Source of the DNA: Desulfobulbaceae bacterium
GTDB taxonomy: Bacteria; Desulfobacterota; Desulfobulbia; Desulfobulbales; SURF-16
Assembly: GCA_020444175.1 (NCBI GenBank)
Contig: JAHLLM010000022.1
Location: forward strand, 1 to 64,000
Direction of reading: 5' to 3'
Length of the DNA stretch: 64,000 nt
Both the position numbers and the translations under genes were made by a program. Below are positions 1-64,000 of this stretch, one piece after another (position 1 is the stretch's first letter; every line of letters begins with the position of its first letter). The notes under the pieces are model-generated. The model made no database searches and had not been told where the DNA came from. It saw nothing but the letters and a program-made list of their open reading frames with translations.

Positions 1-187
1 CGCCACCGGAAGTAAACGTGGTAGCGCCAGCTGCAACTCCAGTTTGAGCAATGGTCAATACGACTGCGTCTGTTCCTGTATTAGCCGCGCCAAAGGTCTG
101 ACCGGACGCAAGCACGGTACCAACACCCAATACGCCACCGGAAGTAAACGTGGTAGCGCCAGCTGCAACTCCAGTTTGAGCAATGGT
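1..187 (-). repeat. 132-bp tandem repeat inside flagellin 1
   Basis: Bases 1-55 are identical to 133-187, giving a period of 132 bp (44 codons). The in-frame period preserves the flagellin reading frame. The array continues beyond the window start, so its copy number cannot be read here. Confidence 0.85.
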
Positions 188-1900
188 AATTGCAACACCG
201 GACATGCCTGTACCGGCTGCACCAAAGCTCTGGCCGGATCCAAGCATGGTACCATCAGCCAGAACCGAACCGGAAGTAATCGTACTTGACTGAGAAGCCA
301 CACCGGTTGCCCCGATAGCCATAGCAACACCAGACGTACCCGTTCCAGCCGTGTCAATAGCCTGGCCCGCTGCAAGCACGGTCCCGACACCAAGTGTCGA
401 ACCGCTGGCTGCGGTTCCGGTGGCAGTGTAGGTCTCGGAACCGGCAAGAGTCATATCCGCAGTAATGAGTTCAGTGGGGGCAATATTGAGAACAGTACCA
501 GCTTCCAGAGTTGAATCGGTAAGAATTGTACTGGCCACAGAAGTCGAACTGACTTCATCAACTTTGGCATCACCACCTAGAGTTGTACCGGCGCCAAGCA
601 CAGTTCCGGTTCCCAGCACTGAACTTGCGGCAAGGACTGAACCGGAGGCCAGGGTCGAGGAGGCGGTTGTCGTGATATTGGAGACAAAAGTATCACCGGC
701 TATGGTCTGATCCGCTGTCCAGCCTGCATTCAGCACAGAATTGGCAGCAAGGGTTGAACCGGCAGCCGCTGTGGAAGCAACTGTGTTCACTGTATCACCG
801 GATGTATCCAGGTCAGAGGTCAAGGCAACAACATTTCCACCGCCGATGTCATTGACGATAATTTCAGCAGAGCCCTGCTGGTTGATCTGAGCGTATCCCA
901 ATGTGGACATTTCAGTACTGCGGAAAACCGCGTCAGTACCTTCACCTGTAGCAGAACCATGGGTTACAGAAATTGCTCTTCCGTCGGAAGAAGTCATCGT
1001 CAGGAAACCGGCACTGTCAACACTGGCAATAACACCATGCTGGGCTGATTTCTGGTTAATAGCTTTGGCAAGGGCGCCGTCAGAGTCATTAGCAGCAACA
1101 TTCAGCGCACCAATGGTAACGCCGTTAATTTTGAAATCAGAATCTGTTGCTCCCGCAGCAATACTCAAGGTTGTGGTTGATTCCACAACGGCGTCCGCAG
1201 ACACACCAAGCACATCGCTGAACTTGTTAATGGCATCGGCTACGGCAGCCATACTGTTTTCACGGGAGTTATTGTACTGGACATCAATTCCCTCAATGAG
1301 GAAATTCTGATTCTGCAGATTACTATAGATACTGATCTCAACCATACCGGCCGCATCATTAGCCAGAGACAACTGAGAAGTTGCCACATGGCCCATTTTG
1401 GTAGACTCGGCTGAAGCAATGGAAATGTTAACAGTTTCACCGGAGTAGGCACCAACCTGGAACTGCTTGTTGGTAAAGTTACCGGATAAAAGTTTCTGAT
1501 TATTAAATGAAGTTGTCCGGGCAATAATATCAAGTTCTTCCATCAGCTTGCCAATATCCGCCTGGATTGCTGTACGAGATTCAGTGGTCTGTCCATCCTG
1601 GGCCGCCTGAATCGCTTTGGTTTTAATAGTGTTTACGATATTGATTGATTCCTGGAGCGCACCATCAGCGGTCTGCACCATGGAAATACCGTCATTGGCG
1701 TTCCTGATCGCCTGGCCAAGACCGAGTGCCTGAGACTTCAGCGAGTCGGCAATCGCCATACCGGAAGCATCATCGGCAGCCTTGTTGATTCGTAATCCTG
1801 AAGAAAGTTTTTCCAGGGATGTCGATAAGGCGTTGTCGTTCTTGATCATGTTTTTGTGGGCGTTTAACGCTGCCACATTAGTGTTAATACGTAAAGCCAT
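1..1900 (-). CDS. Flagellin with repetitive variable domain, C-terminus beyond window (partial)
   Basis: The minus-strand frame from the ATG at 1900 is open to base 1, giving more than 630 residues without the C-terminal flagellin domain. The N-terminus (about residues 1-180) is a classic D0/D1 region: it begins MALRINTN, then has SLEKLSSGLRIN, ADDASGMAIAD and SFNNQKLLSG motifs. From about residue 370 the protein becomes a Ser/Thr/Gly/Ala-rich tract with many steps such as AGSTLAANSVL and SGSVLAASSVLG, and the last visible part is a 44-residue tandem repeat cut by the window edge. A Shine-Dalgarno GGAGG lies 8 bases before the ATG. It would be exported by the flagellar type III system and polymerise into the filament. 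It is a paralogue of the giant flagellin at 20299-24489 and lies downstream of the glycosylation genes, so it is a likely substrate of those enzymes (inference). Confidence 0.93.
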   Translation of the reverse strand, partial: MALRINTNVAALNAHKNMIKNDNALSTSLEKLSSGLRINKAADDASGMAIADSLKSQALGLGQAIRNANDGISMVQTADGALQESINIVNTIKTKAIQAAQDGQTTESRTAIQADIGKLMEELDIIARTTSFNNQKLLSGNFTNKQFQVGAYSGETVNISIASAESTKMGHVATSQLSLANDAAGMVEISIYSNLQNQNFLIEGIDVQYNNSRENSMAAVADAINKFSDVLGVSADAVVESTTTLSIAAGATDSDFKINGVTIGALNVAANDSDGALAKAINQKSAQHGVIASVDSAGFLTMTSSDGRAISVTHGSATGEGTDAVFRSTEMSTLGYAQINQQGSAEIIVNDIGGGNVVALTSDLDTSGDTVNTVASTAAAGSTLAANSVLNAGWTADQTIAGDTFVSNITTTASSTLASGSVLAASSVLGTGTVLGAGTTLGGDAKVDEVSSTSVASTILTDSTLEAGTVLNIAPTELITADMTLAGSETYTATGTAASGSTLGVGTVLAAGQAIDTAGTGTSGVAMAIGATGVASQSSTITSGSVLADGTMLGSGQSFGAAGTGMSGVAITIAQTGVAAGATTFTSGGVLGVGTVLASGQTFGAANTGTDAVVLTIAQTGVAAGATTFTSGG

Positions 1901-1972
1901 TATTGTTCCTCCTTGAGGGGTTTGTTTACTAAGGGATTCCGTTCCCTTAATTCCAGCACTTACTTAATCATA

Positions 1973-2021
1973 CGATTCTCGATCTTTTTCTTGAGTAATT
2001 TCCCAGACATCACCTCCCTTC
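1973..2021 (-). promoter_or_regulatory. Conserved flagellin mRNA leader element (flagellin 1)
   Basis: The minus strand carries GAAGGGAGGTGA (2010-2021) and GAGAATCG (1973-1980), and the same two blocks occur in the same order in the leader of the second flagellin (24534-24545 and 24505-24512). Here the Shine-Dalgarno-like GGGAGGTG directly abuts an ATG at 2010 that opens a 16-codon frame (MSGKLLKK...) ending at 1960; the flagellin itself starts at 1900 with its own Shine-Dalgarno. A role in post-transcriptional control, for example by a GGA-binding regulator such as CsrA, is inference. Confidence 0.45.
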
Positions 2022-2099
2022 CAAATACAATCATGATACAATCATGCAAAATTTTACGCACATATCCATTAGGCCGTTTACAGAATTCCTGCAATAGTC

Positions 2100-2126
2100 G
2101 TATCGGGTGCAAAGAGGCAATCTTGA
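2100..2126 (-). promoter_or_regulatory. Candidate sigma-28 (FliA) promoter of flagellin 1
   Basis: Reading the minus strand, TCAAGATT (2119-2126), an 11-base spacer, then CCCGATAC (2100-2107). Against the FliA consensus TAAAGTTT-N11-GCCGATAA this matches 6/8 and 6/8 with the exact spacer. It would give a leader of roughly 190 bases before the flagellin ATG. Confidence 0.5.
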
Positions 2127-2180
2127 ATTTTTTTGTCCGGAAATAGATTTTTTTAAATAAACCGGGACAACAGCCTGAAT

Positions 2181-3425
2181 TTAATAGGAAGCGCGAAATT
2201 CGAAGAGGTCGAGAATACGCTGGACGCGATGACAATAGGTGTGTTCGGCGAGAACACGGGCGCGGGCACGATCAGCAATTTCCTGTCGCTCATCGGGGTG
2301 GGAAAGAAAATAATCGGTTAATTTTTTGAGTTCATCACTGCTGCGGTAACAGACAATCTCGCGATCGACATCGAAAAGTTCCGTCATCGCCTGCCGGTAA
2401 TCGGTCAACAGAAAGCTGCCGCAGGCAGACACATCAAACAACCGCTGATTGACAGCACAAACAAGTTGGGCGCTGGTGATATTGAGATTGATAAGAGTCG
2501 AATTGTAGACAAGAGGGGCCTCTTCATGGTAGTCGACCATTCCCATGAGATGAAGATTTTCCTTCTGAAGCCTCTCCCAGCCCTGACCTCCATATATGTG
2601 CAGCCGTAAATCGTCGGGTACGGAGTTCACCACCTCCATCCGGTTTAAAGCCCCGATCTCATCATATACCGACATCTGAAAAGTTCTAAAATCCTTGCCA
2701 TTCATAAAGGCGTCCAGGGCAATTTTGGTATCTTCCGGAAAACCTTGTCTCAATAAGATTATGACTTCATCAACAGACATGCTGTGGTTGCGCTGCCAGG
2801 TTTCGACAACATCCCGGGCAAACTGTATCAACCAGGGATGCCAGCCTGTTTCATGACGGAACTTATTATAGTTCTGAACAGTGCTCAGCGAACCAATGAA
2901 ACTGGCATCGGCCCGATAGTGATCAACCGAGTCAATGGGCCGGAAAACATGCGGATTAGTGGCAAGAGGCAGGTAAAAGGCATCTTTCTTCAGCAGACGC
3001 CGAAACGAGGCCAGATAACCACGGTCCCAGACAAAAGCCATATAATGGGGCGAATGCAGGGTCAAAATAGAGGGAGCGATCAACAGAGGGTTGTCATAAA
3101 ACAGGGACACGTAGTCTATTTGCAATTTTTCAAAAAAATGACGCTCAGGATCATGACGGGGCGGCAAGGTTATGAATATATTGTTGTTATAACCAACGGC
3201 AAAATCAGGTTCAAAGTGCTGCAGCTCTTCCTGAATTTTTTCAAAAACAGCTATCTGCTCCTCCTCTGTGGGCATAGCCTGGACAAGTCGATAATCAAGG
3301 ATAAAAACATGATGCCCGAGCTCCTCAAATGCTGCTGCGTAATCAAGCATTACGCCCGGTGCGGCTATCCCTTCAGCTACGACTACAACTATGCGATACG
3401 TTTTCCTTGAACCTGCTCCCCCCAT
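2181..3425 (-). CDS. Glycosyltransferase, CgeB/group 1-like
   Basis: A 414-residue protein. The N-terminal half has a Rossmann-like opening (RIVVVVAEG, then GHHVFILDY) like the N-terminal domain of CgeB/DUF3880 proteins. The C-terminal half carries the pattern of GT-B group 1 enzymes: LHLMGMVDYHE, then NLNITSAQLVCAVNQRLFD and ACGSFLLTDY, which in this family line the sugar-nucleotide site. The ATG at 3425 shares one base with the stop of the methyltransferase upstream (TAATG), indicating translational coupling. It is the last gene of the glycosylation series before flagellin 1, so it most likely extends or modifies the flagellin glycan; donor and acceptor cannot be read from sequence. Confidence 0.75.
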   Translation of the reverse strand: MGGAGSRKTYRIVVVVAEGIAAPGVMLDYAAAFEELGHHVFILDYRLVQAMPTEEEQIAVFEKIQEELQHFEPDFAVGYNNNIFITLPPRHDPERHFFEKLQIDYVSLFYDNPLLIAPSILTLHSPHYMAFVWDRGYLASFRRLLKKDAFYLPLATNPHVFRPIDSVDHYRADASFIGSLSTVQNYNKFRHETGWHPWLIQFARDVVETWQRNHSMSVDEVIILLRQGFPEDTKIALDAFMNGKDFRTFQMSVYDEIGALNRMEVVNSVPDDLRLHIYGGQGWERLQKENLHLMGMVDYHEEAPLVYNSTLINLNITSAQLVCAVNQRLFDVSACGSFLLTDYRQAMTELFDVDREIVCYRSSDELKKLTDYFLSHPDERQEIADRARARVLAEHTYCHRVQRILDLFEFRASY

Positions 3426-4189
3426 TATTCGCCCCTATTGCCAGATGACAATCTGAACAGCAAATGATATTGGGCGGTCAGGAGATCGACAACGGCATCA
3501 GGAGTAAAGGAAAACAGGCCAAAACAGCGTTGTAAATCAGCTGAACAATCCTCACCGTTAATATGTTTACGATAAAGAGCATCGTAAAATTCAAGTATTG
3601 CCGGAGGAATGTCTCGTTTTTTATCGGCATCCTGATGCCACTGGGCATCACGAATGGATCTTTTACAATTTAAAAGCTCGAATCCGGTATTGGCAAACAT
3701 CTCTACAGCTGTTTCCATTGTAAAAAAACGAAGATGAGTCCTATCCAGCAACCCCAACTCTGTATAATCAAACCTCCCGGCCAGTAAATTCAAAATTAAA
3801 AAAAGATTGCGCAGATTGGGAATACTGGCCAATACATACCCACCTTTGCCGAGATAGGCCTTATGTTTTGCAATAACAGACCATGGATCTTGAAGATGTT
3901 CCAAGACATCTGCATAAATAATCAGGTCGAAATAACCATGATACTTTTCAGGCAAACAAACCTGACAAGCATCACCCACAAAAACCTCATCCAGATAATT
4001 CCGGGCATTTTCCGCCGCTGCCTGAGAATATTCTATGCCAACGACTTCCTGATAACCGCGCTGCGTTTTAAGAAAATACCCCAACGCCCCACCGGAACAA
4101 CCAACATCAAGCGCCCTGGCAAGCCCTGACGGAGCCATATCCGCAACTCCCGGCACCACAAAAGCATATTCCTTTTCTATAGATGGCAT
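3425..4189 (-). CDS. Class I SAM-dependent methyltransferase
   Basis: A 254-residue protein with motif I ALDVGCSGGALGYFL near residue 25 and the later strand DLIIYADVLEHLQDPW typical of the Methyltransf_11/23 group, where the acidic and histidine residues shape the SAM pocket. The C-terminal 90 residues are not a recognised domain. It overlaps the following glycosyltransferase by one base. Given its neighbours it probably methylates a sugar of the flagellin glycan or its precursor (inference). No clear Shine-Dalgarno precedes the ATG at 4189. Confidence 0.75.
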   Translation of the reverse strand: MPSIEKEYAFVVPGVADMAPSGLARALDVGCSGGALGYFLKTQRGYQEVVGIEYSQAAAENARNYLDEVFVGDACQVCLPEKYHGYFDLIIYADVLEHLQDPWSVIAKHKAYLGKGGYVLASIPNLRNLFLILNLLAGRFDYTELGLLDRTHLRFFTMETAVEMFANTGFELLNCKRSIRDAQWHQDADKKRDIPPAILEFYDALYRKHINGEDCSADLQRCFGLFSFTPDAVVDLLTAQYHLLFRLSSGNRGE

Positions 4190-4259
4190 TGTAATTTAAG
4201 AATTATTCATTTCCTGTCGAACAGAAGACGTGTGAAGGATTTACAATATTGTCAAAAAA

Positions 4260-4841
4260 TCAACACGTTCCCTTGCGAGCAGCAGTCAAAAAGCCCTGCA
4301 CATCATTATTCAAGAGTAAAGGGAGCATTTGTTCAATTTTATGGTCTTCCCATTCCCACCACTTTATATCTAGAAGGCTGTCAATAGTCGCCTCATCAAA
4401 TCGGTTTCTTATGAATTTAGCTGGATTTCCGGCATAGATCGAATAAGGAGGAACATCCTTTGCCACTACTGATGAGGTCCCTATCACAGCTCCATCGCCA
4501 ATACTCACACCAGACAAGATGACACAATCCATCCCTAGCCAGACATCATTGCCAATGATAACATTTCCTTTTGATGCAGGATGACCAGATATATGTTGAG
4601 CCTTATCCCATAATGCACTAAAAGGATAAGTAGTCACCCAATCCACTCTATGTTCGCCGCCTAAAAGAATCTTCACACCTTTCGCAATAGAACAAAAAGC
4701 TCCTATTTTAAGGTATGTCCCTTCTTCCCAACTGTAAACCACTGGTTGTCCGTAAGTATAACGACCGATTTCAATTCTTTCATTCAGTTGTGCGTGATGG
4801 GTGGACGTTGATGAATTCATGTGCATATTTTGATTTATCAT
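4260..4841 (-). CDS. CatB-type hexapeptide-repeat O-acetyltransferase
   Basis: A 193-residue protein of the xenobiotic acyltransferase (XAT) subgroup of left-handed beta-helix acetyltransferases. It shows hexapeptide steps (GTYLKIGAFCSIAKGVKI, later IIGNDVWLGMDCVILSG), the GGEHRVDW...TYPF segment that carries the family's catalytic histidine, and the closing YSIYAGNPAKFIR motif that binds acetyl-CoA. AAGGGG precedes the ATG. Members near surface-sugar genes acetylate sugar hydroxyls; here O-acetylation of a flagellin sugar is likely. The gene and its upstream neighbour are clearly more AT-rich than the pse genes, suggesting later acquisition. Confidence 0.82.
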   Translation of the reverse strand: MINQNMHMNSSTSTHHAQLNERIEIGRYTYGQPVVYSWEEGTYLKIGAFCSIAKGVKILLGGEHRVDWVTTYPFSALWDKAQHISGHPASKGNVIIGNDVWLGMDCVILSGVSIGDGAVIGTSSVVAKDVPPYSIYAGNPAKFIRNRFDEATIDSLLDIKWWEWEDHKIEQMLPLLLNNDVQGFLTAARKGTC

Positions 4842-4879
4842 TCTTTGCCCCTTATACTATTTCACATCTAATTACCATC

Positions 4880-6004
4880 TCAAATTCCATCATAATCCAA
4901 ATCAAATGCGCGATACAAATGATATATTTTCTCTTTCAGACATTCATACATTTCTGTATATTTATCATCCACTTCTGCAACTTTCCTACAGTAAAATTTA
5001 TCAGGAAAATAATTTTCCTTATGAGCATTTAACCTGCAAGCTTCTCTTTTTATTTTTTCTTCAATACCTTGACCAAATTTATAAATAATCGGTTTACCAA
5101 TTCGATAATAATTAGCCCCAGCATTCTTTTCGATATACCTGTCAACACATGACCGAATATCATCATTAATTTTTCTTACGGATTTCGTCGCGTCAATTTT
5201 TATATCCCAAAAAGGCAACCCTCGCATAGTAGGCAGAATAGAAGTATTGCACATAAACCATCTCATTGAAACAATACCAAATTCTGTTTCAAAGTTACTT
5301 ACATCTCCACTATATTCATTAGATTTTAATAGGTCGGCATCATTAAAATATTTCTTTAATGACCAAAAAACGCCATGGACATCACGTATAATATGACGCC
5401 AAACAAAATTCATATTTGGTGCCAATAAAACTAAGTTCTCAATGTATGGATAATACAAACCACCCAAAATCGTTCTCATAAAAAATTGCTTTTTATTGAA
5501 AAAATCAGCGCGAGTTAAAATTGCCCCATAATATGTATGTAAGTCTTCGATCATATTTTTATAATTAAAAGCGGCACGCCATGAATTTGCAGGGAAATGA
5601 TCATGGCAAAAATATATATGCTCCTGCCTAATATCCACATCCATCATCTTAGCTAGTTCTGCTTGCAGATAAGTTCCGCCACTCCGGCTAAAACCTGTTA
5701 CAAAAAAATAATTCAAATTACAACTCAGCTTAACGGAGTTTTCAACCCCAAAATAATGAAACAAAAAACTAACAATTTCCGTATATCGGTTAATAACTGG
5801 AAATTTTTCGGGATGCTGGAGGGCGTAAATTAAATCCTCACTATCCCGCTTTAAGTTTTCATTATTTATTTTGAGCCGCTCCTGATAGTCGATATGGCCA
5901 GCTAAATTTCCATGTTCACGCCACGAATACTCAAATGTCCTTTCGTTATAACAGAGCGGCATATGAAATGTGGTTATCGTAATAGGAATTTGAGAATCAA
6001 TCAT
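4880..6004 (-). CDS. Sulfotransferase-like protein (AT-rich)
   Basis: A 374-residue protein with no confident full-length family match. Around residue 105 the segment YFFVTGFSRSGGTYLQAEL resembles the PAPS-binding loop of sulfotransferases (TGxxRSGTT), placed after a hydrophobic strand, and NFVWRHIIRDVHGVFWS resembles their second phosphate-binding segment (R..RD). The first 90 residues look like an extra N-terminal region. AGGAGAAG precedes the ATG. The base composition is markedly AT-rich relative to the island, consistent with horizontal gain. If the assignment is right it could sulfate the flagellin glycan; a nucleotide-binding protein of another type cannot be excluded. Confidence 0.5.
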   Translation of the reverse strand: MIDSQIPITITTFHMPLCYNERTFEYSWREHGNLAGHIDYQERLKINNENLKRDSEDLIYALQHPEKFPVINRYTEIVSFLFHYFGVENSVKLSCNLNYFFVTGFSRSGGTYLQAELAKMMDVDIRQEHIYFCHDHFPANSWRAAFNYKNMIEDLHTYYGAILTRADFFNKKQFFMRTILGGLYYPYIENLVLLAPNMNFVWRHIIRDVHGVFWSLKKYFNDADLLKSNEYSGDVSNFETEFGIVSMRWFMCNTSILPTMRGLPFWDIKIDATKSVRKINDDIRSCVDRYIEKNAGANYYRIGKPIIYKFGQGIEEKIKREACRLNAHKENYFPDKFYCRKVAEVDDKYTEMYECLKEKIYHLYRAFDLDYDGI

Positions 6005-6148
6005 TTCTTCTCCTAATAAAAGAATATGTTAAAAAGGATATCCACCCCGCCCCCTAATGTTATTGAGGGCCTGGATCGAAAACAAAACCATTAAGCGTTT
6101 ATCCATGTCTACATTAGATTCAGCTTGTTAAAGACGCAGGGGCGGGCG

Positions 6149-8029
6149 TCACTCACATAAACCGCCTGCATATAAGGAACAAGAATTGATCCGACCTGAT
6201 TGCCGGAAAAGCGCATCCAACAAAGACATCAACCACGCAAAAACCTCTTGCCAGTCACCAGCTTGCCGCTGCCGAAAAATTCGCATGGAGGCATACCAAG
6301 GTGTAGTGTCACCCTCCAGTCCCCAAACCCAATATGGTAAATGGTAGCGAATAGTCCAAACCGGTTTCCCCAAAGCCCCGGCCAAATGTACCAAAGCGGT
6401 ATCAACTGAGATCACCAGATCCAAATGCGCTATGACAGCAGCAGTGTCGGCAAAATCATGGAGTTCGTGACCCAGATCATCAATTACAAGCCCAGGCGGA
6501 ACCCTATCAATCTCTTTAACAGGTTCCCCTTTCTGCAAACTGAAGAGACGCACGGAAGGAAGAGCCGCCAAGGCAAAGAACGGTTCTATACCACAGGCCC
6601 GTTCTCCATTTTCCGGATGAGCTGTATTACCGGACCAGGCAATGCCGATATTGAAATTATCTTGGGAGAATCTATGCCGAAATTTTTCCAAACGGGACTC
6701 AGGTACATGCAGATAAGGAAATACTCCAGGAACACTCTCCGCTGTTGTCTGGAAAATCCCCGGCAAGCTCATGATGCTGACAGCAAGATCAGTACGCCGC
6801 GAACTATCCGATCCTTTCAGGGTCAACTCATCAATGTCCGGCATCATTGCTAATAACGGATGTAATTCAGTTTGTGCTTCCACAACAAGTTTTCGGCAAC
6901 GGCCTTTCACCAAAGGGAGATAACGGGCAAATTGAATTGTGTCTCCAAATCCCTGTTCAGAGAGAACGACAATTGACTTGTCGGAAACATCCGAGCCATC
7001 CCAGCGGGGAAGGTCGGCGTAAAAACTGTTGGCTGCCAGCCAGTCAGCTCTTTTTAATCGCCATTCATACTCCGGCCATGCTTCCAGGTAGTTGCCGGTC
7101 AGAAGCAACAGAAAAGCCTTGTTGACATGGGCTTCAACATATTCAGGGAAAATACGAATTGCTTCGGAATGCTTTACAATGGCCTCATGATAACGATGTA
7201 GGGCGTTCAGTGAGCAGCCCCAGTTATAATATGCCCTGGCCAACTCCGGCACCAATTCCGTGCTACGGCGGTAAAACTCTATGGCTTTGTCAAATAAACC
7301 CTGTTCGTGAAAAACACTTCCCATATTGCAATAGACCTCGGCAAAATCAGGCTGCAAATATAGAGCACTGGCGAATGAGGCAATTGCCTCGATGAGCATG
7401 CCTTGATCATGAAGAAGCTGACCGAGATTATTATGAGCCTCTTCAGAACGAGGCTCCAGCCTGACAGTCTCTTCGAAATCTCTTCTTGCCTCTTCGAACT
7501 GATCAAGCTCTCGGAATATCCCTCCACGGTTTGTATGAGCACCGGCATGATCCGGCTGCAATTCAAGCACCTTGTTATATTGAATCAGTGCCTCAGAAAG
7601 ATTTCCCTGTCGGTGCAGCACGAGACCAAGATTAAACCTGACTTCCACAGCTCCGGGATGAAAACGGATTATATTGTTATATGGATCGAGATAATCACCA
7701 CGAAGTTGAATGGCCTGCAGATAATGTTTGACTGCTGTTGCCTCATCACCTTTAGCACGGCACACTTGCCCCAAACTATTATGATATTCTGCTGCCATGG
7801 GATTTACGGAAACAGCTTTTTCAATCAACTCAGATGCAATCTGATACCTGCATCCCTGAAGAGCAATAAGCCCCAAAAGGTGAAGGGCATCCGGCTGATT
7901 TGGCTCTTTCTGAAGAACAGCCTCATACATTCGCTGCGCTTCTGTAAACCGGCCGGCACGATGAAGACGAAGAGCCTCCTCAAGAGCAGTGGCGGAATCG
8001 TATGTATCAACCAAATTTAACGGCGTCAC
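6149..8029 (-). CDS. TPR protein with C-terminal GT9-like glycosyltransferase domain
   Basis: A 626-residue protein with about eight tetratricopeptide repeats (roughly residues 10-315; motifs such as AEYHNSLGQVCRAKGD and AEVYCNMGSVFHEQGLFDKAI) followed by a GT-B domain of heptosyltransferase type: SIVVLSEQGFGDTIQFARYL at about 350 and VISVDTALVHLAGALGKPVW near 560, the D-T-x-x-x-H-L-A motif of the GT9-like C-terminal half. The start is a GTG at 8029 with only a weak Shine-Dalgarno. It lies 12 bases after the Maf gene. TPR-glycosyltransferases of this build are common beside flagellin genes. The TPR part may hold the long repetitive flagellin acceptor (inference). Confidence 0.82.
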   Translation of the reverse strand: MTPLNLVDTYDSATALEEALRLHRAGRFTEAQRMYEAVLQKEPNQPDALHLLGLIALQGCRYQIASELIEKAVSVNPMAAEYHNSLGQVCRAKGDEATAVKHYLQAIQLRGDYLDPYNNIIRFHPGAVEVRFNLGLVLHRQGNLSEALIQYNKVLELQPDHAGAHTNRGGIFRELDQFEEARRDFEETVRLEPRSEEAHNNLGQLLHDQGMLIEAIASFASALYLQPDFAEVYCNMGSVFHEQGLFDKAIEFYRRSTELVPELARAYYNWGCSLNALHRYHEAIVKHSEAIRIFPEYVEAHVNKAFLLLLTGNYLEAWPEYEWRLKRADWLAANSFYADLPRWDGSDVSDKSIVVLSEQGFGDTIQFARYLPLVKGRCRKLVVEAQTELHPLLAMMPDIDELTLKGSDSSRRTDLAVSIMSLPGIFQTTAESVPGVFPYLHVPESRLEKFRHRFSQDNFNIGIAWSGNTAHPENGERACGIEPFFALAALPSVRLFSLQKGEPVKEIDRVPPGLVIDDLGHELHDFADTAAVIAHLDLVISVDTALVHLAGALGKPVWTIRYHLPYWVWGLEGDTTPWYASMRIFRQRQAGDWQEVFAWLMSLLDALFRQSGRINSCSLYAGGLCE

Positions 8030-8041
8030 AATTCTTTCTGG

Positions 8042-10942
8042 CTATGATGGCACTGTCGGTGATTCTGAACCATTGACGGGTTGCATTCTGTCCTTCAACT
8101 GTCGGTATGCTTCAAATGCAGCCTGGGGCTGATCCATCTCCATATAACAGTCACCTATTTTCTTTAAGAGAAACAACTGCTCCGGTAAGGCGAGCAGACA
8201 TCTTTCATAGGCGGCGATGGCATCCTCAGGCTGCCCGCTTTTAAAAAGATTATCGCCTATATTTTCCCAGAAACGGCCATACTGGCGGTCAATTCTTACC
8301 GCCTCATCAAGATGAGCGACCCCTTGCCCAAAATCTTCGGCAGCAAAAAAGCTATCAGCCAGCTTAAGATGCAAATCAGGATCATTGCCATTCAGGGCAA
8401 CAGCATTCAGGAAAGATTCCGATGCCTTTGCAAAGTCCTCTTTTTTGGCATTGAGTTCCCCGTGATAGCGGTATAATTGCAGCTGTTGTGCTTTAGAGAT
8501 GAAACTACGCAGATTTTCATGCTGCCCAAGTTCGGCTGTCCAGAACTCAATCTCATGCTGCACGGAAAACAAATCATCATTGGCCGCAGCAGTCTCAATC
8601 TTTGTTAAATCTGCGGCCAAAAGCGTCTGCAGACCAGCTCTTAACTTTTCATGCCCGTTACAATATCGCAAGCCCTTTATCACCATGCCGCCAATATCAT
8701 ATCCATCACTTTGGAGTCTGACAGCATATCGAAGATATGTGTCTCCCATTTTTTGCCGGAATGCACCAACTTCATCTTCAAAATCACTATCACGGGCGCA
8801 AGAATGGGCAAAATACATGTCTACTTTTTCAAACTCACCTTGATGGGCGGCGATTACTCCGAGTTGAAAATTTATTTCAGCCGACTCAGCCCACTTATCC
8901 TTTAGCGGGACCAAAGCTGCCCGGGCCAGGACAAAATCTTCAGCAGCCATATACAATCTGACCAGTTCCATGGTCAGATTTATATCATCCCCGGCTTTTT
9001 CCAATTGTTTCAGCAGGTTCATTTCAGTCTGGAAATGATGTAAAACTCTGGAAAGGTGTTTTTCAAAAATAGCCAGGACGCGACTTCTTACCGTATTGAT
9101 TTCTTCGAGCCGTTTCAGATTGACGGTAAGCCATTCAATATATTTTTCTGGCTTGCCTTCAAGCAATGAGATAGCATGCAAGTGGCGCTCGCTCTGCCTG
9201 AAACCCTCAAGAGTGATCTCTTCGAGGAGTGACCAGAATTCACTATCCTTATCAAGGGTGTCATGACCTTGATTTACTTTTGATATATGATTTCTCAGAT
9301 TCTGAGGAAGTGATGCAAAAGAAGTATAACGGCTTGCACCTCGAAGTTTGGCAAGCTCTTTTTTAACAAGGTTGGTTGAACTGTTCGTTTTTTTGATAAC
9401 CTTTTTAAGAGACTTCACCTTAGCTAAGTTTGCCATAATCCCTTTAGCCAGATTTTCTCTCAAGACTGACGCCCCATTATGCTCTTGAGCTTCGATTTCC
9501 TGGATCTGCCGGTCCACCTGATCGATGTGGCAATACTCGTCAATAACCTCCAATAAAGACTTTATTTCCGTGCCTTTAATGTGGGCGCCACCTTCGGTCG
9601 CATTAATAAATTGCTGTGAACAATTGGCAATAGTGCTTTCAAAAAAGGACTTCATACTGAAGAATGCGCGATTGGTCGGCACCTTTTCTTTCACGACACC
9701 TTCCACCCACAAAACATCTTCAGACCCAAGTTGGGACATCATTGCGGTTCTGTTTGTCAAAACGGTATCAGCGGCATGATCTTTCTCATCGGAGAAGGCC
9801 AGATCCTGCCCAGTAAAAATAATTGGCGAGCATCCCATCACCAAAGCGGTCTGCAAACTCAGATGGGCAACAGTTTTTGCCCCAGGCAAAGAAATAGATC
9901 CTCCACAAAGAGAGTTAACCCAATTTTCAATTGGCCGGCCGGTGAAAGTCCAGCAGACATTGGCAGCAGGAAAAATCTTAGGGACATTGGGCGTGACCCA
10001 TGAGGAACAAACCAGCGTTATGTCATTTTTTTTCGGCAGTAAAGGTATCGAGCCAACCATTTTTTCATTGGTGAACTCCTCCATATCAATGGAGGTGACA
10101 AAATTCGGCTGTATATTGTGCTTTAGAAGCTTAGGCAACACCGTGTCAACGGCGATAATCACAGCCCTCCCCTGGGCCCGGCTTAACACGTCAATATTCT
10201 TATCCAAAGATGGACCGCCTGCCACCAGAATAGCGGGGACATCAATGAATGCATCTTTATATTTATCAATAATAGAATGATGCGGCAGGGTCGTCATGTT
10301 GGCTAAACGATTGGCCATAAAAGTTTCGCCAAAAGCAAAAACAGTCGCACCACCTACATTCCAGTCATTAACAAAAGAAAATACCTGGTCGCTCAACTCC
10401 TCATATGCCTCTGCATCAACGCTGAATGAAGGCATATGTTTCAAGGTATGAATAGCTTCAACCAAAAGGGTTGTTATTACAGGGGCAAGAATCCCCGTAA
10501 CATTCGGCTGAGGGGAGATGCTCAACATCAGTCGCCTGTCGGAAAGCATTGCAGACAGATCCTGATGATGAAGAGCCTGCAGAAAAATCCCGGGCTGCAG
10601 GTCAAAAACAGCGAGATGCCTGATATGTGGTCTTTGCTCCAGAAGCGCCAAAGGTGTATAGCCAAGTCCCATACCAATCAGGGTCACGAAGCCCGTAGAG
10701 TCTTCCGGTATCATGTCCAGAAAAATAGGAACCTCTTCTTCCGGATTATTGACATCATGCAGAAAAATCTCCTGGCCGCTATTGTTCAAAACCTTGAGGT
10801 TGAGTTTTCCTGTTGGAGCGACAACAATTTCTCCAAGTGGCTCAGGAGACGTTTCCTGGAGGTATTGCCACACCTGTGGCTGATATTCCTTGAGAACAGC
10901 CATATTGGCGTCAAAAAAATTTCCGTTTTCTGTTCCTTGCAT
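8042..10942 (-). CDS. Maf-family flagellin glycosyltransferase with TPR tail
   Basis: A 966-residue motility-associated factor (Maf) protein. The N-terminal part (to about 200) has GFVTLIGMGLGYTPLAL. The central DUF115/MptE-like domain has DVPAILVAGGPSLDKNIDVL near residue 235, and then AVDTVLPKLLKHNIQPNFV. Characterised Maf proteins transfer CMP-pseudaminic or related nonulosonic acids to Ser/Thr of flagellin in the cytoplasm. From about residue 690 the protein carries several TPR-like repeats (for example FWENIGDNLFKSGQPEDAIAAYERC), making it longer than a typical Maf protein. Its position between the Pse pathway and the other transferases makes it the best candidate for the first glycosyl transfer to the two flagellins. 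Confidence 0.9.
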   Translation of the reverse strand: MQGTENGNFFDANMAVLKEYQPQVWQYLQETSPEPLGEIVVAPTGKLNLKVLNNSGQEIFLHDVNNPEEEVPIFLDMIPEDSTGFVTLIGMGLGYTPLALLEQRPHIRHLAVFDLQPGIFLQALHHQDLSAMLSDRRLMLSISPQPNVTGILAPVITTLLVEAIHTLKHMPSFSVDAEAYEELSDQVFSFVNDWNVGGATVFAFGETFMANRLANMTTLPHHSIIDKYKDAFIDVPAILVAGGPSLDKNIDVLSRAQGRAVIIAVDTVLPKLLKHNIQPNFVTSIDMEEFTNEKMVGSIPLLPKKNDITLVCSSWVTPNVPKIFPAANVCWTFTGRPIENWVNSLCGGSISLPGAKTVAHLSLQTALVMGCSPIIFTGQDLAFSDEKDHAADTVLTNRTAMMSQLGSEDVLWVEGVVKEKVPTNRAFFSMKSFFESTIANCSQQFINATEGGAHIKGTEIKSLLEVIDEYCHIDQVDRQIQEIEAQEHNGASVLRENLAKGIMANLAKVKSLKKVIKKTNSSTNLVKKELAKLRGASRYTSFASLPQNLRNHISKVNQGHDTLDKDSEFWSLLEEITLEGFRQSERHLHAISLLEGKPEKYIEWLTVNLKRLEEINTVRSRVLAIFEKHLSRVLHHFQTEMNLLKQLEKAGDDINLTMELVRLYMAAEDFVLARAALVPLKDKWAESAEINFQLGVIAAHQGEFEKVDMYFAHSCARDSDFEDEVGAFRQKMGDTYLRYAVRLQSDGYDIGGMVIKGLRYCNGHEKLRAGLQTLLAADLTKIETAAANDDLFSVQHEIEFWTAELGQHENLRSFISKAQQLQLYRYHGELNAKKEDFAKASESFLNAVALNGNDPDLHLKLADSFFAAEDFGQGVAHLDEAVRIDRQYGRFWENIGDNLFKSGQPEDAIAAYERCLLALPEQLFLLKKIGDCYMEMDQPQAAFEAYRQLKDRMQPVNGSESPTVPS

Positions 10943-10994
10943 CAGTACAATCTCCTGCCAGTCTTCTTTGTTTCAATCATTATTGGGGCATAGC

Positions 10995-11024
10995 AAAAAT
11001 GATCAGTTAAACATCACAAACTGA
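10995..11024 (-). terminator. Weak candidate terminator after the hisF-like gene
   Basis: On the minus strand TCAGTT (11019-11024) can pair with AACTGA (11003-11008) across a 10-base loop, followed by a short T-rich run (10995-11000). The stem is only 6 bp, so partial or no termination is possible. Confidence 0.25.
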
Positions 11025-11042
11025 AACCAGGACAAGTTTCAT

Positions 11043-11801
11043 CTACAAACGTACGTTAATATTTTTCTCCCGAAGGTATCTCTTGGCTTCTAATGGTGTT
11101 TGTTCGGTAAAATGAAAAATACTTGCCGCAGCCAGTGCTGAAGCCTTTCCTGTCTGCAACGCTTCATAGAGGTGTTCATACTGCCCCGCCCCACCTGAAG
11201 CAATAACCGGAATAGAAACAGCATCGCTCACTCGTCCGGTTAATACCAGATCATACCCTTCCATGGTGCCGTCTCTTTCTATGGATGTCAGCAGGATTTC
11301 GCCTGCCCCGTATTCAGCCGCCCTCACTGCAACCTCAACAGGATCAAGACCTGTCGGTTTTTTGCCAGAATGCGTATATACCTGATACCTACCATCCGGT
11401 TCCTTCCTGGCATCAATTGATACAACAGCACATTGGGATCCAAATTTGTGTGACACCGCCCTGATCAATTCAGGATCATGGACAGCCTGACTGTTCATAG
11501 CCACCTTGTCGGCCCCAACGGCAAGGAGCTGTTTGACATCCTCAAGGGATGTTACTCCTCCTCCCACGGTCAGTGGCATAAAACATTCATCAGCCAGATC
11601 ATCAATAAGTTCAAAATCCGGTCTGCGGTCTTCCTGCATGGCGGTAATATCTAGAAAGACAAGCTCATCCACTTCCCTCATATTATAGACCCGTATAGCC
11701 TGCATGGCGCTTCCAACGCCGCGCCAACTATCAAATCCCACGCCCTTTACCAGCTCAAAATCCCGATAGAGAAGTGTGGGCATTATACGAATTTTCAACA
11801 T
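11043..11801 (-). CDS. HisF-like cyclase-family subunit for sugar amidation (HisF2 type)
   Basis: A 252-residue TIM-barrel protein of the HisF family (VDELVFLDI, PLTVGGGVTSLEDV, VIASGGAGQYEH). In true HisF the first strand carries the catalytic aspartate in CLDV...GRVVKG; here the strand reads MPTLLYRDFELVKG, so that aspartate is missing, while the second one (SIDARKEP) is kept. This pattern is typical of HisF2 proteins that work with HisH and a WbpG/PseA amidotransferase, where the barrel passes ammonia to the sugar enzyme and does not make histidine. AGGAG precedes the ATG. It follows the hisH-like gene by 8 bases. Confidence 0.85.
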   Translation of the reverse strand: MLKIRIMPTLLYRDFELVKGVGFDSWRGVGSAMQAIRVYNMREVDELVFLDITAMQEDRRPDFELIDDLADECFMPLTVGGGVTSLEDVKQLLAVGADKVAMNSQAVHDPELIRAVSHKFGSQCAVVSIDARKEPDGRYQVYTHSGKKPTGLDPVEVAVRAAEYGAGEILLTSIERDGTMEGYDLVLTGRVSDAVSIPVIASGGAGQYEHLYEALQTGKASALAAASIFHFTEQTPLEAKRYLREKNINVRL

Positions 11802-11809
11802 ACAAACTC

Positions 11810-12424
11810 CTAGAGGGCCAGAAAATTTTTAAGCACTTTAAAGCCTATCCTCTGACTTTTTTCCGGATGAAACTGCACCCCAAAGATATTCTCCCGATTG
11901 ACGGCAGAAACAAACTCACCACAATAGGGGGTAGTGGCCAGCACAAAGTGTTGCCTGGCAGGCTGGAAATGAAAGCTATGCACAAAATAAAAATCTTTTC
12001 CCTGGGGAATATCGTCAAACAATGGGCTTTGATTATAATGCACTTCATTCCATCCAACATGGGGAATGCGGCTCAAAGAATCACCAGGGTCGAGTTTAAT
12101 TATTTCTCCAGAGATCCATCCCAGACCTTCTGTTTCCCCAAACTCATATCCTTTGTCGGCAATAAGCTGCATGCCGAGACAAATTCCAAGAAACGGAATC
12201 TTTTTAACAAGCACACGTTCGCCAACTATTTCATCAAGGTGGTATTCCCGCAAATTGCTCATGCCGTCTTTATAGGCGCCAACCCCCGGCAATATGACAC
12301 AATCCGCATTTTTAATTTCAGCGGCATCTCTTGTTATCCTCGGGACCCCGCCACACTCCTCCACGGCCCGGTAGACAGAGTCCACATTCCCCATATCGTA
12401 ATCAATAATTGCCACTTTCTTCAT
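11810..12424 (-). CDS. HisH-like glutamine amidotransferase subunit for sugar amidation
   Basis: A 204-residue class I glutaminase with the nucleophile cysteine in FLGICLGMQLI and the His-Glu pair in GVQFHPEKSQ, plus the LPGVGAYKDGM oxyanion region, so it should release ammonia from glutamine. Its partners on both sides are the WbpG/PseA-like amidotransferase and the HisF-like barrel, with no other his genes in sight. It is therefore the HisH2-type partner that supplies ammonia for converting an N-acetyl group of a sugar to an acetamidino group, as known for WbpG-HisH2-HisF2 systems. Confidence 0.88.
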   Translation of the reverse strand: MKKVAIIDYDMGNVDSVYRAVEECGGVPRITRDAAEIKNADCVILPGVGAYKDGMSNLREYHLDEIVGERVLVKKIPFLGICLGMQLIADKGYEFGETEGLGWISGEIIKLDPGDSLSRIPHVGWNEVHYNQSPLFDDIPQGKDFYFVHSFHFQPARQHFVLATTPYCGEFVSAVNRENIFGVQFHPEKSQRIGFKVLKNFLAL

Positions 12425-12471
12425 AACACCACCAACGCCATTTAAGACTCCGACTTCCGAGGCCTATCTTA

Positions 12472-13632
12472 TTAGAGATTATCATCATTAATCTTTGTGA
12501 GATTTCCATGCTTATCCTTGACAAGGCGGCCATTAGCATCACGCATAAAAAGCTTCTTATTGGTAAAGCGGTCGCAAATACGCTCAAATTCCTCCACAGT
12601 CATATCAAGGGGATCAAGTATTTCTTCAAGGTGACGTCCCAGATACTCCCAAGGGAACTTTCCGTCATGTTTCTTCACCAGCTTCAATCCCTGCTCCCGG
12701 GTCAACCTTCCCCGGCGAATATGAAGACAGGCAATATCCGTTGCCCTGCCAAAGGCAAATTTTAAAAATTTAAAATAATCGTGAATCCCGGTCTGGTGGT
12801 TATCCAGGTTTTCATAGTTGACCACTGAGCCCTCAACGGTCTTGTGATAGGTGACAAGGCCGTGGGCCTGGGCGACCAGAGCATTGGCATAGCCGTCCCA
12901 TGGCATGTAGTAACCCAGAAATATTCCAGTTACTCCGACACGCTGCAGTTCCCCATCTGAGGGATAGGAGTATTGAATGAGATGCCTTTGCTCAATGCCC
13001 TCTTCCAACAACAGGTCAGATACGCGCAGGCCGAGAAGGCCTCCGAATTCTTCAAGCCAGCGCCTGGTCAGAACATTATCCTTGCCAGCTGCTGCCGGTC
13101 CGCCGTATTCATTTTGGGAATTTTCCCCCCAGATAATAAGAGGCACGTTGAATTTCACGGCAAAATGGATTGGAATGGTAAAGATCGCCACATGCTCTGG
13201 CCAGGAAATATCACCAATCTGCTCCAGCGCCAGCCTGTTGATTTTCTGGCGAATTCCCGGATTCACGGTCATCTCAACATAATCAACACCGAGATTTTTA
13301 ATATTTTCGATATTTTTCCGACCTATATCGGAAAGCATATCCGTGGTCGCGGTAACACATAAAGGGTTCATTCCCATTTCAAGCATTTTAATGACCTGAA
13401 CGTGGCTGTCTTTGCCACCACTGACAGGTATGATACAGTCATAATTGCTGCCGTCCTTGCACCGGTAACGGCCAAGGACTTCTTCCAGTTCCTTTTCCCG
13501 TTGCTGCCAATCAATCTCCCCGCGCTGTTCAAAGTTCCTGCAGGCACTGCATACCCCTTCTTCATCCAGATAAAGATCAGGTTTTGTTCCAGGCATAACA
13601 CAACGTGTACAGTATTTAATCATCTTCGTCAT
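12472..13632 (-). CDS. pseA: N-acetyl sugar amidotransferase (PseA/WbpG family)
   Basis: A 386-residue protein with an N-terminal zinc-type motif (YCTRCVMP, then CSACRNFE) and an ATP pyrophosphatase PP-loop IPVSGGKDSHVQV, both hallmarks of the WbpG/PseA family. Family members activate the acetamido group of a sugar with ATP and replace its oxygen with ammonia from HisH. In Campylobacter the PseA product is acetamidino-pseudaminic acid (Pse5Ac7Am). With the full pse pathway directly upstream the same product is the natural expectation here, though the exact substrate is inferred. AAAGGAG precedes the ATG; a second in-frame ATG lies three codons downstream. Confidence 0.88.
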   Translation of the reverse strand: MTKMIKYCTRCVMPGTKPDLYLDEEGVCSACRNFEQRGEIDWQQREKELEEVLGRYRCKDGSNYDCIIPVSGGKDSHVQVIKMLEMGMNPLCVTATTDMLSDIGRKNIENIKNLGVDYVEMTVNPGIRQKINRLALEQIGDISWPEHVAIFTIPIHFAVKFNVPLIIWGENSQNEYGGPAAAGKDNVLTRRWLEEFGGLLGLRVSDLLLEEGIEQRHLIQYSYPSDGELQRVGVTGIFLGYYMPWDGYANALVAQAHGLVTYHKTVEGSVVNYENLDNHQTGIHDYFKFLKFAFGRATDIACLHIRRGRLTREQGLKLVKKHDGKFPWEYLGRHLEEILDPLDMTVEEFERICDRFTNKKLFMRDANGRLVKDKHGNLTKINDDNL

Positions 13633-13655
13633 AGCGCACTCCTTTGCATATCAGC

Positions 13656-14300
13656 TTATGACTCACGCTTTTCAAGTAAAAACCAGGTCAGATCATCCAA
13701 TGGATAATTATTGTCTCGATGATAGACGAAACCATAATCAATAAGAACAAGGTCACTGAAACGATCCAACATTTCCCCGGCAAAATCTCTTTTGAATAAT
13801 TTCCCTTTATGCCCCCGATATGGAATATCCACAGGTGAAGGATTGTAGTACTCAATCACACACACATAACGCCGGCCAAGATGATAAAGCAGGTCGTACA
13901 CTTGGGGCAAAACATCCGGATTGAGGTGGATAAGCACCCCGGATACAAAGCTCATGTCATATTGCCGGCCGGGCTCGAAATCAAGGATTGACTTGTGAAA
14001 CACCTCAGCCTTTCCCCAGGCCTCCAAAGCCTTGACCGCATCTTTATTAATCTCTACGGCTGCGAGCGCCGCCTTATCCCGTAATTGATTTAACACTCTG
14101 AGATTATTTCCGATATTTGCACCAAGCTCGATAAAGGAATCAACATTTTGTGTGCGCGCTAAAATCTTCGCAAAAAGAGCAAGGCGGGCAGCCAGCTCAA
14201 AATTGGAAGGATTTCGGTTAATGTATTCAGAGCCAAAATCCCCTGCCCAAAATGTTTCCTGTTCCGTTGAAAAATCCGTCATACCCATATCCTCATTCAC
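13656..14300 (-). CDS. Pseudaminic acid biosynthesis-associated methylase
   Basis: A 214-residue class I methyltransferase: FIELGANIGNNLRVLNQL is motif I, followed by AAVEINKDAV and the conserved VSGVLIHLNPDVL segment. It matches the pattern of the small methylase repeatedly found inside pseudaminic acid operons. The predicted start is a GTG at 14300 overlapping the end of pseF; an ATG four codons further in (14288), with GAGG upstream, is an equally good start. Its exact target is not established; modification of the nonulosonic acid or its precursor is the usual proposal. Confidence 0.78.
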   Translation of the reverse strand: MNEDMGMTDFSTEQETFWAGDFGSEYINRNPSNFELAARLALFAKILARTQNVDSFIELGANIGNNLRVLNQLRDKAALAAVEINKDAVKALEAWGKAEVFHKSILDFEPGRQYDMSFVSGVLIHLNPDVLPQVYDLLYHLGRRYVCVIEYYNPSPVDIPYRGHKGKLFKRDFAGEMLDRFSDLVLIDYGFVYHRDNNYPLDDLTWFLLEKRES

Positions 14301-14988
14301 CTCTTTTTTTTAAGGCCTCATACATCAATTCTGCTGTCTTCCAATCTTCTGAAGTATCAATGTCCTGCACCAAAAAACGCGGCAGAATCACGGGCAGAGC
14401 ATCTCTGCTGTATATTCTTTGAGTTTCCATGAAGCTTCCGGCATCAAGCCAATAAAATTGACCGGCATCATAATAGGTCTCCGGCAAATCATTTGAGCGC
14501 GTCAATTCATGCTCTGGATGAACCATTGTCAGGTACCCTTTTTCGCCAATAAGCAAGGCCCTGTAAATTGAACTCGGATAGCTCGTCACGGTAAAAACGG
14601 AAGAAACACCTTCAGAGACTATCTTCTCAAATCCCTGGCGGAGATATTTTCCCGTTACAAAGGGAGCAGTGGCATAAAGACAACACAGATACCGAATCTT
14701 TTCTCCCTGAGAGTAAAGCCAGTTCAAACCATGCTCAACCACAGCGGCAGTGGTGGAAAAATCATCAGCTAGTTCCGCAGGCCTCACAAAGGGCACCTCG
14801 GCTCCGTATTGCCGTGCTACTGAACCAATCTCATCCGAATCCGTGGAAACGATTATGCGATCAAAAATCTGAGCCTCCAGAGCTGCCTCAATAGAATAGG
14901 CAATTATCGGTTTCCCGCAAAAATTTTTGATATTTTTGCCGGGTATCCTCTTACTGCCGCCACGGGCCGGAATGAGCGCAATATTCAC
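14293..14988 (-). CDS. pseF: Pseudaminic acid cytidylyltransferase
   Basis: A 231-residue CMP-nonulosonate synthetase. IALIPARGGSKRIPGKN at the N-terminus is the nucleotide-binding signature, followed by FCGKPIIAYSIEAAL and RIIVSTDSDEI. It activates pseudaminic acid as CMP-Pse for the glycosyltransferase. The GTG at 14988 is preferred because GAGG lies seven bases upstream and family members begin at this point; an upstream TTG at 15000 overlaps the pseI stop. It is tightly packed with pseI before it and the methylase after it. Confidence 0.9.
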   Translation of the reverse strand: MNIALIPARGGSKRIPGKNIKNFCGKPIIAYSIEAALEAQIFDRIIVSTDSDEIGSVARQYGAEVPFVRPAELADDFSTTAAVVEHGLNWLYSQGEKIRYLCCLYATAPFVTGKYLRQGFEKIVSEGVSSVFTVTSYPSSIYRALLIGEKGYLTMVHPEHELTRSNDLPETYYDAGQFYWLDAGSFMETQRIYSRDALPVILPRFLVQDIDTSEDWKTAELMYEALKKRGE

Positions 14989-14996
14989 AATTTTCC

Positions 14997-16034
14997 TCAA
15001 CCAACCAGCTTCCAGGCCAGTGGAGTTCCCCTGGAAATATTCTTTTCTGCCCGTCTGCCCAACACAACATCAAGAAACTTTGGAGACAAGCCATGTCCCG
15101 GCCGAATGACCCGTACGTTTTGAGATGTAAATTTTTCCCCGGCAACCATGTTCTTGACAACAAACAGGGAGCGTCGAAAAAGGCGGGACTCTTTCTCTTT
15201 TGTTGTTGGTTCATAGCGAACAGTTCCAAGAGCCTTTTCAGTCTGGCGGACAGCTGTTACCATTTCTTTGAATTCATGGGTCTCAAGGGAAAAGGCACTG
15301 TCCGGTCCCGGCACGCTACGTGACAGAGTCAGATGTTTTTCAATAATTGAAGCACCGAGTGCCACGGCCGCCACCGGGACAGCCAGCCCCATGGAGTGAT
15401 CGGACAGCCCTGTTGCCACTGCAAATGTCTGGGCTAAATGACTGATGGTGCGCAAATTCATTTCCTCAAGGGGGGCTGGATAGGCGCTCGTACATTTAAG
15501 CAGTGCGATTTCAGTTGTTCCATTTTCGCGCAGAGTTTTTACAGCCTCATCAATCTCCGCCAGACTGGCCATGCCGGTTGACATGATGACAGGTTTGCCT
15601 GTGGAGGCAATTTTTTGGAGTAACGGCTTATCAACCAGCTCGAAAGAAGCGACTTTATACAGGGGAACACCCTGCTCCTCAAGAAAATCGACCGCCTTGG
15701 CGTCAAAGGGAGAGGAAAAGAGATCAAGCCCGAGTGCTTGAGCACACTCCTTCAATTTCGGGTGCCAATCCCAAGGAGTAGCGGCCTCGCCATAGAGCTG
15801 ATACAGATTTTTTCCTTCCCAGATTGTACCCTTGATTCGGAAATAATCATTATCGCAGTCAATGGTCAGACTGTCCGGGGTATATGTCTGCAATTTCACA
15901 GCATCGGCACCTGCCTCTTTTGCCGCTTCCATAATTCGGATCGCCTGTCCCAAGTCCTGATTGTGATTGGCTGACATTTCGGCGATGATATAAACTGGCT
16001 CTCCCGAGCAAATTGTACGGTTGTTCAATTTCAT
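14997..16034 (-). CDS. pseI: Pseudaminic acid synthase
   Basis: A 345-residue NeuB-family protein with an N-terminal TIM barrel (VYIIAEMSANHNQDL, AGADAVKLQTYTPDSLT) and a C-terminal SAF/antifreeze-like domain (RRSLFVVKNMVAGEKFTSQN, then RVIRPGHGLSP). It condenses 2,4-diacetamido-2,4,6-trideoxy-altropyranose with phosphoenolpyruvate to give pseudaminic acid. The ATG at 16034 is chosen over a GTG at 16043 because GGAGG lies at the right distance before it. The start follows the pseG-pseH stop with no gap, so the two are translationally linked. Confidence 0.93.
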   Translation of the reverse strand: MKLNNRTICSGEPVYIIAEMSANHNQDLGQAIRIMEAAKEAGADAVKLQTYTPDSLTIDCDNDYFRIKGTIWEGKNLYQLYGEAATPWDWHPKLKECAQALGLDLFSSPFDAKAVDFLEEQGVPLYKVASFELVDKPLLQKIASTGKPVIMSTGMASLAEIDEAVKTLRENGTTEIALLKCTSAYPAPLEEMNLRTISHLAQTFAVATGLSDHSMGLAVPVAAVALGASIIEKHLTLSRSVPGPDSAFSLETHEFKEMVTAVRQTEKALGTVRYEPTTKEKESRLFRRSLFVVKNMVAGEKFTSQNVRVIRPGHGLSPKFLDVVLGRRAEKNISRGTPLAWKLVG

Positions 16035-16036
16035 GG

Positions 16037-17572
16037 TTACCACACCTCCGCCCCTGCCGGGCAGTTCATCACCAGAGCATCAACCCCATGACATTGCTCA
16101 TCTCTGACATGCGCAAACCCTGCTTTTAAAAAGGAACGAATCGACCGTCCGTTATCCTGCCGGATATAGGCAATCACCTCATAAACGGCACGTTCAGCAA
16201 AAAGTTTATGGCAAGCTGCTGCAATGACCCGGCTGCCTAATCCTTTCTCCCTTTTTTCCCGGGACAAACTAATGGAAATAACGGCCTGGTTTTGATCAAC
16301 TTCAAAACGCACCTGCCCGATTTCCATATCTGCACAACAAATAACCCAGAACAAACAATCTTCCTGAATCAGCTTTCCCTGAAACCAGTTCCGGTGCTCT
16401 TCCCAGTTAATTTCCTTTTCATGAAATGAAGCCTGGCGCACAACAGTATCATTGGCCCAATCGAAGACTAATTGGCAATCCCCAAGAGTAACCTTTCGGA
16501 AATGAATACTGGGAGAGAGCATACGGGAAACAACGCGTCTGGCTCCGAGTCCATCCACCAACCTCTGTCCGGCCCGGCTCATGGTGCTCCGACTCTCCTT
16601 ATCTGCACAAAGCTCTTTAACACTTTCAGCAAACCGATCCTCCTGAAGATGCTGTGCCAAGCCACAATTCATTCCTGCTCCTGCTTTTTCCATTTGATCC
16701 GCAACACCGAGCTGATTATCGGCGAGCACGAACACAAGGCACGGAATTCCAAGATATGCCAGCTCCCAGCAAGTCGTTCCACCTGCGGTAATTGCCATAT
16801 CAGCCCACTCCATCAGAGGAGCCATGTTGTCTACTGGGCCCAGCAGTTCTCCCTGGAAATCTGCATTACAAATCATGGCTTCCAATTCTTTTTGCTGCGG
16901 ATTAGCCGGTCCAACGATGATCTTGACATGCAAGTCCGAGAGATTCATGCATTTTAAGGCACAAATAACGCGTCCTGTAGCGTTTACCGGGTCAGCTCCC
17001 CCCATGGTGACCAGGATATTTGTCGCCAGGGTACGAATGACCTTTTTCTGTTGTTTGTGCATGCCGGCAAATTCATCACGAAGCAGCAAAAACCTGCTTC
17101 CAAAAAGGGATTGTGTTTCAGCAAGCAGACAATACTGCAACTGGCCACTATTCACGTTTTGATTCAACAACAGATCCGCATGATATTCGGACAGATGGGC
17201 ATAATCATCAATGACGAGCAGCGGCAAACCAATATTTTTGACTTGCCGTTGGTAATCAGAACTGAACTGATAGCCGTCAAGTGCAAACCACCCGGATCCA
17301 TCGAAAATGCGTTGCTTCGTACTCAAATCAGCCAGCATGCCTATTTCTTCCTGTTCTCCTTGTACCTGTAGCAGATTTACAATTTGACAGCCTTCTTCTT
17401 CCAGTCTTTGAATAAGTTTCCGGCTTTCGATTCGCCCAACAAAAAAAACTTTCCCGCCCTGTTGCAGCCAGGCCTGAGCTAAAGCAAGACACCGCATGAC
17501 ATGGCCCGTTCCCATATGTGCATCAGCATCAGCCCGGATGATGAGACAGGAAGCTTGCCGCCGGGTGGTCAA
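16037..17572 (-). CDS. PseG-PseH fusion: UDP-sugar hydrolase plus N-acetyltransferase
   Basis: One 511-residue frame carries two steps of the pathway. Residues 1 to about 345 are PseG, the UDP-2,4-diacetamido-2,4,6-trideoxy-beta-L-altropyranose hydrolase, with DADAHMGTGHVMRCLALAQAW, MGGADPVNATGRV and ITAGGTTCWELAYLGIP, the GT-B-like nucleotide-binding segments. From about 350 to the end is a GNAT domain of PseH type (HFRKVTLGDCQLVFDWAND, REKGLGSRVIAAA), which acetylates the 4-amino sugar before hydrolysis. The fusion would keep the two consecutive reactions together. The start is a TTG at 17572 with GGAG eight bases upstream, directly after the pseC stop. Confidence 0.9.
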   Translation of the reverse strand: MTTRRQASCLIIRADADAHMGTGHVMRCLALAQAWLQQGGKVFFVGRIESRKLIQRLEEEGCQIVNLLQVQGEQEEIGMLADLSTKQRIFDGSGWFALDGYQFSSDYQRQVKNIGLPLLVIDDYAHLSEYHADLLLNQNVNSGQLQYCLLAETQSLFGSRFLLLRDEFAGMHKQQKKVIRTLATNILVTMGGADPVNATGRVICALKCMNLSDLHVKIIVGPANPQQKELEAMICNADFQGELLGPVDNMAPLMEWADMAITAGGTTCWELAYLGIPCLVFVLADNQLGVADQMEKAGAGMNCGLAQHLQEDRFAESVKELCADKESRSTMSRAGQRLVDGLGARRVVSRMLSPSIHFRKVTLGDCQLVFDWANDTVVRQASFHEKEINWEEHRNWFQGKLIQEDCLFWVICCADMEIGQVRFEVDQNQAVISISLSREKREKGLGSRVIAAACHKLFAERAVYEVIAYIRQDNGRSIRSFLKAGFAHVRDEQCHGVDALVMNCPAGAEVW

Positions 17573-17574
17573 CT

Positions 17575-18732
17575 TTACTTCTCCACTGCTCTTTGCAGAG
17601 AATCACAAACACGCTCAACATCGTCTGCGGTCAGTCCAGGATACATGGGCAGAGAAAGTATCTGTCCGTATGCCGCTTCGGCACATGGACACTGGCCGGG
17701 AAATGTCGCGAAATTGTCCTGGTAAAAAGGATGCAGATGAACAGGAAGATAGTGGACATTAACTCCAATATTTTCGTCTCTTAGTTCCCTGAAAACACGA
17801 GTTCTTTGCTTGCTATCAGCGAGTTTCACAACATAAAGATGATATGCGTGAGAAACATCCGACCGCACAGCTAAAGGTCGGACTGCAGGAATAGAAGCAA
17901 ATTTTGCATCATACTTTCTGGCAATAGACCTTCGCTGCTCAAGCCAACGCGGCAGCTTTTGCAACTGACTGCTCCCAAGGGCGCACTGCAGATCTGAGAT
18001 ACGGTAATTATAGCCCAGGTCAATCATTTCATAATACCAAGTGCCATTCTCTTCACGCTGCCGATGGTCACTGCTGATGCCATGATTACGAAACAGTCTC
18101 ATTTTCTCGGCCATCTCTGCATCATCAGTCATCACCATTCCTCCTTCACACGTGGTAATGTGCTTTACCGGGTGAAAGCTGAAAACGGTGAGATCAGCCA
18201 GGCGGCCTACTGATTCCTCATTTTCTTTTGCGCCAAGAGCATGACAGCCATCGGCAACAAGAATGAGATTGTATTCATCTGCAATTTTTCGCAGTGCACC
18301 ATAATCACAAGGCTGTCCTGCATAGTCTACAGCGATAATTGCCTTGGTCCGCTGAGTGATATGCTGCCTTATTTTTTCTGGATCAAGCAACAGGGTATGA
18401 GAATCGACATCACAGAAAACAGGTCGTCCCCCTTGATAGACAATGCAGTTGGCTGTGGCGACAAATGTCATCGCCGGGACGATGACCTCATCATCAGGGC
18501 CAATACCGATGGCATACATTGCAGCATGAAGGGCCGCTGTTCCGCTGCTCACCGCAACACCAAAAGAGGTATCAACAAATCGGCAAACCGCCTTTTCAAA
18601 TTGTGCGACATTGGGTCCCGTAGTCAACCAGTCGGAATGCAGCACATCGACAACAGCCTGGATATCTTCTTCCGTTATGATTTGTCTGCCGTATGGGATA
18701 AATGGCAGTTGTTGAGTTTTTGCCGGCTTCAT
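17575..18732 (-). CDS. pseC: UDP-4-amino-4,6-dideoxy-N-acetyl-altrosamine aminotransferase
   Basis: A 385-residue PLP-dependent aminotransferase of the DegT/DnrJ/EryC1 group, with SSGTAALHAAM near residue 65, VADGCHALGA near 160 and the PLP-binding lysine at about residue 190 in SFHPVKHITTCEGG. It converts the 4-keto product of PseB into the 4-amino sugar. The ATG at 18732 was chosen because it lies two bases after the pseB stop and fits family length; upstream codons in frame fall inside pseB. Confidence 0.93.
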   Translation of the reverse strand: MKPAKTQQLPFIPYGRQIITEEDIQAVVDVLHSDWLTTGPNVAQFEKAVCRFVDTSFGVAVSSGTAALHAAMYAIGIGPDDEVIVPAMTFVATANCIVYQGGRPVFCDVDSHTLLLDPEKIRQHITQRTKAIIAVDYAGQPCDYGALRKIADEYNLILVADGCHALGAKENEESVGRLADLTVFSFHPVKHITTCEGGMVMTDDAEMAEKMRLFRNHGISSDHRQREENGTWYYEMIDLGYNYRISDLQCALGSSQLQKLPRWLEQRRSIARKYDAKFASIPAVRPLAVRSDVSHAYHLYVVKLADSKQRTRVFRELRDENIGVNVHYLPVHLHPFYQDNFATFPGQCPCAEAAYGQILSLPMYPGLTADDVERVCDSLQRAVEK

Positions 18733-18734
18733 TA

Positions 18735-19991
18735 TTATGCCACAGCCTGCTCTTTCTCTTTCCCTGGCACTTCGCGGATATCGCCATAAACAATCCGCCG
18801 TAACTCTTCTACACCTAGCCATGATTGATTATTGTCACTGGTATAGATAAAATCTTCCGGCAATTTCTTCCCACCACGATAATTTTCCTGCTCCCACCAG
18901 TCCATAGCCGGCAAAATGACATACATCCCCTTATAGCTGATGGTATTTCTTCCTTCATCCTCACCGGTAAGAGCTTCGTGCAACTTTTCTCCCGGACGGA
19001 TGCCAATGTTCTTTATCTTGCAATCCGGAGCTATCGCCCTGGCCAGATCCATTATCCGCATACTTGGAATGATCGGCACAAAAATCTCCCCACCTTCCAT
19101 GTAGTGAAAGGCTTTCAAAACGAGCTCCACGGCCTCTTCAAGAGTAATCCAAAACCTGGTCATGCGATCATCTGTTATTGTAATGGTCCCGCTTTTCTTC
19201 TGTTCAAGAAAGAGCGGTATAACACTGCCCCGGCTGCCTATAACATTGCCGTAGCGCACACATGCAAATCGGGTAATTTTTTCACCTGCATAGGCATTGC
19301 CCTGAACAAACAGCTTGTCGGAACAGAGCTTCGTGGCTCCGTAGAGATTAACCGGATTCACGGCCTTGTCCGTGGACAGGGCGATAACTTTTTTCACCCC
19401 CGTATCTATGGCTGCATCAATAACGTTTTGTGCACCATGAACATTTGTCTTTACTGCCTCAAATGGATTATATTCACATGCAGGCACCTGTTTTAAGGCC
19501 GCGGCATGAACAACCATATCCACCCCGTCCATTGCCCGACGCAACCGATCACCGTCACGCACATCGCCGATAAAAAATCGCAGTCTGGGATCATCCTTGA
19601 AAGCGATACGCATTTCATGTTGCTTCAACTCGTCGCGACTATAAATCCTGATGACCTTGGGGTTGTATTTTTCGAGCATTATACGGCAAAAATGCTTGCC
19701 AAAGGATCCCGTACCACCTGTAAGGAGGATCGCCTGCTCGTTCCAATCAATAGCATTCATATTTTTCACCCCTTTATTAAGGACTTTCTTTGCCTGCACA
19801 ATTGTTTTTTTCTTACCATAAACAAGGTCTTTTATTTGCCCCAATACGGAGATATCCTTTTCAGAATATCTCCTTTGTCCTCCATTCGTTCTCTCTGGAT
19901 TGACAAATTCTTCAAATTCATTCTGCCAGTAACGAATGGTAGAAACCGGCAGATCCAATTCCTGGCTTACCTGCTTGATTCTCAAACTCAT
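18735..19991 (-). CDS. pseB: MerR-type DNA-binding domain fused to PseB dehydratase
   Basis: A 418-residue frame. Residues 1-75 form a MerR-family winged helix-turn-helix (LRIKQVSQELDLPVSTIRYW, then NGGQRRYSEKDI), which normally binds promoter DNA. From residue 77 the protein is a full PseB, UDP-GlcNAc 4,6-dehydratase (5-inverting): ILLTGGTGSFGKHF Rossmann loop and the LSTDKAVNP...LYGATK catalytic segment. The frame is continuous across the joint. An ATG at the joint (19758, MNAIDW) has an excellent Shine-Dalgarno AAGGGGTG just before it, so free PseB may also be made from the same message. The start at 19991 has AGGTGGG upstream; a further ATG at 20045 has none. Confidence 0.88.
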   Translation of the reverse strand: MSLRIKQVSQELDLPVSTIRYWQNEFEEFVNPERTNGGQRRYSEKDISVLGQIKDLVYGKKKTIVQAKKVLNKGVKNMNAIDWNEQAILLTGGTGSFGKHFCRIMLEKYNPKVIRIYSRDELKQHEMRIAFKDDPRLRFFIGDVRDGDRLRRAMDGVDMVVHAAALKQVPACEYNPFEAVKTNVHGAQNVIDAAIDTGVKKVIALSTDKAVNPVNLYGATKLCSDKLFVQGNAYAGEKITRFACVRYGNVIGSRGSVIPLFLEQKKSGTITITDDRMTRFWITLEEAVELVLKAFHYMEGGEIFVPIIPSMRIMDLARAIAPDCKIKNIGIRPGEKLHEALTGEDEGRNTISYKGMYVILPAMDWWEQENYRGGKKLPEDFIYTSDNNQSWLGVEELRRIVYGDIREVPGKEKEQAVA

Positions 19992-20057
19992 TTTCCCACC
20001 TGTATTTTTTTGAGAGCTGGAATAAAAAATGTGCACAACATACATGTTTCACTAACC

Positions 20058-20084
20058 GTATCGTCTAAAAAACACAAAGCTAAA
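20058..20084 (-). promoter_or_regulatory. Candidate sigma-28 promoter of the pse operon
   Basis: On the minus strand TTTAGCTT (20077-20084), an 11-base spacer and GACGATAC (20058-20065). The -10 matches the FliA consensus at 6/8 and the -35 at 5/8. The -10 core CGATAC is the same as in the flagellin 1 candidate. It would start transcription about 60 bases before the MerR-PseB start. Confidence 0.4.
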
Positions 20085-20105
20085 GTAAACTTTACGTTTT
20101 ACTTT
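20081..20105. promoter_or_regulatory. Nested inverted repeats at pse promoter, possible MerR-type operator
   Basis: AAAGTAAA (20082-20089) and TTTACTTT (20098-20105) form a perfect 8-bp inverted repeat with an 8-base spacer. A second, overlapping one is TAAAGT-AA-ACTTTA (20081-20094). They overlap the candidate -35 element upstream of a gene that encodes a MerR-type DNA-binding domain, so autoregulation is a reasonable guess. Confidence 0.4.
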
Positions 20106-20298
20106 TGAGCAAATTGCATACCACCCACGAAAAATACATTTTTACATGTTATATTAGCTAGTTAATGTTTTTTAGTTGAATATAAAAAAGGAAAAGATGG
20201 AATTTACTGCCGCGTTCCTGACGGTTCGAGGTAAAAATTGACATTGCCAATGGAAATTGGTGAACTTGAAAACAGACGCTTCTTGAGACAGGAATAAG

Positions 20299-23200
20299 TC
20301 AGGCCACCAGACTCAAGAGGCTCTCCGCACTTTTATTGGCCTGCAGCATGGCAAAGGAACCTGCCTGAGTAAGGATTTGAATTTTTGAAAAAATGGCGGC
20401 CTCTTCGCCAAAATCCACATCACGGATGGTTGATTCAGCAGAAAAGACATTGACCATGGTTGTTGAAATGTTTGCAATCGTTGAACCAAGCTGATTCTGT
20501 ATTGAGCCCAAATCAGAACGGACCTTTTCAAGATCACTCAATGCCGCATCCGCAACAGTCATGGCGCTTTGCGCCCCATCCTGCGTCAATACATTTATCT
20601 GGGACAGACGCAAAATTTCGCTCATTCCCATTCTTGTAGTCGCATATTCGCCCCCGTCATTTTCTCCGAGAATGGAACCGGCAGCAAGATGGGAGCCCCC
20701 TTGCAGAGTCAAAGGATAGCTCACAGCATTATTTCCTTGGGTGACAATACTTTCAGAAAGGATGGAACCGGCTTGATGGATTATTCCTCCAATTGCCACA
20801 ATAGGACTTGTCAGATAGGTCCCCTCGGCGATGACGCTTCCCGAAGCTATTACAGAGCCAGCCGCCAAGAGCATATCGCTGTCATGGCTTACAACTTCAT
20901 CTTGGGCCAATGTGATGCTCCCACCCAAAGTTGATCCATTTTTCAGGGCGGATCCATCGGCTATGACGGATCCAGCCCCAAACATCATATCACTCACCAA
21001 AGTTACATCTTCCGCTAATTCCGCAACCCCATTCACTTTTGTTCCAGCCTTGATGAGCGTTCCACCATTATTGGCAATGTCTGAACCGGCCAAAAGAGTC
21101 ATTTCCCCATGCAACTCCATTTCTGCTGCTAATTCATATTCATCAAGTCCGAGAGATGAGCCCTCGGTAATAAAACTTCCGGCTGCAAAAGATGACCCTG
21201 CTGCGGCTTCAAGCTCACTGCTGATAAGCATGTCACTGCCAAGGACCATATTCTCCCGAATTTTCATACCGCTTATCAGAGTGGCGTCAGCGTAAAGCAC
21301 CGAATTATAAGTAATGAAGCTGTTGAAGGCTAAAGAGGATCCGGTAACAAGGGACATACCCCCTGTGACATCCATATCCTGAACAAGGGTTATGGCGTCA
21401 GCATCGACATGACTGCCGCTAGCCAGCAAACTGCTTGCCGCAAATTCCGATCCTGCCACAAGGCTCATGCTTCCTGTCACCGCCATATTTTGCGTTAAGA
21501 TCAATTTATCTGCGTCAACATGGCTTCCGGCGGTAAGTACACTCCCTGCCTCAATTCGGGAACCTGCAGTCAAATCATTCTGCCCGACAAGGTTCATATC
21601 GGCGGCAACATTCATAATGGCAGTGAGTGTCACAGGATCTGCATCCACATGAGAACCGCCTTCAAGTACGCTACCCGCCTCTATGCGTGTCCCTGCGGCC
21701 ATGGTTGCATCTTGGCCGAGCAGAGTTGTATTTGCCCCGCAATTCATAACCCCGGTCAAGACAAGAACGTCGTTATCAACATGGGAACCTACAGCAAGAT
21801 CGCTTTCTGTCTCAATGCGAGAAGTGGAAGAAAGCGAGGCATCCTGGCCAAGCAAGGTCATATCAGCAGCAACATTCATAATGGCAGTGAGTGTCACAGG
21901 ATCAGCATCCACATGGGAGCCGTTTTCAAATACGCTACCAGCCTCTATACGCGTTCCTGCGGCCAGGGTTGCATCCTGCCCGAGCAAGGTCATATTGGCA
22001 CCTGTATTCATGACACCGGTTAGCGTAATCGTGTCAGAATCAACATGAGAATCTACAGCAAGGCTACTGCCCGCCTCAAGACGGGAGCCAGCTTGGAGCA
22101 CGACTCCGCCTGCAACGGTTACATTCTGAGCGACATCAAGTGTTGCAGGAACCATGGGAGCGGTTACAATATCGGGCCCCACCAAAGGACCACCTGCTGT
22201 TAAAGTAAAGGTCTGGCCTGCCGGTATAACTGTACCAACGGCTAAGATTGTGCCTGCATTGAGCAAGCTGTTATTTGCTACAGTGCTGGGGCCATTGGAG
22301 GAGGCGATAGCTGCGATGCTTCCGTTCCCGGTCAAAATTGTTCCTGAACCGAGTGTGGAACCAATGGCTACGGTAGAGCCGGTAGCAAGCACACTGTTTG
22401 CGGTTATGGTTGCAGGCCCGTTGGTGGCTGCAATAAGGTCGATGGTTGTACTTCCAGTTAAGATCGTTCCCGAACCAAGGCTTGATCCGGCTGCAAGTAC
22501 GGATCCGGCGGTTAAGACAGAATTTGATGTCAGGGTGCTGTTGCCGTTTGTACTGGGAATTGCCGACACGGTCACATTTCCGGTCAATACCGTTCCCGAG
22601 CCAAGTGTGGAACCAGTGGTCACAGTAGAGCCGGCAGTCAGCACACTGTTTGCGGTTATGGTTGCAGGCCCGTTGGTGGCTGCAATAAGGTCGATGGTTG
22701 TACTTCCAGTTAAGATCGTTCCCGAACCAAGGCTTGATCCGGCTGCAAGTACGGATCCGGCGGTTAAGACAGAATTTGATGTCAGGGTGCTGTTGCCGTT
22801 TGTGGCGGCAATTGCAGCTACTGTGGCACTCCCTCCAAGTATTGTACCGGAGGCAATCACGGATGCTGCACGCAGAATCGACCCTGCAGCCACAACACTC
22901 GATCCGTTTGTAAAAGGTATTGCCTCAATAACCGCATTTCCCTGCAAAACAGTACCGGAGGCAATTACTGACCCCGCAGACAATCGGGATCCAGTCAAGA
23001 CAGAGCTGTCTGCAGTGGTTGCAGCAGTTGCGGCAATGCTCGCATCCCCTTTAAATGGTGTTCCAGAAGGAATGACACGTCCGATATCAAGAACGGTTCC
23101 CGCTCCCAGCACACTGTTTGCGGAAAGCACAGAACCGGCTAATATTCTACTTGCCCTGCCGGTTACTCCTGTATCTTCCAGGTATGCATCTCCTGCCAGG

Positions 23201-24489
23201 ATATCTGTTGAAACAATCTTCGAGCCTGCCCCAAGTGAACTGCCTTCGCCCATCACAGTGGAGGCAGTGAGAACAATATCGGAAGCAAAAATATCTCCTG
23301 CCAAGTCCTGTCCGGCGAGCCAGCCTGCGGCAAGAATTGATCCGGCAGCAAGCACTGATCCGGATGAGAGTGTGGATTCCGAGACCATGGTTGAATCTCC
23401 GGATGTTTCCAGATCCGTTGTCAGGGAAACGACTTCTCCGCCCCCTACATCGGTTACTCTGACATCCTGTGATCCTTTCTGTTTCAGCTGAATGTAACCA
23501 AGTGTAGAGAGATCATCGCCCCCAAAAACCGCATCAATTCCCGGACCGCCATCAACCTTAATTGCCCGGCCATCAGCTGAAGAAAGTAAAAGCCGGCCAC
23601 TCGAATCAACACTGGCTACAACACCATGTTCTTCCGTTTTCTGATTGATAGCTTTAACCAGAGCGCCGTCTCCATCATTATCTCGGACTTGAAGCTCACC
23701 AATAGTCACACCATTTATAGTGAAATCATGATCCGTCATACCGGCAATGAGAGCAAATGTTGTGCGCGATGAAACAACGGCATGGGCTGATATGCCAAGT
23801 TCGTCATTCAATGCCGAGATCGTATCAGCCAGAGCAGCCAGGCTATGCTCCCTGCTGTTATCATAAAGCACCTGGGTAGGAGCAATAATATATGGTCTAT
23901 TTTTCTGATTGCTGAAAATACTTATTTCAACAAGGCCGGGCTGATCGTTACGAAGAGAGAGTTTTCCTTTGACAATATGGCCCAATTTACTGGATTGGGA
24001 GGGGGGAATGGAAATGTTGACATCCTCACCAACGTAACTTCCCACCTGAATACGTTTATTTTGAAAGCTGCCCGAGAGGAGGCGTTGATTATTAAAAGAC
24101 GTTGTGGTGGCAATACTGTCCAGCTCCTGAAGAAGCTTAGATATATCAGCCTGGATTGCTTCACGGGACTCCGTGGTCTGCCCGTCCTGGGCCGCCTGGA
24201 TGGCCTTGGTTTTGATGGTATGGAGGATATTGATGGATTCTTCCAGAGCGCCGTCCGCTACCTGCACAACGGATATGGCATCATTTGCATTCCTGACAGC
24301 CTGCCCCAGCCCCAGGGCCTGGGAGCGCAATGAATCGGCAATATACATTCCGGAGGAATCATCTGCCGCCTTGTTGATGCGCAATCCTGATGACAATTTT
24401 TCCAGTGAAGAAGCAGCAGCCCCTTCATTTTTCAGGGCAGTCAGCCTGGAATTCATTGCAGCTATGTTATTATTAATTCGCAGTGTCAT
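20299..24489 (-). CDS. Giant flagellin with repetitive beta-solenoid-like variable domain
   Basis: A 1396-residue flagellin, roughly three times the usual length. Residues 1-180 are the D0/D1 N-terminus (MTLRINNNIAAMNSRL, EKLSSGLRINKAADDSSGM), and the last 113 residues are the D1/D0 C-terminus (VRSDLGSIQNQLGSTIANI, then TIRDVDFGEEAA). Between them, from about residue 360 to 1280, the chain is built of short steps such as AGSVLAAGSSLGSGTIL, arranged in 42-residue units (first half) and 44-residue units with GSHVDAD (second half). The hexapeptide-like spacing of hydrophobic residues suggests a beta-solenoid. Ser and Thr are very frequent, giving many possible O-glycosylation sites. The ATG has a poor Shine-Dalgarno; a strong GGGAGGTGA lies about 45 bases upstream. 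Confidence 0.93.
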   Translation of the reverse strand: MTLRINNNIAAMNSRLTALKNEGAAASSLEKLSSGLRINKAADDSSGMYIADSLRSQALGLGQAVRNANDAISVVQVADGALEESINILHTIKTKAIQAAQDGQTTESREAIQADISKLLQELDSIATTTSFNNQRLLSGSFQNKRIQVGSYVGEDVNISIPPSQSSKLGHIVKGKLSLRNDQPGLVEISIFSNQKNRPYIIAPTQVLYDNSREHSLAALADTISALNDELGISAHAVVSSRTTFALIAGMTDHDFTINGVTIGELQVRDNDGDGALVKAINQKTEEHGVVASVDSSGRLLLSSADGRAIKVDGGPGIDAVFGGDDLSTLGYIQLKQKGSQDVRVTDVGGGEVVSLTTDLETSGDSTMVSESTLSSGSVLAAGSILAAGWLAGQDLAGDIFASDIVLTASTVMGEGSSLGAGSKIVSTDILAGDAYLEDTGVTGRASRILAGSVLSANSVLGAGTVLDIGRVIPSGTPFKGDASIAATAATTADSSVLTGSRLSAGSVIASGTVLQGNAVIEAIPFTNGSSVVAAGSILRAASVIASGTILGGSATVAAIAATNGNSTLTSNSVLTAGSVLAAGSSLGSGTILTGSTTIDLIAATNGPATITANSVLTAGSTVTTGSTLGSGTVLTGNVTVSAIPSTNGNSTLTSNSVLTAGSVLAAGSSLGSGTILTGSTTIDLIAATNGPATITANSVLATGSTVAIGSTLGSGTILTGNGSIAAIASSNGPSTVANNSLLNAGTILAVGTVIPAGQTFTLTAGGPLVGPDIVTAPMVPATLDVAQNVTVAGGVVLQAGSRLEAGSSLAVDSHVDSDTITLTGVMNTGANMTLLGQDATLAAGTRIEAGSVFENGSHVDADPVTLTAIMNVAADMTLLGQDASLSSTSRIETESDLAVGSHVDNDVLVLTGVMNCGANTTLLGQDATMAAGTRIEAGSVLEGGSHVDADPVTLTAIMNVAADMNLVGQNDLTAGSRIEAGSVLTAGSHVDADKLILTQNMAVTGSMSLVAGSEFAASSLLASGSHVDADAITLVQDMDVTGGMSLVTGSSLAFNSFITYNSVLYADATLISGMKIRENMVLGSDMLISSELEAAAGSSFAAGSFITEGSSLGLDEYELAAEMELHGEMTLLAGSDIANNGGTLIKAGTKVNGVAELAEDVTLVSDMMFGAGSVIADGSALKNGSTLGGSITLAQDEVVSHDSDMLLAAGSVIASGSVIAEGTYLTSPIVAIGGIIHQAGSILSESIVTQGNNAVSYPLTLQGGSHLAAGSILGENDGGEYATTRMGMSEILRLSQINVLTQDGAQSAMTVADAALSDLEKVRSDLGSIQNQLGSTIANISTTMVNVFSAESTIRDVDFGEEAAIFSKIQILTQAGSFAMLQANKSAESLLSLVA
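21380..22130 (-). repeat. Array of about 44-residue (132-bp) repeats in flagellin 2
   Basis: Successive units contain AGTRIEAGSVxxxGSHVDAD followed by a short acidic/Met-rich segment ending in LLGQDA. Alternate units are closest to each other: for example the segment at 21610-21650 recurs nearly unchanged at about 264 bp (two units) further on. Boundaries are approximate. Confidence 0.7.
22388..22551 (-). repeat. Exact 164-bp direct repeat, copy 1
   Basis: Identical base for base to 22640-22803; flanking bases differ. In frame with the flagellin coding sequence. Confidence 0.9.
22640..22803 (-). repeat. Exact 164-bp direct repeat, copy 2
   Basis: Identical to 22388-22551, offset 252 bp. Recombination between the copies would remove or add 84 residues without changing frame. 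Confidence 0.9.
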
Positions 24490-24504
24490 TTCTAGGCAGG
24501 GATT

Positions 24505-24545
24505 CGATTCTCTGTTTTATCTTTTTGTCAATTTCACCTCCCTTC
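24505..24545 (-). promoter_or_regulatory. Conserved flagellin mRNA leader element (flagellin 2)
   Basis: Carries GAAGGGAGGTGA (24534-24545) and GAGAATCG (24505-24512) on the minus strand, the same blocks as in the flagellin 1 leader. The Shine-Dalgarno-like block is not next to the flagellin ATG; the nearest in-frame codon after it (TTG at 24531) runs into a stop after four codons, so only a tiny peptide could start there. Confidence 0.45.
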
Positions 24546-24599
24546 TATCAACATGCAAATAACAAACCATCTTATACCCATTATTTTTTCACTGTTATT

Positions 24600-24629
24600 C
24601 CAAGACATTAAATAAAAAAAATGTCCTGG
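24600..24629. promoter_or_regulatory. Inverted repeat upstream of flagellin 2
   Basis: CCAAGACATT (24600-24609) and AATGTCCTGG (24620-24629) pair with one mismatch across a 10-base A-rich spacer. It lies about 110 bases upstream of the flagellin ATG and could be an operator or part of the leader. No convincing sigma-28 element was found for this gene. Confidence 0.3.
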
Positions 24630-24703
24630 CTTGATGATCACGGCAATTTTTTCCCAGCTGGATACTCACTATCGCGATGAAAATAAATCCCTGCCGCTTA
24701 TAA

Positions 24704-24750
24704 AAAAAACAGCCAATTTCAAAAGAAGGCTTTAAAATTGGCTGTTTTTT
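24704..24750. terminator. Bidirectional intrinsic terminator after tatC copy 1
   Basis: A perfect 16-bp stem (24704-24719 with 24735-24750, core ACAGCCAATTT) with a 15-base loop, flanked by A-tract on the left and T-tract on the right, so it has a U-run in both directions. It separates the broken tatC from the flagellin 2 leader. Confidence 0.85.
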
Positions 24751-24784
24751 ATGTTTTTTCTATCCCCATCGCACACGTACATGC

Positions 24785-25548
24785 TCATTCATTTTGCTCC
24801 ACCTCCTGTACATCAAATCCGGCCAGTTTCTTACGACCAAGAAGCCAGACAGCAATAATACTCACCTCGTACAATATGACCATGGGGATACCCATAAGGC
24901 ATTGATTGACAATGTCCGGGGTTGGCGTGAGGATAGCGGCGATGATGAACGATATCAAAAAAGCGTATTTTCTGTTTTTGCGCAGAAAAGGGCCGTCCAC
25001 AATGCCGACTTTGGCAAGCAGCACCATAAAGACAGGGAGTTCGAAGACAACTCCAAAGGCAATGAGCAGCCGCAGGCTCAGGGAAAAATATTCTTTAACG
25101 GTTGGAAGGGCACTGAGAAAATCGGTTGTATAGCCCATGAGAAAGCGGAAGGCCGGGGGGAAAACCACATAATAGCCAAAAGTGGCTCCGCCAAGAAAAC
25201 AAATGGATGACAGGATCGTGAAAGGCAGCACCACCCTTTTTTCATGATCATAAAGGCCGGGAGCCACAAAGGCCCATATCTGCCAGAATATTACCGGAGT
25301 CGCGAACAGAATGCCGCTCACCAAGGCTAATTTCAGATAAAAAAAAAGGCCTCCTGGTAGGATGTAAAAATCAGCTGAGATCCTTCCGGAAGAACTTCAT
25401 AGAGGGGGCGCAAAAACCATTCGCCTATCCCCTGAACAAAATAATAGGACACCCCAAAACCGATGCAAACGGCAACAAGGGAACGGATGAGACTGTTGCG
25501 AAGGTCCCGCAGATGGTCGGTGAGGGCCTGTTTTTCAAGAGTATCCAT
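24785..25548 (-). pseudogene. tatC: tatC copy 1, split by a frameshift at a T9 run
   Basis: TatC is the multi-spanning core of the twin-arginine translocase. The frame from the ATG at 25548 encodes the N-terminal 71 residues (LTDHLRDLRNSLIRSL, first membrane helix, ending SYQEAFFFI), then stops; the remaining 179 residues (GILFATPVIFWQIWAFVAPG onward, five more helices) continue in another frame from 25324 with no ATG of its own. The break lies in nine consecutive T on the coding strand (25339-25347). Ten or seven T would restore EAFF-YLKLALVSGI, aligning with EAFVSYLKI of the intact paralogue at 48814-49545. It may be a true pseudogene, a sequencing error, or a gene read through by slippage on the homopolymer. 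Confidence 0.85.
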
Positions 25549-25672
25549 AAAAAAATAAGATTTTTAATTTTAGATTTTAAGTTTTAAGTAGCTCGTCAAT
25601 ATAGTACCAGGAGATGCTCTGGTCAAGAAACAATACCAACGTCATTGAAATATCGCTGCAAAACCGGTATGT

Positions 25673-26569
25673 ATGGCCATGCTTACCGAAAAACAGATAT
25701 CATCATGCCGGCCCGGACTCAAGCAGTTGCAACAGCCGATTCTTCCGCTGGTGCGCCTTGTCTGGATGCTTTATCTTTCCGGGCCTTTTCAGACCCTGGA
25801 CGAACTCCTCCGGGAACTGAACGAACCAGTTGAAACAGGCGGGGTCCGCTACCAAGACCCTTGCAGGCTTCTGAGCGGCTTTCTTGAAGCCATGCGGCCA
25901 TTTGAACGCCTGAAAAATGCCCAACCGCCGGCACGCATTATTCTTGAAGAGAATCTTGCGCCAGCCGACCAGCTCGCAGCCCTTGACAGCTGGGTCAGTC
26001 AAAATGTCCTCACTCAGGAGCTGGAAGCGATCAACAGCGCGCTTTGCGGCCCCTGCGGCTGCACACTTTGCTGCACGGGTCCCACGGAGAACATGTCCCA
26101 TGAATTTTTTGAAATCCCCCTCCTGGAAAATGAGGCAGATCTCTTTGATCTCGCCAGAATAGATACAAAGCAAAGTCGATCAGCCGCGCCCGATGACGAA
26201 GTCCCCCTCAAATTGAACGGCAAACCGTTTTTTGCTTGTCCTTCCCAACTTTACAACTGGTCAAAGGGCTGGAGCATGATACTGCCCAAACAAAGCAGTT
26301 GTCCGAACCTCGAACCCACGAGCGGAGGTTGCACCATTTATCCAAAGCGACCGGATGTCTGCCGCCGACCCCAGATATTTTCCTATATTCTTGAACCTGA
26401 ACCATGTATGGATGCGGAATATGAAGGAAGAATTCTTCCTGCCTTTGTTATCCGCAGGAAGATACTGGCAATTTGGGATTGCCCATATGTCAAACAATTT
26501 CAGGAAGAGATCGGCAACTACGCCCAACTCTGTGAAATGGAGCCCATTTTCAAGGAAAATAAATCGTAA
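25673..26569 (+). CDS. YkgJ-family cysteine cluster protein
   Basis: A 298-residue cytoplasmic protein with the CGPCGCTLCC cluster near residue 125 and further cysteines in CPSQL, SSCPNLEP, GGCTIYPKRPDVCR and WDCPYVK, the pattern of the YkgJ (UPF0153) family, which is thought to bind a metal or iron-sulfur cluster. The N-terminal 110 residues are helical and not a known domain. The first ATG at 25673 is used, with a second two codons on. It is transcribed away from tatC copy 1 and converges on the formyltetrahydrofolate cyclo-ligase. Its biochemical function is unknown. Confidence 0.75.
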   Translation: MAMLTEKQISSCRPGLKQLQQPILPLVRLVWMLYLSGPFQTLDELLRELNEPVETGGVRYQDPCRLLSGFLEAMRPFERLKNAQPPARIILEENLAPADQLAALDSWVSQNVLTQELEAINSALCGPCGCTLCCTGPTENMSHEFFEIPLLENEADLFDLARIDTKQSRSAAPDDEVPLKLNGKPFFACPSQLYNWSKGWSMILPKQSSCPNLEPTSGGCTIYPKRPDVCRRPQIFSYILEPEPCMDAEYEGRILPAFVIRRKILAIWDCPYVKQFQEEIGNYAQLCEMEPIFKENKS

Positions 26570-26612
26570 AAAGGGCAGTTGATAATTGATATTTTCTGTA
26601 GAAACAGATTCC

Positions 26613-27320
26613 TTACACCTTGTTTTGTTGCAGCCACCAGAGCGGCGTCATCTTCTTGATTTTCTTGCCTGAAAGCTGCTCCCAGAAAATTTCCCCTCTG
26701 TGCCCGCACGCCTTTGAAATACGTTGCACCTCTTTTTCCGTGACAATCATATCCGCGGGCACATCCCACGGCGTTACGGGTAAAGTGGCGGAAATTCTCT
26801 GATCAATGCCGACACAAATCGCCGTTTTCGCCTCTTCAGTCAAAGCGCCTAAAGTTTTCAAAACAGCGTAACTCAGGTCAAAAAAACCGAGACCATCACC
26901 GAGTCTGCTTCCCAGAGAATCTACAGCCACTGCATCGGTGGCGAGCAAATCGACCTGCAGCTCTTCCACATCAGCCTGACGCAGTTTTTTGGCAAACCTG
27001 GGCGCACCCTTCATCGTCACGGCAAAAGGCAGATCCTGAAAAGGTATGGAATAGGGCTTGAATAAAAAGAAACCTTCTTTCAGTCCAGCGCTCGGCATGA
27101 CAAGATCTTTGCCGTCAAGCAGGCAGTTCACCCGCACCTGTTGCAAGGCCGGGGCGGGGGAAACAAAAATCTGACGGGCATGCTTGTAATCCGCCTGCCC
27201 GCGCAGCAATTCCGCTCTTTTATTTGCCTGGGAAGTGGAAAAATCACGATTGCGCAGGTTATCCCTGAGAACCTGTTTTTCCTGTTGGATTCCGGAGATA
27301 TCCTGATCAAGAGATGTCAA
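26613..27320 (-). CDS. 5-formyltetrahydrofolate cyclo-ligase
   Basis: A 235-residue protein with the fold of MTHFS: an N-terminal helix, then QIFVSPAPALQQVRVNCLL, the KPYSIPFQDLP strand, and the conserved C-terminal LLATDAVAVDSLGSRLGDGLGFFDL segment that corresponds to the family's GRLGxGxGYYDR substrate loop (here with FFDL). It would convert 5-formyl-THF to methenyl-THF using ATP. The apparent start is a TTG at 27320 without a clear Shine-Dalgarno, 12 bases after the carboxypeptidase stop. A true start a little further in is possible. Confidence 0.75.
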   Translation of the reverse strand: MTSLDQDISGIQQEKQVLRDNLRNRDFSTSQANKRAELLRGQADYKHARQIFVSPAPALQQVRVNCLLDGKDLVMPSAGLKEGFFLFKPYSIPFQDLPFAVTMKGAPRFAKKLRQADVEELQVDLLATDAVAVDSLGSRLGDGLGFFDLSYAVLKTLGALTEEAKTAICVGIDQRISATLPVTPWDVPADMIVTEKEVQRISKACGHRGEIFWEQLSGKKIKKMTPLWWLQQNKV

Positions 27321-27332
27321 TTTCTACGACTA

Positions 27333-28523
27333 TTACAGGCTGGAGTGTTTTTTGGTCCCAGAGAGAACCTGAAGAGATCTATTCCGGAAAGCGGGGGAAA
27401 GTTCAGCCATGGCAACTGCACTGTTTGTCGAGTCAATCGTTTGAGCAGGGCTTTTTCTCAAAGCAATCAGCTGTTCTTTGCGGGCAAAACCATAGTCAAC
27501 CAATCGGCTGATATCATCCCACATGGTTTCGCTGCCCATGATCGCCACAACAATGTCGGCGTTGTCCCTGCTGAATTTACCAACATAGGTCTGGCGGGCT
27601 GCACGAGTATAGCCTGTTTTGCCGCCAACAGCACCTTTCACACGCCACAGGGCTTTATTGTGATTCCGCAAAAGCTTTCCGTAACTTGTCCGAACCTTGC
27701 TTTTGCTCATGCGACGGGCGAACTCTTTATTTTGCATGGCCTTATCAAAAACAACGGCGAGATCACGCACCGTAGATTGCTGCCCCCTTGCAGTGAGCCC
27801 GGTGGCAGTCTTACACACAGTATGCTGCGCTCCCAGAATTTTTGCCTTGTGCGTCATTAATTTGGCAAAACTCTTCTCGGAACCGGCAACTTTTTCCGCC
27901 AGGGCAACACTTGCATCATTGGCAGAGGCAAGGAGCACTGCATTGATTAAATCATTGGCCTTATAGGAAGTCCCCTCTTCAATATAGATCTTTGAACTGG
28001 GCATCCTGGAAGCCCGACGGCTGGCAGTGACCTTTTCATCATCCTGCAGAGAACGAATGGCAATAAGCCCGGTGAGTACCTTTATCGTGCTGGCCGGCTG
28101 GGCGGGACGATCAGGATCATGTGAGTAGAGAATTTCTCCGGTTACGGAATCCACAACGATTGCGCTGCGGGATGAAAGCTTTTTGCGAAGCCGATCGGTT
28201 GAAACCAGTTTTCGGACACTGGCTGTTCTTGCACTGGAAGCAGGTTTGCGCTTCATGCCTGCGGAACGGGTAATAATGCAGCCGACTGCGGCGTCACCTG
28301 CCTTCTTCTTTGCATTTTCCGCCCGTCCTGGTTGCTGCATATCTTTTGGTGCAAATTTATGCGAAGAAGCTAAGAGTGTTGCGGCTGAACTTTTATTTGC
28401 AGAGATGGGAAACACCAGCAAAACGAGGGCCCAGAAAACACAAAAAAAGAATATGCCGGTTCGTTGAGCATTTTTTGAAAAAACGTGCGGAATAGCCATA
28501 AGAGAAATCAATTTTTTAATCAT
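27333..28523 (-). CDS. D-alanyl-D-alanine carboxypeptidase (peptidase S11, PBP5/6-like)
   Basis: A 396-residue secreted or anchored protein: a hydrophobic segment (GIFFFCVFWALVLLVFPISA) near residue 25 serves as signal/anchor, followed by a basic linker and a catalytic domain with all three penicillin-binding motifs: S-T-I-K in QPASTIKVLTG, S-A-N in LASANDASVAL and K-T-G in GGKTGYTRAA. It trims the terminal D-Ala of peptidoglycan stem peptides. The ATG at 28523 is chosen because upstream in-frame codons fall within a palindromic element that begins only a few bases before it. That element has replaced any ordinary Shine-Dalgarno. Confidence 0.88.
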   Translation of the reverse strand: MIKKLISLMAIPHVFSKNAQRTGIFFFCVFWALVLLVFPISANKSSAATLLASSHKFAPKDMQQPGRAENAKKKAGDAAVGCIITRSAGMKRKPASSARTASVRKLVSTDRLRKKLSSRSAIVVDSVTGEILYSHDPDRPAQPASTIKVLTGLIAIRSLQDDEKVTASRRASRMPSSKIYIEEGTSYKANDLINAVLLASANDASVALAEKVAGSEKSFAKLMTHKAKILGAQHTVCKTATGLTARGQQSTVRDLAVVFDKAMQNKEFARRMSKSKVRTSYGKLLRNHNKALWRVKGAVGGKTGYTRAARQTYVGKFSRDNADIVVAIMGSETMWDDISRLVDYGFARKEQLIALRKSPAQTIDSTNSAVAMAELSPAFRNRSLQVLSGTKKHSSL

Positions 28524-28526
28524 TTT

Positions 28527-28635
28527 GTAACTATTCAGCTGCACCTCATCTTTGGACAAACAGGCCTGCTCACATAGACGGGCTATAGCCTCGCAGGCCT
28601 GTTTGTCCAAATCTAAGGCACATCTGAATAGTTAC
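28527..28635. repeat. 109-bp palindromic miniature element before the carboxypeptidase gene
   Basis: Ends are perfect 12-bp inverted repeats (GTAACTATTCAG, 28527-28538 and 28624-28635). Inside is a second perfect 19-bp inverted repeat (28551-28569 with 28593-28611, core GGACAAACAGGCC). It is non-coding and could fold into a long hairpin. A similar end sequence (ACAACTATTCAG) appears near 47289. Confidence 0.8.
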
Positions 28636-28894
28636 GGCCTGGAGTTGAGGCCCATTTCGAGCCCTCGCTGAATAGATACATCATTTTAATGAAAAGGTGC
28701 TGAATCAACGCAACAAAAAAACAATGTTGCTATTCAACTATTTACACCCTTTTTCCTCACCTTATAGAACACATTTCGGAAAATCAACTGTTTTTCTTGA
28801 TTTTTTATGGCCATCTTCTTGATTTTCTGACATAATCTCAAACATAAGCTCTTAAAAAAACAACATAACATAAAAGGCAAACACATTTTTTGGT

Positions 28895-29464
28895 ATGATT
28901 CCAGCTCAACTTACACAACAAGCAGTACACTTTCGAATTTCAAAAGGCAATACTCTTCTCTTTTTTCTGATCAAACAAGAAAAAAAAATCTTTCATCTGA
29001 CCTTTGACAGGAAGGGCCACCAAAAAGCCATTCAATTCGTGCAATCAATGTCCGGACTGGTCAGAGAAGAACCTGATCGCATCATGGTGCTTGCAGACAT
29101 AAAGGACATCCTGACAGCCTCCCAACCACTTGGGCAATACAGCTATTCACCCTTTATTAGACAGGGCACTCCTTTTCAACAGCAGGTATGGGAATATATT
29201 TCAAAGATTCCTTTCGGCAGCACGGAGACCTATGGCGGACTGGCAACGAAAATAGGCAATAAGAATCTTGCCAGAGCGGTGGGAAGGGCTTGCAATGCCA
29301 ACCCGCTGGCTTTACACATTCCCTGCCATCGGGTGGTCGGAACCAATGGTATCGGAGGATTTGGCGGCGGCATCGCTGTAAAGAGAAAACTTCTGGAATT
29401 TGAAAGCAGGCAAATAAGTGATAACCGCCAAAAGAGTCACGAAGCCGACCATCCCCCAACTTAA
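28895..29464 (+). CDS. ogt: Methylated-DNA--protein-cysteine methyltransferase
   Basis: A 189-residue O6-alkylguanine-DNA alkyltransferase. The C-terminal domain carries GTPFQQQVWEYISKIPFGST, the helix-turn-helix with the arginine finger (NLARAVGRACNANPLA) and the active-site IPCHRVVG with the acceptor cysteine. It removes methyl groups from O6-methylguanine in a one-time transfer. The N-terminal 80 residues are the usual ribonuclease-like domain. It converges on cheB, with a repeat element in between. Confidence 0.92.
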   Translation: MIPAQLTQQAVHFRISKGNTLLFFLIKQEKKIFHLTFDRKGHQKAIQFVQSMSGLVREEPDRIMVLADIKDILTASQPLGQYSYSPFIRQGTPFQQQVWEYISKIPFGSTETYGGLATKIGNKNLARAVGRACNANPLALHIPCHRVVGTNGIGGFGGGIAVKRKLLEFESRQISDNRQKSHEADHPPT

Positions 29465-29556
29465 TATCAACAAGTTGAATAATCTTTACGTCGGTTGAAC
29501 GGCTTTTTTAGCGACAAGGGGCAAAACACCCTCAAGGGCATAAATGCAAAACCGCC
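29462..29556 (-). repeat. Dispersed ~95-bp element, copy A
   Basis: Reading the minus strand, it shares GGTTT, ATTTATGCCCTT-AGGGT, AAAAA-CCG-TCAACCG and ACTTGTTG-TATTA in order with copy B at 47613-47690, with an extra 17-base insertion in the middle. It fills the gap between ogt and cheB. Nature unknown: a miniature element or a structured RNA. Confidence 0.55.
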
Positions 29557-29562
29557 AAACAC

Positions 29563-30642
<1,080 letters not shown>

Positions 30643-30646
30643 CTAA

Positions 30647-30754
30647 TGTCATGTCAAGTTTACATTGTCATGTAGGTCGCCATACCTATGGCGACATCTC
30701 AGTGTCGGGAAGGGTTTCCCGACCTACATGCGTCAAAAGTCATTTGACATGACA
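30647..30754. repeat. 108-bp miniature inverted-repeat element between the HDOD gene and cheB
   Basis: Perfect 11-bp ends TGTCATGTCAA (30647-30657) and TTGACATGACA (30744-30754), an inner pair CATGTAGGTCG (30669-30679 with 30720-30730), and two internal hairpins (30676-30695, core GTCGCCATA; 30704-30723, core GTCGGGAA). The element abuts the HDOD stop codon exactly. Confidence 0.8.
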
Positions 30755-31600
30755 CTATATACTGAACAGCTCCTCTGCCCGCTCCATTTCAGCCAACAAA
30801 TCCGCCATACAGATTTGCAGGGTATCCAGAGAAATGCCAAACCTCTTTACCCCTTCGCCATGCAACTCCGTGGCAAGCCCATCTGCCCCTGAGCCGATAC
30901 CCAATGAAATAATCAAACTGTTACTTAAAGCCACCAACGCGGTAAGCGGTTCTTTTTCCAAAGCTTTTGGATTATGATGCTCCTTCACTGCATCAACCAA
31001 GGACTGATCAAACTCCCACTTCTCAAGGATCATGCCGCCGAGCTCAGCATGATCCACTCCCAGAAATTCTTTTTCCGCCGCGATAAAGGTACAATTTTCT
31101 TTGTCCACCTTGGCAACAATCCTCTCAAAGTCATCCGCCACAAAACTGCTGAGAAATCTTTTACCAATATCGTGGAGCAGAGCGGCTGTAAAAGCACTGC
31201 CCGGGTCAACATCTTTAATATGCCGGACAAGAAGCTTTGACATGATGCCCGTCGCAACGGAATGCTTCCACATGTCTCCCTGTTCAAGCTGATAACCGAC
31301 ACCAACTTTTCCCTTGAAAAATCGGGCACTGCTACTGGCAATGAGAATGTCTTTCAGAATATCATGACCGATAACAACGAGTCCCTCATCCAGGGAACTT
31401 ACTTTTCTCGGCAGTCCAAAGTAAGCGGCATTACATATTTTCAATACATTTGCCGTAATAACCTGATCATACTGAATCACCTCGGCAAGTTGCGCAGCAG
31501 TTACATCCGGATTCTTAATCAACTCCATGACCCTTTCCGCAACCTTGGGAAAAGGAGGTACATGATTGATTAATGCCAGAATTTCCTCAACGCGGCTCAT
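30755..31600 (-). CDS. HDOD-domain protein in the chemotaxis operon
   Basis: A 281-residue HDOD protein: LINHVPPFPKVAERVMELI at the start, then the CNAAYFGLPRKVSSLDEGL segment and an HD core in LLHDIGKRFL followed by GVDHAELGGMIL. HDOD proteins lack the full metal-site of HD-GYP enzymes and act as signalling scaffolds; in several bacteria they sit in che operons and influence motility switching. Its ATG overlaps the cheD stop by four bases (ATGA), so it is co-translated with the chemotaxis genes. Confidence 0.85.
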   Translation of the reverse strand: MSRVEEILALINHVPPFPKVAERVMELIKNPDVTAAQLAEVIQYDQVITANVLKICNAAYFGLPRKVSSLDEGLVVIGHDILKDILIASSSARFFKGKVGVGYQLEQGDMWKHSVATGIMSKLLVRHIKDVDPGSAFTAALLHDIGKRFLSSFVADDFERIVAKVDKENCTFIAAEKEFLGVDHAELGGMILEKWEFDQSLVDAVKEHHNPKALEKEPLTALVALSNSLIISLGIGSGADGLATELHGEGVKRFGISLDTLQICMADLLAEMERAEELFSI

Positions 31601-32076
31601 ATCTCAAATTCCCCCTTCCCTGAAACTTTTAAAAGAACCCGTCCTGTCCCAATGTCCAGACTTACTGTCCTGTTTACCGACCCACCGATATCTTCCTTTG
31701 AAACAGTAATTTTGTTTTTCTCAAAAAGTTTGCGCATAATCAGATAATTGCGCTTGCCTATGCTGAAAAGCCCCGTCGGGTCAAGGAGCTGCGAACCTCC
31801 CACCACCCTTACAATAAGGCGACTCTTCACTGCTCCGAGTTCATATGAATCCTTGAACAAGGCGGGAATTCCCGTATCAGCAAACATATACGGATTTTGC
31901 TGAGCACGCGCCCTATCCAGTTTGGACTCCGGAAGCATATAATGGAGAAGTCCTCCAACTTTTACAGCAGGATCCCAAATCACCACACCAATACATGACC
32001 CGAGAGAATAGGTAATCAATGTGTCTTTTGGGTTATTGCTGATTTTCATGTCTGAAATGCCAACAATAATTTTCAT
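31597..32076 (-). CDS. cheD: Chemoreceptor glutamine deamidase
   Basis: A 159-residue CheD. The catalytic residues are visible in family positions: cysteine in YSLGSCIGVVIWD, histidine in GGLLHYMLPES and threonine in MFADTGIPALF. CheD deamidates glutamines of methyl-accepting chemotaxis proteins and often binds CheC-type partners. It overlaps the HDOD gene and follows cheR by about 10 bases. Confidence 0.93.
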   Translation of the reverse strand: MKIIVGISDMKISNNPKDTLITYSLGSCIGVVIWDPAVKVGGLLHYMLPESKLDRARAQQNPYMFADTGIPALFKDSYELGAVKSRLIVRVVGGSQLLDPTGLFSIGKRNYLIMRKLFEKNKITVSKEDIGGSVNRTVSLDIGTGRVLLKVSGKGEFEI

Positions 32077-32086
32077 AATGTCCTAT

Positions 32087-32929
32087 TTATTTCACTTTCC
32101 TGTAGACTGTTGTGGCAGCCTGTTGGAATTTATGGTTGATGCTTGTCAAGCTCTCGGAATGACCTATAAAAAGATATCCTCCCGGAGCAAGACTTTGGTA
32201 AAATTTTTCCGCAAGCTCCATCTGGGTCTCCCTGGTAAAATAAATCATCACGTTTCTACAGAAAATGACATCCATTTCATTTTTCCAGGGAAACTGCTCC
32301 ATGAGGTTCACCCGCTGAAAAGCCACAAGTCGCCTCAGCTCATCTTTCACTCTTACGTATCCGGCAGATTTTCCAAATCCTTTTTGAAAAAACTTTTTCA
32401 AAAATTCCGGTGGGACCTTATCTATTTTATCTAAAGAATAAACACCTTTTTCAGCAATGCTCAGCACTTTTGTAGAAATATCAGAGGCGAGAATAGATGG
32501 ACGCAGCCCGGGATTTAATTCCATATATCCGGCAAGGACCATAGCAAGAGTGTAGGGTTCTTCACCTGAGGAGCAGGCCGCCGACCATATCTTAAGGGAA
32601 GAAGAGTTCCCTTTGCCACTATACTGGGGAAGCACGGCGCTCTTCAAAAAATCAAAATGGGCGTTCTCCCGGAAAAAACTGGTAAAATTTGTGGAAACGC
32701 TGTTTATAAGCTGAATGAGTTCGTTGCCGCTTGCATCATGGATAACATAATCATAATACTTACTGAACGAACTGAGATGACATGCCCGTAGTCGCTTGCC
32801 GAGACGGGCATTCAACAGCTGTTTTTTTTCAGGTTTAAGATGAATTCCGGTCTTATTAAAAATAAGAGCACTGAATTTCTTAAAATCATCGTCCGTCAGA
32901 CGACTCTGCTGGAAAGCTAAATCATCCAC
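32087..32929 (-). CDS. cheR: Chemotaxis protein methyltransferase
   Basis: A 280-residue CheR with the N-terminal helical domain (FNKTGIHLKPEKKQLLNARL) and the C-terminal SAM domain: IWSAACSSGEEPYTLAMVL is motif I, and DVIFCRNVMIYF is motif IV. It methylates glutamates of chemoreceptors. The start is a GTG at 32929 supported by a strong AGGAGGT seven bases upstream. Confidence 0.95.
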   Translation of the reverse strand: MDDLAFQQSRLTDDDFKKFSALIFNKTGIHLKPEKKQLLNARLGKRLRACHLSSFSKYYDYVIHDASGNELIQLINSVSTNFTSFFRENAHFDFLKSAVLPQYSGKGNSSSLKIWSAACSSGEEPYTLAMVLAGYMELNPGLRPSILASDISTKVLSIAEKGVYSLDKIDKVPPEFLKKFFQKGFGKSAGYVRVKDELRRLVAFQRVNLMEQFPWKNEMDVIFCRNVMIYFTRETQMELAEKFYQSLAPGGYLFIGHSESLTSINHKFQQAATTVYRKVK

Positions 32930-32994
32930 TTACCGGACCTCCTGGGAAATTGCCTTTACCCGACCGATCAATAAAAAAGAGACTATCCACCAAG

Positions 32995-33510
32995 TTACGT
33001 GATCTCATGAAGCTTTCCGAGCCCACTCTGCCCTATGACTTTATCAACATCAAGGAGTATCTTCAGCTTCCCTTTAATCTTTGCCATGCCGAGAAAATTG
33101 TCGTTTTCCACATCACTGCCGCTAAAAGAAGGCGGTGGCTCAATTTCATTTTCAGCAATATTTAACACTTCTGAAACAGAATCCACAATCATACCCACCA
33201 TGACTGTTCCCGATTCTCCCTGAACTTCAACAACAACTATGCAGGTTCGATCAGTGTACTCCTGGGCTTCCATATTGAATTTGGCACGAAGCTCAAGGAC
33301 CGGGATAACACTGCCCCGCAGATTGATCACTCCCTTTATATAGGGAGGTGTGTGCGGAACAGCGGTTATTTCCATAAGACCGATAATTTCTCTGACCTTG
33401 AGAATACCGATACCGTATTCCTCTTTTCCGAGCTCAAAAGTCAGATATTTCCCGGCCAGCTTTGTCAATCCATGGGAAGACTTTTCTTGCTGATTCTCAG
33501 TATTTTCCAT
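32995..33510 (-). CDS. cheW: Chemotaxis coupling protein
   Basis: A 171-residue CheW, a pair of SH3-like barrels that links receptors to CheA: KYLTFELGKEEYGIGILKVREI, PPYIKGVINLRGSVIPVLEL and VGMIVDSVSEVLNI are the conserved strands. The ATG at 33510 has GGAGAT before it; upstream in-frame codons reach into the 3' side of cheA and give an unnatural N-terminus. It follows cheA by 89 bases. Confidence 0.93.
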   Translation of the reverse strand: MENTENQQEKSSHGLTKLAGKYLTFELGKEEYGIGILKVREIIGLMEITAVPHTPPYIKGVINLRGSVIPVLELRAKFNMEAQEYTDRTCIVVVEVQGESGTVMVGMIVDSVSEVLNIAENEIEPPPSFSGSDVENDNFLGMAKIKGKLKILLDVDKVIGQSGLGKLHEIT

Positions 33511-33599
33511 AACATATCTCCATAAAACAGCAATACGGGGTTCGAATTGCGGTGGCGCAGCTCCTTTCAGAACACTCCTCAATAGCTGATCAAACTGCC

Positions 33600-36260
33600 T
33601 CACACGGTCCCGGTGCTATCAATTTCATCAGTGCTGCTGATCACTCCGGACAGGTCAAGAATTAACCCGACTCTGCCATCACCAAGTATAGTCCCACCGG
33701 CAACACCTTTTATATCCTTCATGTAGCCTCCAAGACTTTTGATAACAACTTCCTGTTTGCCAAGCAGCTCGTCAACCAGGAGTGCGCGCTGCCGTCCCTC
33801 ATTCTCGATGATAACGGTTATACCCTCGCTGATTTCCGTACAGGCATTCTTCACACCAAAAATCTGATAAAGCCGTACAATGGGAATCAAGGTATCCCTG
33901 ACCAGCAACGTCTCTCCCCGACCGCCCTGCACGGTGTTATAATATTCCATGTTGGGTCGCATTGATTCCCGGATAGCAATGGTGGGGATGATATATCTTT
34001 CCTCGCCAACCCGCACGACAATGCCATCGATTATCGCCAGGGTAAGAGGAAGATACATGAGAAAAAGAGATCCCACACCCGGGGTGCTTTGCAGTTCCAC
34101 CTTGCCGCGCAGTTTTTCTACACCTTTCTTGACCACATCCATGCCGACTCCTCGACCGGAAACGTCGGTGATTTTGTCTGCTGTGGAAAGACCCGGGAGA
34201 AAAATCATATTGTTAATTTCATAATCGCTGAGTGATGAATCTTTTTGGATCAAGCCACGCTCCAGTGCTTTATTTCTGATTTTTTCCGTATTGACCCCTT
34301 CTCCATCGTCAGCAATTTCGATAATGATATTGCCGCCCTTCTGGTAGGCGCTCAATTTGACGGTTCCGGCTTCAGGCTTTCCTGCCTTCCGTCGCTGCTC
34401 AGGAACCTGTACCCCGTGGTCAACAGAATTTCGCATCATATGGACCAGGGGATCGTAAATTGAATCCACCATGTTGCGGTCAATCTCGGTCTCTTCTCCC
34501 CGCATGACCAGGTCAACCTTTTTGCCGGTTTTCTTGGAAAGATCCCGGACAAGTCGTGTCATTTTCTGGAAAGTCTGCCGGATGGGTACCATGCGCATGG
34601 ACATCGCGGTTTTCTGCAAATCCGTGGTGATCCTGGTTAACTGCGCGAAATCCTTATTCAGCTTGGGATCGGAAAGGCCGGCAATAATAGGGTTATGCCT
34701 TACCATGGCCTGCATGATAACCAATTCGCCAACAGCATTGACCAGGCCATCAAGCTTGCGGATATCAACTTTTATAGAGGCCTCAATACTTTTCTTCCGC
34801 GGAGCTTGCGACGCCGAAGAGGTGTTTTCCGGTTTAATTGCAGCAGAAGATGGAGACGAAGCAGGCTTTATCTCTGAATGGACAGGATTTGGCATTGCTG
34901 CCTCCTGTATCTGTTCAGGAGAAGAAATGGAGGCCGTCTGCTTGTTTACAGTTTTAATGGAGGATTCTCCACTGCGTGTTTCCTGAATTTGTTCCAGGTA
35001 ATCGGAGATATCAAATTGCTTATAGGCTTGAGGGCCCTGTTCCAGTACATCGCTGACATTCTGGATCATGGTACGCAGGGTGTCTCCAACCCCCAGAACA
35101 ATATCAATAATAACCGAGTCCATTGTTAACTTGCCGTTACGGACGTCATCAAGCAGATTTTCGGTCATGTGGGCAAGTTTATTAATCGTTTTCAGATTCA
35201 AAAACCCGGAAACACCTTTGATGGTGTGAAAGGGACGAAATATATTGTTTATGATTTCAAGATCCTGAGGGTTCTGCTCCAGCTCGAGAACATTTAACTC
35301 AATGGATTCAAGATGTTCAAATGCTTCACTGATAAAACCTGAGAGGAGATCAACGTCATTGAGGAAATCCAGCGACTCTTCCTTTTCCTCATCGGCATCC
35401 GGTGCATCGGTTTCTTTTTCCGGCATTTCCGGCGCGACCCCTGCGGCCTTTTCCAGCTTCCCCATCAAGGCGTCGATAATGACAATATATGGACCAACGT
35501 CCAGAGGTGAATATGATATTCCTTTTTCATAAACCTCCTGCACATGGTCAACCATGGATTGCAAGGCATCCCCTATGTTGAGCACAGCCTCTGTCACCGA
35601 GCTGTCCATGGCAATCACTCCGTTTCTCACTTCGGCCAGCAGATTCTCCGTGGCATGGGCAAGCCTGCTGATATCATCGAGTTCCACACTGCCGGCAGTC
35701 CCTTTGATGGTATGAAAAGACCTGAAGATAGCATTGAGCGCTTCACTGTCACCCGGATTTTTCTCAAGCTCCAGAACATGGGTTTCTATGGAACCAAGAT
35801 AATCTGCAGTTTCTTCAATAAAACATTCCAGGAGTTCTTTATCTTTAAGGAAAGGCGACTCAACAACAGAGAGATCGGATGACGATGCCCCCTCACCTAA
35901 AATTTCGGCAAGCGTTATTTTGAACCCGATTGAAGCAAGGTGACCGCAAAATTTGTCCATAACACCGGCATCATCACCATCCCTCAACACCTCCTGCATC
36001 CTGGAGACGCATTCGGCAAATTGCTCAAAGGTTTCAGCGGAATCAGACAGTTCTCCCATAATGACCTGCTGGAGGGCTGATTGAACGGCAGACGCCATCT
36101 GCTGCAGCACCGTTTTGGAGAGAGAGGCCGCCTGCTCCTGCAATTTCTCCAGAATATCCAGCAATTCACCAACTGCCGAAAGGTCTCCGGGTTCAATCAT
36201 CATGATTTTGACTGCCAGTTTATCTAGCAGGTCAATGACATTTTGCTCTGCATTGGCCAT
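33600..36260 (-). CDS. cheA: Chemotaxis histidine kinase with two Hpt domains
   Basis: An 886-residue CheA, longer than usual. After a helical N-terminal domain (1-150) come two phosphotransfer (Hpt) domains, each with the phospho-accepting histidine in FHTIKG (about residues 190 and 350). A low-complexity linker (Ser/Ala/Pro rich, about 420-490) is followed by the dimerisation helices, the HATPase (VHMMRNSVDHGVQVPEQR, DDGEGVN, ISGRGVGMDV-like G boxes) and a CheW-like regulatory domain with PTIAIRESM. It phosphorylates CheB and the motor regulator. No CheY is present in the window. First gene of the che operon. Confidence 0.95.
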   Translation of the reverse strand: MANAEQNVIDLLDKLAVKIMMIEPGDLSAVGELLDILEKLQEQAASLSKTVLQQMASAVQSALQQVIMGELSDSAETFEQFAECVSRMQEVLRDGDDAGVMDKFCGHLASIGFKITLAEILGEGASSSDLSVVESPFLKDKELLECFIEETADYLGSIETHVLELEKNPGDSEALNAIFRSFHTIKGTAGSVELDDISRLAHATENLLAEVRNGVIAMDSSVTEAVLNIGDALQSMVDHVQEVYEKGISYSPLDVGPYIVIIDALMGKLEKAAGVAPEMPEKETDAPDADEEKEESLDFLNDVDLLSGFISEAFEHLESIELNVLELEQNPQDLEIINNIFRPFHTIKGVSGFLNLKTINKLAHMTENLLDDVRNGKLTMDSVIIDIVLGVGDTLRTMIQNVSDVLEQGPQAYKQFDISDYLEQIQETRSGESSIKTVNKQTASISSPEQIQEAAMPNPVHSEIKPASSPSSAAIKPENTSSASQAPRKKSIEASIKVDIRKLDGLVNAVGELVIMQAMVRHNPIIAGLSDPKLNKDFAQLTRITTDLQKTAMSMRMVPIRQTFQKMTRLVRDLSKKTGKKVDLVMRGEETEIDRNMVDSIYDPLVHMMRNSVDHGVQVPEQRRKAGKPEAGTVKLSAYQKGGNIIIEIADDGEGVNTEKIRNKALERGLIQKDSSLSDYEINNMIFLPGLSTADKITDVSGRGVGMDVVKKGVEKLRGKVELQSTPGVGSLFLMYLPLTLAIIDGIVVRVGEERYIIPTIAIRESMRPNMEYYNTVQGGRGETLLVRDTLIPIVRLYQIFGVKNACTEISEGITVIIENEGRQRALLVDELLGKQEVVIKSLGGYMKDIKGVAGGTILGDGRVGLILDLSGVISSTDEIDSTGTV

Positions 36261-36728
36261 ACATAACCCTCAAAAAAATCTTAAATATTAACGTTTTCTC
36301 ATTTACACCCCTGAGGGGAGGAAATCTCACCCGCCGTCGATACGCATGAACCTGTTGACATTATCAAGACGGATCCAGTTTCTGGACGTTTTTTTACGAG
36401 TCCATCAACCAGGCAGAATTAAATAATCGCACCAAAGCAACAGATAAAATTGGGGGGGGGGCAAGGCAACAACGCAAAGACGTCTGTCAAGCAGGTTAGC
36501 TGTATGAAACAACGGCAACACTTGGTCTTTGACACAAGGTCGCCTGAACGAACGCCTTTGCGAGAGCCCAGGATGGATCTGCAGACAGGCAAACACAATC
36601 GAAAAATAATTTCCGACATCTATCCGGCAATACGAATTCTAGCCCCTCTCTCTCATATATTTGCTCAAATCAGAACATAATTTTCAAGTTTTTATCGTGG
36701 CCGGATTCCCTTTTCCAGCAAACCAGTA
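36261..36728. other. Non-coding interval upstream of cheA, with a G10 run
   Basis: No convincing gene in 468 bases. Ten consecutive G occur at 36452-36461, rare in this genome. GGCAA and ACGCAAAGAC nearby loosely recall a c-di-GMP-I riboswitch but the necessary helices are absent. Confidence 0.4.
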
Positions 36729-38474
36729 TTATTTTTCAAGCAAAGAAGGATCTAAAATTCGTATTTGCTCTTCAATTGCAGCAATATTTTGTTTTACCTT
36801 ACTTATCACCTCAGCATCGGGGTATTTCTCCTGAATCAACAGCAATAACCGCCTTGACTCAAGGAGAAGCGCCGCCTTCTGTTCCGGGTGTTCAACTTTT
36901 CTCGATTGCACAAACAACCCGGCTGACTCTTTGCGTAGCTCCGAAGCGGCCAGATTGGTTGCCTCTGTCATTTTAGCCCTGGCCTGATCACGATATTCGG
37001 AATTGATCAGTTCCTGAAATAGTCTAATTGCCGCGTCATATTGGCGTTGATCAAACACCCCGGAAGCCTCCTGCCATTTATTTTCCAACTCCTGAACACG
37101 CCTTTTTTCCTCACGCGTTTTCTCTTCTTCATGGAGAACTTTCACCTCGTTCTGGGCTTCTTTAATCCTGAGAAGCAGCGATTCTGATTCAGTTCCCTGC
37201 AACAGCGTGTTAAGAATTTCCTCGGCAGGTATGAATTTTTTTTGAGCAGCAAGCTCTCGAACATGCTGAAGCTCCTGATCGACATATGTTTGCACAGTGC
37301 CGCCAGCCTTATCAAACAACTGCCTGGCTAAACGGGTATATTCAGACTCCGGAAAACTGTTTTCCAGGGCAAGGACGTTTTTGGCAAGAGCAGGAGGAAT
37401 TGTTGTGCCGGCAAATCTGAGCCAGCCTCCCAGAGCCTGACCAAAAAGATCAAGCTCCCTTCCATGTTCAGCTTGGCCCTGAAGCAATGTCAGATACTGG
37501 GTGACCTGAAAATCAATCCTCTGCATATTTCCTATCAGGCTTGCAAGTTTTTCATATTCTTCCTGCGCTCTTTTAAAATTTCCCTGGGCAAAAAGAATCT
37601 CAGCAGCCTCAAGACGAAGTTCCATACCGGCAAAATCACCTCTCTCATCGGCAACTTGCAGAAGAATTGCGGCCGCCTGATCAAATCGGCCATCAGCCTT
37701 GAGCGCTTTCCCATAGATTTCACGGGCGTCCACGGAAACAGAACCACCTGTGGCAATAAGCAGATTTTCAAAAGATGAAATAATTTTATCATTATCATCC
37801 AACATGGCCCAATGGGTGACAACACTGTCAGCCTGCCCGGCAATAATTTCTCTGTATTTCTCTAACTCCTCGGGAACAGCAGAGGCCGCTGAGGCAAACA
37901 CTCTTTCACAGTCACTTTCAAGAAAAGAAATATCCTGTTGAAAAGCCTCAAACAGAGGCAGATCATTCTCAGGAGTATAACTCTCCTCAATACTTTCCTG
38001 TAAAATCATATAGCCCTTCTGGGTTTCAGAGATAAGCGCCAGGCACTCAGTCCACATTGTGGCCTCTGACATCACTAAATCCAGAGAAGAAAAACTTGAA
38101 GCCAAAGCCTGCCAGCGCTCTCGTTTTTTCTTATAAAAAGTGATTCTTTCAGAAAGATAGCGGTTATCGGGTAAAGAGGGCAAAGACATTTCCTGTCTTG
38201 CAATGGATGATTGCGCAAGTGGATTGAGACGAGGCTGCGTCTTCAGCTCTTCGTTTTTCGTAGTGGCCACAGCGTCACTCTCAAAAGGAATGATGACCTC
38301 TTCCTCAGGTTCGTTTTCGGTTTGTTTGACGACCTCTTCATAGGGAGGCACTTTTCTCTTAGGAGTAATGAGTGTCTCAAGTGATGAATTTGTGGCTGAC
38401 TGACATCCGGACAACAAGAAAAGCAGAGAAACAGATGCCGGCATTTTGGACGAAAATATTTTTTTTATATTCAT
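36729..38474 (-). CDS. Lipoprotein with helical repeat domain, unknown function
   Basis: A 581-residue protein with a lipoprotein signal peptide ending in the lipobox LLSGC (cysteine about residue 24), followed by an acidic linker and a long helical region. Parts resemble TPR or coiled-coil repeats (GNFKRAQEEYEKLASLIGNM; VFDQRQYDAAIRLFQELIN), including a charged coiled coil (KTREEKRRVQELENKW). It is probably periplasmic, anchored to a membrane. It lies downstream of and on the same strand as the large penicillin-binding protein (66-base gap), so a role in cell-wall assembly is possible but not shown. Confidence 0.75.
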   Translation of the reverse strand: MNIKKIFSSKMPASVSLLFLLSGCQSATNSSLETLITPKRKVPPYEEVVKQTENEPEEEVIIPFESDAVATTKNEELKTQPRLNPLAQSSIARQEMSLPSLPDNRYLSERITFYKKKRERWQALASSFSSLDLVMSEATMWTECLALISETQKGYMILQESIEESYTPENDLPLFEAFQQDISFLESDCERVFASAASAVPEELEKYREIIAGQADSVVTHWAMLDDNDKIISSFENLLIATGGSVSVDAREIYGKALKADGRFDQAAAILLQVADERGDFAGMELRLEAAEILFAQGNFKRAQEEYEKLASLIGNMQRIDFQVTQYLTLLQGQAEHGRELDLFGQALGGWLRFAGTTIPPALAKNVLALENSFPESEYTRLARQLFDKAGGTVQTYVDQELQHVRELAAQKKFIPAEEILNTLLQGTESESLLLRIKEAQNEVKVLHEEEKTREEKRRVQELENKWQEASGVFDQRQYDAAIRLFQELINSEYRDQARAKMTEATNLAASELRKESAGLFVQSRKVEHPEQKAALLLESRRLLLLIQEKYPDAEVISKVKQNIAAIEEQIRILDPSLLEK

Positions 38475-38539
38475 GACAGACTCTTAACTAAAAGAATTTT
38501 TTCTCCGAGGGGAATTTACAGGAACGAGGAGCTCCTTGA

Positions 38540-41500
38540 TCAGTGCGCTTCATTTTTCCAGTAAGGGCGAAAATACCTTTCAGGTTCGACAGCCCCTCCG
38601 GGAAGAAACTTTCCAAAAGTAACCACAGGAGCAGCCTGTGCAGCCTTTTCGGACTCTGTTGTGCCGCCAAGAGCCACCCCGCCTTCGTGGATGGCAACCG
38701 GCACTTCTATCTGACCCAGATCAGGATAATAGAGAGGGATCTCACTTGTCCCTGAAAAGGCCATATCCACTATATCCACGGATGCTGCATAATTTCTTCC
38801 CAGGATAATACCCTGGGCAACCTTGGTCCAGACCGGCAATGCACCGGTCGCCCCGGTAATATGGGTTGTGTTGCGGACCATGGGCTTATTATCATCAAAT
38901 CCAACATAGGAGGCAATCACAAAGCTTTCCGCGTCCAAAATAACACCGCTGCCCTTGATTTGCCGGGAAGGCAGCACCCCGGCAAATGAAGAGTTTGTAA
39001 AGCGGTTTGCAGTCCCGGTTTTCCCAAGTACAGGTACGCCTAATTCCAGATCGCCAAGCTGTTCTTCGACATCCAGGCTGCTGCTGTGCAGAAGAATGTT
39101 TCTTTTGGCGTAGCGTCCGGTACCAAACTTGACCACATTACGCAGTATATCGCTCACCTCCAGGGCTGTCTGGGCATCAAGAATACGTTTTTTAGACATC
39201 GAACCGTCAAAAATAACCTCACCCTCAACAGACTCAATCCTGTCAATGACCGCAAGCCCCGGATTCAGATTATCGTTTTGCGTGAAGAGCATGCCGCTGG
39301 ATAATGTTTCATAAATACGGGCAAGTTCAAGCAAGCTGATGACATTGGAACCTAACGGAAAAGAAAGCACGGGCTCCAGGTCACTCGTCACCCCCATGGC
39401 CCGACACAGGCTAATAAGGTATCGGAGTCCGGCGAGAACCCTGAAATCATGAATTGCATGCAGCACTTCCCCTTCATAAGCAGGTAAAGCTGACAGCTTC
39501 CGCTGCGCATCCTGGAAATTTTCCTGTATCAAATCAATGGTTTCTAGACTGAGCATATCTTCAATTTTGACCCCTGACCAGAATTCACGCACTTCCTCAA
39601 CAGACATGCCGGCCAGCACTCTCTGAATATCCTTGCGATTTACCGGTGCCCACCCTTTCCCCGGATCTTTTTCTGTATAGATCAGATAATCAGTCCGCTT
39701 GAGAGCATTCTCTTCACTCCACCACATACCGCTTTTTTTACGTTCAAGTTTTTTATAAAGCCGGGGGAAAAGGGTTTGCTCGCCTGGCACGAGATGGAAG
39801 GATGCCTCACGCACCAGTTCTTCCTGAATCTTTCTGTAACGGATAAAATTTCTCCGAACAATACGACGCCGCACAACGCTTTCCAAGTCTTCTCCGTCAT
39901 CAGCAAGATTTTCAAAGGCATCACTGTAACGGAAAAGTTCTAAATTTTTAAACTCGTCCAATCTGCCGGCAAATATAAGATCGGCTTCACTTGAAGCAAC
40001 CGCCCTTTCAAAAGCTGCCTGCTGCAAAGTCGCCTCATTGACGACTATGCCCATCTTATCCCTGACCCGGCGCTTGTAATGCCCATAAGACTCTCCATCC
40101 TCTCTGGCCATTCCGACTTGAGCCAGGAGTTCTTTAAATTCAGCAGGGGTCAGACGGTCACAAAGATGATAGAGAAGCCAGACAGAAGCAACGTTTTCCG
40201 AATGAACTCCGGCCCAACTCATGGAGACCCATTTGTGCGGACTTTGATGATCGGGTCGAGGAATGTAGGGAACATTCTGATACACAAACATGGCTCTTTC
40301 GTTACGCAGAGGATCAAGACTGTTCCAGCCCAACTGAATTGCCGCAGCATAGAGCAGAGGTTTGACCACCGATCCCATGGGCCTTTTAGCGGAAATGGCC
40401 CGATTATAAAAATAATTGTCCATCCCTCCTGACAGGGCAAGAACTTTGCCTTTTTGCAGAACAAGGGATGCCCCCTGCAGCTCAGGGTATTTTTCAAGGT
40501 TAAATACAACGTTACCGTTGAACGGGTCCTTGTCCCGCACGGACAGGAAGACAAGGTCCCCTTTCTGCAGCTCGTTAAGCAAGAGAGGCAGCTCGGCTGT
40601 TGTCGCGTTGCTCCATCTCTGCTTTTTGTATTTGACCAGGGATGAAAGCAGATGCATGAGCCCCTTCTCATCGATGACACCCCGCGCACCCATCTCATGC
40701 CCGTTTTGGGTAAAGGACACCTCTATTTCCACAGGGGACTGTTTCTTGATTTCCAAAATACGTCCAACGAGAAATTGTCCCACCTCTACATTTGTTGCCC
40801 CAAAGGGCAAATCGGCATAGCGTTTCTGCAGCGGCAGGCGATCATATCCCTGCAGCCGAACATCCAATCGAGCCAATTCACTCTGCAAGGCAGAAAAATT
40901 CTCCCTCTGGATGTCTTTATCAATGGAGGTCACAACCCGGATTCCGGATGTGGCCACGTTATCTATTCCGTATTGCTGCAAAACCCCTTCTACAAGTGGA
41001 TCATCCATACCATCCTTAACCAGGTCCATGATGGTGTTTAAACGAAAACGCATCTTGCCCCGATTAAAAGGAATCTCACTGTTCAAATTTTTCTGAAACA
41101 ATTTGGCGGAAATCATCCCGGCATTATACATATGCCTCAGCACATAACCGGTACGGATTTTGGCTCTCTCTTTTGCCTTTGCCACACCTTCTTCGTCTTT
41201 TTTTATAAAGGGATTATAATAATTAGGCATTTTGACACTGCCGGCAATAAAGGCCGCTTCTATCAGATCAAGCTCCCCCGGCTCTTTATCAAAATAATAA
41301 CGAGCAGCGACACCGAGCCCCCGCCCATTTCCACTCACATAGAACTGATTGGCGTAAAACTCGAGAATTTTTTCCTTTGAGTAATGATATTCCAGACGGA
41401 GGGCGTAGAGGAGTTCTATCAATTTGGATTTGACGGATCGCCCCTTTCTCTTGAAAAGATTTTTGGCTGCCTGCTGGGTGAGAGTGCTTCCCCCCTGAAC

Positions 41501-41851
41501 AATACGGCCCGCACTGATATTTGCCCGCATTGCCCTGGCAAAACCGGGGAAATCAATACCGTAGTGGTGAAAAAAATGGCGATCTTCAGCAGCGATCAGA
41601 CCATTAATAAAGTATTTCGGCAGCTGCTCATAGGGGACGTATTGACGATGATCTTCCTGAAAAAAAACACCAATTTTCGTTTCCCCGTCACTGTAAAGAA
41701 CAGGACTCTCCATGGCCAGAGTCTTTTCAATATTTTCCTGACTGATCGCATCTCCGGGAAAATAGACCACCCACCACAAATAGCCTGCAACGCACGCTAT
41801 AATGCTCATACTTGCCAGGGCTATGAGAAACAGAAAAAACTTTTTTAGCAT
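38540..41851 (-). CDS. Class A penicillin-binding protein (transglycosylase/transpeptidase), unusually long
   Basis: A 1103-residue protein with an N-terminal membrane anchor (FLFLIALASMSIIACVAGYLW), a GT51 transglycosylase domain (AAEDRHFFHHYGIDF with the catalytic glutamate, IVQGGSTLTQQAAKNL) and a transpeptidase domain with S-V-V-K in RPMGSVVKPLLY, S-E-N in VHSENVASVW and K-T-G in LGKTGTANRF. It polymerises and cross-links peptidoglycan on the outside of the inner membrane. It is longer than typical PBP1A because of a roughly 250-residue charged insertion between the SxN and KTG motifs. The ATG at 41851 is favoured over a TTG six codons earlier. Confidence 0.9.
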   Translation of the reverse strand: MLKKFFLFLIALASMSIIACVAGYLWWVVYFPGDAISQENIEKTLAMESPVLYSDGETKIGVFFQEDHRQYVPYEQLPKYFINGLIAAEDRHFFHHYGIDFPGFARAMRANISAGRIVQGGSTLTQQAAKNLFKRKGRSVKSKLIELLYALRLEYHYSKEKILEFYANQFYVSGNGRGLGVAARYYFDKEPGELDLIEAAFIAGSVKMPNYYNPFIKKDEEGVAKAKERAKIRTGYVLRHMYNAGMISAKLFQKNLNSEIPFNRGKMRFRLNTIMDLVKDGMDDPLVEGVLQQYGIDNVATSGIRVVTSIDKDIQRENFSALQSELARLDVRLQGYDRLPLQKRYADLPFGATNVEVGQFLVGRILEIKKQSPVEIEVSFTQNGHEMGARGVIDEKGLMHLLSSLVKYKKQRWSNATTAELPLLLNELQKGDLVFLSVRDKDPFNGNVVFNLEKYPELQGASLVLQKGKVLALSGGMDNYFYNRAISAKRPMGSVVKPLLYAAAIQLGWNSLDPLRNERAMFVYQNVPYIPRPDHQSPHKWVSMSWAGVHSENVASVWLLYHLCDRLTPAEFKELLAQVGMAREDGESYGHYKRRVRDKMGIVVNEATLQQAAFERAVASSEADLIFAGRLDEFKNLELFRYSDAFENLADDGEDLESVVRRRIVRRNFIRYRKIQEELVREASFHLVPGEQTLFPRLYKKLERKKSGMWWSEENALKRTDYLIYTEKDPGKGWAPVNRKDIQRVLAGMSVEEVREFWSGVKIEDMLSLETIDLIQENFQDAQRKLSALPAYEGEVLHAIHDFRVLAGLRYLISLCRAMGVTSDLEPVLSFPLGSNVISLLELARIYETLSSGMLFTQNDNLNPGLAVIDRIESVEGEVIFDGSMSKKRILDAQTALEVSDILRNVVKFGTGRYAKRNILLHSSSLDVEEQLGDLELGVPVLGKTGTANRFTNSSFAGVLPSRQIKGSGVILDAESFVIASYVGFDDNKPMVRNTTHITGATGALPVWTKVAQGIILGRNYAASVDIVDMAFSGTSEIPLYYPDLGQIEVPVAIHEGGVALGGTTESEKAAQAAPVVTFGKFLPGGAVEPERYFRPYWKNEAH

Positions 41852-42075
41852 CTTTTTTCCATTGACCAAAACAAAATTATTTCACATTTTTTTTGCATCC
41901 ATTTTAATAATGCTTTTCACTGGCAAGTGCAAGGAAAGCCTTGTAAAAGGAATAAGACTTTCCCGACCGTCCCCCGGAAACCGGAATTCCTGGACAAGCT
42001 GGTATTATTATTGCTATATTATCCTTTGCGTTCTTTTTATAAATAAATTCTTGACTTAAGACAGGTTGACACAAA

Positions 42076-43752
42076 ATGCGTTTTATCCATTCAATTATCA
42101 ATTTCCTCGTACTCCCTTTTTGTCTTTTTCTGCTTTGGGGTTGTGCTGCAACAGAGACTGCAAACCAGATGTCATCCATGGATGATACCGCGCTCACTAT
42201 TGAAGAAGAACGCCCCCCCATAGAACATTACGGGGATAACAGCCTGGCAGAAGAAGTGACGTTACCGGAACCGGAAATAACCGTTGCTGAAGAAATTAAA
42301 GAACTGGAAGCTCTTGGTACCTGGGAGGAAGGCAGTGATGAAAATATCCCCAGTGAACCTGAAATAACCTATGATTTCCCTGTCACCCTGAACAAACAAG
42401 TCGATTTTTATATAAACTTTTTTCAGCACAAACATAAAAAAACTTTTACACGCTGGCTTGAGCGTTCAAGCCGCTATCTGCCGATGATTCGGGCAGAACT
42501 CCGCAATGCCGGTCTTCCCGAAGACCTGGCCTACCTGCCAATGATCGAAAGCGGTTACAGCCTGACAGCATATTCAAAAGCAAAAGCAGCCGGACCCTGG
42601 CAATTCATACGCTCCACGGGGCGGGCTTACGACTTGACAATCGACAGCTACGTTGATGAACGTCGTGACCCGGTAAAATCAACCCGGGCAGCCATTGCTT
42701 TTCTGTCCGATCTTTACGACAGATTTGGCGACTGGCAGCTGGCTGTTGCTGCATACAATGCCGGGGGCGGGAAAATAAACAACGCGATACGACGATACAA
42801 GACCAAAAATTTTTGGGAAATTGCCCAGAAACGCTACCTCAAAAACGAAACCAAAAGATATGTTCCCAAGCTGATCGCAGCAATTATCCTGGCCAAAGAC
42901 CCGGAAAAATACGGCTTTACTAATATCAACTACTCCCCCCCTCTGGCCTATGAAACGATCGAAGTCCCGCGCTGGACCTCTCTGCGGGCTGTGGAGGTTG
43001 CCAGCGGAACTGATCTTGAAACACTTCGCGACTTAAACAGGCAACTCCGCCAACTCATCACACCGCCGGACCAGCAAGACTATCCACTCAGAGTGCCTGT
43101 CGGTAAAAAAGATATTGTTGCCCAGAACCTGCCAAGGGTGCATACCACTGTCTCCACCAACTATAAAACCCATGTGGTGGGAAAAAACGACACACTGAAC
43201 CAAATATGCAGGTTGTACAATCTCAACAAAACGACACTTTTGAAGTCAAACAACCTGCGCAAATCCAAACTCACCCCGGGACAGCGCCTGCGTATCCCTT
43301 ACCAGACAACGCACTATACGCTTTGGGACAAAGATACGCCCCTTCCTTCACAAGGCACAGAAGGGAGCCGTCTTGTCCTGCATAAAATAAAACCAGGTGA
43401 ATCCGTCTCTCATATAGCCAAGCGCTACAACGTTCCCGTGCATCTTATTGCCGCATGGAACGACTTGAAAAATATCAACCGAATCAAGGCGGGGCAACAG
43501 CTTGCCCTCTACGTAAGCGACACCGCTGGTGAATCGAATATTGTTACGACCCAGACCCCAGCTCAGACACGCTCTCGCACAGCTGCGCGACCGGATTATT
43601 ATGAAATAAACAATGGAGACAGCCTGTGGAGCATTGCCCGTCGCTTTCAACTCACCCCACAGCAACTGAAACGCTGGAACAACCTGAAAAGCAACCTCAT
43701 TCACCCGGGAAATCGCTTACGGATAAGTGATCCGGAAGCAGAAAACAGTTGA
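42076..43752 (+). CDS. mltD: MltD-like lytic transglycosylase with three LysM domains
   Basis: A 558-residue lipoprotein: signal peptide with lipobox LLWGCA, an acidic linker, then an SLT domain whose catalytic glutamate is in YLPMIESGYSLTAYSKAKAAG and which continues with GPWQFI and AVAAYNAGGGKIN. The C-terminal third carries three LysM repeats (starts near HVVGKNDTLNQI, HKIKPGESVSHI and YEINNGDSLWSI) that bind glycan strands. It cleaves peptidoglycan to anhydro-muropeptides. It is divergently oriented to the PBP gene with about 225 bases between. Confidence 0.92.
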   Translation: MRFIHSIINFLVLPFCLFLLWGCAATETANQMSSMDDTALTIEEERPPIEHYGDNSLAEEVTLPEPEITVAEEIKELEALGTWEEGSDENIPSEPEITYDFPVTLNKQVDFYINFFQHKHKKTFTRWLERSSRYLPMIRAELRNAGLPEDLAYLPMIESGYSLTAYSKAKAAGPWQFIRSTGRAYDLTIDSYVDERRDPVKSTRAAIAFLSDLYDRFGDWQLAVAAYNAGGGKINNAIRRYKTKNFWEIAQKRYLKNETKRYVPKLIAAIILAKDPEKYGFTNINYSPPLAYETIEVPRWTSLRAVEVASGTDLETLRDLNRQLRQLITPPDQQDYPLRVPVGKKDIVAQNLPRVHTTVSTNYKTHVVGKNDTLNQICRLYNLNKTTLLKSNNLRKSKLTPGQRLRIPYQTTHYTLWDKDTPLPSQGTEGSRLVLHKIKPGESVSHIAKRYNVPVHLIAAWNDLKNINRIKAGQQLALYVSDTAGESNIVTTQTPAQTRSRTAARPDYYEINNGDSLWSIARRFQLTPQQLKRWNNLKSNLIHPGNRLRISDPEAENS

Positions 43753-43808
43753 TCCCCTGACAATGTCAGCCTGTCTTGCACTTTCCCCCTAAGGGTGAAA
43801 CCCCAGCT

Positions 43809-44624
43809 ATGAAAATATCAGGAAAAACCGCCCTTGTCCTTGGCGCGGCAAAAGGCATTGGAAAAGAAATAGGCCTTGCTCTGGCCGCAGCCGGAGCAAG
43901 GGTTGTTCTGACCTACTATGATTGGCCTGAAGCTGCCAGCCGAATGCAGGATGAATTTTCTTCACTCGGATTTGATCACACTGCCGTCAAGGTTGACTTG
44001 CGCGACCCTGCCCAGATAGACAAGCTTTTTGAAAAAATCAGAACCCAATATGGCGGCCTCGATATTCTGATCAACAACATTGAAAGAGGGGGAATGCCTG
44101 TAGTCCACGGCCCTTACACTCCTGAACAATGGGACCTGGAGATGGAAACGACCCTGAAAGCGAAATGGTTTATCTTCAACCAGGCCCTTCCTCTGTTAAA
44201 AAAAGCAGGTGAAGGTGTTGCTATTACTTTCTCATCAATTTCCGGCATTGTTGGGCGCTCCGGTCCGGCCGGTCTCATTTTTAATGACGGCTACAGTGCC
44301 GCCAACCGGGCTATTTCCAGCTTTACAGAAACATGGGCCAGACAGGGAGCCCCTGAGGTTCGCGTCAATGAGCTCATGCTCGGTTTCTTTGAAACACGCC
44401 ATGCGGAGAAAACCAGGGGCTGGCCGCTCCTGTCAAAAGAAGAACAGGATGCAATCCTGAATCATACTCTCTTGAAACGTTCCGGCAAAATTTCCGAAAT
44501 AATTAAAGCCGTTTTCTTTCTCATTGAGGATGCCACATTTATGACAGGAAGCACCCTCAGGATCGACGGCGGCTTTCCCCTGGGCGGAGAATCGATCCCT
44601 GCCATGCCCGACGGAGTCCTTTAG
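43809..44624 (+). CDS. Short-chain dehydrogenase/reductase family protein with altered active site
   Basis: A 271-residue SDR fold: ALVLGAAKGIGKEIGLAL nucleotide loop (TGxxxGIG type), the NN-type INNIERGG strand and the active-site serine in TFSSISG. The catalytic tyrosine is present but the Y-x-x-x-K motif reads YSAAN, so the lysine that lowers the tyrosine pKa is replaced by asparagine. The C-terminal TGSTLRIDGGFPLGG is standard. Reduced or changed activity is expected; the substrate is unknown. The ATG at 43809 with AAGGGTGA upstream is preferred to a TTG 33 bases earlier. It follows mltD closely on the same strand. Confidence 0.82.
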   Translation: MKISGKTALVLGAAKGIGKEIGLALAAAGARVVLTYYDWPEAASRMQDEFSSLGFDHTAVKVDLRDPAQIDKLFEKIRTQYGGLDILINNIERGGMPVVHGPYTPEQWDLEMETTLKAKWFIFNQALPLLKKAGEGVAITFSSISGIVGRSGPAGLIFNDGYSAANRAISSFTETWARQGAPEVRVNELMLGFFETRHAEKTRGWPLLSKEEQDAILNHTLLKRSGKISEIIKAVFFLIEDATFMTGSTLRIDGGFPLGGESIPAMPDGVL

Positions 44625-44764
44625 CAGGCTGTTGAAAAACTACTGCGCTTGCTGATACTGCGTCAAAATTCGGCTCAAAATGCTCATTTACTCCATGTAA
44701 ACTGTGCTTTTTCGCCTCATTTTTCCTTGTCTCCGCTACGCTCGCTACATTTTTCAACAGCCTG
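44625..44764. mobile_element. 140-bp miniature inverted-repeat element
   Basis: Perfect 15-bp ends: CAGGCTGTTGAAAAA (44625-44639) and TTTTTCAACAGCCTG (44750-44764). The interior is non-coding. It starts at the base right after the stop codon of the SDR gene and ends before the convergent small gene. It fits a non-autonomous MITE-type element; no transposase is nearby. Confidence 0.75.
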
Positions 44765-44776
44765 TTAGGCCGTTCG

Positions 44777-45079
44777 TCATTTTTCAGCTGCGCCCTTTTC
44801 TTTTTCAAGCCGAGCAAGCACTGCCTCCACGGCCCAGGTAGGAATCTGACGCATGACGACTTCCACGGCAGCCTGCTTGATAGAATCAGGATCCTTGGGA
44901 TTTTCGGGCTTTGCCTCAGCCAGAATTTCTTCGGCGTCATACCAGCAAAGCTCTTTTCCCTGCTTATCGTAAACCGTCAGAATACGCCTGTTGTTTTCAT
45001 GGATATGCTCCTCTTCAATCACATTGCCAACAATCTGTAAAGCGACTTCATAGGGTATAAATTTCACTTCTTCTGTCAT
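44777..45079 (-). CDS. Conserved-looking small protein, function unknown
   Basis: A 100-residue acidic soluble protein with no recognised domain. Visible traits: YEVALQIVGNVIEEEHIHENNRRILTVY suggests an alpha/beta start; the C-terminal half is predicted helical and charged. GGTGA precedes the ATG at 45079, and codon use is like its neighbours, which supports a real gene. It is the last gene before the inverted-repeat element and shares the minus strand with the dGTPase-like gene upstream. Confidence 0.6.
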   Translation of the reverse strand: MTEEVKFIPYEVALQIVGNVIEEEHIHENNRRILTVYDKQGKELCWYDAEEILAEAKPENPKDPDSIKQAAVEVVMRQIPTWAVEAVLARLEKEKGAAEK

Positions 45080-45169
45080 TGTTTCACCAAATTAAAATAA
45101 ATAAAGTTTTAAGCGTTAATATTTAAAAAATACCTTTAATACCAGATACAACCATTATAACAAAACGAA

Positions 45170-46216
45170 TTACGCCAGAGCCTTTGGCCAGAAAATGCGC
45201 TGATACATATTCTGGGCATAGCGGTCTGTCATGCTGGCGATAAAATCACAGACCCGTCTTTCCAATGAAGAACTTTCAGCAAAAGAGCCGATTTCCCGCT
45301 CCAGAAAGTCTTGATTGGCAAGCAGATAGCGATACAGTTCTCTGAGCATCTTGCTGGCTTTGACAAATTCATTATGAACCTGGGGGGAACGATACACATT
45401 TTCATATAAAAATTGTCTGAGCAACTGCATGGCCTCACCTGTCTTTTCTTCAACACCGAAAACAAGTTTATCATCCCGGGGAAATGTTTGGGCAAGGACT
45501 CCCTCTATCATGGAAACGATACGACGGGGATGCTTCTTACCCAACACCTGCTGGCACTGATACGGGATTTCATCCTCCCAGATCACTGAACTTCTGATGG
45601 CGTCATCGAGGTCATGGCTCAGGTATGCGATGATATCAGCGTAACGAACAATGCAGCCTTCGGCTGTTTCGGGAATATCCCGTTCATTATCCGGCAGAAC
45701 CTGTCCATAACCCTTTGAATGCTTCACAATGCCATCACGGACTTCATAGGTGAGATTCAAGCCCTCTCCGCCGTTTTCCAGAACATCAACCACGCGCAAA
45801 CTCTGCCGGTAATGGGAAAAGCCTCCTGGCACCAACTCATTCAAAACACTCTCCCCGGCATGACCAAAAGGAGTATGTCCTAAATCATGACCAAGGGCAA
45901 TGGCCTCAACAAGATCTTCATTCAGTGACAGAGCCCTGGCAATTGTACGGGCAATCTCAGAAACCTCCAAGGTGTGGGTGAGACGAGTTCGACAATGATC
46001 ACCGGTGGGAGAAAGAAAAACCTGGGTTTTATGCTTCAGGCGCCGGAATGCCTTTGAATAAACGATGCTGTCGCGGTCACACTGGAACGCACTCCGTATG
46101 GGACAAAGCTCAATTGGTTCTGTCCGGCCTTTACTTTCCGCACTCAGGCAGGCATAAGGAGAAAGATGGCGACGCTCCCTATCCTCAATTTCCTGCCGTA
46201 CTGATGTCATCAACAT
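45170..46216 (-). CDS. dgt: Deoxyguanosinetriphosphate triphosphohydrolase-like protein
   Basis: A 348-residue HD-domain protein with the metal-binding HDLGHTPFGHAGE motif and an upstream histidine in RRLKHKTQV, plus the second HD-site aspartate in YADIIAYLSHDLDDAI. It matches the length and pattern of Dgt-like dNTPases, which hydrolyse dNTPs to nucleoside and triphosphate. The ATG at 46216 is used; another ATG two codons on is possible. Confidence 0.92.
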   Translation of the reverse strand: MLMTSVRQEIEDRERRHLSPYACLSAESKGRTEPIELCPIRSAFQCDRDSIVYSKAFRRLKHKTQVFLSPTGDHCRTRLTHTLEVSEIARTIARALSLNEDLVEAIALGHDLGHTPFGHAGESVLNELVPGGFSHYRQSLRVVDVLENGGEGLNLTYEVRDGIVKHSKGYGQVLPDNERDIPETAEGCIVRYADIIAYLSHDLDDAIRSSVIWEDEIPYQCQQVLGKKHPRRIVSMIEGVLAQTFPRDDKLVFGVEEKTGEAMQLLRQFLYENVYRSPQVHNEFVKASKMLRELYRYLLANQDFLEREIGSFAESSSLERRVCDFIASMTDRYAQNMYQRIFWPKALA

Positions 46217-46525
46217 TATTCACCCATCAGTTTTTCTTTTCCGAACTCGGCAAATTCATTGCTATCTCATTAAAACTTCGACGCTTCAGTGTATTAGTGA
46301 TTTTTTCACAAAAAGGCAATGCAATATAAACTTGTCATCAAATAATGCTCTATCCACCAACCTCAAAAAAACCCTTCCTTGTTGAAGCATTTAATCCTTG
46401 CTAATATGGCTGCGCGAATGGAACTCAAAATTGCTCAACTAACGCCGACTGACGCCTCAAACTCTTGTTATTACGCGAGCCTTTGTCAATGACTGCGTCA
46501 TCATTTCATTTATTCAGGAGAAGAC
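46217..46525. other. Divergent intergenic interval between the dGTPase-like and deaminase genes
   Basis: About 310 bases without a supported gene. It must hold the promoters of both divergent genes; no strong -35/-10 pair could be assigned with confidence. Confidence 0.4.
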
Positions 46526-47032
46526 ATGCCGAAACACATTCATTTTATGCGCCTCGCCCTTGAGGAAGCACGTCAGTCCCTTGATAACAATGAATTTCCT
46601 GTGGGCTGCGTGCTCGTCAACGAAGAAAATATTGTTGCAAAGGGTCGGAGGCAGAACACCTTGCAGGCAAACAGAAATGAACTGGACCATGCAGAAATCG
46701 TTGCCCTGCGAAACCTTGTCACTTCCCACCCTGACATAGACCCTTCAAACATCACCGCCTATTGCACCATGGAGCCATGTCTCATGTGCTATGCCGCCCT
46801 TCTGCTCAGCAACGTAAAATGTATTGTCTACGCCTATGAAGACGCAATGGGAGGGGGCACCAAGCTGCCCCTTTCTCGCCTCACACCTCTATATCGACAG
46901 AGACAGATAGAGATTGTCCCGAATATCCTGCGACAGGAAAGCCTTCAGCTTTTTAAAGAATTTTTTCAAAATCCGGATCACAACTACTGGCAGGATAGTT
47001 ATCTTGCCGAATACACCTTAAACCAGAAATAG
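46526..47032 (+). CDS. Nucleoside/CMP deaminase-family zinc enzyme
   Basis: A 168-residue deaminase with the zinc site H-A-E in ELDHAEIVAL and P-C-x-x-C in TMEPCLMCYAALL, the pattern shared by tRNA adenosine deaminase TadA and guanine/cytosine deaminases. Other features are FPVGCVLVN and a C-terminal helical region. CAGGAGAAG precedes the ATG. It could be TadA or a free-base deaminase; TadA-type is favoured by the ALLLSNVKCIVYA segment but not proven. Confidence 0.78.
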   Translation: MPKHIHFMRLALEEARQSLDNNEFPVGCVLVNEENIVAKGRRQNTLQANRNELDHAEIVALRNLVTSHPDIDPSNITAYCTMEPCLMCYAALLLSNVKCIVYAYEDAMGGGTKLPLSRLTPLYRQRQIEIVPNILRQESLQLFKEFFQNPDHNYWQDSYLAEYTLNQK

Positions 47033-47066
47033 GCGTCCAGGCGATTCCGCAAAAAGATCAAAAAAA

Positions 47067-47099
47067 AACCGAACACGAGAGGCTTCCCCGTGTTCGGTT
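47067..47099 (-). terminator. Intrinsic terminator of the 35-residue membrane peptide gene
   Basis: An 11-bp perfect stem (AACCGAACACG, 47067-47077, with 47089-47099), an 11-base loop, and on the minus strand a run of T directly after it. It lies just downstream of the small gene that ends at 47148. Confidence 0.8.
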
Positions 47100-47147
47100 G
47101 CATAATAATCCGTTTTGCTGCAAATTCAGCCAGCACAGTGCTCTTCT

Positions 47148-47255
47148 CTACAGGGTTGCGACCACTGCGATCATGGCAATCATACAGATGAGAAAAATAC
47201 CAACTTTCATTGGAACGCTTGAATCTTCTTCGTGATGTTCTCCGTGTCCACTCAT
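47148..47255 (-). CDS. 35-residue single-span membrane peptide
   Basis: Starts at the ATG at 47255 with an ideal Shine-Dalgarno GGAGG six bases upstream, and ends at TAG 47148. The first 15 residues are hydrophilic and rich in His/Glu/Asp (MSGHGEHHEEDSSVP). The rest is one hydrophobic helix (MKVGIFLICMIAMIAVVATL). It is followed by its own strong terminator, so it is a separate transcription unit. No known family was recognised; the metal-binding-looking head and single helix recall small subunits of membrane redox complexes, but this is only a resemblance. Confidence 0.65.
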   Translation of the reverse strand: MSGHGEHHEEDSSVPMKVGIFLICMIAMIAVVATL

Positions 47256-47760
47256 TGCATGCCTCCATTTTCCGGTTATAATAGATATTTTACAACTATT
47301 CAGCGGTGCAGCCAAGGCTCCGTCCCCAATTTCAAAAGCAACTCTCAGGAATCCGCAAAGCACTATAGAGAACGCCAAGACCAAAAAATCACTGAAAACT
47401 ACATTTTTCAACTCTGTGCACCTCGTGATCTTTGCAGTAAAGAAATCACGATTCTTTCACAGAATCCAATGTAATCAATCCGTGGGAAATAGCAAGTTTT
47501 CAAATGAATAGCCCCTCATTTTCCTCAAAATTATCCCAATTCCCCTTTTTCCTTTGTACCTGGTTTATGTTTGTGGTTAATTCCGATTTTCTTGTATTTT
47601 TAATTCATATTTTGACGGTTTCGTATTTATGCCCTTCAGGGTAAAAAACCGCTCAACCGCCGCCGACACGTATATTACTTGTTGGTATTAGATAGGCTGA
47701 TGGTCAAGCTTCAGAGTTTTTTTTGCAAAACCATCACATTTTCATTTTTAAGGATTATCC
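47256..47760. other. Long intergenic interval before the radical SAM gene
   Basis: About 505 bases without a supported gene. It includes an ACAACTATTCAG end-like sequence near 47289 and the dispersed element copy B at 47613-47690; the rest is AT-rich and featureless. Confidence 0.4.
47613..47690 (+). repeat. Dispersed ~80-bp element, copy B
   Basis: On the plus strand it shares the blocks GACGGTTT, ATTTATGCCCTT-AGGGT, AAAAA-CCG-TCAACCG and ACTTGTTG-TATTA with copy A (29462-29556, minus strand), missing a 17-base middle segment. It ends about 70 bases before the radical SAM start. Confidence 0.55.
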
Positions 47761-48783
47761 ATGTCACGAGATCTTATTCGGACTGTTGGTTTTCAACCCA
47801 GGGAAAGAAATGTCTTTTTCCATATTTTGACCGCATGCAACCTTTCATGCCGACACTGCTATATCAATCCGGATCAACACGGCAAGGCAACTCTATCGAA
47901 AGAAACCATCGATGAATGGCTTCGTCTTTTTTACGACCCGGACCAAGAGAGTAACCTTATTTTTCTGGGTGGGGAACCCACCATGCATCCCGACCTGGCC
48001 CATGCCATAAAAACTGCCCGAAAAATCGGCTATCATTCGGTCACCGTGGACAGCAACGGCTATCTGTTCCACAATATCATGGAAAAAATATCTCCATCAG
48101 ACGCAGTACTGAGTTTCAGTCTCGATGGACCAAGCCCGGAAATCAATGATCCGATTCGCGGAAAAGGCGTTTTTGCAACCTGCACTGCAAACCTAAAAAA
48201 AGCTGTTGCCAAAGGATTTGACACAAGTCTCATATATACTGTTAGCCGCATGAACATTGACTACCTAGAGCAAATGCCAGCTTTACTTCATGATCTCGGC
48301 GTCAAACGTTTTTTTATCCAGGTGATTGGCATCAGAGGAAAATCAGCCGGCCAGACAAAAGACAACCTGCAGCTCAGCCCCGGAGAATGGCTTTCCGTCA
48401 TACCACAGGTTGCCCAAAAGGCAGCCGATTTAGGCATCCACGTCATCTTCCCCAAGGTATTCCTCGAAGAAGGCGAACAGTTTTCCTGCGCCGGACAGGT
48501 TGCGGAAAATTTTTTCATCTTCCCCAACGGCAGGGTTTACAAATGCCCCCTGTGCGAGGATTTCCCAGTGCATTCCTTTACCATTGAAGACGGTAAGCTC
48601 GTCCCGAACACAGGGCTTACCGAAGACAAATTTTTCAGCCTGCAGATTGCCGAAGGCTGTGTCATGAATAAACTCCTGCAACCGGGAAATATTGATTATG
48701 ACAAACAAGGCAACCCTCTTCATCGTATTTCATGCTGCCTGCTGAAACAGGAGATAAAACCAGGGCTGAGGGCTGAGGGCTGA
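47761..48783 (+). CDS. Radical SAM protein with C-terminal cysteine region
   Basis: A 340-residue radical SAM enzyme: the [4Fe-4S] motif C-x3-C-x2-C is in TACNLSCRHCY, then the glycine-rich IFLGGEPTMHPDL and DSNGYL. A C-terminal set of cysteines (FSCAGQV, YKCPLCEDF, EGCVMNK, SCCLLKQ) suggests an extra iron-sulfur site of SPASM-like type. The reaction cannot be told from sequence; peptide or cofactor maturation is typical for this group. The last few codons and the stop lie within a GGGCTGA tandem repeat, so the C-terminal residues GLRAEG are repeat-derived. Confidence 0.82.
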   Translation: MSRDLIRTVGFQPRERNVFFHILTACNLSCRHCYINPDQHGKATLSKETIDEWLRLFYDPDQESNLIFLGGEPTMHPDLAHAIKTARKIGYHSVTVDSNGYLFHNIMEKISPSDAVLSFSLDGPSPEINDPIRGKGVFATCTANLKKAVAKGFDTSLIYTVSRMNIDYLEQMPALLHDLGVKRFFIQVIGIRGKSAGQTKDNLQLSPGEWLSVIPQVAQKAADLGIHVIFPKVFLEEGEQFSCAGQVAENFFIFPNGRVYKCPLCEDFPVHSFTIEDGKLVPNTGLTEDKFFSLQIAEGCVMNKLLQPGNIDYDKQGNPLHRISCCLLKQEIKPGLRAEG

Positions 48784-48811
48784 GGGCTGAGGGCTGAGGG
48801 CTGAGGGCTGA
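48763..48811. repeat. Seven tandem copies of GGGCTGA
   Basis: Seven perfect 7-bp units (48763-48811) at the convergent junction of the radical SAM gene and tatC copy 2. They supply the stop codon of the former and end three bases before the stop of the latter. Confidence 0.95.
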
Positions 48812-48813
48812 AC

Positions 48814-49545
48814 TTAAGCAGTATCTTCTTTTTTGGAAACAAAAATGCGCATAACGAGGATGCCGAGTTCATAGAGAACAAAAAGCGGCAGAGCCAGGAG
48901 GATGGATGAGACAATATCACCTGCCGCCAGGAGAAATGAAAGAATCAGGATTCCCAGGTATGAATATTTTCGTTGCCGCACAAAATATTTTGCCGGCACA
49001 ATGCCGGCTTTTCCGGCAGCAACCATGAGAAAGGGGATTTCAAAAGCCAGCCCGAAGGCAAGTGATGACCTTGCCACAAAAGTGAGATAGGAATCGAGTT
49101 TTGGTAATGCTTCAAGATTTTCCCCGGCAAAACTCATCAAAAAAGCAAGGGCCTTGGGCATCACGACAAAATAAGCAAAACCCACCCCAAAAGCAAAAAG
49201 AATTGTAGCCCAGAAAACCACAGCCCGGGCAATTTTTTTCTCATGGCGATGCAACCCCGGGGAAACAAAAGCCCATGTTTCATAGAGCAGAACAGGAAAG
49301 GAGACAATAAGCCCCACCAGAACCGAAATTTTCAGATAACTGACAAATGCCTCGGTAAGATTGGTATACACCAGCCCGGCAAGATCAGGGCAGGCCTGAA
49401 AGAGTGGCAGCATCAAGAAACGTGAAATTTCTGTGGAAAAAAGATAAGCACAAAGCGAGCAAAGAACGACTGCTCCCAAGGATATGCTGATTCGCTGCCG
49501 CAGCTCTTTTAAGTGATCACCAAAATGACTGGCCAGGGGGCTCAT
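48814..49545 (-). CDS. tatC: Twin-arginine translocase subunit TatC (copy 2, intact)
   Basis: A 243-residue integral membrane protein with six predicted helices and TatC motifs: HLKELRQRISISL near the start, EAFVSYLKISVLVG, YETWAFVSPGLHRHEKK and GFAYFVVMPKALAF. It is the receptor of the Tat system, which exports folded proteins with twin-arginine signals. Its ATG overlaps the tatB-like stop by four bases. This copy is complete, unlike the one at 24785-25548. Confidence 0.95.
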   Translation of the reverse strand: MSPLASHFGDHLKELRQRISISLGAVVLCSLCAYLFSTEISRFLMLPLFQACPDLAGLVYTNLTEAFVSYLKISVLVGLIVSFPVLLYETWAFVSPGLHRHEKKIARAVVFWATILFAFGVGFAYFVVMPKALAFLMSFAGENLEALPKLDSYLTFVARSSLAFGLAFEIPFLMVAAGKAGIVPAKYFVRQRKYSYLGILILSFLLAAGDIVSSILLALPLFVLYELGILVMRIFVSKKEDTA

Positions 49546-49928
49546 CCGTTCTTTTTTCCCGCCTCATCATCAGGCCCATCAGGTTCAGCTTGAACCTCTT
49601 GAACCGAAGAGGCGCGAACGGCCTCTTGATAGACATCCTCATCCGGTGTCTCATTAACCCTGATCGAAGTATCGCCTTCCTCACCCTCACCCTTCCCATC
49701 AAGGGCAACACTCTCAGCCTGTTTCGAATTGTCCTCAAGCTGTTCCCAGGGACGCTCTTCCTCCTTGAGCTCTTCCTGTAAGGTGTCCTTCAAGTCTGAC
49801 GCCGTTTTCTTTAACTGCAAAAGCTGCTTCGCCACTGTTTTTGCCAGATCCGGCAGCTTGTCCGGGCCGACAACAATAAGGGCGAGGGCCATTATAAGAA
49901 TGAGTTCTGGAAGACCAATACCAAACAT
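49542..49928 (-). CDS. tatB: TatA/TatB-family subunit (TatB-like)
   Basis: A 128-residue protein with one N-terminal membrane helix starting MFGIGLPELILIMALALIVVG, the hinge GPDKLPDLAKTV, an amphipathic helix and a long acidic C-terminal tail (rich in Glu, Asp, Gln). The length and FGIGLPEL start fit TatB more than TatA. It partners TatC in the substrate-receptor complex; the genes overlap by four bases. Confidence 0.88.
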   Translation of the reverse strand: MFGIGLPELILIMALALIVVGPDKLPDLAKTVAKQLLQLKKTASDLKDTLQEELKEEERPWEQLEDNSKQAESVALDGKGEGEEGDTSIRVNETPDEDVYQEAVRASSVQEVQAEPDGPDDEAGKKNG

Positions 49929-50048
49929 AAGAGCGCAGTTACGAGATTAGAGTTTAAAGGTTTACGATATTTCACAAGGAACTTTCTACGAAGCATCAAT
50001 TTTGGCAATCTACGGCATTTGATTTTTAGTGTCAAGCAGGTTGACTCA

Positions 50049-50077
50049 TTGACATTTGAACGCTCTTTGGCTAAAGT
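50049..50077 (+). promoter_or_regulatory. Sigma-70-type promoter of purA
   Basis: TTGACA (50049-50054), a 17-base spacer, TAAAGT (50072-50077). The predicted transcription start falls in the stem-loop just downstream. Confidence 0.5.
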
Positions 50078-50112
50078 TCATAGGTTTTGTCCTGCCGACA
50101 AAGCCTATGAAC
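50076..50112 (+). promoter_or_regulatory. Long stem-loop in the purA promoter/leader
   Basis: Arms of 16 bases (50076-50091 with 50097-50112; core TTCATAGG / CCTATGAA) with one mismatch that can form a G-U pair in RNA, and a 5-base loop CTGCC. No T-run follows, so it is not a terminator. It overlaps the promoter end and could be an operator or a leader structure controlling purA. Confidence 0.5.
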
Positions 50113-50121
50113 AGGAATTAA

Positions 50122-51453
<1,332 letters not shown>

Positions 51454-51470
51454 GAATGGAATGAATTAAA

Positions 51471-51582
51471 AGAAGTTAGAGGAGTTAGAGAATTAAGGAA
51501 ACCACCCCGGCTGCTTTCAGCAAGACACCTGGCAGGTGCTCCATCCTCTAACTTCTTTATATTCTTTAACTTCTCTAACTCC
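51471..51582 (+). terminator. Interlocking inverted repeats after purA, possible terminator
   Basis: Two perfect inverted pairs overlap in order left1-left2-right1-right2: AGAAGTTAGAGGA (51471-51483) with 51544-51556, and GGAGTTAGAGAA (51481-51492) with 51571-51582. A run of eight T follows the last arm. Either pair can form, but not simply both nested. The T-run suggests a terminator for purA. Confidence 0.55.
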
Positions 51583-51590
51583 TGTTTTTT

Positions 51591-52217
51591 TTACATTTTC
51601 GCCACTGCCCGTGATCCAGCCATGACATCTGATATATCCAGGGCAATATGAACAAGCATATTCGGAACAGTTGGCGCCCCTTCTGATGAACGCAGGGCAG
51701 GTGTGGAAAAGATGTCGGCAAGTCTCTTCTTAAAAGACAAATCAGGATAATCCAGCCTCTGATCCACTGTTTGCTCTATATACCAAACAGTGTTGCCGCT
51801 ACGCACGTCTATAACCCGTACCGAGACATCGACCCTCGCCTCTCCCAGCTTGGCACCGCTGAGCAGATACTGAATTTTTCCAGCCAGGGCAAGATCAGCC
51901 CCCGCCTCCCCGGCCAAACGAGCTGCCTCATCCAATGTACCGTAATGCTGATTCACCATTTTTACAGTCCGAAAGGCCTGTTTTCCCAGCAACACATCCT
52001 GGAAAAGAGCACCCACCTTTTCACCTTCCCGAATATCAATACCAGGAGGCACATTAAAAGGCAGAATAACCACTGATGCCTGGCCCAGATCTGCCGTCAT
52101 GGGGTGAATATAAACAACAGGAGAACCGGTTTCGATCTCTGCCCTGTCACTGGCAGCATGACCTGCACAACCAACAAGCAAAGAAAGCAGAAGCAAAATA
52201 TTCAGAAAATACGGCAC
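51591..52217 (-). CDS. Lipoprotein of the flagellar-type lipoprotein cluster
   Basis: A 208-residue lipoprotein with lipobox LLVGCA. Its fold resembles CsgG/LpoB-type or FlgO-type domains: ASVVILPFNVPP strand, an EAGADLALAGKI segment and RVIDVRSGNTVWYIEQ. It probably sits in the outer membrane. It is the last gene of a five-gene minus-strand cluster that also holds two FlgO-type proteins, so a function at the flagellar outer-membrane base is likely, but not proven. Confidence 0.68.
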   Translation of the reverse strand: MPYFLNILLLLSLLVGCAGHAASDRAEIETGSPVVYIHPMTADLGQASVVILPFNVPPGIDIREGEKVGALFQDVLLGKQAFRTVKMVNQHYGTLDEAARLAGEAGADLALAGKIQYLLSGAKLGEARVDVSVRVIDVRSGNTVWYIEQTVDQRLDYPDLSFKKRLADIFSTPALRSSEGAPTVPNMLVHIALDISDVMAGSRAVAKM

Positions 52218-52232
52218 AGCACCCCTCCTTTA

Positions 52233-52820
52233 TTATCTCTCATAGGCGGAAAGCGCCCCGGTCATGGCACCGGATCGATCGAGCAACAGATAATTAATAT
52301 TCCTGCTGCGTTCAAGTTCAAGAGAGGCAACGGACAGAACTTCAGCAGACCCCGCTTCGAGCATCCTGGCATTGACAATAACCGTTGTCGGAGTAAGTGA
52401 ATATGTCCCAACAACAATACCCTGCACCTGTTCTTTTTGAGCAATCAGCGACGCATCCCGGGTAAGGGTCAGCTCCCCGCTTTTGCTTTTCACGTAAAGC
52501 CCCGGCCCCTTTCTTATTTCCGCCATACCGTACCCTCTTTTAAACAGGCTGCCGGAAAGAGACTCGGCCAAGGTGCGCCCAAACCCCGATGTTTCGTACA
52601 GGTCGTCAAGATTGACAAAAGTAGTCAGTATAAGCCTTTCATTCTGCCCCACGCCGGGACGTCTGTTGACCACCAGCTGTTGTGCCAACTCCTCTCCAAA
52701 ACCAAAAAAATCCGGACTTGCCACGGAAAGAGTACCGCCGTGCCTGGAAGCGGAACAACCGCTGAGCAGCAATATCAGCGCGCCCAGAATATATATTAAT
52801 TGAATCCTTAGCAGTGCCAT
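52233..52820 (-). CDS. FlgO-family outer-membrane lipoprotein
   Basis: A 195-residue lipoprotein with lipobox LLSGCS and a FlgO domain: LTTFVNLDDLYETSGFGRTL followed by GIVVGTYSLTPTTVIVNARM. In Vibrio the FlgO and FlgP proteins stabilise the flagellum in the outer membrane. The ATG at 52820, with AGGAGAAGAG just before it, is chosen over an upstream in-frame start. It is one of two FlgO paralogues in the cluster. Confidence 0.82.
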   Translation of the reverse strand: MALLRIQLIYILGALILLLSGCSASRHGGTLSVASPDFFGFGEELAQQLVVNRRPGVGQNERLILTTFVNLDDLYETSGFGRTLAESLSGSLFKRGYGMAEIRKGPGLYVKSKSGELTLTRDASLIAQKEQVQGIVVGTYSLTPTTVIVNARMLEAGSAEVLSVASLELERSRNINYLLLDRSGAMTGALSAYER

Positions 52821-52918
52821 CTCTTCTCCTGTTACCTCGTGCCCGTCCACAAAATATCCTATTTCTGAACAGACACTACCTATTCAGGCAAGGCACGCAA
52901 CAGGCCTTGCCTTCGCGA

Positions 52919-53296
52919 TTAGCGCTTGACCTGAATTATTTGTTCAGCTCGCCGCATACCGTCCAGCGCTTCCTTATAAAGCGCTTCCGAAACAGCCGAA
53001 GACGCAGCAAAAGAAAACTGCTGATGAGCCAACTCGAAGCGTGACTGATCCATATACTGCATTCCCCGCTCATAACAGCTCCATGCGTATTGATCCAGAG
53101 CCTGAAGCCCCGCACTTTCAGTATACTGCCCCTGCTGTTTTGCCGAAAAAAGGGAACATCCGCCGCTGCCCAGCAATGCCAAAATACAGATAACCCAAAC
53201 GCCAACACCCCGCAGCCTCACTGCCTTATTTTTTACCTGCAAACCCGCTCTGTTCTTCTTCCCTGGCAACTTTATCACTTTCTTTCCCATTGTCAT
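52919..53296 (-). CDS. Small lipoprotein, unknown function
   Basis: A 125-residue protein with a basic N-terminus, a hydrophobic signal segment (VWVICILALLGSGGC) ending in a lipobox-like cysteine, and a helical C-terminus (LDQYAWSCYERGMQYMDQSR). The basic stretch before the signal is unusually long (about 30 residues). Two ATGs (53296 and 53290) are possible. It lies between the two FlgO-type genes, so a role in the same structure is plausible. Confidence 0.6.
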   Translation of the reverse strand: MTMGKKVIKLPGKKNRAGLQVKNKAVRLRGVGVWVICILALLGSGGCSLFSAKQQGQYTESAGLQALDQYAWSCYERGMQYMDQSRFELAHQQFSFAASSAVSEALYKEALDGMRRAEQIIQVKR

Positions 53297-53302
53297 GCGC
53301 CT

Positions 53303-54070
53303 TTACTCCGGGGCGATTTCAGAAAAACCATGCAGCTCGACAAAGGTTCCCCGCTTTGGAGGTATTGCCTCATCCGCCAGAAGCCCTCCCACAAAATTAT
53401 TGACAGGAAAGGCCATGGTGCCGCTTGACAGCACCAAACCATCATGCTGCTGCAATAACCTGGAACTCACGACCACCTGCCCGTCACTTACCGTGTACGT
53501 TCCGACAACCACAGCCTGGGCGTCCTGCACATAGCTGAGTTGCGACATGTTCCGCGACAAACTGTATTCACCATACCCTTCACTGATCTGCAAAGCCGGA
53601 GTCATACGCACTTCAACAACGTCAAAACCGAGCCTCTGCAACTCACTTATCATCAGCTCAGATATCGCCCTGCCCAGACCTGACGTTTTATACAGTTGAT
53701 TGAGATTCACAAAAGTGCTGACAACAATACGACTCTCTTCATCAACAGGCTCCTTGGAGTGGGCAAGAAGCTGGCGGGAAAGTTCCCGAACCTGAAGTTT
53801 AAGCTCAGTGGCCTGCTCAACGGGAACAGCCTCCAGTGTATCATTCCCACTTCCCCTATTAAAAATTGCCGTCAAGGCGCTGAGCCATTTATTCTTTTTG
53901 TCAGGATAAAAAATACGACCAGTCCTGTAGACATAATCTCCACCAACCTGCTGAGGATAACTGTAACCATAACCAGCCTCTTCCCCTGCCTCTGCGGTCC
54001 ATGACGGACCAGAGATTATCGCTGCCATCACGCAGAATACGACGAACACTGTCATTATCATGTATTTCAT
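53303..54070 (-). CDS. FlgO-family outer-membrane protein
   Basis: A 255-residue secreted protein: signal peptide (VFVVFCVMAAIISG, no lipobox cysteine), a Gly/Tyr-rich spacer (YGYSYPQQVGGDYVY) and a C-terminal FlgO domain with VSTFVNLNQLYKTSGLGRAI and VVVGTYTVSDGQVVVSSRLL. The ATG at 54070 with AGAGGA upstream is preferred to the one 30 bases earlier. It is probably periplasmic or outer-membrane associated and works with the lipoproteins around it. Confidence 0.8.
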   Translation of the reverse strand: MKYMIMTVFVVFCVMAAIISGPSWTAEAGEEAGYGYSYPQQVGGDYVYRTGRIFYPDKKNKWLSALTAIFNRGSGNDTLEAVPVEQATELKLQVRELSRQLLAHSKEPVDEESRIVVSTFVNLNQLYKTSGLGRAISELMISELQRLGFDVVEVRMTPALQISEGYGEYSLSRNMSQLSYVQDAQAVVVGTYTVSDGQVVVSSRLLQQHDGLVLSSGTMAFPVNNFVGGLLADEAIPPKRGTFVELHGFSEIAPE

Positions 54071-54108
54071 CAGTTCCTCTTTAAATACCTTGAATTTCAC
54101 GAGTCATA

Positions 54109-54378
54109 TTATTGCTGAAAAGCCGGCTTGTTAAAATGATACTGTCCATATTCATCACTGACACTCTCCCGGTTCGACCCAGAGGCTCCGGGCCTGGAAA
54201 TTTGTTCCGAAGCAGAAAGCTCGGCAGGATAGATGACCGGAACTTCTGCCCTGTCTTCTTTTCCAGACACAAGAAAATCAATTCCGTCCGGCATCAGAGA
54301 GGCCAGATTATTATTCGCGCTGCAACCGGACAGCAGGAGAAATAACAGACCTATTATGGTTGTGTTTTGTATTTTCAT
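54109..54378 (-). CDS. Small lipoprotein at the head of the FlgO cluster
   Basis: An 89-residue lipoprotein with lipobox LLLSGCS; the mature part is polar with no recognised domain. It is the first gene of the cluster. Its function is unknown. Confidence 0.6.
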   Translation of the reverse strand: MKIQNTTIIGLLFLLLSGCSANNNLASLMPDGIDFLVSGKEDRAEVPVIYPAELSASEQISRPGASGSNRESVSDEYGQYHFNKPAFQQ

Positions 54379-54779
54379 ATGTCAAAAAAAAGAAACTCGC
54401 CCAAAGTCCTGAAACAAACCACCCACCAAGTAACCTGTGTATCGTTGGCGGATGAATATTTTTTCACTCATTTATGGATCTCAAGACGAAACCGTCAAAA
54501 AAAAGTCAGCTAGTCAGCCAGCCAACACCTGCCTGAGAGTATTTTTTTCCGGGCAAAGGTGAAAAAATCCATTTAACGCATGTCCGGCAGGGCAATATTT
54601 ACCTAGCTCCCATTCATCTTATCGTCTGGCAACAAAACTTTGCATTTCCCGTGCCGATAGTCACGGAAAGAGGAAAAATACACAGCGAATACAGTGTATT
54701 TGAAGATAAAATTTCCTATCCCACAGCGTTCCAAGACAGCGCCAAGAACTCCTTTCCCAATGACTTCAACTAAAAACTC
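54379..54779. other. Divergent intergenic interval between the FlgO cluster and rpoZ
   Basis: About 400 bases without a gene. A weak sigma-28-like site lies on the minus strand (-10 AACGATAC at 54439-54446; the -35 is poor). The rest shows nothing definite. Confidence 0.35.
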
Positions 54780-54807
54780 TTGCCAAACCGGACAAACGGA
54801 TTATATT
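54780..54807 (+). promoter_or_regulatory. Sigma-70-type promoter of the rpoZ operon
   Basis: TTGCCA (54780-54785), a 16-base spacer and TATATT (54802-54807), 5/6 matches each, about 60 bases before the rpoZ ATG. Confidence 0.55.
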
Positions 54808-54863
54808 TAATAGGTTTAGATATCCACATCATCAACAATTTTAGCAGGAGGCGCTGTCATATT

Positions 54864-55130
54864 ATGGCACGTATTACCGTAGAAGACTGTTTAAGCCAGA
54901 TAGGTAAAGATAATCGCTTTGTCTTGATCCACCTTGCCGTTGAGAGGGTCAAACAACACCGCAGAGGCCAACCATTCCTTACCAAAGGAAAAAACAAGGA
55001 AATCGTCATGTCCTTGCGGGAAATTGCAGCAGGCGAAGTAAATTTTGATAACATTAAGGAATTCAACAAGGCCCAAGCTAAGGAAGAACAACTTGAAGAC
55101 GCAGAAAAACCCACTGATGCAGCAGCATAG
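54864..55130 (+). CDS. rpoZ: DNA-directed RNA polymerase omega subunit
   Basis: An 88-residue omega subunit: MARITVEDCLSQIGKDNRFVL, with the conserved VEDCL and FVLIHLAVERVKQ helix, followed by the KEIVMSLREIAAGEV segment. It helps RNA polymerase assembly. The ATG at 54864 fits family length; AGGAGG is 13 bases upstream. The acidic Ala-rich tail is typical. Confidence 0.93.
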   Translation: MARITVEDCLSQIGKDNRFVLIHLAVERVKQHRRGQPFLTKGKNKEIVMSLREIAAGEVNFDNIKEFNKAQAKEEQLEDAEKPTDAAA

Positions 55131-55161
55131 TGGAACTGCTGGCCTGTGTAATTAAATAAAG

Positions 55162-56280
<1,119 letters not shown>

Positions 56281-56283
56281 AGT

Positions 56284-56781
56284 ATGAGTAAGAATTCAAC
56301 AAAAAAAGAATTCAGTCATTTTGATCAGACCGGCAACGCCCGCATGGTCGATGTCAGCCAGAAAACTGACACCGTCCGCAAGGCCGTGGCCCATGGCAGC
56401 ATTTCCATGACAGCTGAGTGCTTTGCGCTTATTCGCAGTGCATCAATAAGCAAAGGGGATGTACTTGGAGTTGCGCGGTTGGCAGGTATCATGGCCGCTA
56501 AAAAAGTAGGTGACCTTATTCCGCTCACCCACCCTCTTCCAATTACTAAAGCTGAAGTTGATTTCAGCCTTGATGAGGTAAAAAGTACCATACATATTAC
56601 CGCCACCGTTGGCATTACCGGCAAAACCGGTGTGGAAATGGAGGCATTAACGGCCGTATCTATTGCAGCTTTGACCATTTACGACATGTGCAAAGCGGTT
56701 GACAAATCGATGGTCATAAGCGACATCAAACTGTTATCCAAATCAGGCGGTAAAAGTGGCAATTATATACGCAAGAACTAG
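56284..56781 (+). CDS. moaC: Cyclic pyranopterin monophosphate synthase
   Basis: A 165-residue MoaC with [30 protein letters not shown] and [20 protein letters not shown], the active-site segments for the second step of molybdenum cofactor biosynthesis. It starts 3 bases after dnaJ. Confidence 0.95.
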
Positions 56782-56810
56782 GAAAAAAGCTTATTTGGGA
56801 GACCAACGCC

Positions 56811-57173
56811 ATGAACGATGAACAATTGGCCTACTTTAAAAAGAAATTACAGGATATGAGCAAGGACCTTTTATCCGAAGCAAATAAGACAATTACGGAA
56901 ATGACCGACGGAGGCAATAATTATCCGGATCCGACCGATCGCGCCAGTGCGGAATCAGATCGCAATTTTGAACTGCGCATCCGTGATCGCGAAAGGAAAC
57001 TGCTTACCAAAATTAAAGAGGCCATGGAGCGCATTGAGAACGATGATTACGGTGTATGTGAAGCATGCGGAGACGATATCGGAGAGGCAAGGCTTGAGGC
57101 CCGTCCGGTGACAACACTCTGTATTGCCTGCAAAACCAAGCAGGAGAATTACGAAAAAGCCAAGGCAAGTTGA
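56811..57173 (+). CDS. DksA/TraR-family zinc-finger protein
   Basis: A 120-residue protein with a coiled-coil N-terminus, the DRASAESDRNFELRIRDRE motif and a four-cysteine zinc finger (CEACGDDIG, then CIACKTKQ) of the DksA type. DksA binds the RNA polymerase secondary channel and works with ppGpp. It is somewhat shorter than E. coli DksA. GGGAG precedes the ATG. Confidence 0.88.
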   Translation: MNDEQLAYFKKKLQDMSKDLLSEANKTITEMTDGGNNYPDPTDRASAESDRNFELRIRDRERKLLTKIKEAMERIENDDYGVCEACGDDIGEARLEARPVTTLCIACKTKQENYEKAKAS

Positions 57174-57220
57174 TTACAGCCTGCATCCGTTAACCTCTCA
57201 CTTATAAAGAAGCTTGCACA

Positions 57221-58219
57221 ATGCCAGAACTTCGAAAAGACCCTATCCTTGGCCGCTGGATTATAATTGCCAAAGAACGGGGAAAAAGACCGACAGACTT
57301 CATTGTTGAACAGAGCAGCAGCAAGGGAGGTTTCTGCCCTCTCTGCCCGGGGAACGAAAAAACCACCCCGCCTGAAGTGCTCAGTTATGGCGATGCCAAC
57401 CATATGCCCAACACTCCCGGCTGGACGCTCCGTGTTGTGCCGAATAAGTATCCTGCCCTTGTGATCGAAGGAGAGCTGGACAAGGAAGGTGAAGGCATTT
57501 ATGACAAAATGAATGGCATCGGGGCCCACGAAGTTATTATTGAATCGCCGAATCACGACGAGGCTTTTGCCCAACTTCCGCCACTGCGACTCATCCATGT
57601 TCTCCAGGCCTTCCGGGACCGGACCATAGACCTTGGCCGCGATCCACGCTTCAAATATGTGATGGTTTTTAAAAATTTCGGCAAGGCAGCCGGAGCATCT
57701 CTGGAACATTCACATTCCCAGCTTGTGGCTTTGCCAATTGTGCCCAGGATGGTTGTGTCTGAAATTGACGGCAGCCTCTCCTATTATAAATACAAAGAAC
57801 GCTGCATCTTCTGTGATATTATCCGCCAGGAACTGAAACTTGAGGAAAGGGTTGTCTGCCAAAACGATTACTTTCTGACGATCACCCCCTATGCTCCCCG
57901 GTCTCCCTTTGAAATGTGGATTTTGCCTAAAAAGCATAACTCCTCATATATCACACAGAGCGATGAATCCTTTCAGGCGCTTGCCGCCATTTTTTCCGAA
58001 TCAATGCGTCGCCTGAATGGCTGTATTCCCAATGTGCCATATAACTTTGTCCTGCACGCAGCGCCTCTGCGCTCGGAACCTCTGGAACATTACCACTGGC
58101 ACTTTGAGATCATGCCCAAACTTACTCAGATTGCCGGTTTCGAGTGGGGTTCAGGTTTTTACATCAACCCGACTCCGCCCGAAGATGCAGCCCGCTTCCT
58201 CAGAGAGGCCAAGGTATGA
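57221..58219 (+). CDS. galT: Galactose-1-phosphate uridylyltransferase
   Basis: A 332-residue GalT/HIT-superfamily protein. The active-site H-x-H is seen in SLEHSHSQLVAL, preceded by KNFGKAAGA. A second histidine set appears in EHYHWHFEIMPKL, and FCPLCPGN plus IFCDII hold zinc-binding cysteines. It exchanges UDP between glucose-1-P and galactose-1-P. It ends the housekeeping run rpoZ-dnaJ-moaC-dksA-galT. Confidence 0.9.
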   Translation: MPELRKDPILGRWIIIAKERGKRPTDFIVEQSSSKGGFCPLCPGNEKTTPPEVLSYGDANHMPNTPGWTLRVVPNKYPALVIEGELDKEGEGIYDKMNGIGAHEVIIESPNHDEAFAQLPPLRLIHVLQAFRDRTIDLGRDPRFKYVMVFKNFGKAAGASLEHSHSQLVALPIVPRMVVSEIDGSLSYYKYKERCIFCDIIRQELKLEERVVCQNDYFLTITPYAPRSPFEMWILPKKHNSSYITQSDESFQALAAIFSESMRRLNGCIPNVPYNFVLHAAPLRSEPLEHYHWHFEIMPKLTQIAGFEWGSGFYINPTPPEDAARFLREAKV

Positions 58220-58286
58220 TACGTATTGCCTGCGTTAAACCCAGGAATTTTTATTTCAGTTCAGCATTTTCCAAAACAGGTGTCCA

Positions 58287-58637
58287 ATGAAAAAAATATT
58301 ACTTGTTGATGACGAAGAAAGTATCCATCTCCTCTACAGGGAAGAACTGGAAGAAGAAGGCTATGAAGTCCACTCTGCTCTTTCGGGTGAAGAAGCCTTG
58401 GACAAATTAAAAATCATTGCTCCGGACCTTGTTGTACTGGACATTAACATGCCAGGCATGAACGGCATAGATGTGCTGCGCCGCCTGAAAGAAATTAACC
58501 CGGAACTTCCTGTTATTCTCAGTTCAGCATACCAGGAATTCAAGCAGGATCTCGCATCCTGGGCTTCAGACGACTATATCGTCAAGTCATCCAATCTGGA
58601 TGAATTGAAGAATGCTGTCAAAAAGCATCTTGCCTGA
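58287..58637 (+). CDS. Single-domain response regulator
   Basis: A 116-residue receiver domain: ILLVDDEESIHLLY acidic pair, phospho-acceptor aspartate in LVVLDINMPGMNGI, and the conserved lysine in DYIVKSSNL. No output domain. It could act like CheY or in a phosphorelay; its partner kinase is not adjacent. Confidence 0.88.
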   Translation: MKKILLVDDEESIHLLYREELEEEGYEVHSALSGEEALDKLKIIAPDLVVLDINMPGMNGIDVLRRLKEINPELPVILSSAYQEFKQDLASWASDDYIVKSSNLDELKNAVKKHLA

Positions 58638-58662
58638 GCCGTATCTTGACAGTATTTATAAA

Positions 58663-59472
58663 ATGAAGGACATCCAGAGTCTGCGGGACCATCGACGCAT
58701 CAACATAAAAAAAGTTGGCGTTAAAGACATTTCCTATCCCATTACGGTGCTCGACAGGGCAAAAAAGGTGCAAAAAACTGTGGCCAAGGTCAACATGTAC
58801 GTTAACCTCCCCCACCAGTTCAAAGGCACACATATGAGCCGCTTCATTGAGATCCTCAACCACTTTCACGGGGACATCAACCTGAGAAGTTTTCAGCTTA
58901 TTTTGGAAGAAACAAAAAGCAAGCTGCAGGCTGAAGCTGCTCACATGGAAATCGAATTTCCATATTTTTTTAAAAAAAAATCAAGCACCGATGCTAAAAC
59001 GGAACTTGTGGAATACCATTGCAAAATGCATGGTTCCCTGGAAGGAAGTGACGACCTGACGTTAGAAATCGCCGTGCCTATTTCTCCTCCTGTTCCGGTG
59101 CAGTCGCATTCCGGCCTACCGGAATCCCTGGGACACTGGGGAGTGGCCAACATCTGTCTTCGCTTCAAGCATTTTATCTGGATGGAACAACTCATAGAAA
59201 TGGTGGAAGATGTCACCTCGCATGACTTGAAGTGGTCTTTATCGTCAGTAAAACCGGCTGAATATTCCCTGTCAGTTGAAAAAATTGCAAAGGATCTTGG
59301 CCAAAAGCTTTCAAGTCATGCAAATATCAGCTGGTGTTCCGTTACCGTTGAGAATTTTTGCCAAGGATTCAGCACCTTTGCAACCATCGAATGGCCTGAA
59401 AACAGCCAAACGCAAACCCATATAACCAACAAGAAAAGCACAGCAGAGCTTGATAAAATTCTTGGAGGTTGA
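58663..59472 (+). CDS. FolE2-family (GTP cyclohydrolase IB-like) protein with altered active-site region
   Basis: A 269-residue protein that matches FolE2 over its N-terminal half (DHRRINIKKVGVKDISYPI; VNLPHQFKGTHMSRFIEIL). In typical GCYH-IB a CPC...HNQRS segment supplies the metal-binding cysteine and histidine. Here the corresponding stretch reads PISPPVPVQSHSGLPESLGH and lacks that cysteine. Such variants are recalled from other deltaproteobacteria, so it may be a subfamily with another metal site or reaction. The ATG at 58663 is preferred; an earlier one at 58612 overlaps the response regulator. If active it would start folate/queuosine biosynthesis from GTP. Confidence 0.75.
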   Translation: MKDIQSLRDHRRINIKKVGVKDISYPITVLDRAKKVQKTVAKVNMYVNLPHQFKGTHMSRFIEILNHFHGDINLRSFQLILEETKSKLQAEAAHMEIEFPYFFKKKSSTDAKTELVEYHCKMHGSLEGSDDLTLEIAVPISPPVPVQSHSGLPESLGHWGVANICLRFKHFIWMEQLIEMVEDVTSHDLKWSLSSVKPAEYSLSVEKIAKDLGQKLSSHANISWCSVTVENFCQGFSTFATIEWPENSQTQTHITNKKSTAELDKILGG

Positions 59473-59566
59473 CCATATTACTATTATTCAATCAATTACA
59501 GGTTGAGTTGCACCAACTTGTTGTTAACGCATAAGAATCCAATCAAACATAAATAGACCAAGGCCC

Positions 59567-61642
59567 ATGGACAACGAACTTTTACTCGAAATCGGCACAG
59601 AGGAAATCCCTGCAGGCTATATTCAGCCCGCCCTGAAATTCTTGAAAGAAAGGATGACCAGTATCTTACAGGAACTCACCCTTTCCTTTGATACCATTGA
59701 AACAGCCGCAACTCCACGTCGTCTCACCCTCTGCGTTTCCGGCCTGATCTCCGAGCAGCCTGATCGAAAAGAAGAAGTCATGGGTCCACCTAAAAAAGCG
59801 GCCTTTGACAACAATAATCAGCCAACCAAGGCTGCCCTCGGGTTTGCTGCGTCACGCGGAGCCTCCCTTGAAGATGTGCAGATTGTCACGACACCAAAAG
59901 GCGAATATCTTATGCTTGTGCAGGAGCATAAAGGTGAAAAAACCTCTGACCTTCTCGGCCGACTTCTTCCTGAATTCATCCTCTCCGTGCCTTTCCCCAA
60001 ATCAATGCACTGGGGGAGCTATAAAGAAAATTTTGCCCGGCCCATTCAGTGGCTTCTCTGTCTTTTTGAAGGCAAAGTAGTCGAATTTTCAATTAATGAT
60101 CTCTCTGCAGGAAAGACCACAAGGGGGCATCGATTTATGGCCCCGGAATTAATTGAAATCAAAGACTTTAATGACTACAAAAAAGGTCTGCGCAATCATT
60201 TTGTCCTGGCCGATATCGATGAGCGCCGAGAGCTGGTAAGCCGGGAAGTAACCAAGGCAGCATCAGAGTCTGGTGGCGCTATCGTTCCGGACGACGAACT
60301 GCTTGACACGGTAACCAATCTGGTTGAACTGCCGGTGGGTGTGGGCGGCACATTTGATGAGAAATTTCTCGCCCTCCCGAAAGAAGTGCTTATCACATCA
60401 ATGCGTGTACATCAAAAATATTTCACTGTCAGCAAACCGGACGGCTCGCTTCTGTCTTACTTTGTTGCGGTTAACAATACGGACATTAAGGACAAAACCA
60501 TGGCCGCGGCTGGTCATGAAAGAGTATTAAGGGCTCGTCTGGAAGATGCGCTTTTCTTTTTTAACGAAGACAAGCAGCGCAAACTTGAAGACCGTCTGCA
60601 AGACCTCTCCGGAGTCGTTTTCCAGGCGCAGCTTGGTTCCATGCTGGAAAAAACGGAGCGCATTGAAAAGCTCGTCGCATTCTTGTGTGAAAAAGTCGCC
60701 CCTGAAAAAAGCCAGACTGCTCTTCGCGCGGCCAGACTGTGCAAAACAGATCTCGTCACAGACATGGTGGGCGAATTTCCTTCTCTGCAAGGGGTAATGG
60801 GAAAGTACTATGCACTTCTTGAGGGTGAAGACGAAGAGACGGCCACTGCCATCAGCGAACATTATCTTCCCCTGAGAGCGGACAGCGCTCTGCCCGAAGG
60901 TATTGCCGGGGCACTTGTCAGCCTGGCAGACCGCCTTGACACTCTTGCCGGCTGTTTCGGTATCGGCAAAGTCCCCACAGGCACCACTGATCCCTATGGG
61001 CTCCGCAGACACTCCCTGGCCGTGCTTCACATCTTAGGCGGACATGGCTTGCCGCTCTCTCTTCCGGAATCCATTCAGATGGCACTTGAGCTCTACGGAG
61101 ACAAACTGACTGAGGACAGAGAAAAATCGACCGCAGCAATCCTTGATTTTATCAAGGGTCGCTACATGAACGATCTTATAGCCAAAGGACTTCCACAGGA
61201 AGCTGTAGAAGCTGTTCTGTCCACTTCTTTTGACAATATAGTCGATTGCCGCAAACGCATTGACGCCCTCATTGCCATAAGCTCCCAGGAAACATTCACT
61301 CTTCTGGCCGGTGCCTTTAAAAGAGTCAGAAATATCATCAAGGGCCAAAACCAGACAGTTATCCAGGAGCAATACCTGCAGGAAGAGGCGGAAAAGAAAC
61401 TCTATGCGGTTTACCAGGATGTGGAAGAGAAAGTGAAGCCGCTTATCAAGGAAAGTCGCTACGAGGAGGCCCTTGCTCAAATTCTTGAAATGAAAGAACC
61501 GGTTGACAGCTTTTTTGATACTGTCATGGTTATGAGTGAGGATGAAAACCTGAAAAACAACAGGCTTGCCCTGCTCTCCGTCATTGCCACGCTTTTCCTG
61601 CGTATCGGTGACTTCTCGAAGATGTACACCTTGAAAGCGTAG
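59567..61642 (+). CDS. glyS: Glycyl-tRNA synthetase beta subunit
   Basis: A 691-residue GlyS: LLLEIGTEEIPAGYIQPAL at the start, ATPRRLTLCVSGL, and the HD-like LSTSFDNIVDCRKRIDAL segment and C-terminal tRNA-binding domain. It pairs with the alpha subunit GlyQ to charge tRNA-Gly; glyQ is not directly upstream here, which is unusual since the two are often adjacent. Confidence 0.95.
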   Translation: MDNELLLEIGTEEIPAGYIQPALKFLKERMTSILQELTLSFDTIETAATPRRLTLCVSGLISEQPDRKEEVMGPPKKAAFDNNNQPTKAALGFAASRGASLEDVQIVTTPKGEYLMLVQEHKGEKTSDLLGRLLPEFILSVPFPKSMHWGSYKENFARPIQWLLCLFEGKVVEFSINDLSAGKTTRGHRFMAPELIEIKDFNDYKKGLRNHFVLADIDERRELVSREVTKAASESGGAIVPDDELLDTVTNLVELPVGVGGTFDEKFLALPKEVLITSMRVHQKYFTVSKPDGSLLSYFVAVNNTDIKDKTMAAAGHERVLRARLEDALFFFNEDKQRKLEDRLQDLSGVVFQAQLGSMLEKTERIEKLVAFLCEKVAPEKSQTALRAARLCKTDLVTDMVGEFPSLQGVMGKYYALLEGEDEETATAISEHYLPLRADSALPEGIAGALVSLADRLDTLAGCFGIGKVPTGTTDPYGLRRHSLAVLHILGGHGLPLSLPESIQMALELYGDKLTEDREKSTAAILDFIKGRYMNDLIAKGLPQEAVEAVLSTSFDNIVDCRKRIDALIAISSQETFTLLAGAFKRVRNIIKGQNQTVIQEQYLQEEAEKKLYAVYQDVEEKVKPLIKESRYEEALAQILEMKEPVDSFFDTVMVMSEDENLKNNRLALLSVIATLFLRIGDFSKMYTLKA

Positions 61643-61678
61643 TTTGCATGTAAGACGTGAGAAAGTGGGGAGTATGAA

Positions 61679-62932
61679 TCAGAGCGCTGAATAGAAATGC
61701 TGCATCTCAAGCAAAGCCCTTTCATAAAACAAGGGCAGATCTTCAAAAAAATCCTCTGCGTAGCCAGCTATCTGAATCACTTCACCCCACTCACCCCGCT
61801 CATAACTTTGAGCTAGCTTGAGAATCGGGCTGAGAGCTGTTTTCTTGTCCCCAACCAGGGTATGGACAATGGTCGCGGACAGGTTCAACTCTCTCAAAAG
61901 AACATTCATGGGCTGGTCCAGTATAACATCAAGCAGGGAAAACATTCCGACGGTATAGCAGGAAGCCGCGAAATCCCCGCCTTTTCCCATTTTTTCCCCT
62001 ACCTGTTCACAGAAGCGAGCCCGCAAAAGGGTAAGACGCAGCAACTCCACCGGTTTTTCATCAGCCATATAGGAAAGCATCATCAGACTGAGCCATTTGC
62101 GCAGTGTCTGTTCTCCAATCAAGGCAACAGCTCTCTGCAATGAAGTCACTTCAACCCTCCTCCTCATAGCTGCCGAATTCACGTATTTAAGCAATTTAAA
62201 GGATAGGGAAACATCCCGGGAAACAAACTCCGTTATTTTTTTAAAATCAAAATTTTTATCTTCGATGGCACGAAGAATCTGCAGGTATTGCAATTTTGAA
62301 CCAGGAATATCACGGCCCTGAATAATATTCGGTTTACTGAAAAAATAGCCCTGGAAAAGTGTAAAACCCATGTCCTTGACAGCTTCGTACTCCTCCCTTG
62401 TTTCAACTTTTTCAGCCAGCAGCAGAACCTTATACGATTCGAGCCGCCGCACCTCCTGCTCCAACTCTTTAAGGGTCAAGGCCTGAATATCAAACTTGAT
62501 TATATGGGCAATTTCGACAAGAGGTTGAAATTCTTTACTAAAAACATAATCATCAAGAGCCAGGATATATCCTTTTGCCACTATGTCCTGGCAGGCAGAG
62601 ATGATCTCGCGGGTGACCCGCACATCTTCAAGAACCTCAGCCACGGTGATTTCACGGGGAAAAAGCGTTGCATATTCCTTTAAGAGCATATCATCGGTGA
62701 AATTAATAAAGGCCTTTTTCCCTTCTGTAATTTTGCTGATTCCAATAAGGGAAAAAGAATTGGCGATAAGTTTTGAGGTGGCGGTGTCTCCGTCCTGGTT
62801 TGGATCAAAAAAATTATCCAGTCCTGACCGAAAAAGAAGTTCATAGCCATAGACTCGAAGTGAACGCTTAAAAATTGGTTGCCTGGCAACAAAAATTCGG
62901 TTTGAGCTTTGCGGAGGACCCGGGGCGGGCAT
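61679..62932 (-). CDS. EAL-HDOD signalling protein (YuxH type)
   Basis: A 417-residue protein with a degenerate EAL domain (residues 10-205; the EAL signature is replaced by YELLFRS, and downstream catalytic acids are missing) fused to an HDOD domain (FKLLKYVNSAAMRRR, VALIGEQTLRKWLSL). It resembles YuxH-like proteins, which act through protein contacts, not c-di-GMP hydrolysis. It converges on glyS with a 36-base gap. Confidence 0.88.
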   Translation of the reverse strand: MPAPGPPQSSNRIFVARQPIFKRSLRVYGYELLFRSGLDNFFDPNQDGDTATSKLIANSFSLIGISKITEGKKAFINFTDDMLLKEYATLFPREITVAEVLEDVRVTREIISACQDIVAKGYILALDDYVFSKEFQPLVEIAHIIKFDIQALTLKELEQEVRRLESYKVLLLAEKVETREEYEAVKDMGFTLFQGYFFSKPNIIQGRDIPGSKLQYLQILRAIEDKNFDFKKITEFVSRDVSLSFKLLKYVNSAAMRRRVEVTSLQRAVALIGEQTLRKWLSLMMLSYMADEKPVELLRLTLLRARFCEQVGEKMGKGGDFAASCYTVGMFSLLDVILDQPMNVLLRELNLSATIVHTLVGDKKTALSPILKLAQSYERGEWGEVIQIAGYAEDFFEDLPLFYERALLEMQHFYSAL

Positions 62933-63064
62933 TGAAGTATCCTTTGTAAAATTTCATACACACTTGTATTCTGATTATAAGAAGCAAACGAGTACGCGTC
63001 AAGAAATCAACCAGTGGAATTAACTTACTTTAACGTGCTGCACCATTTTAACTTCTCGCTTTGG

Positions 63065-63090
63065 CAAAATCGTAGAAAAATACGATTTTG
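63065..63090. repeat. Perfect 10-bp hairpin upstream of ald
   Basis: CAAAATCGTA (63065-63074) and TACGATTTTG (63081-63090) with loop GAAAAA. It may be a transcript 3' end structure or a leader hairpin; no long T-run follows. Confidence 0.5.
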
Positions 63091-63112
63091 TCAGGTTCAT
63101 ACTTCTTGACTT

Positions 63113-63149
63113 GTGTCTGTCCAGAAATAGGTCATTTATGGACAGGCAC
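63113..63149. repeat. 37-bp imperfect inverted repeat upstream of ald
   Basis: Arms of 16 bases (63113-63128 and 63134-63149; core CTGTCCA / TGGACAG) with two mismatches and a 5-base centre. It is likely part of a small dispersed palindromic element or an operator of the alanine dehydrogenase gene. Confidence 0.5.
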
Positions 63150-63245
63150 TGACTTGTTGATATCGTTTCGGCGGATAATCAGCTTCTGTACTTTCTGCGA
63201 CATCATCAAGTTTTCAAAAAAACAAAGAAACGAGGTTGACTGCAT

Positions 63246-64000
63246 ATGATTATCGGTGTTCCCGGGGAAACAAAAGACAAGGAGTTCAGGGTCGGCATTG
63301 TCCCGGCCGGCGTAAAAAGTCTCAGGGCGGCAGGGCATGAGGTCATTATTGAACAGGGAGCGGGAGCCGGCAGTGATATTTCCGACCTCGAATTCAAAAA
63401 AGCGGGGGCAGAATGTGTTCCCTCGGCCCGGGAGGTTTACGACAGGGCCGATCTGGTGATGAAAGTCAAAGAACCCCTGCCCCAGGAATACGGCTTTTTG
63501 AAGAAAAATCTTATTCTCTACACCTACCTCCACCTGGCCCCCCTCCCCGACCTAACCGAAATCCTGCTGCAGAAAAAGGTGTCAGCCATCGGTTATGAGA
63601 CTGTTCAGCTTGACAACGGTTATCTGCCCCTGCTGGCCCCCATGAGCGAAGTTGCCGGCAGGATGTCCATCCAGGTCGGTGCTCATTTTCTTGAAAAGGA
63701 GGAAGGAGGACGGGGCATTCTGCTTGGAGGAGTACCCGGGGTAGAACATGGCCATGTCACCATCATAGGCGGCGGAACAGTGGGCAGCTATGCCGCCAGA
63801 GTTGCCACAGCCCTGGGAGCCAATGTGACCGTGCTTGACACAAACCTGCATCGACTGGCCTATCTTGATGACATCTTTGCCGGACGGATAAATACCCTGA
63901 TGTCCAACATACACAACATAGAGGAAGAACTGAAACGTTGCGACCTCCTTGTCGGTGCCGTGCTTATCCCTGGAGGCAGCGCTCCTAAACTCGTGACCCG
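63246..64000 (+). CDS. ald: Alanine dehydrogenase (partial, runs off the window)
   Basis: The first about 251 residues of Ald, starting [20 protein letters not shown] with the substrate-binding arginine, lysines in MKVKEPLP, the histidine in [12 protein letters not shown] and the NAD-binding [14 protein letters not shown]. It interconverts L-alanine and pyruvate with NAD. The frame is open to base 64000. Confidence 0.93.

Follow-up and report, generated by a model that had tools for sequence, protein, structure and literature searches.

Nothing in the flagellar filament varies more than the outer domains of flagellin. Two marine gamma-proteobacteria have thick filaments made with giant flagellins, and the survey of these proteins also names Desulfotalea psychrophila (PMC6248924). 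Those of Bermanella and Oleibacter exceed 1000 residues and carry a duplicated central insert (PMC6248924). In the flagella of E. coli H7 and H6 and of Achromobacter, large outer domains sheath the core (PMC8931119). The flagellins FlaA and FlaB of H. pylori and FlaA of C. jejuni (9ygu, 9yh1, 6x80) are smaller, at 508–576 residues, and have a D2 domain that bears Flagellin_IN. Giant flagellins and outer-domain sheaths are therefore known, but in the open-access literature we found no description of a hexapeptide-solenoid flagellin family, nor of a hexapeptide, left-handed helix or solenoid domain in any flagellin.

We analyzed a stretch of 64,000 nucleotides (the window) from a Desulfobulbaceae bacterium of the sulfate-reducer type (GCA_020444175.1, contig JAHLLM010000022.1), which holds two giant flagellin genes that we call A and B (Table 1). 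At its full length, the gene B protein is a giant flagellin in the sense of Thomson et al. 2018 (more than 1000 residues). We believe, with a probability of about 0.65, that it is an H. pylori/C. jejuni-type (FlaA-FlaB) flagellin in which the outermost domain has been swapped for a long hexapeptide beta-solenoid that would form rods on the filament surface. Gene B is like the Bermanella and Oleibacter flagellins in its size and its duplicated central insert, but the DE/DX inserts of those two are presented as large domain duplications and a glycine-rich insert, and the words "hexapeptide" and "helix" do not appear in the text of that paper (PMC6248924). The E. coli H7/H6 and Achromobacter flagellins have three outer domains, D2–D4, that dimerise, and the available part of that source reports no solenoid (PMC8931119); their sheath has been described, while for gene B a sheath is our prediction.

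Table 1. Features of the window around the two giant flagellin genes; residue numbers refer to the gene B protein.
Feature	Coordinates	Strand	Residues	Evidence or remark
Giant flagellin gene A (N-terminal portion)	2..1900	-		contig ends within repeats
TPR-glycosyltransferase	6149-8029	-		Glyco_transf_9
Maf-type flagellin glycosyltransferase	8042-10942	-		MptE-like 2.6e-34, Maf_flag10_N 8e-8
Pseudaminic-acid genes MerR-PseB, PseC, PseG with C-terminal acetyltransferase, PseI, PseF	14293..20045	-		NCBIfam equivalogs over cut-off; Pfam
Giant flagellin gene B	20299..24489	-		ORF, 1396 aa
C-terminal D1/D0 core	20302..20592	-	1300-1396	Pfam Flagellin_C, residues 1311-1394, 5e-21, 75 bits (cut-off 23)
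C-terminal solenoid block (predicted fold)	20620..21279	-	1071-1290	best-conserved part in relatives
44-aa repeats	21310..22116	-	792-1060	register; Hexapep 29.9 and Hexapep_2 29.9 bits (cut-off 27)
Register break between repeat classes	22117..22203	-	763-791	six-state model
84-aa duplicated unit, copy 2	22282..22533	-	653-736	86.5% DNA identity to copy 1
84-aa duplicated unit, copy 1 (two 42-mers)	22534..22785	-	569-652	86.5% DNA identity to copy 2
Unbroken hexapeptide run, includes 42-aa repeats	22204..23301	-	397-762	61 hexapeptides; register; Hexapep 40.6 bits (cut-off 27)
Whole hexapeptide insert (predicted solenoid)	20659..23397	-	365-1277	six-residue register score
D2-like domain with Flagellin_IN	23440..23979	-	171-350	Pfam Flagellin_IN, residues 255-306, 47.9 bits (cut-off 22.7); structural match to H. 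pylori/C. jejuni flagellins
N-terminal D0/D1 core	23980..24489	-	1-170	Pfam Flagellin_N, residues 5-142, 8e-42, 143 bits (cut-off 26.6); phmmer to solved flagellins
Degenerate 5' leader of gene B	24490..24560	-		GGGAGGTG kept; no hairpin 5' arm and no Shine-Dalgarno region

By their Pfam matches, both D0/D1 ends of the gene B protein are intact. An earlier note on this DNA had put about 900 residues of hexapeptide steps between them, and the insert indeed measures 913 residues. It does not follow D1 directly. The D2-like domain of an AlphaFold2 model (model residues 8–185) superposes on H. pylori FlaB with Z 18.1 and an rmsd of 2.1, and it also matches H. pylori FlaA (Z 17.9) and the C. jejuni flagellin (Z 15.1), in each case at about 2 Å over 173–175 residues. 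We concluded that this is a separate domain of the H. pylori/C. jejuni D2 type, and a solenoid that begins at D1 was ruled out. D0, D1 and D2 thus match these flagellins in sequence and structure, and the insert takes the place of their post-D2 region. Since D2 is kept, the solenoid would replace the outermost domain only, so the earlier description of the insert as unlike the common D2/D3 domains is right for the outermost domain and not for D2.

To score the six-residue register we trained a cyclic model with six states on residues 365–1290, and treated shuffled sequences likewise. The whole insert scored 434, against 48 ± 7.5 (maximum 64) in 20 shuffles. In this model phase 0 is L/I/V in 80% of cases and phase 4 is S/T/A in 63%, which fits the pattern [LIV]-[GAED]-X2-[STAV]-X. 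Through the unbroken run, the key position is L/I/V/M/F in 53 of the 61 hexapeptides, where the maximum in 20,000 shuffles was 31. A chance repeat was ruled out by these shuffles.

Identity autocorrelation peaks at lags of 6, 12, 42, 44, 84 and 88. The 42- and 44-residue repeat classes of the earlier note are real by these lags and by the register model, but the units that have been duplicated are pairs, of 84 and 88 residues. The 88-residue unit is evident from alternate 44-mers (residues 836–879 and 924–967), which are 91% identical in amino acids, while adjacent 42-mers or 44-mers are only about 50–55% alike. Each 44-residue repeat consists of seven hexapeptides plus two one-residue bulges; four clear copies span residues 792–967 and the remainder of that region is degenerate. 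Several prolines lie in the stretch where the register breaks, and at 18 residues per turn its two sides would hold about 22 and 28 turns.

Elsewhere, six-residue steps typify a rod-like fold of enzymes that modify sugars. In the gene B protein, the Hexapep repeat of bacterial transferases exceeds its Pfam cut-off of 27 bits, both in the unbroken run and in the 44-residue repeats, and fragments from two relatives (loci L069 and L083) reach 47.0 and 31.3 bits. The C-terminal block alone reaches 23.8 bits, below the cut-off. None of five reversed fragments, used as a control, had a Hexapep match. With phmmer, residues 391–764 matched six PDB entries, all of them gamma-carbonic anhydrases or a hexapeptide transferase, which are left-handed beta-helix proteins. 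NCBIfam gave matches to NeuD (2e-12) and LpxD (8e-8). Taken together, the sequence evidence points to a left-handed parallel beta-helix of 18 residues per turn as the most likely fold. The signature is common to the insert and to LpxD, NeuD/PglB and gamma-carbonic anhydrase, but the insert has no catalytic partner domain, is part of a filament protein and, at 18 residues each, would have about 50 turns, far more than these enzymes.

Structure prediction, which the earlier note had proposed as a check, gave a solenoid at low confidence and with right-handed neighbors. The AlphaFold2 model, built from 16 sequences, has short strands at each hexapeptide and a mean pLDDT of 56.6, with about 50–58 in the hexapeptide part and 60–81 in the 44-residue region. 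Outside D2, its structural neighbors (Foldseek/VIA) are right-handed helices, with Z scores of 17.4 for EtpA (over 363 residues), 12.7 for pertactin and 12.4 for Ag43, and the 44-residue region resembles SRRP and SufB/SufD. The insert could accordingly be a right-handed beta-helix of the autotransporter-adhesin kind, an adhesin-like rod grafted onto a flagellin. We consider this rather unlikely because the Hexapep signature is directional and the PDB sequence matches are all to left-handed-helix proteins, and a strict six-residue spacing kept over 61 steps is unusual for right-handed helices. Left-handed-helix structures are absent from the VIA rows, but we do not count this against such a fold, and the two AlphaFold2 models are too uncertain to fix handedness or packing. 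In addition, AlphaFold2 is known to yield confident but unrealistic beta-solenoids for repeats (PMC11795689), so we gave more weight to the sequence signature and left the handedness undecided. Of the beta-helical domain proposed earlier, the solenoid itself is supported: the signature is directional, many genomes conserve the insert, and the AlphaFold2 model adds weak support.

The flagellin chain must return to D1, and a single rod of about 240 Å could not bring its C-terminal end back there through a short linker. Two rods in a hairpin, or some other fold-back, are for this reason more probable than a single rod, and we prefer the hairpin. The register break is the candidate turn of such an out-and-back pair, splitting the solenoid into the two sets of turns given above. 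We envisage that a flagellin of this type would be exported unfolded through the flagellar channel and fold at the tip, with the insert projecting from the filament, and that the rods would lengthen by tandem duplication of the 84- and 88-residue units.

The Pse genes lie directly downstream of gene B, and are followed by histidine-synthesis-like genes, the Maf-type transferase, the other glycosyltransferase and gene A. PseB is fused to a MerR-type DNA-binding domain and PseG to an acetyltransferase domain, which is presumably PseH. Using the window's own Maf protein as query, and counting solenoid loci with at least 2 kb upstream, we found a Maf gene in 16 of 27 solenoid-flagellin loci and in 1 of the 16 rows for ordinary flagellins (p = 0.0009 by Fisher's test, uncorrected for relatedness). 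This co-occurrence and the adjacent Pse genes make it likely that the rods are glycosylated, on Ser/Thr by our prediction. Glycosylated rods on the filament surface would produce a thick outer sheath, and we think that glycosylated outer rods of a thick filament are the most likely role of the insert.

The same sugar genes would also suit an extended, glycosylated low-complexity coat with no stable solenoid, as would the low pLDDT and a composition of 24% Ser/Thr and 27% Gly/Ala. We give this alternative even less credence than a right-handed helix, since 29% of the insert is I/L/V/M/F, placed at every sixth residue in the hexapeptide run, and the same period is found in relatives. Proline is at 1.8%, without the enrichment seen in mucin-like stalks.

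The hexapeptide insert is not confined to this genome. It has a match in 35 of 97 related genomes (its own included), and also in other families of the phylum (loci L112–L116). A scan of named genomes gave 15 loci, mostly with Desulfobulbaceae, Desulfobacterales or Deltaproteobacteria titles; one of them, from Sulfuricurvum (Campylobacterota), encodes a complete solenoid-type flagellin of 804 residues. No relative of the insert was found in the viral collection. The relatives examined, mostly of 690–1271 residues, keep the order D0/D1, IN domain, solenoid, C-terminal block, D1/D0, and their inserts have a lag spectrum that peaks at 6, 12, 18, 24, 30 and 36/37. An assembly artefact was ruled out, as dozens of independent genomes show this anatomy.

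In a tree of the D0/D1 core, most ordinary flagellins of the same order (442–774 residues) are apart from the solenoid flagellins; one of those labelled ordinary, L114, carries the insert by profile search. The solenoid flagellin of locus L046, which has no IN domain, groups on long branches with an insert-less 290-residue flagellin from the window's genome, and this suggests that the module moved to a second, distant flagellin core. It is possible, though we hold this only tentatively, that a widespread flagellin family of Desulfobulbales and beyond has recruited the left-handed beta-helix known from sugar acyltransferases as a glycosylated pair of outer rods of adjustable length, that tandem duplications of 84 and 88 residues tune the thickness of the filament, and that the module has also reached the L046 core.

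If the fold is confirmed, these proteins would be a natural size series, in which one kind of core carries inserts that range between about 310 and 910 residues. Such a series could be used to probe how outer domains affect stiffness, waveform and motility in sediment, and the rods could serve as a rigid, repetitive scaffold for surface display.

Gene B itself may be a flagellin of minor or conditional use, or a silent one. The leader of gene A is shared with the relatives examined and has GGAGGTGA, a hairpin GGGAAAGGA(A/T)TCCC and GGAGG before the ATG. The hairpin loop carries the AnGGA motif, to which CsrA binds. Gene B retains the first of these elements but only the 3' arm of the hairpin, and its predicted hairpin has only -2.3 kcal/mol, against -8 to -11 kcal/mol in the other leaders folded. 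No Rfam family was found for the leader in five loci. The gene B core has a long branch (0.47) in the core tree compared with its nearest relatives, and its dN to relatives is 0.19–0.23 against 0.05–0.11 among them, or 2–4 times faster. With no recognisable Shine-Dalgarno site and faster evolution, gene B may add little to the filament, and the degenerate state of its ribosome-binding region calls for caution about its incorporation.

Taken further, the lost leader parts and the long branch could mean that gene B has fallen silent or is decaying, makes no filament and possibly stores sequence for recombination with gene A. We find this improbable, if less so than the other two alternatives, and it would be compatible with a solenoid family. 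Gene B keeps 1396 codons without a stop as well as its core motifs, and a pN/pS of about 0.2 in the core indicates that purifying selection persists, with synonymous sites near saturation. Gene A is more likely than gene B to supply the main filament. Its missing C-terminal half probably corresponds to a 420-residue ORF (L062) that lies at one end of contig C75, where FliD is encoded too. The CsrA and FliW genes adjoin each other in this genome.

An mRNA leader of solenoid flagellin genes (those with a hexapeptide-repeat insert between the D0/D1 ends) is conserved between window positions 1901-2060, in front of gene A, and the 5' leaders at ten other loci (L033, L034, L040, L044, L045, L047, L048, L051, L055 and L061). 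Part of it is a CsrA-type hairpin, GGGAAAGGA(A/T)TCCC, and a second conserved element, GGAGGTGA, lies farther upstream from the start. An Rfam scan of the leader at five loci gave no family matches. At L033, a group II intron match lies immediately downstream of the solenoid flagellin gene.

Six solenoid flagellins (L035, L036, L038, L041, L042 and L049) form one divergent paralogue group with long branches, in which every member has an insert of about 320 residues and most have about 22 additional C-terminal residues. The L046 flagellin, from a related genome, has the hexapeptide insert and lacks the Flagellin_IN-bearing domain, and its core clusters with a small flagellin that has no insert; possibly the module was transferred onto another flagellin core.

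Features discussed in this part.
Feature	Location	Strand	Matches
Conserved mRNA leader with CsrA-type hairpin	window 1901-2060	(-)	
MerR-PseB fusion gene	window 18735-20045	(-)	MerR_1 7e-16
Group II intron match	L033:2986-3200	(-)	RF02001, RF01998
L046 flagellin, 690 residues	L046:3828-5897	(+)	
1364-residue protein	L063:5714-9805 (contig C13, window's own genome)	(-)	Flagellin_N, Flagellin_IN

PseB, the first of the pseudaminic-acid genes, carries a fused MerR-type helix-turn-helix at its N-terminus, which could link pseudaminic-acid synthesis with DNA binding. The long protein at L063 probably represents a FlgL of unusually large size, and weak Flagellin_N matches occur in long proteins of several relatives as well.
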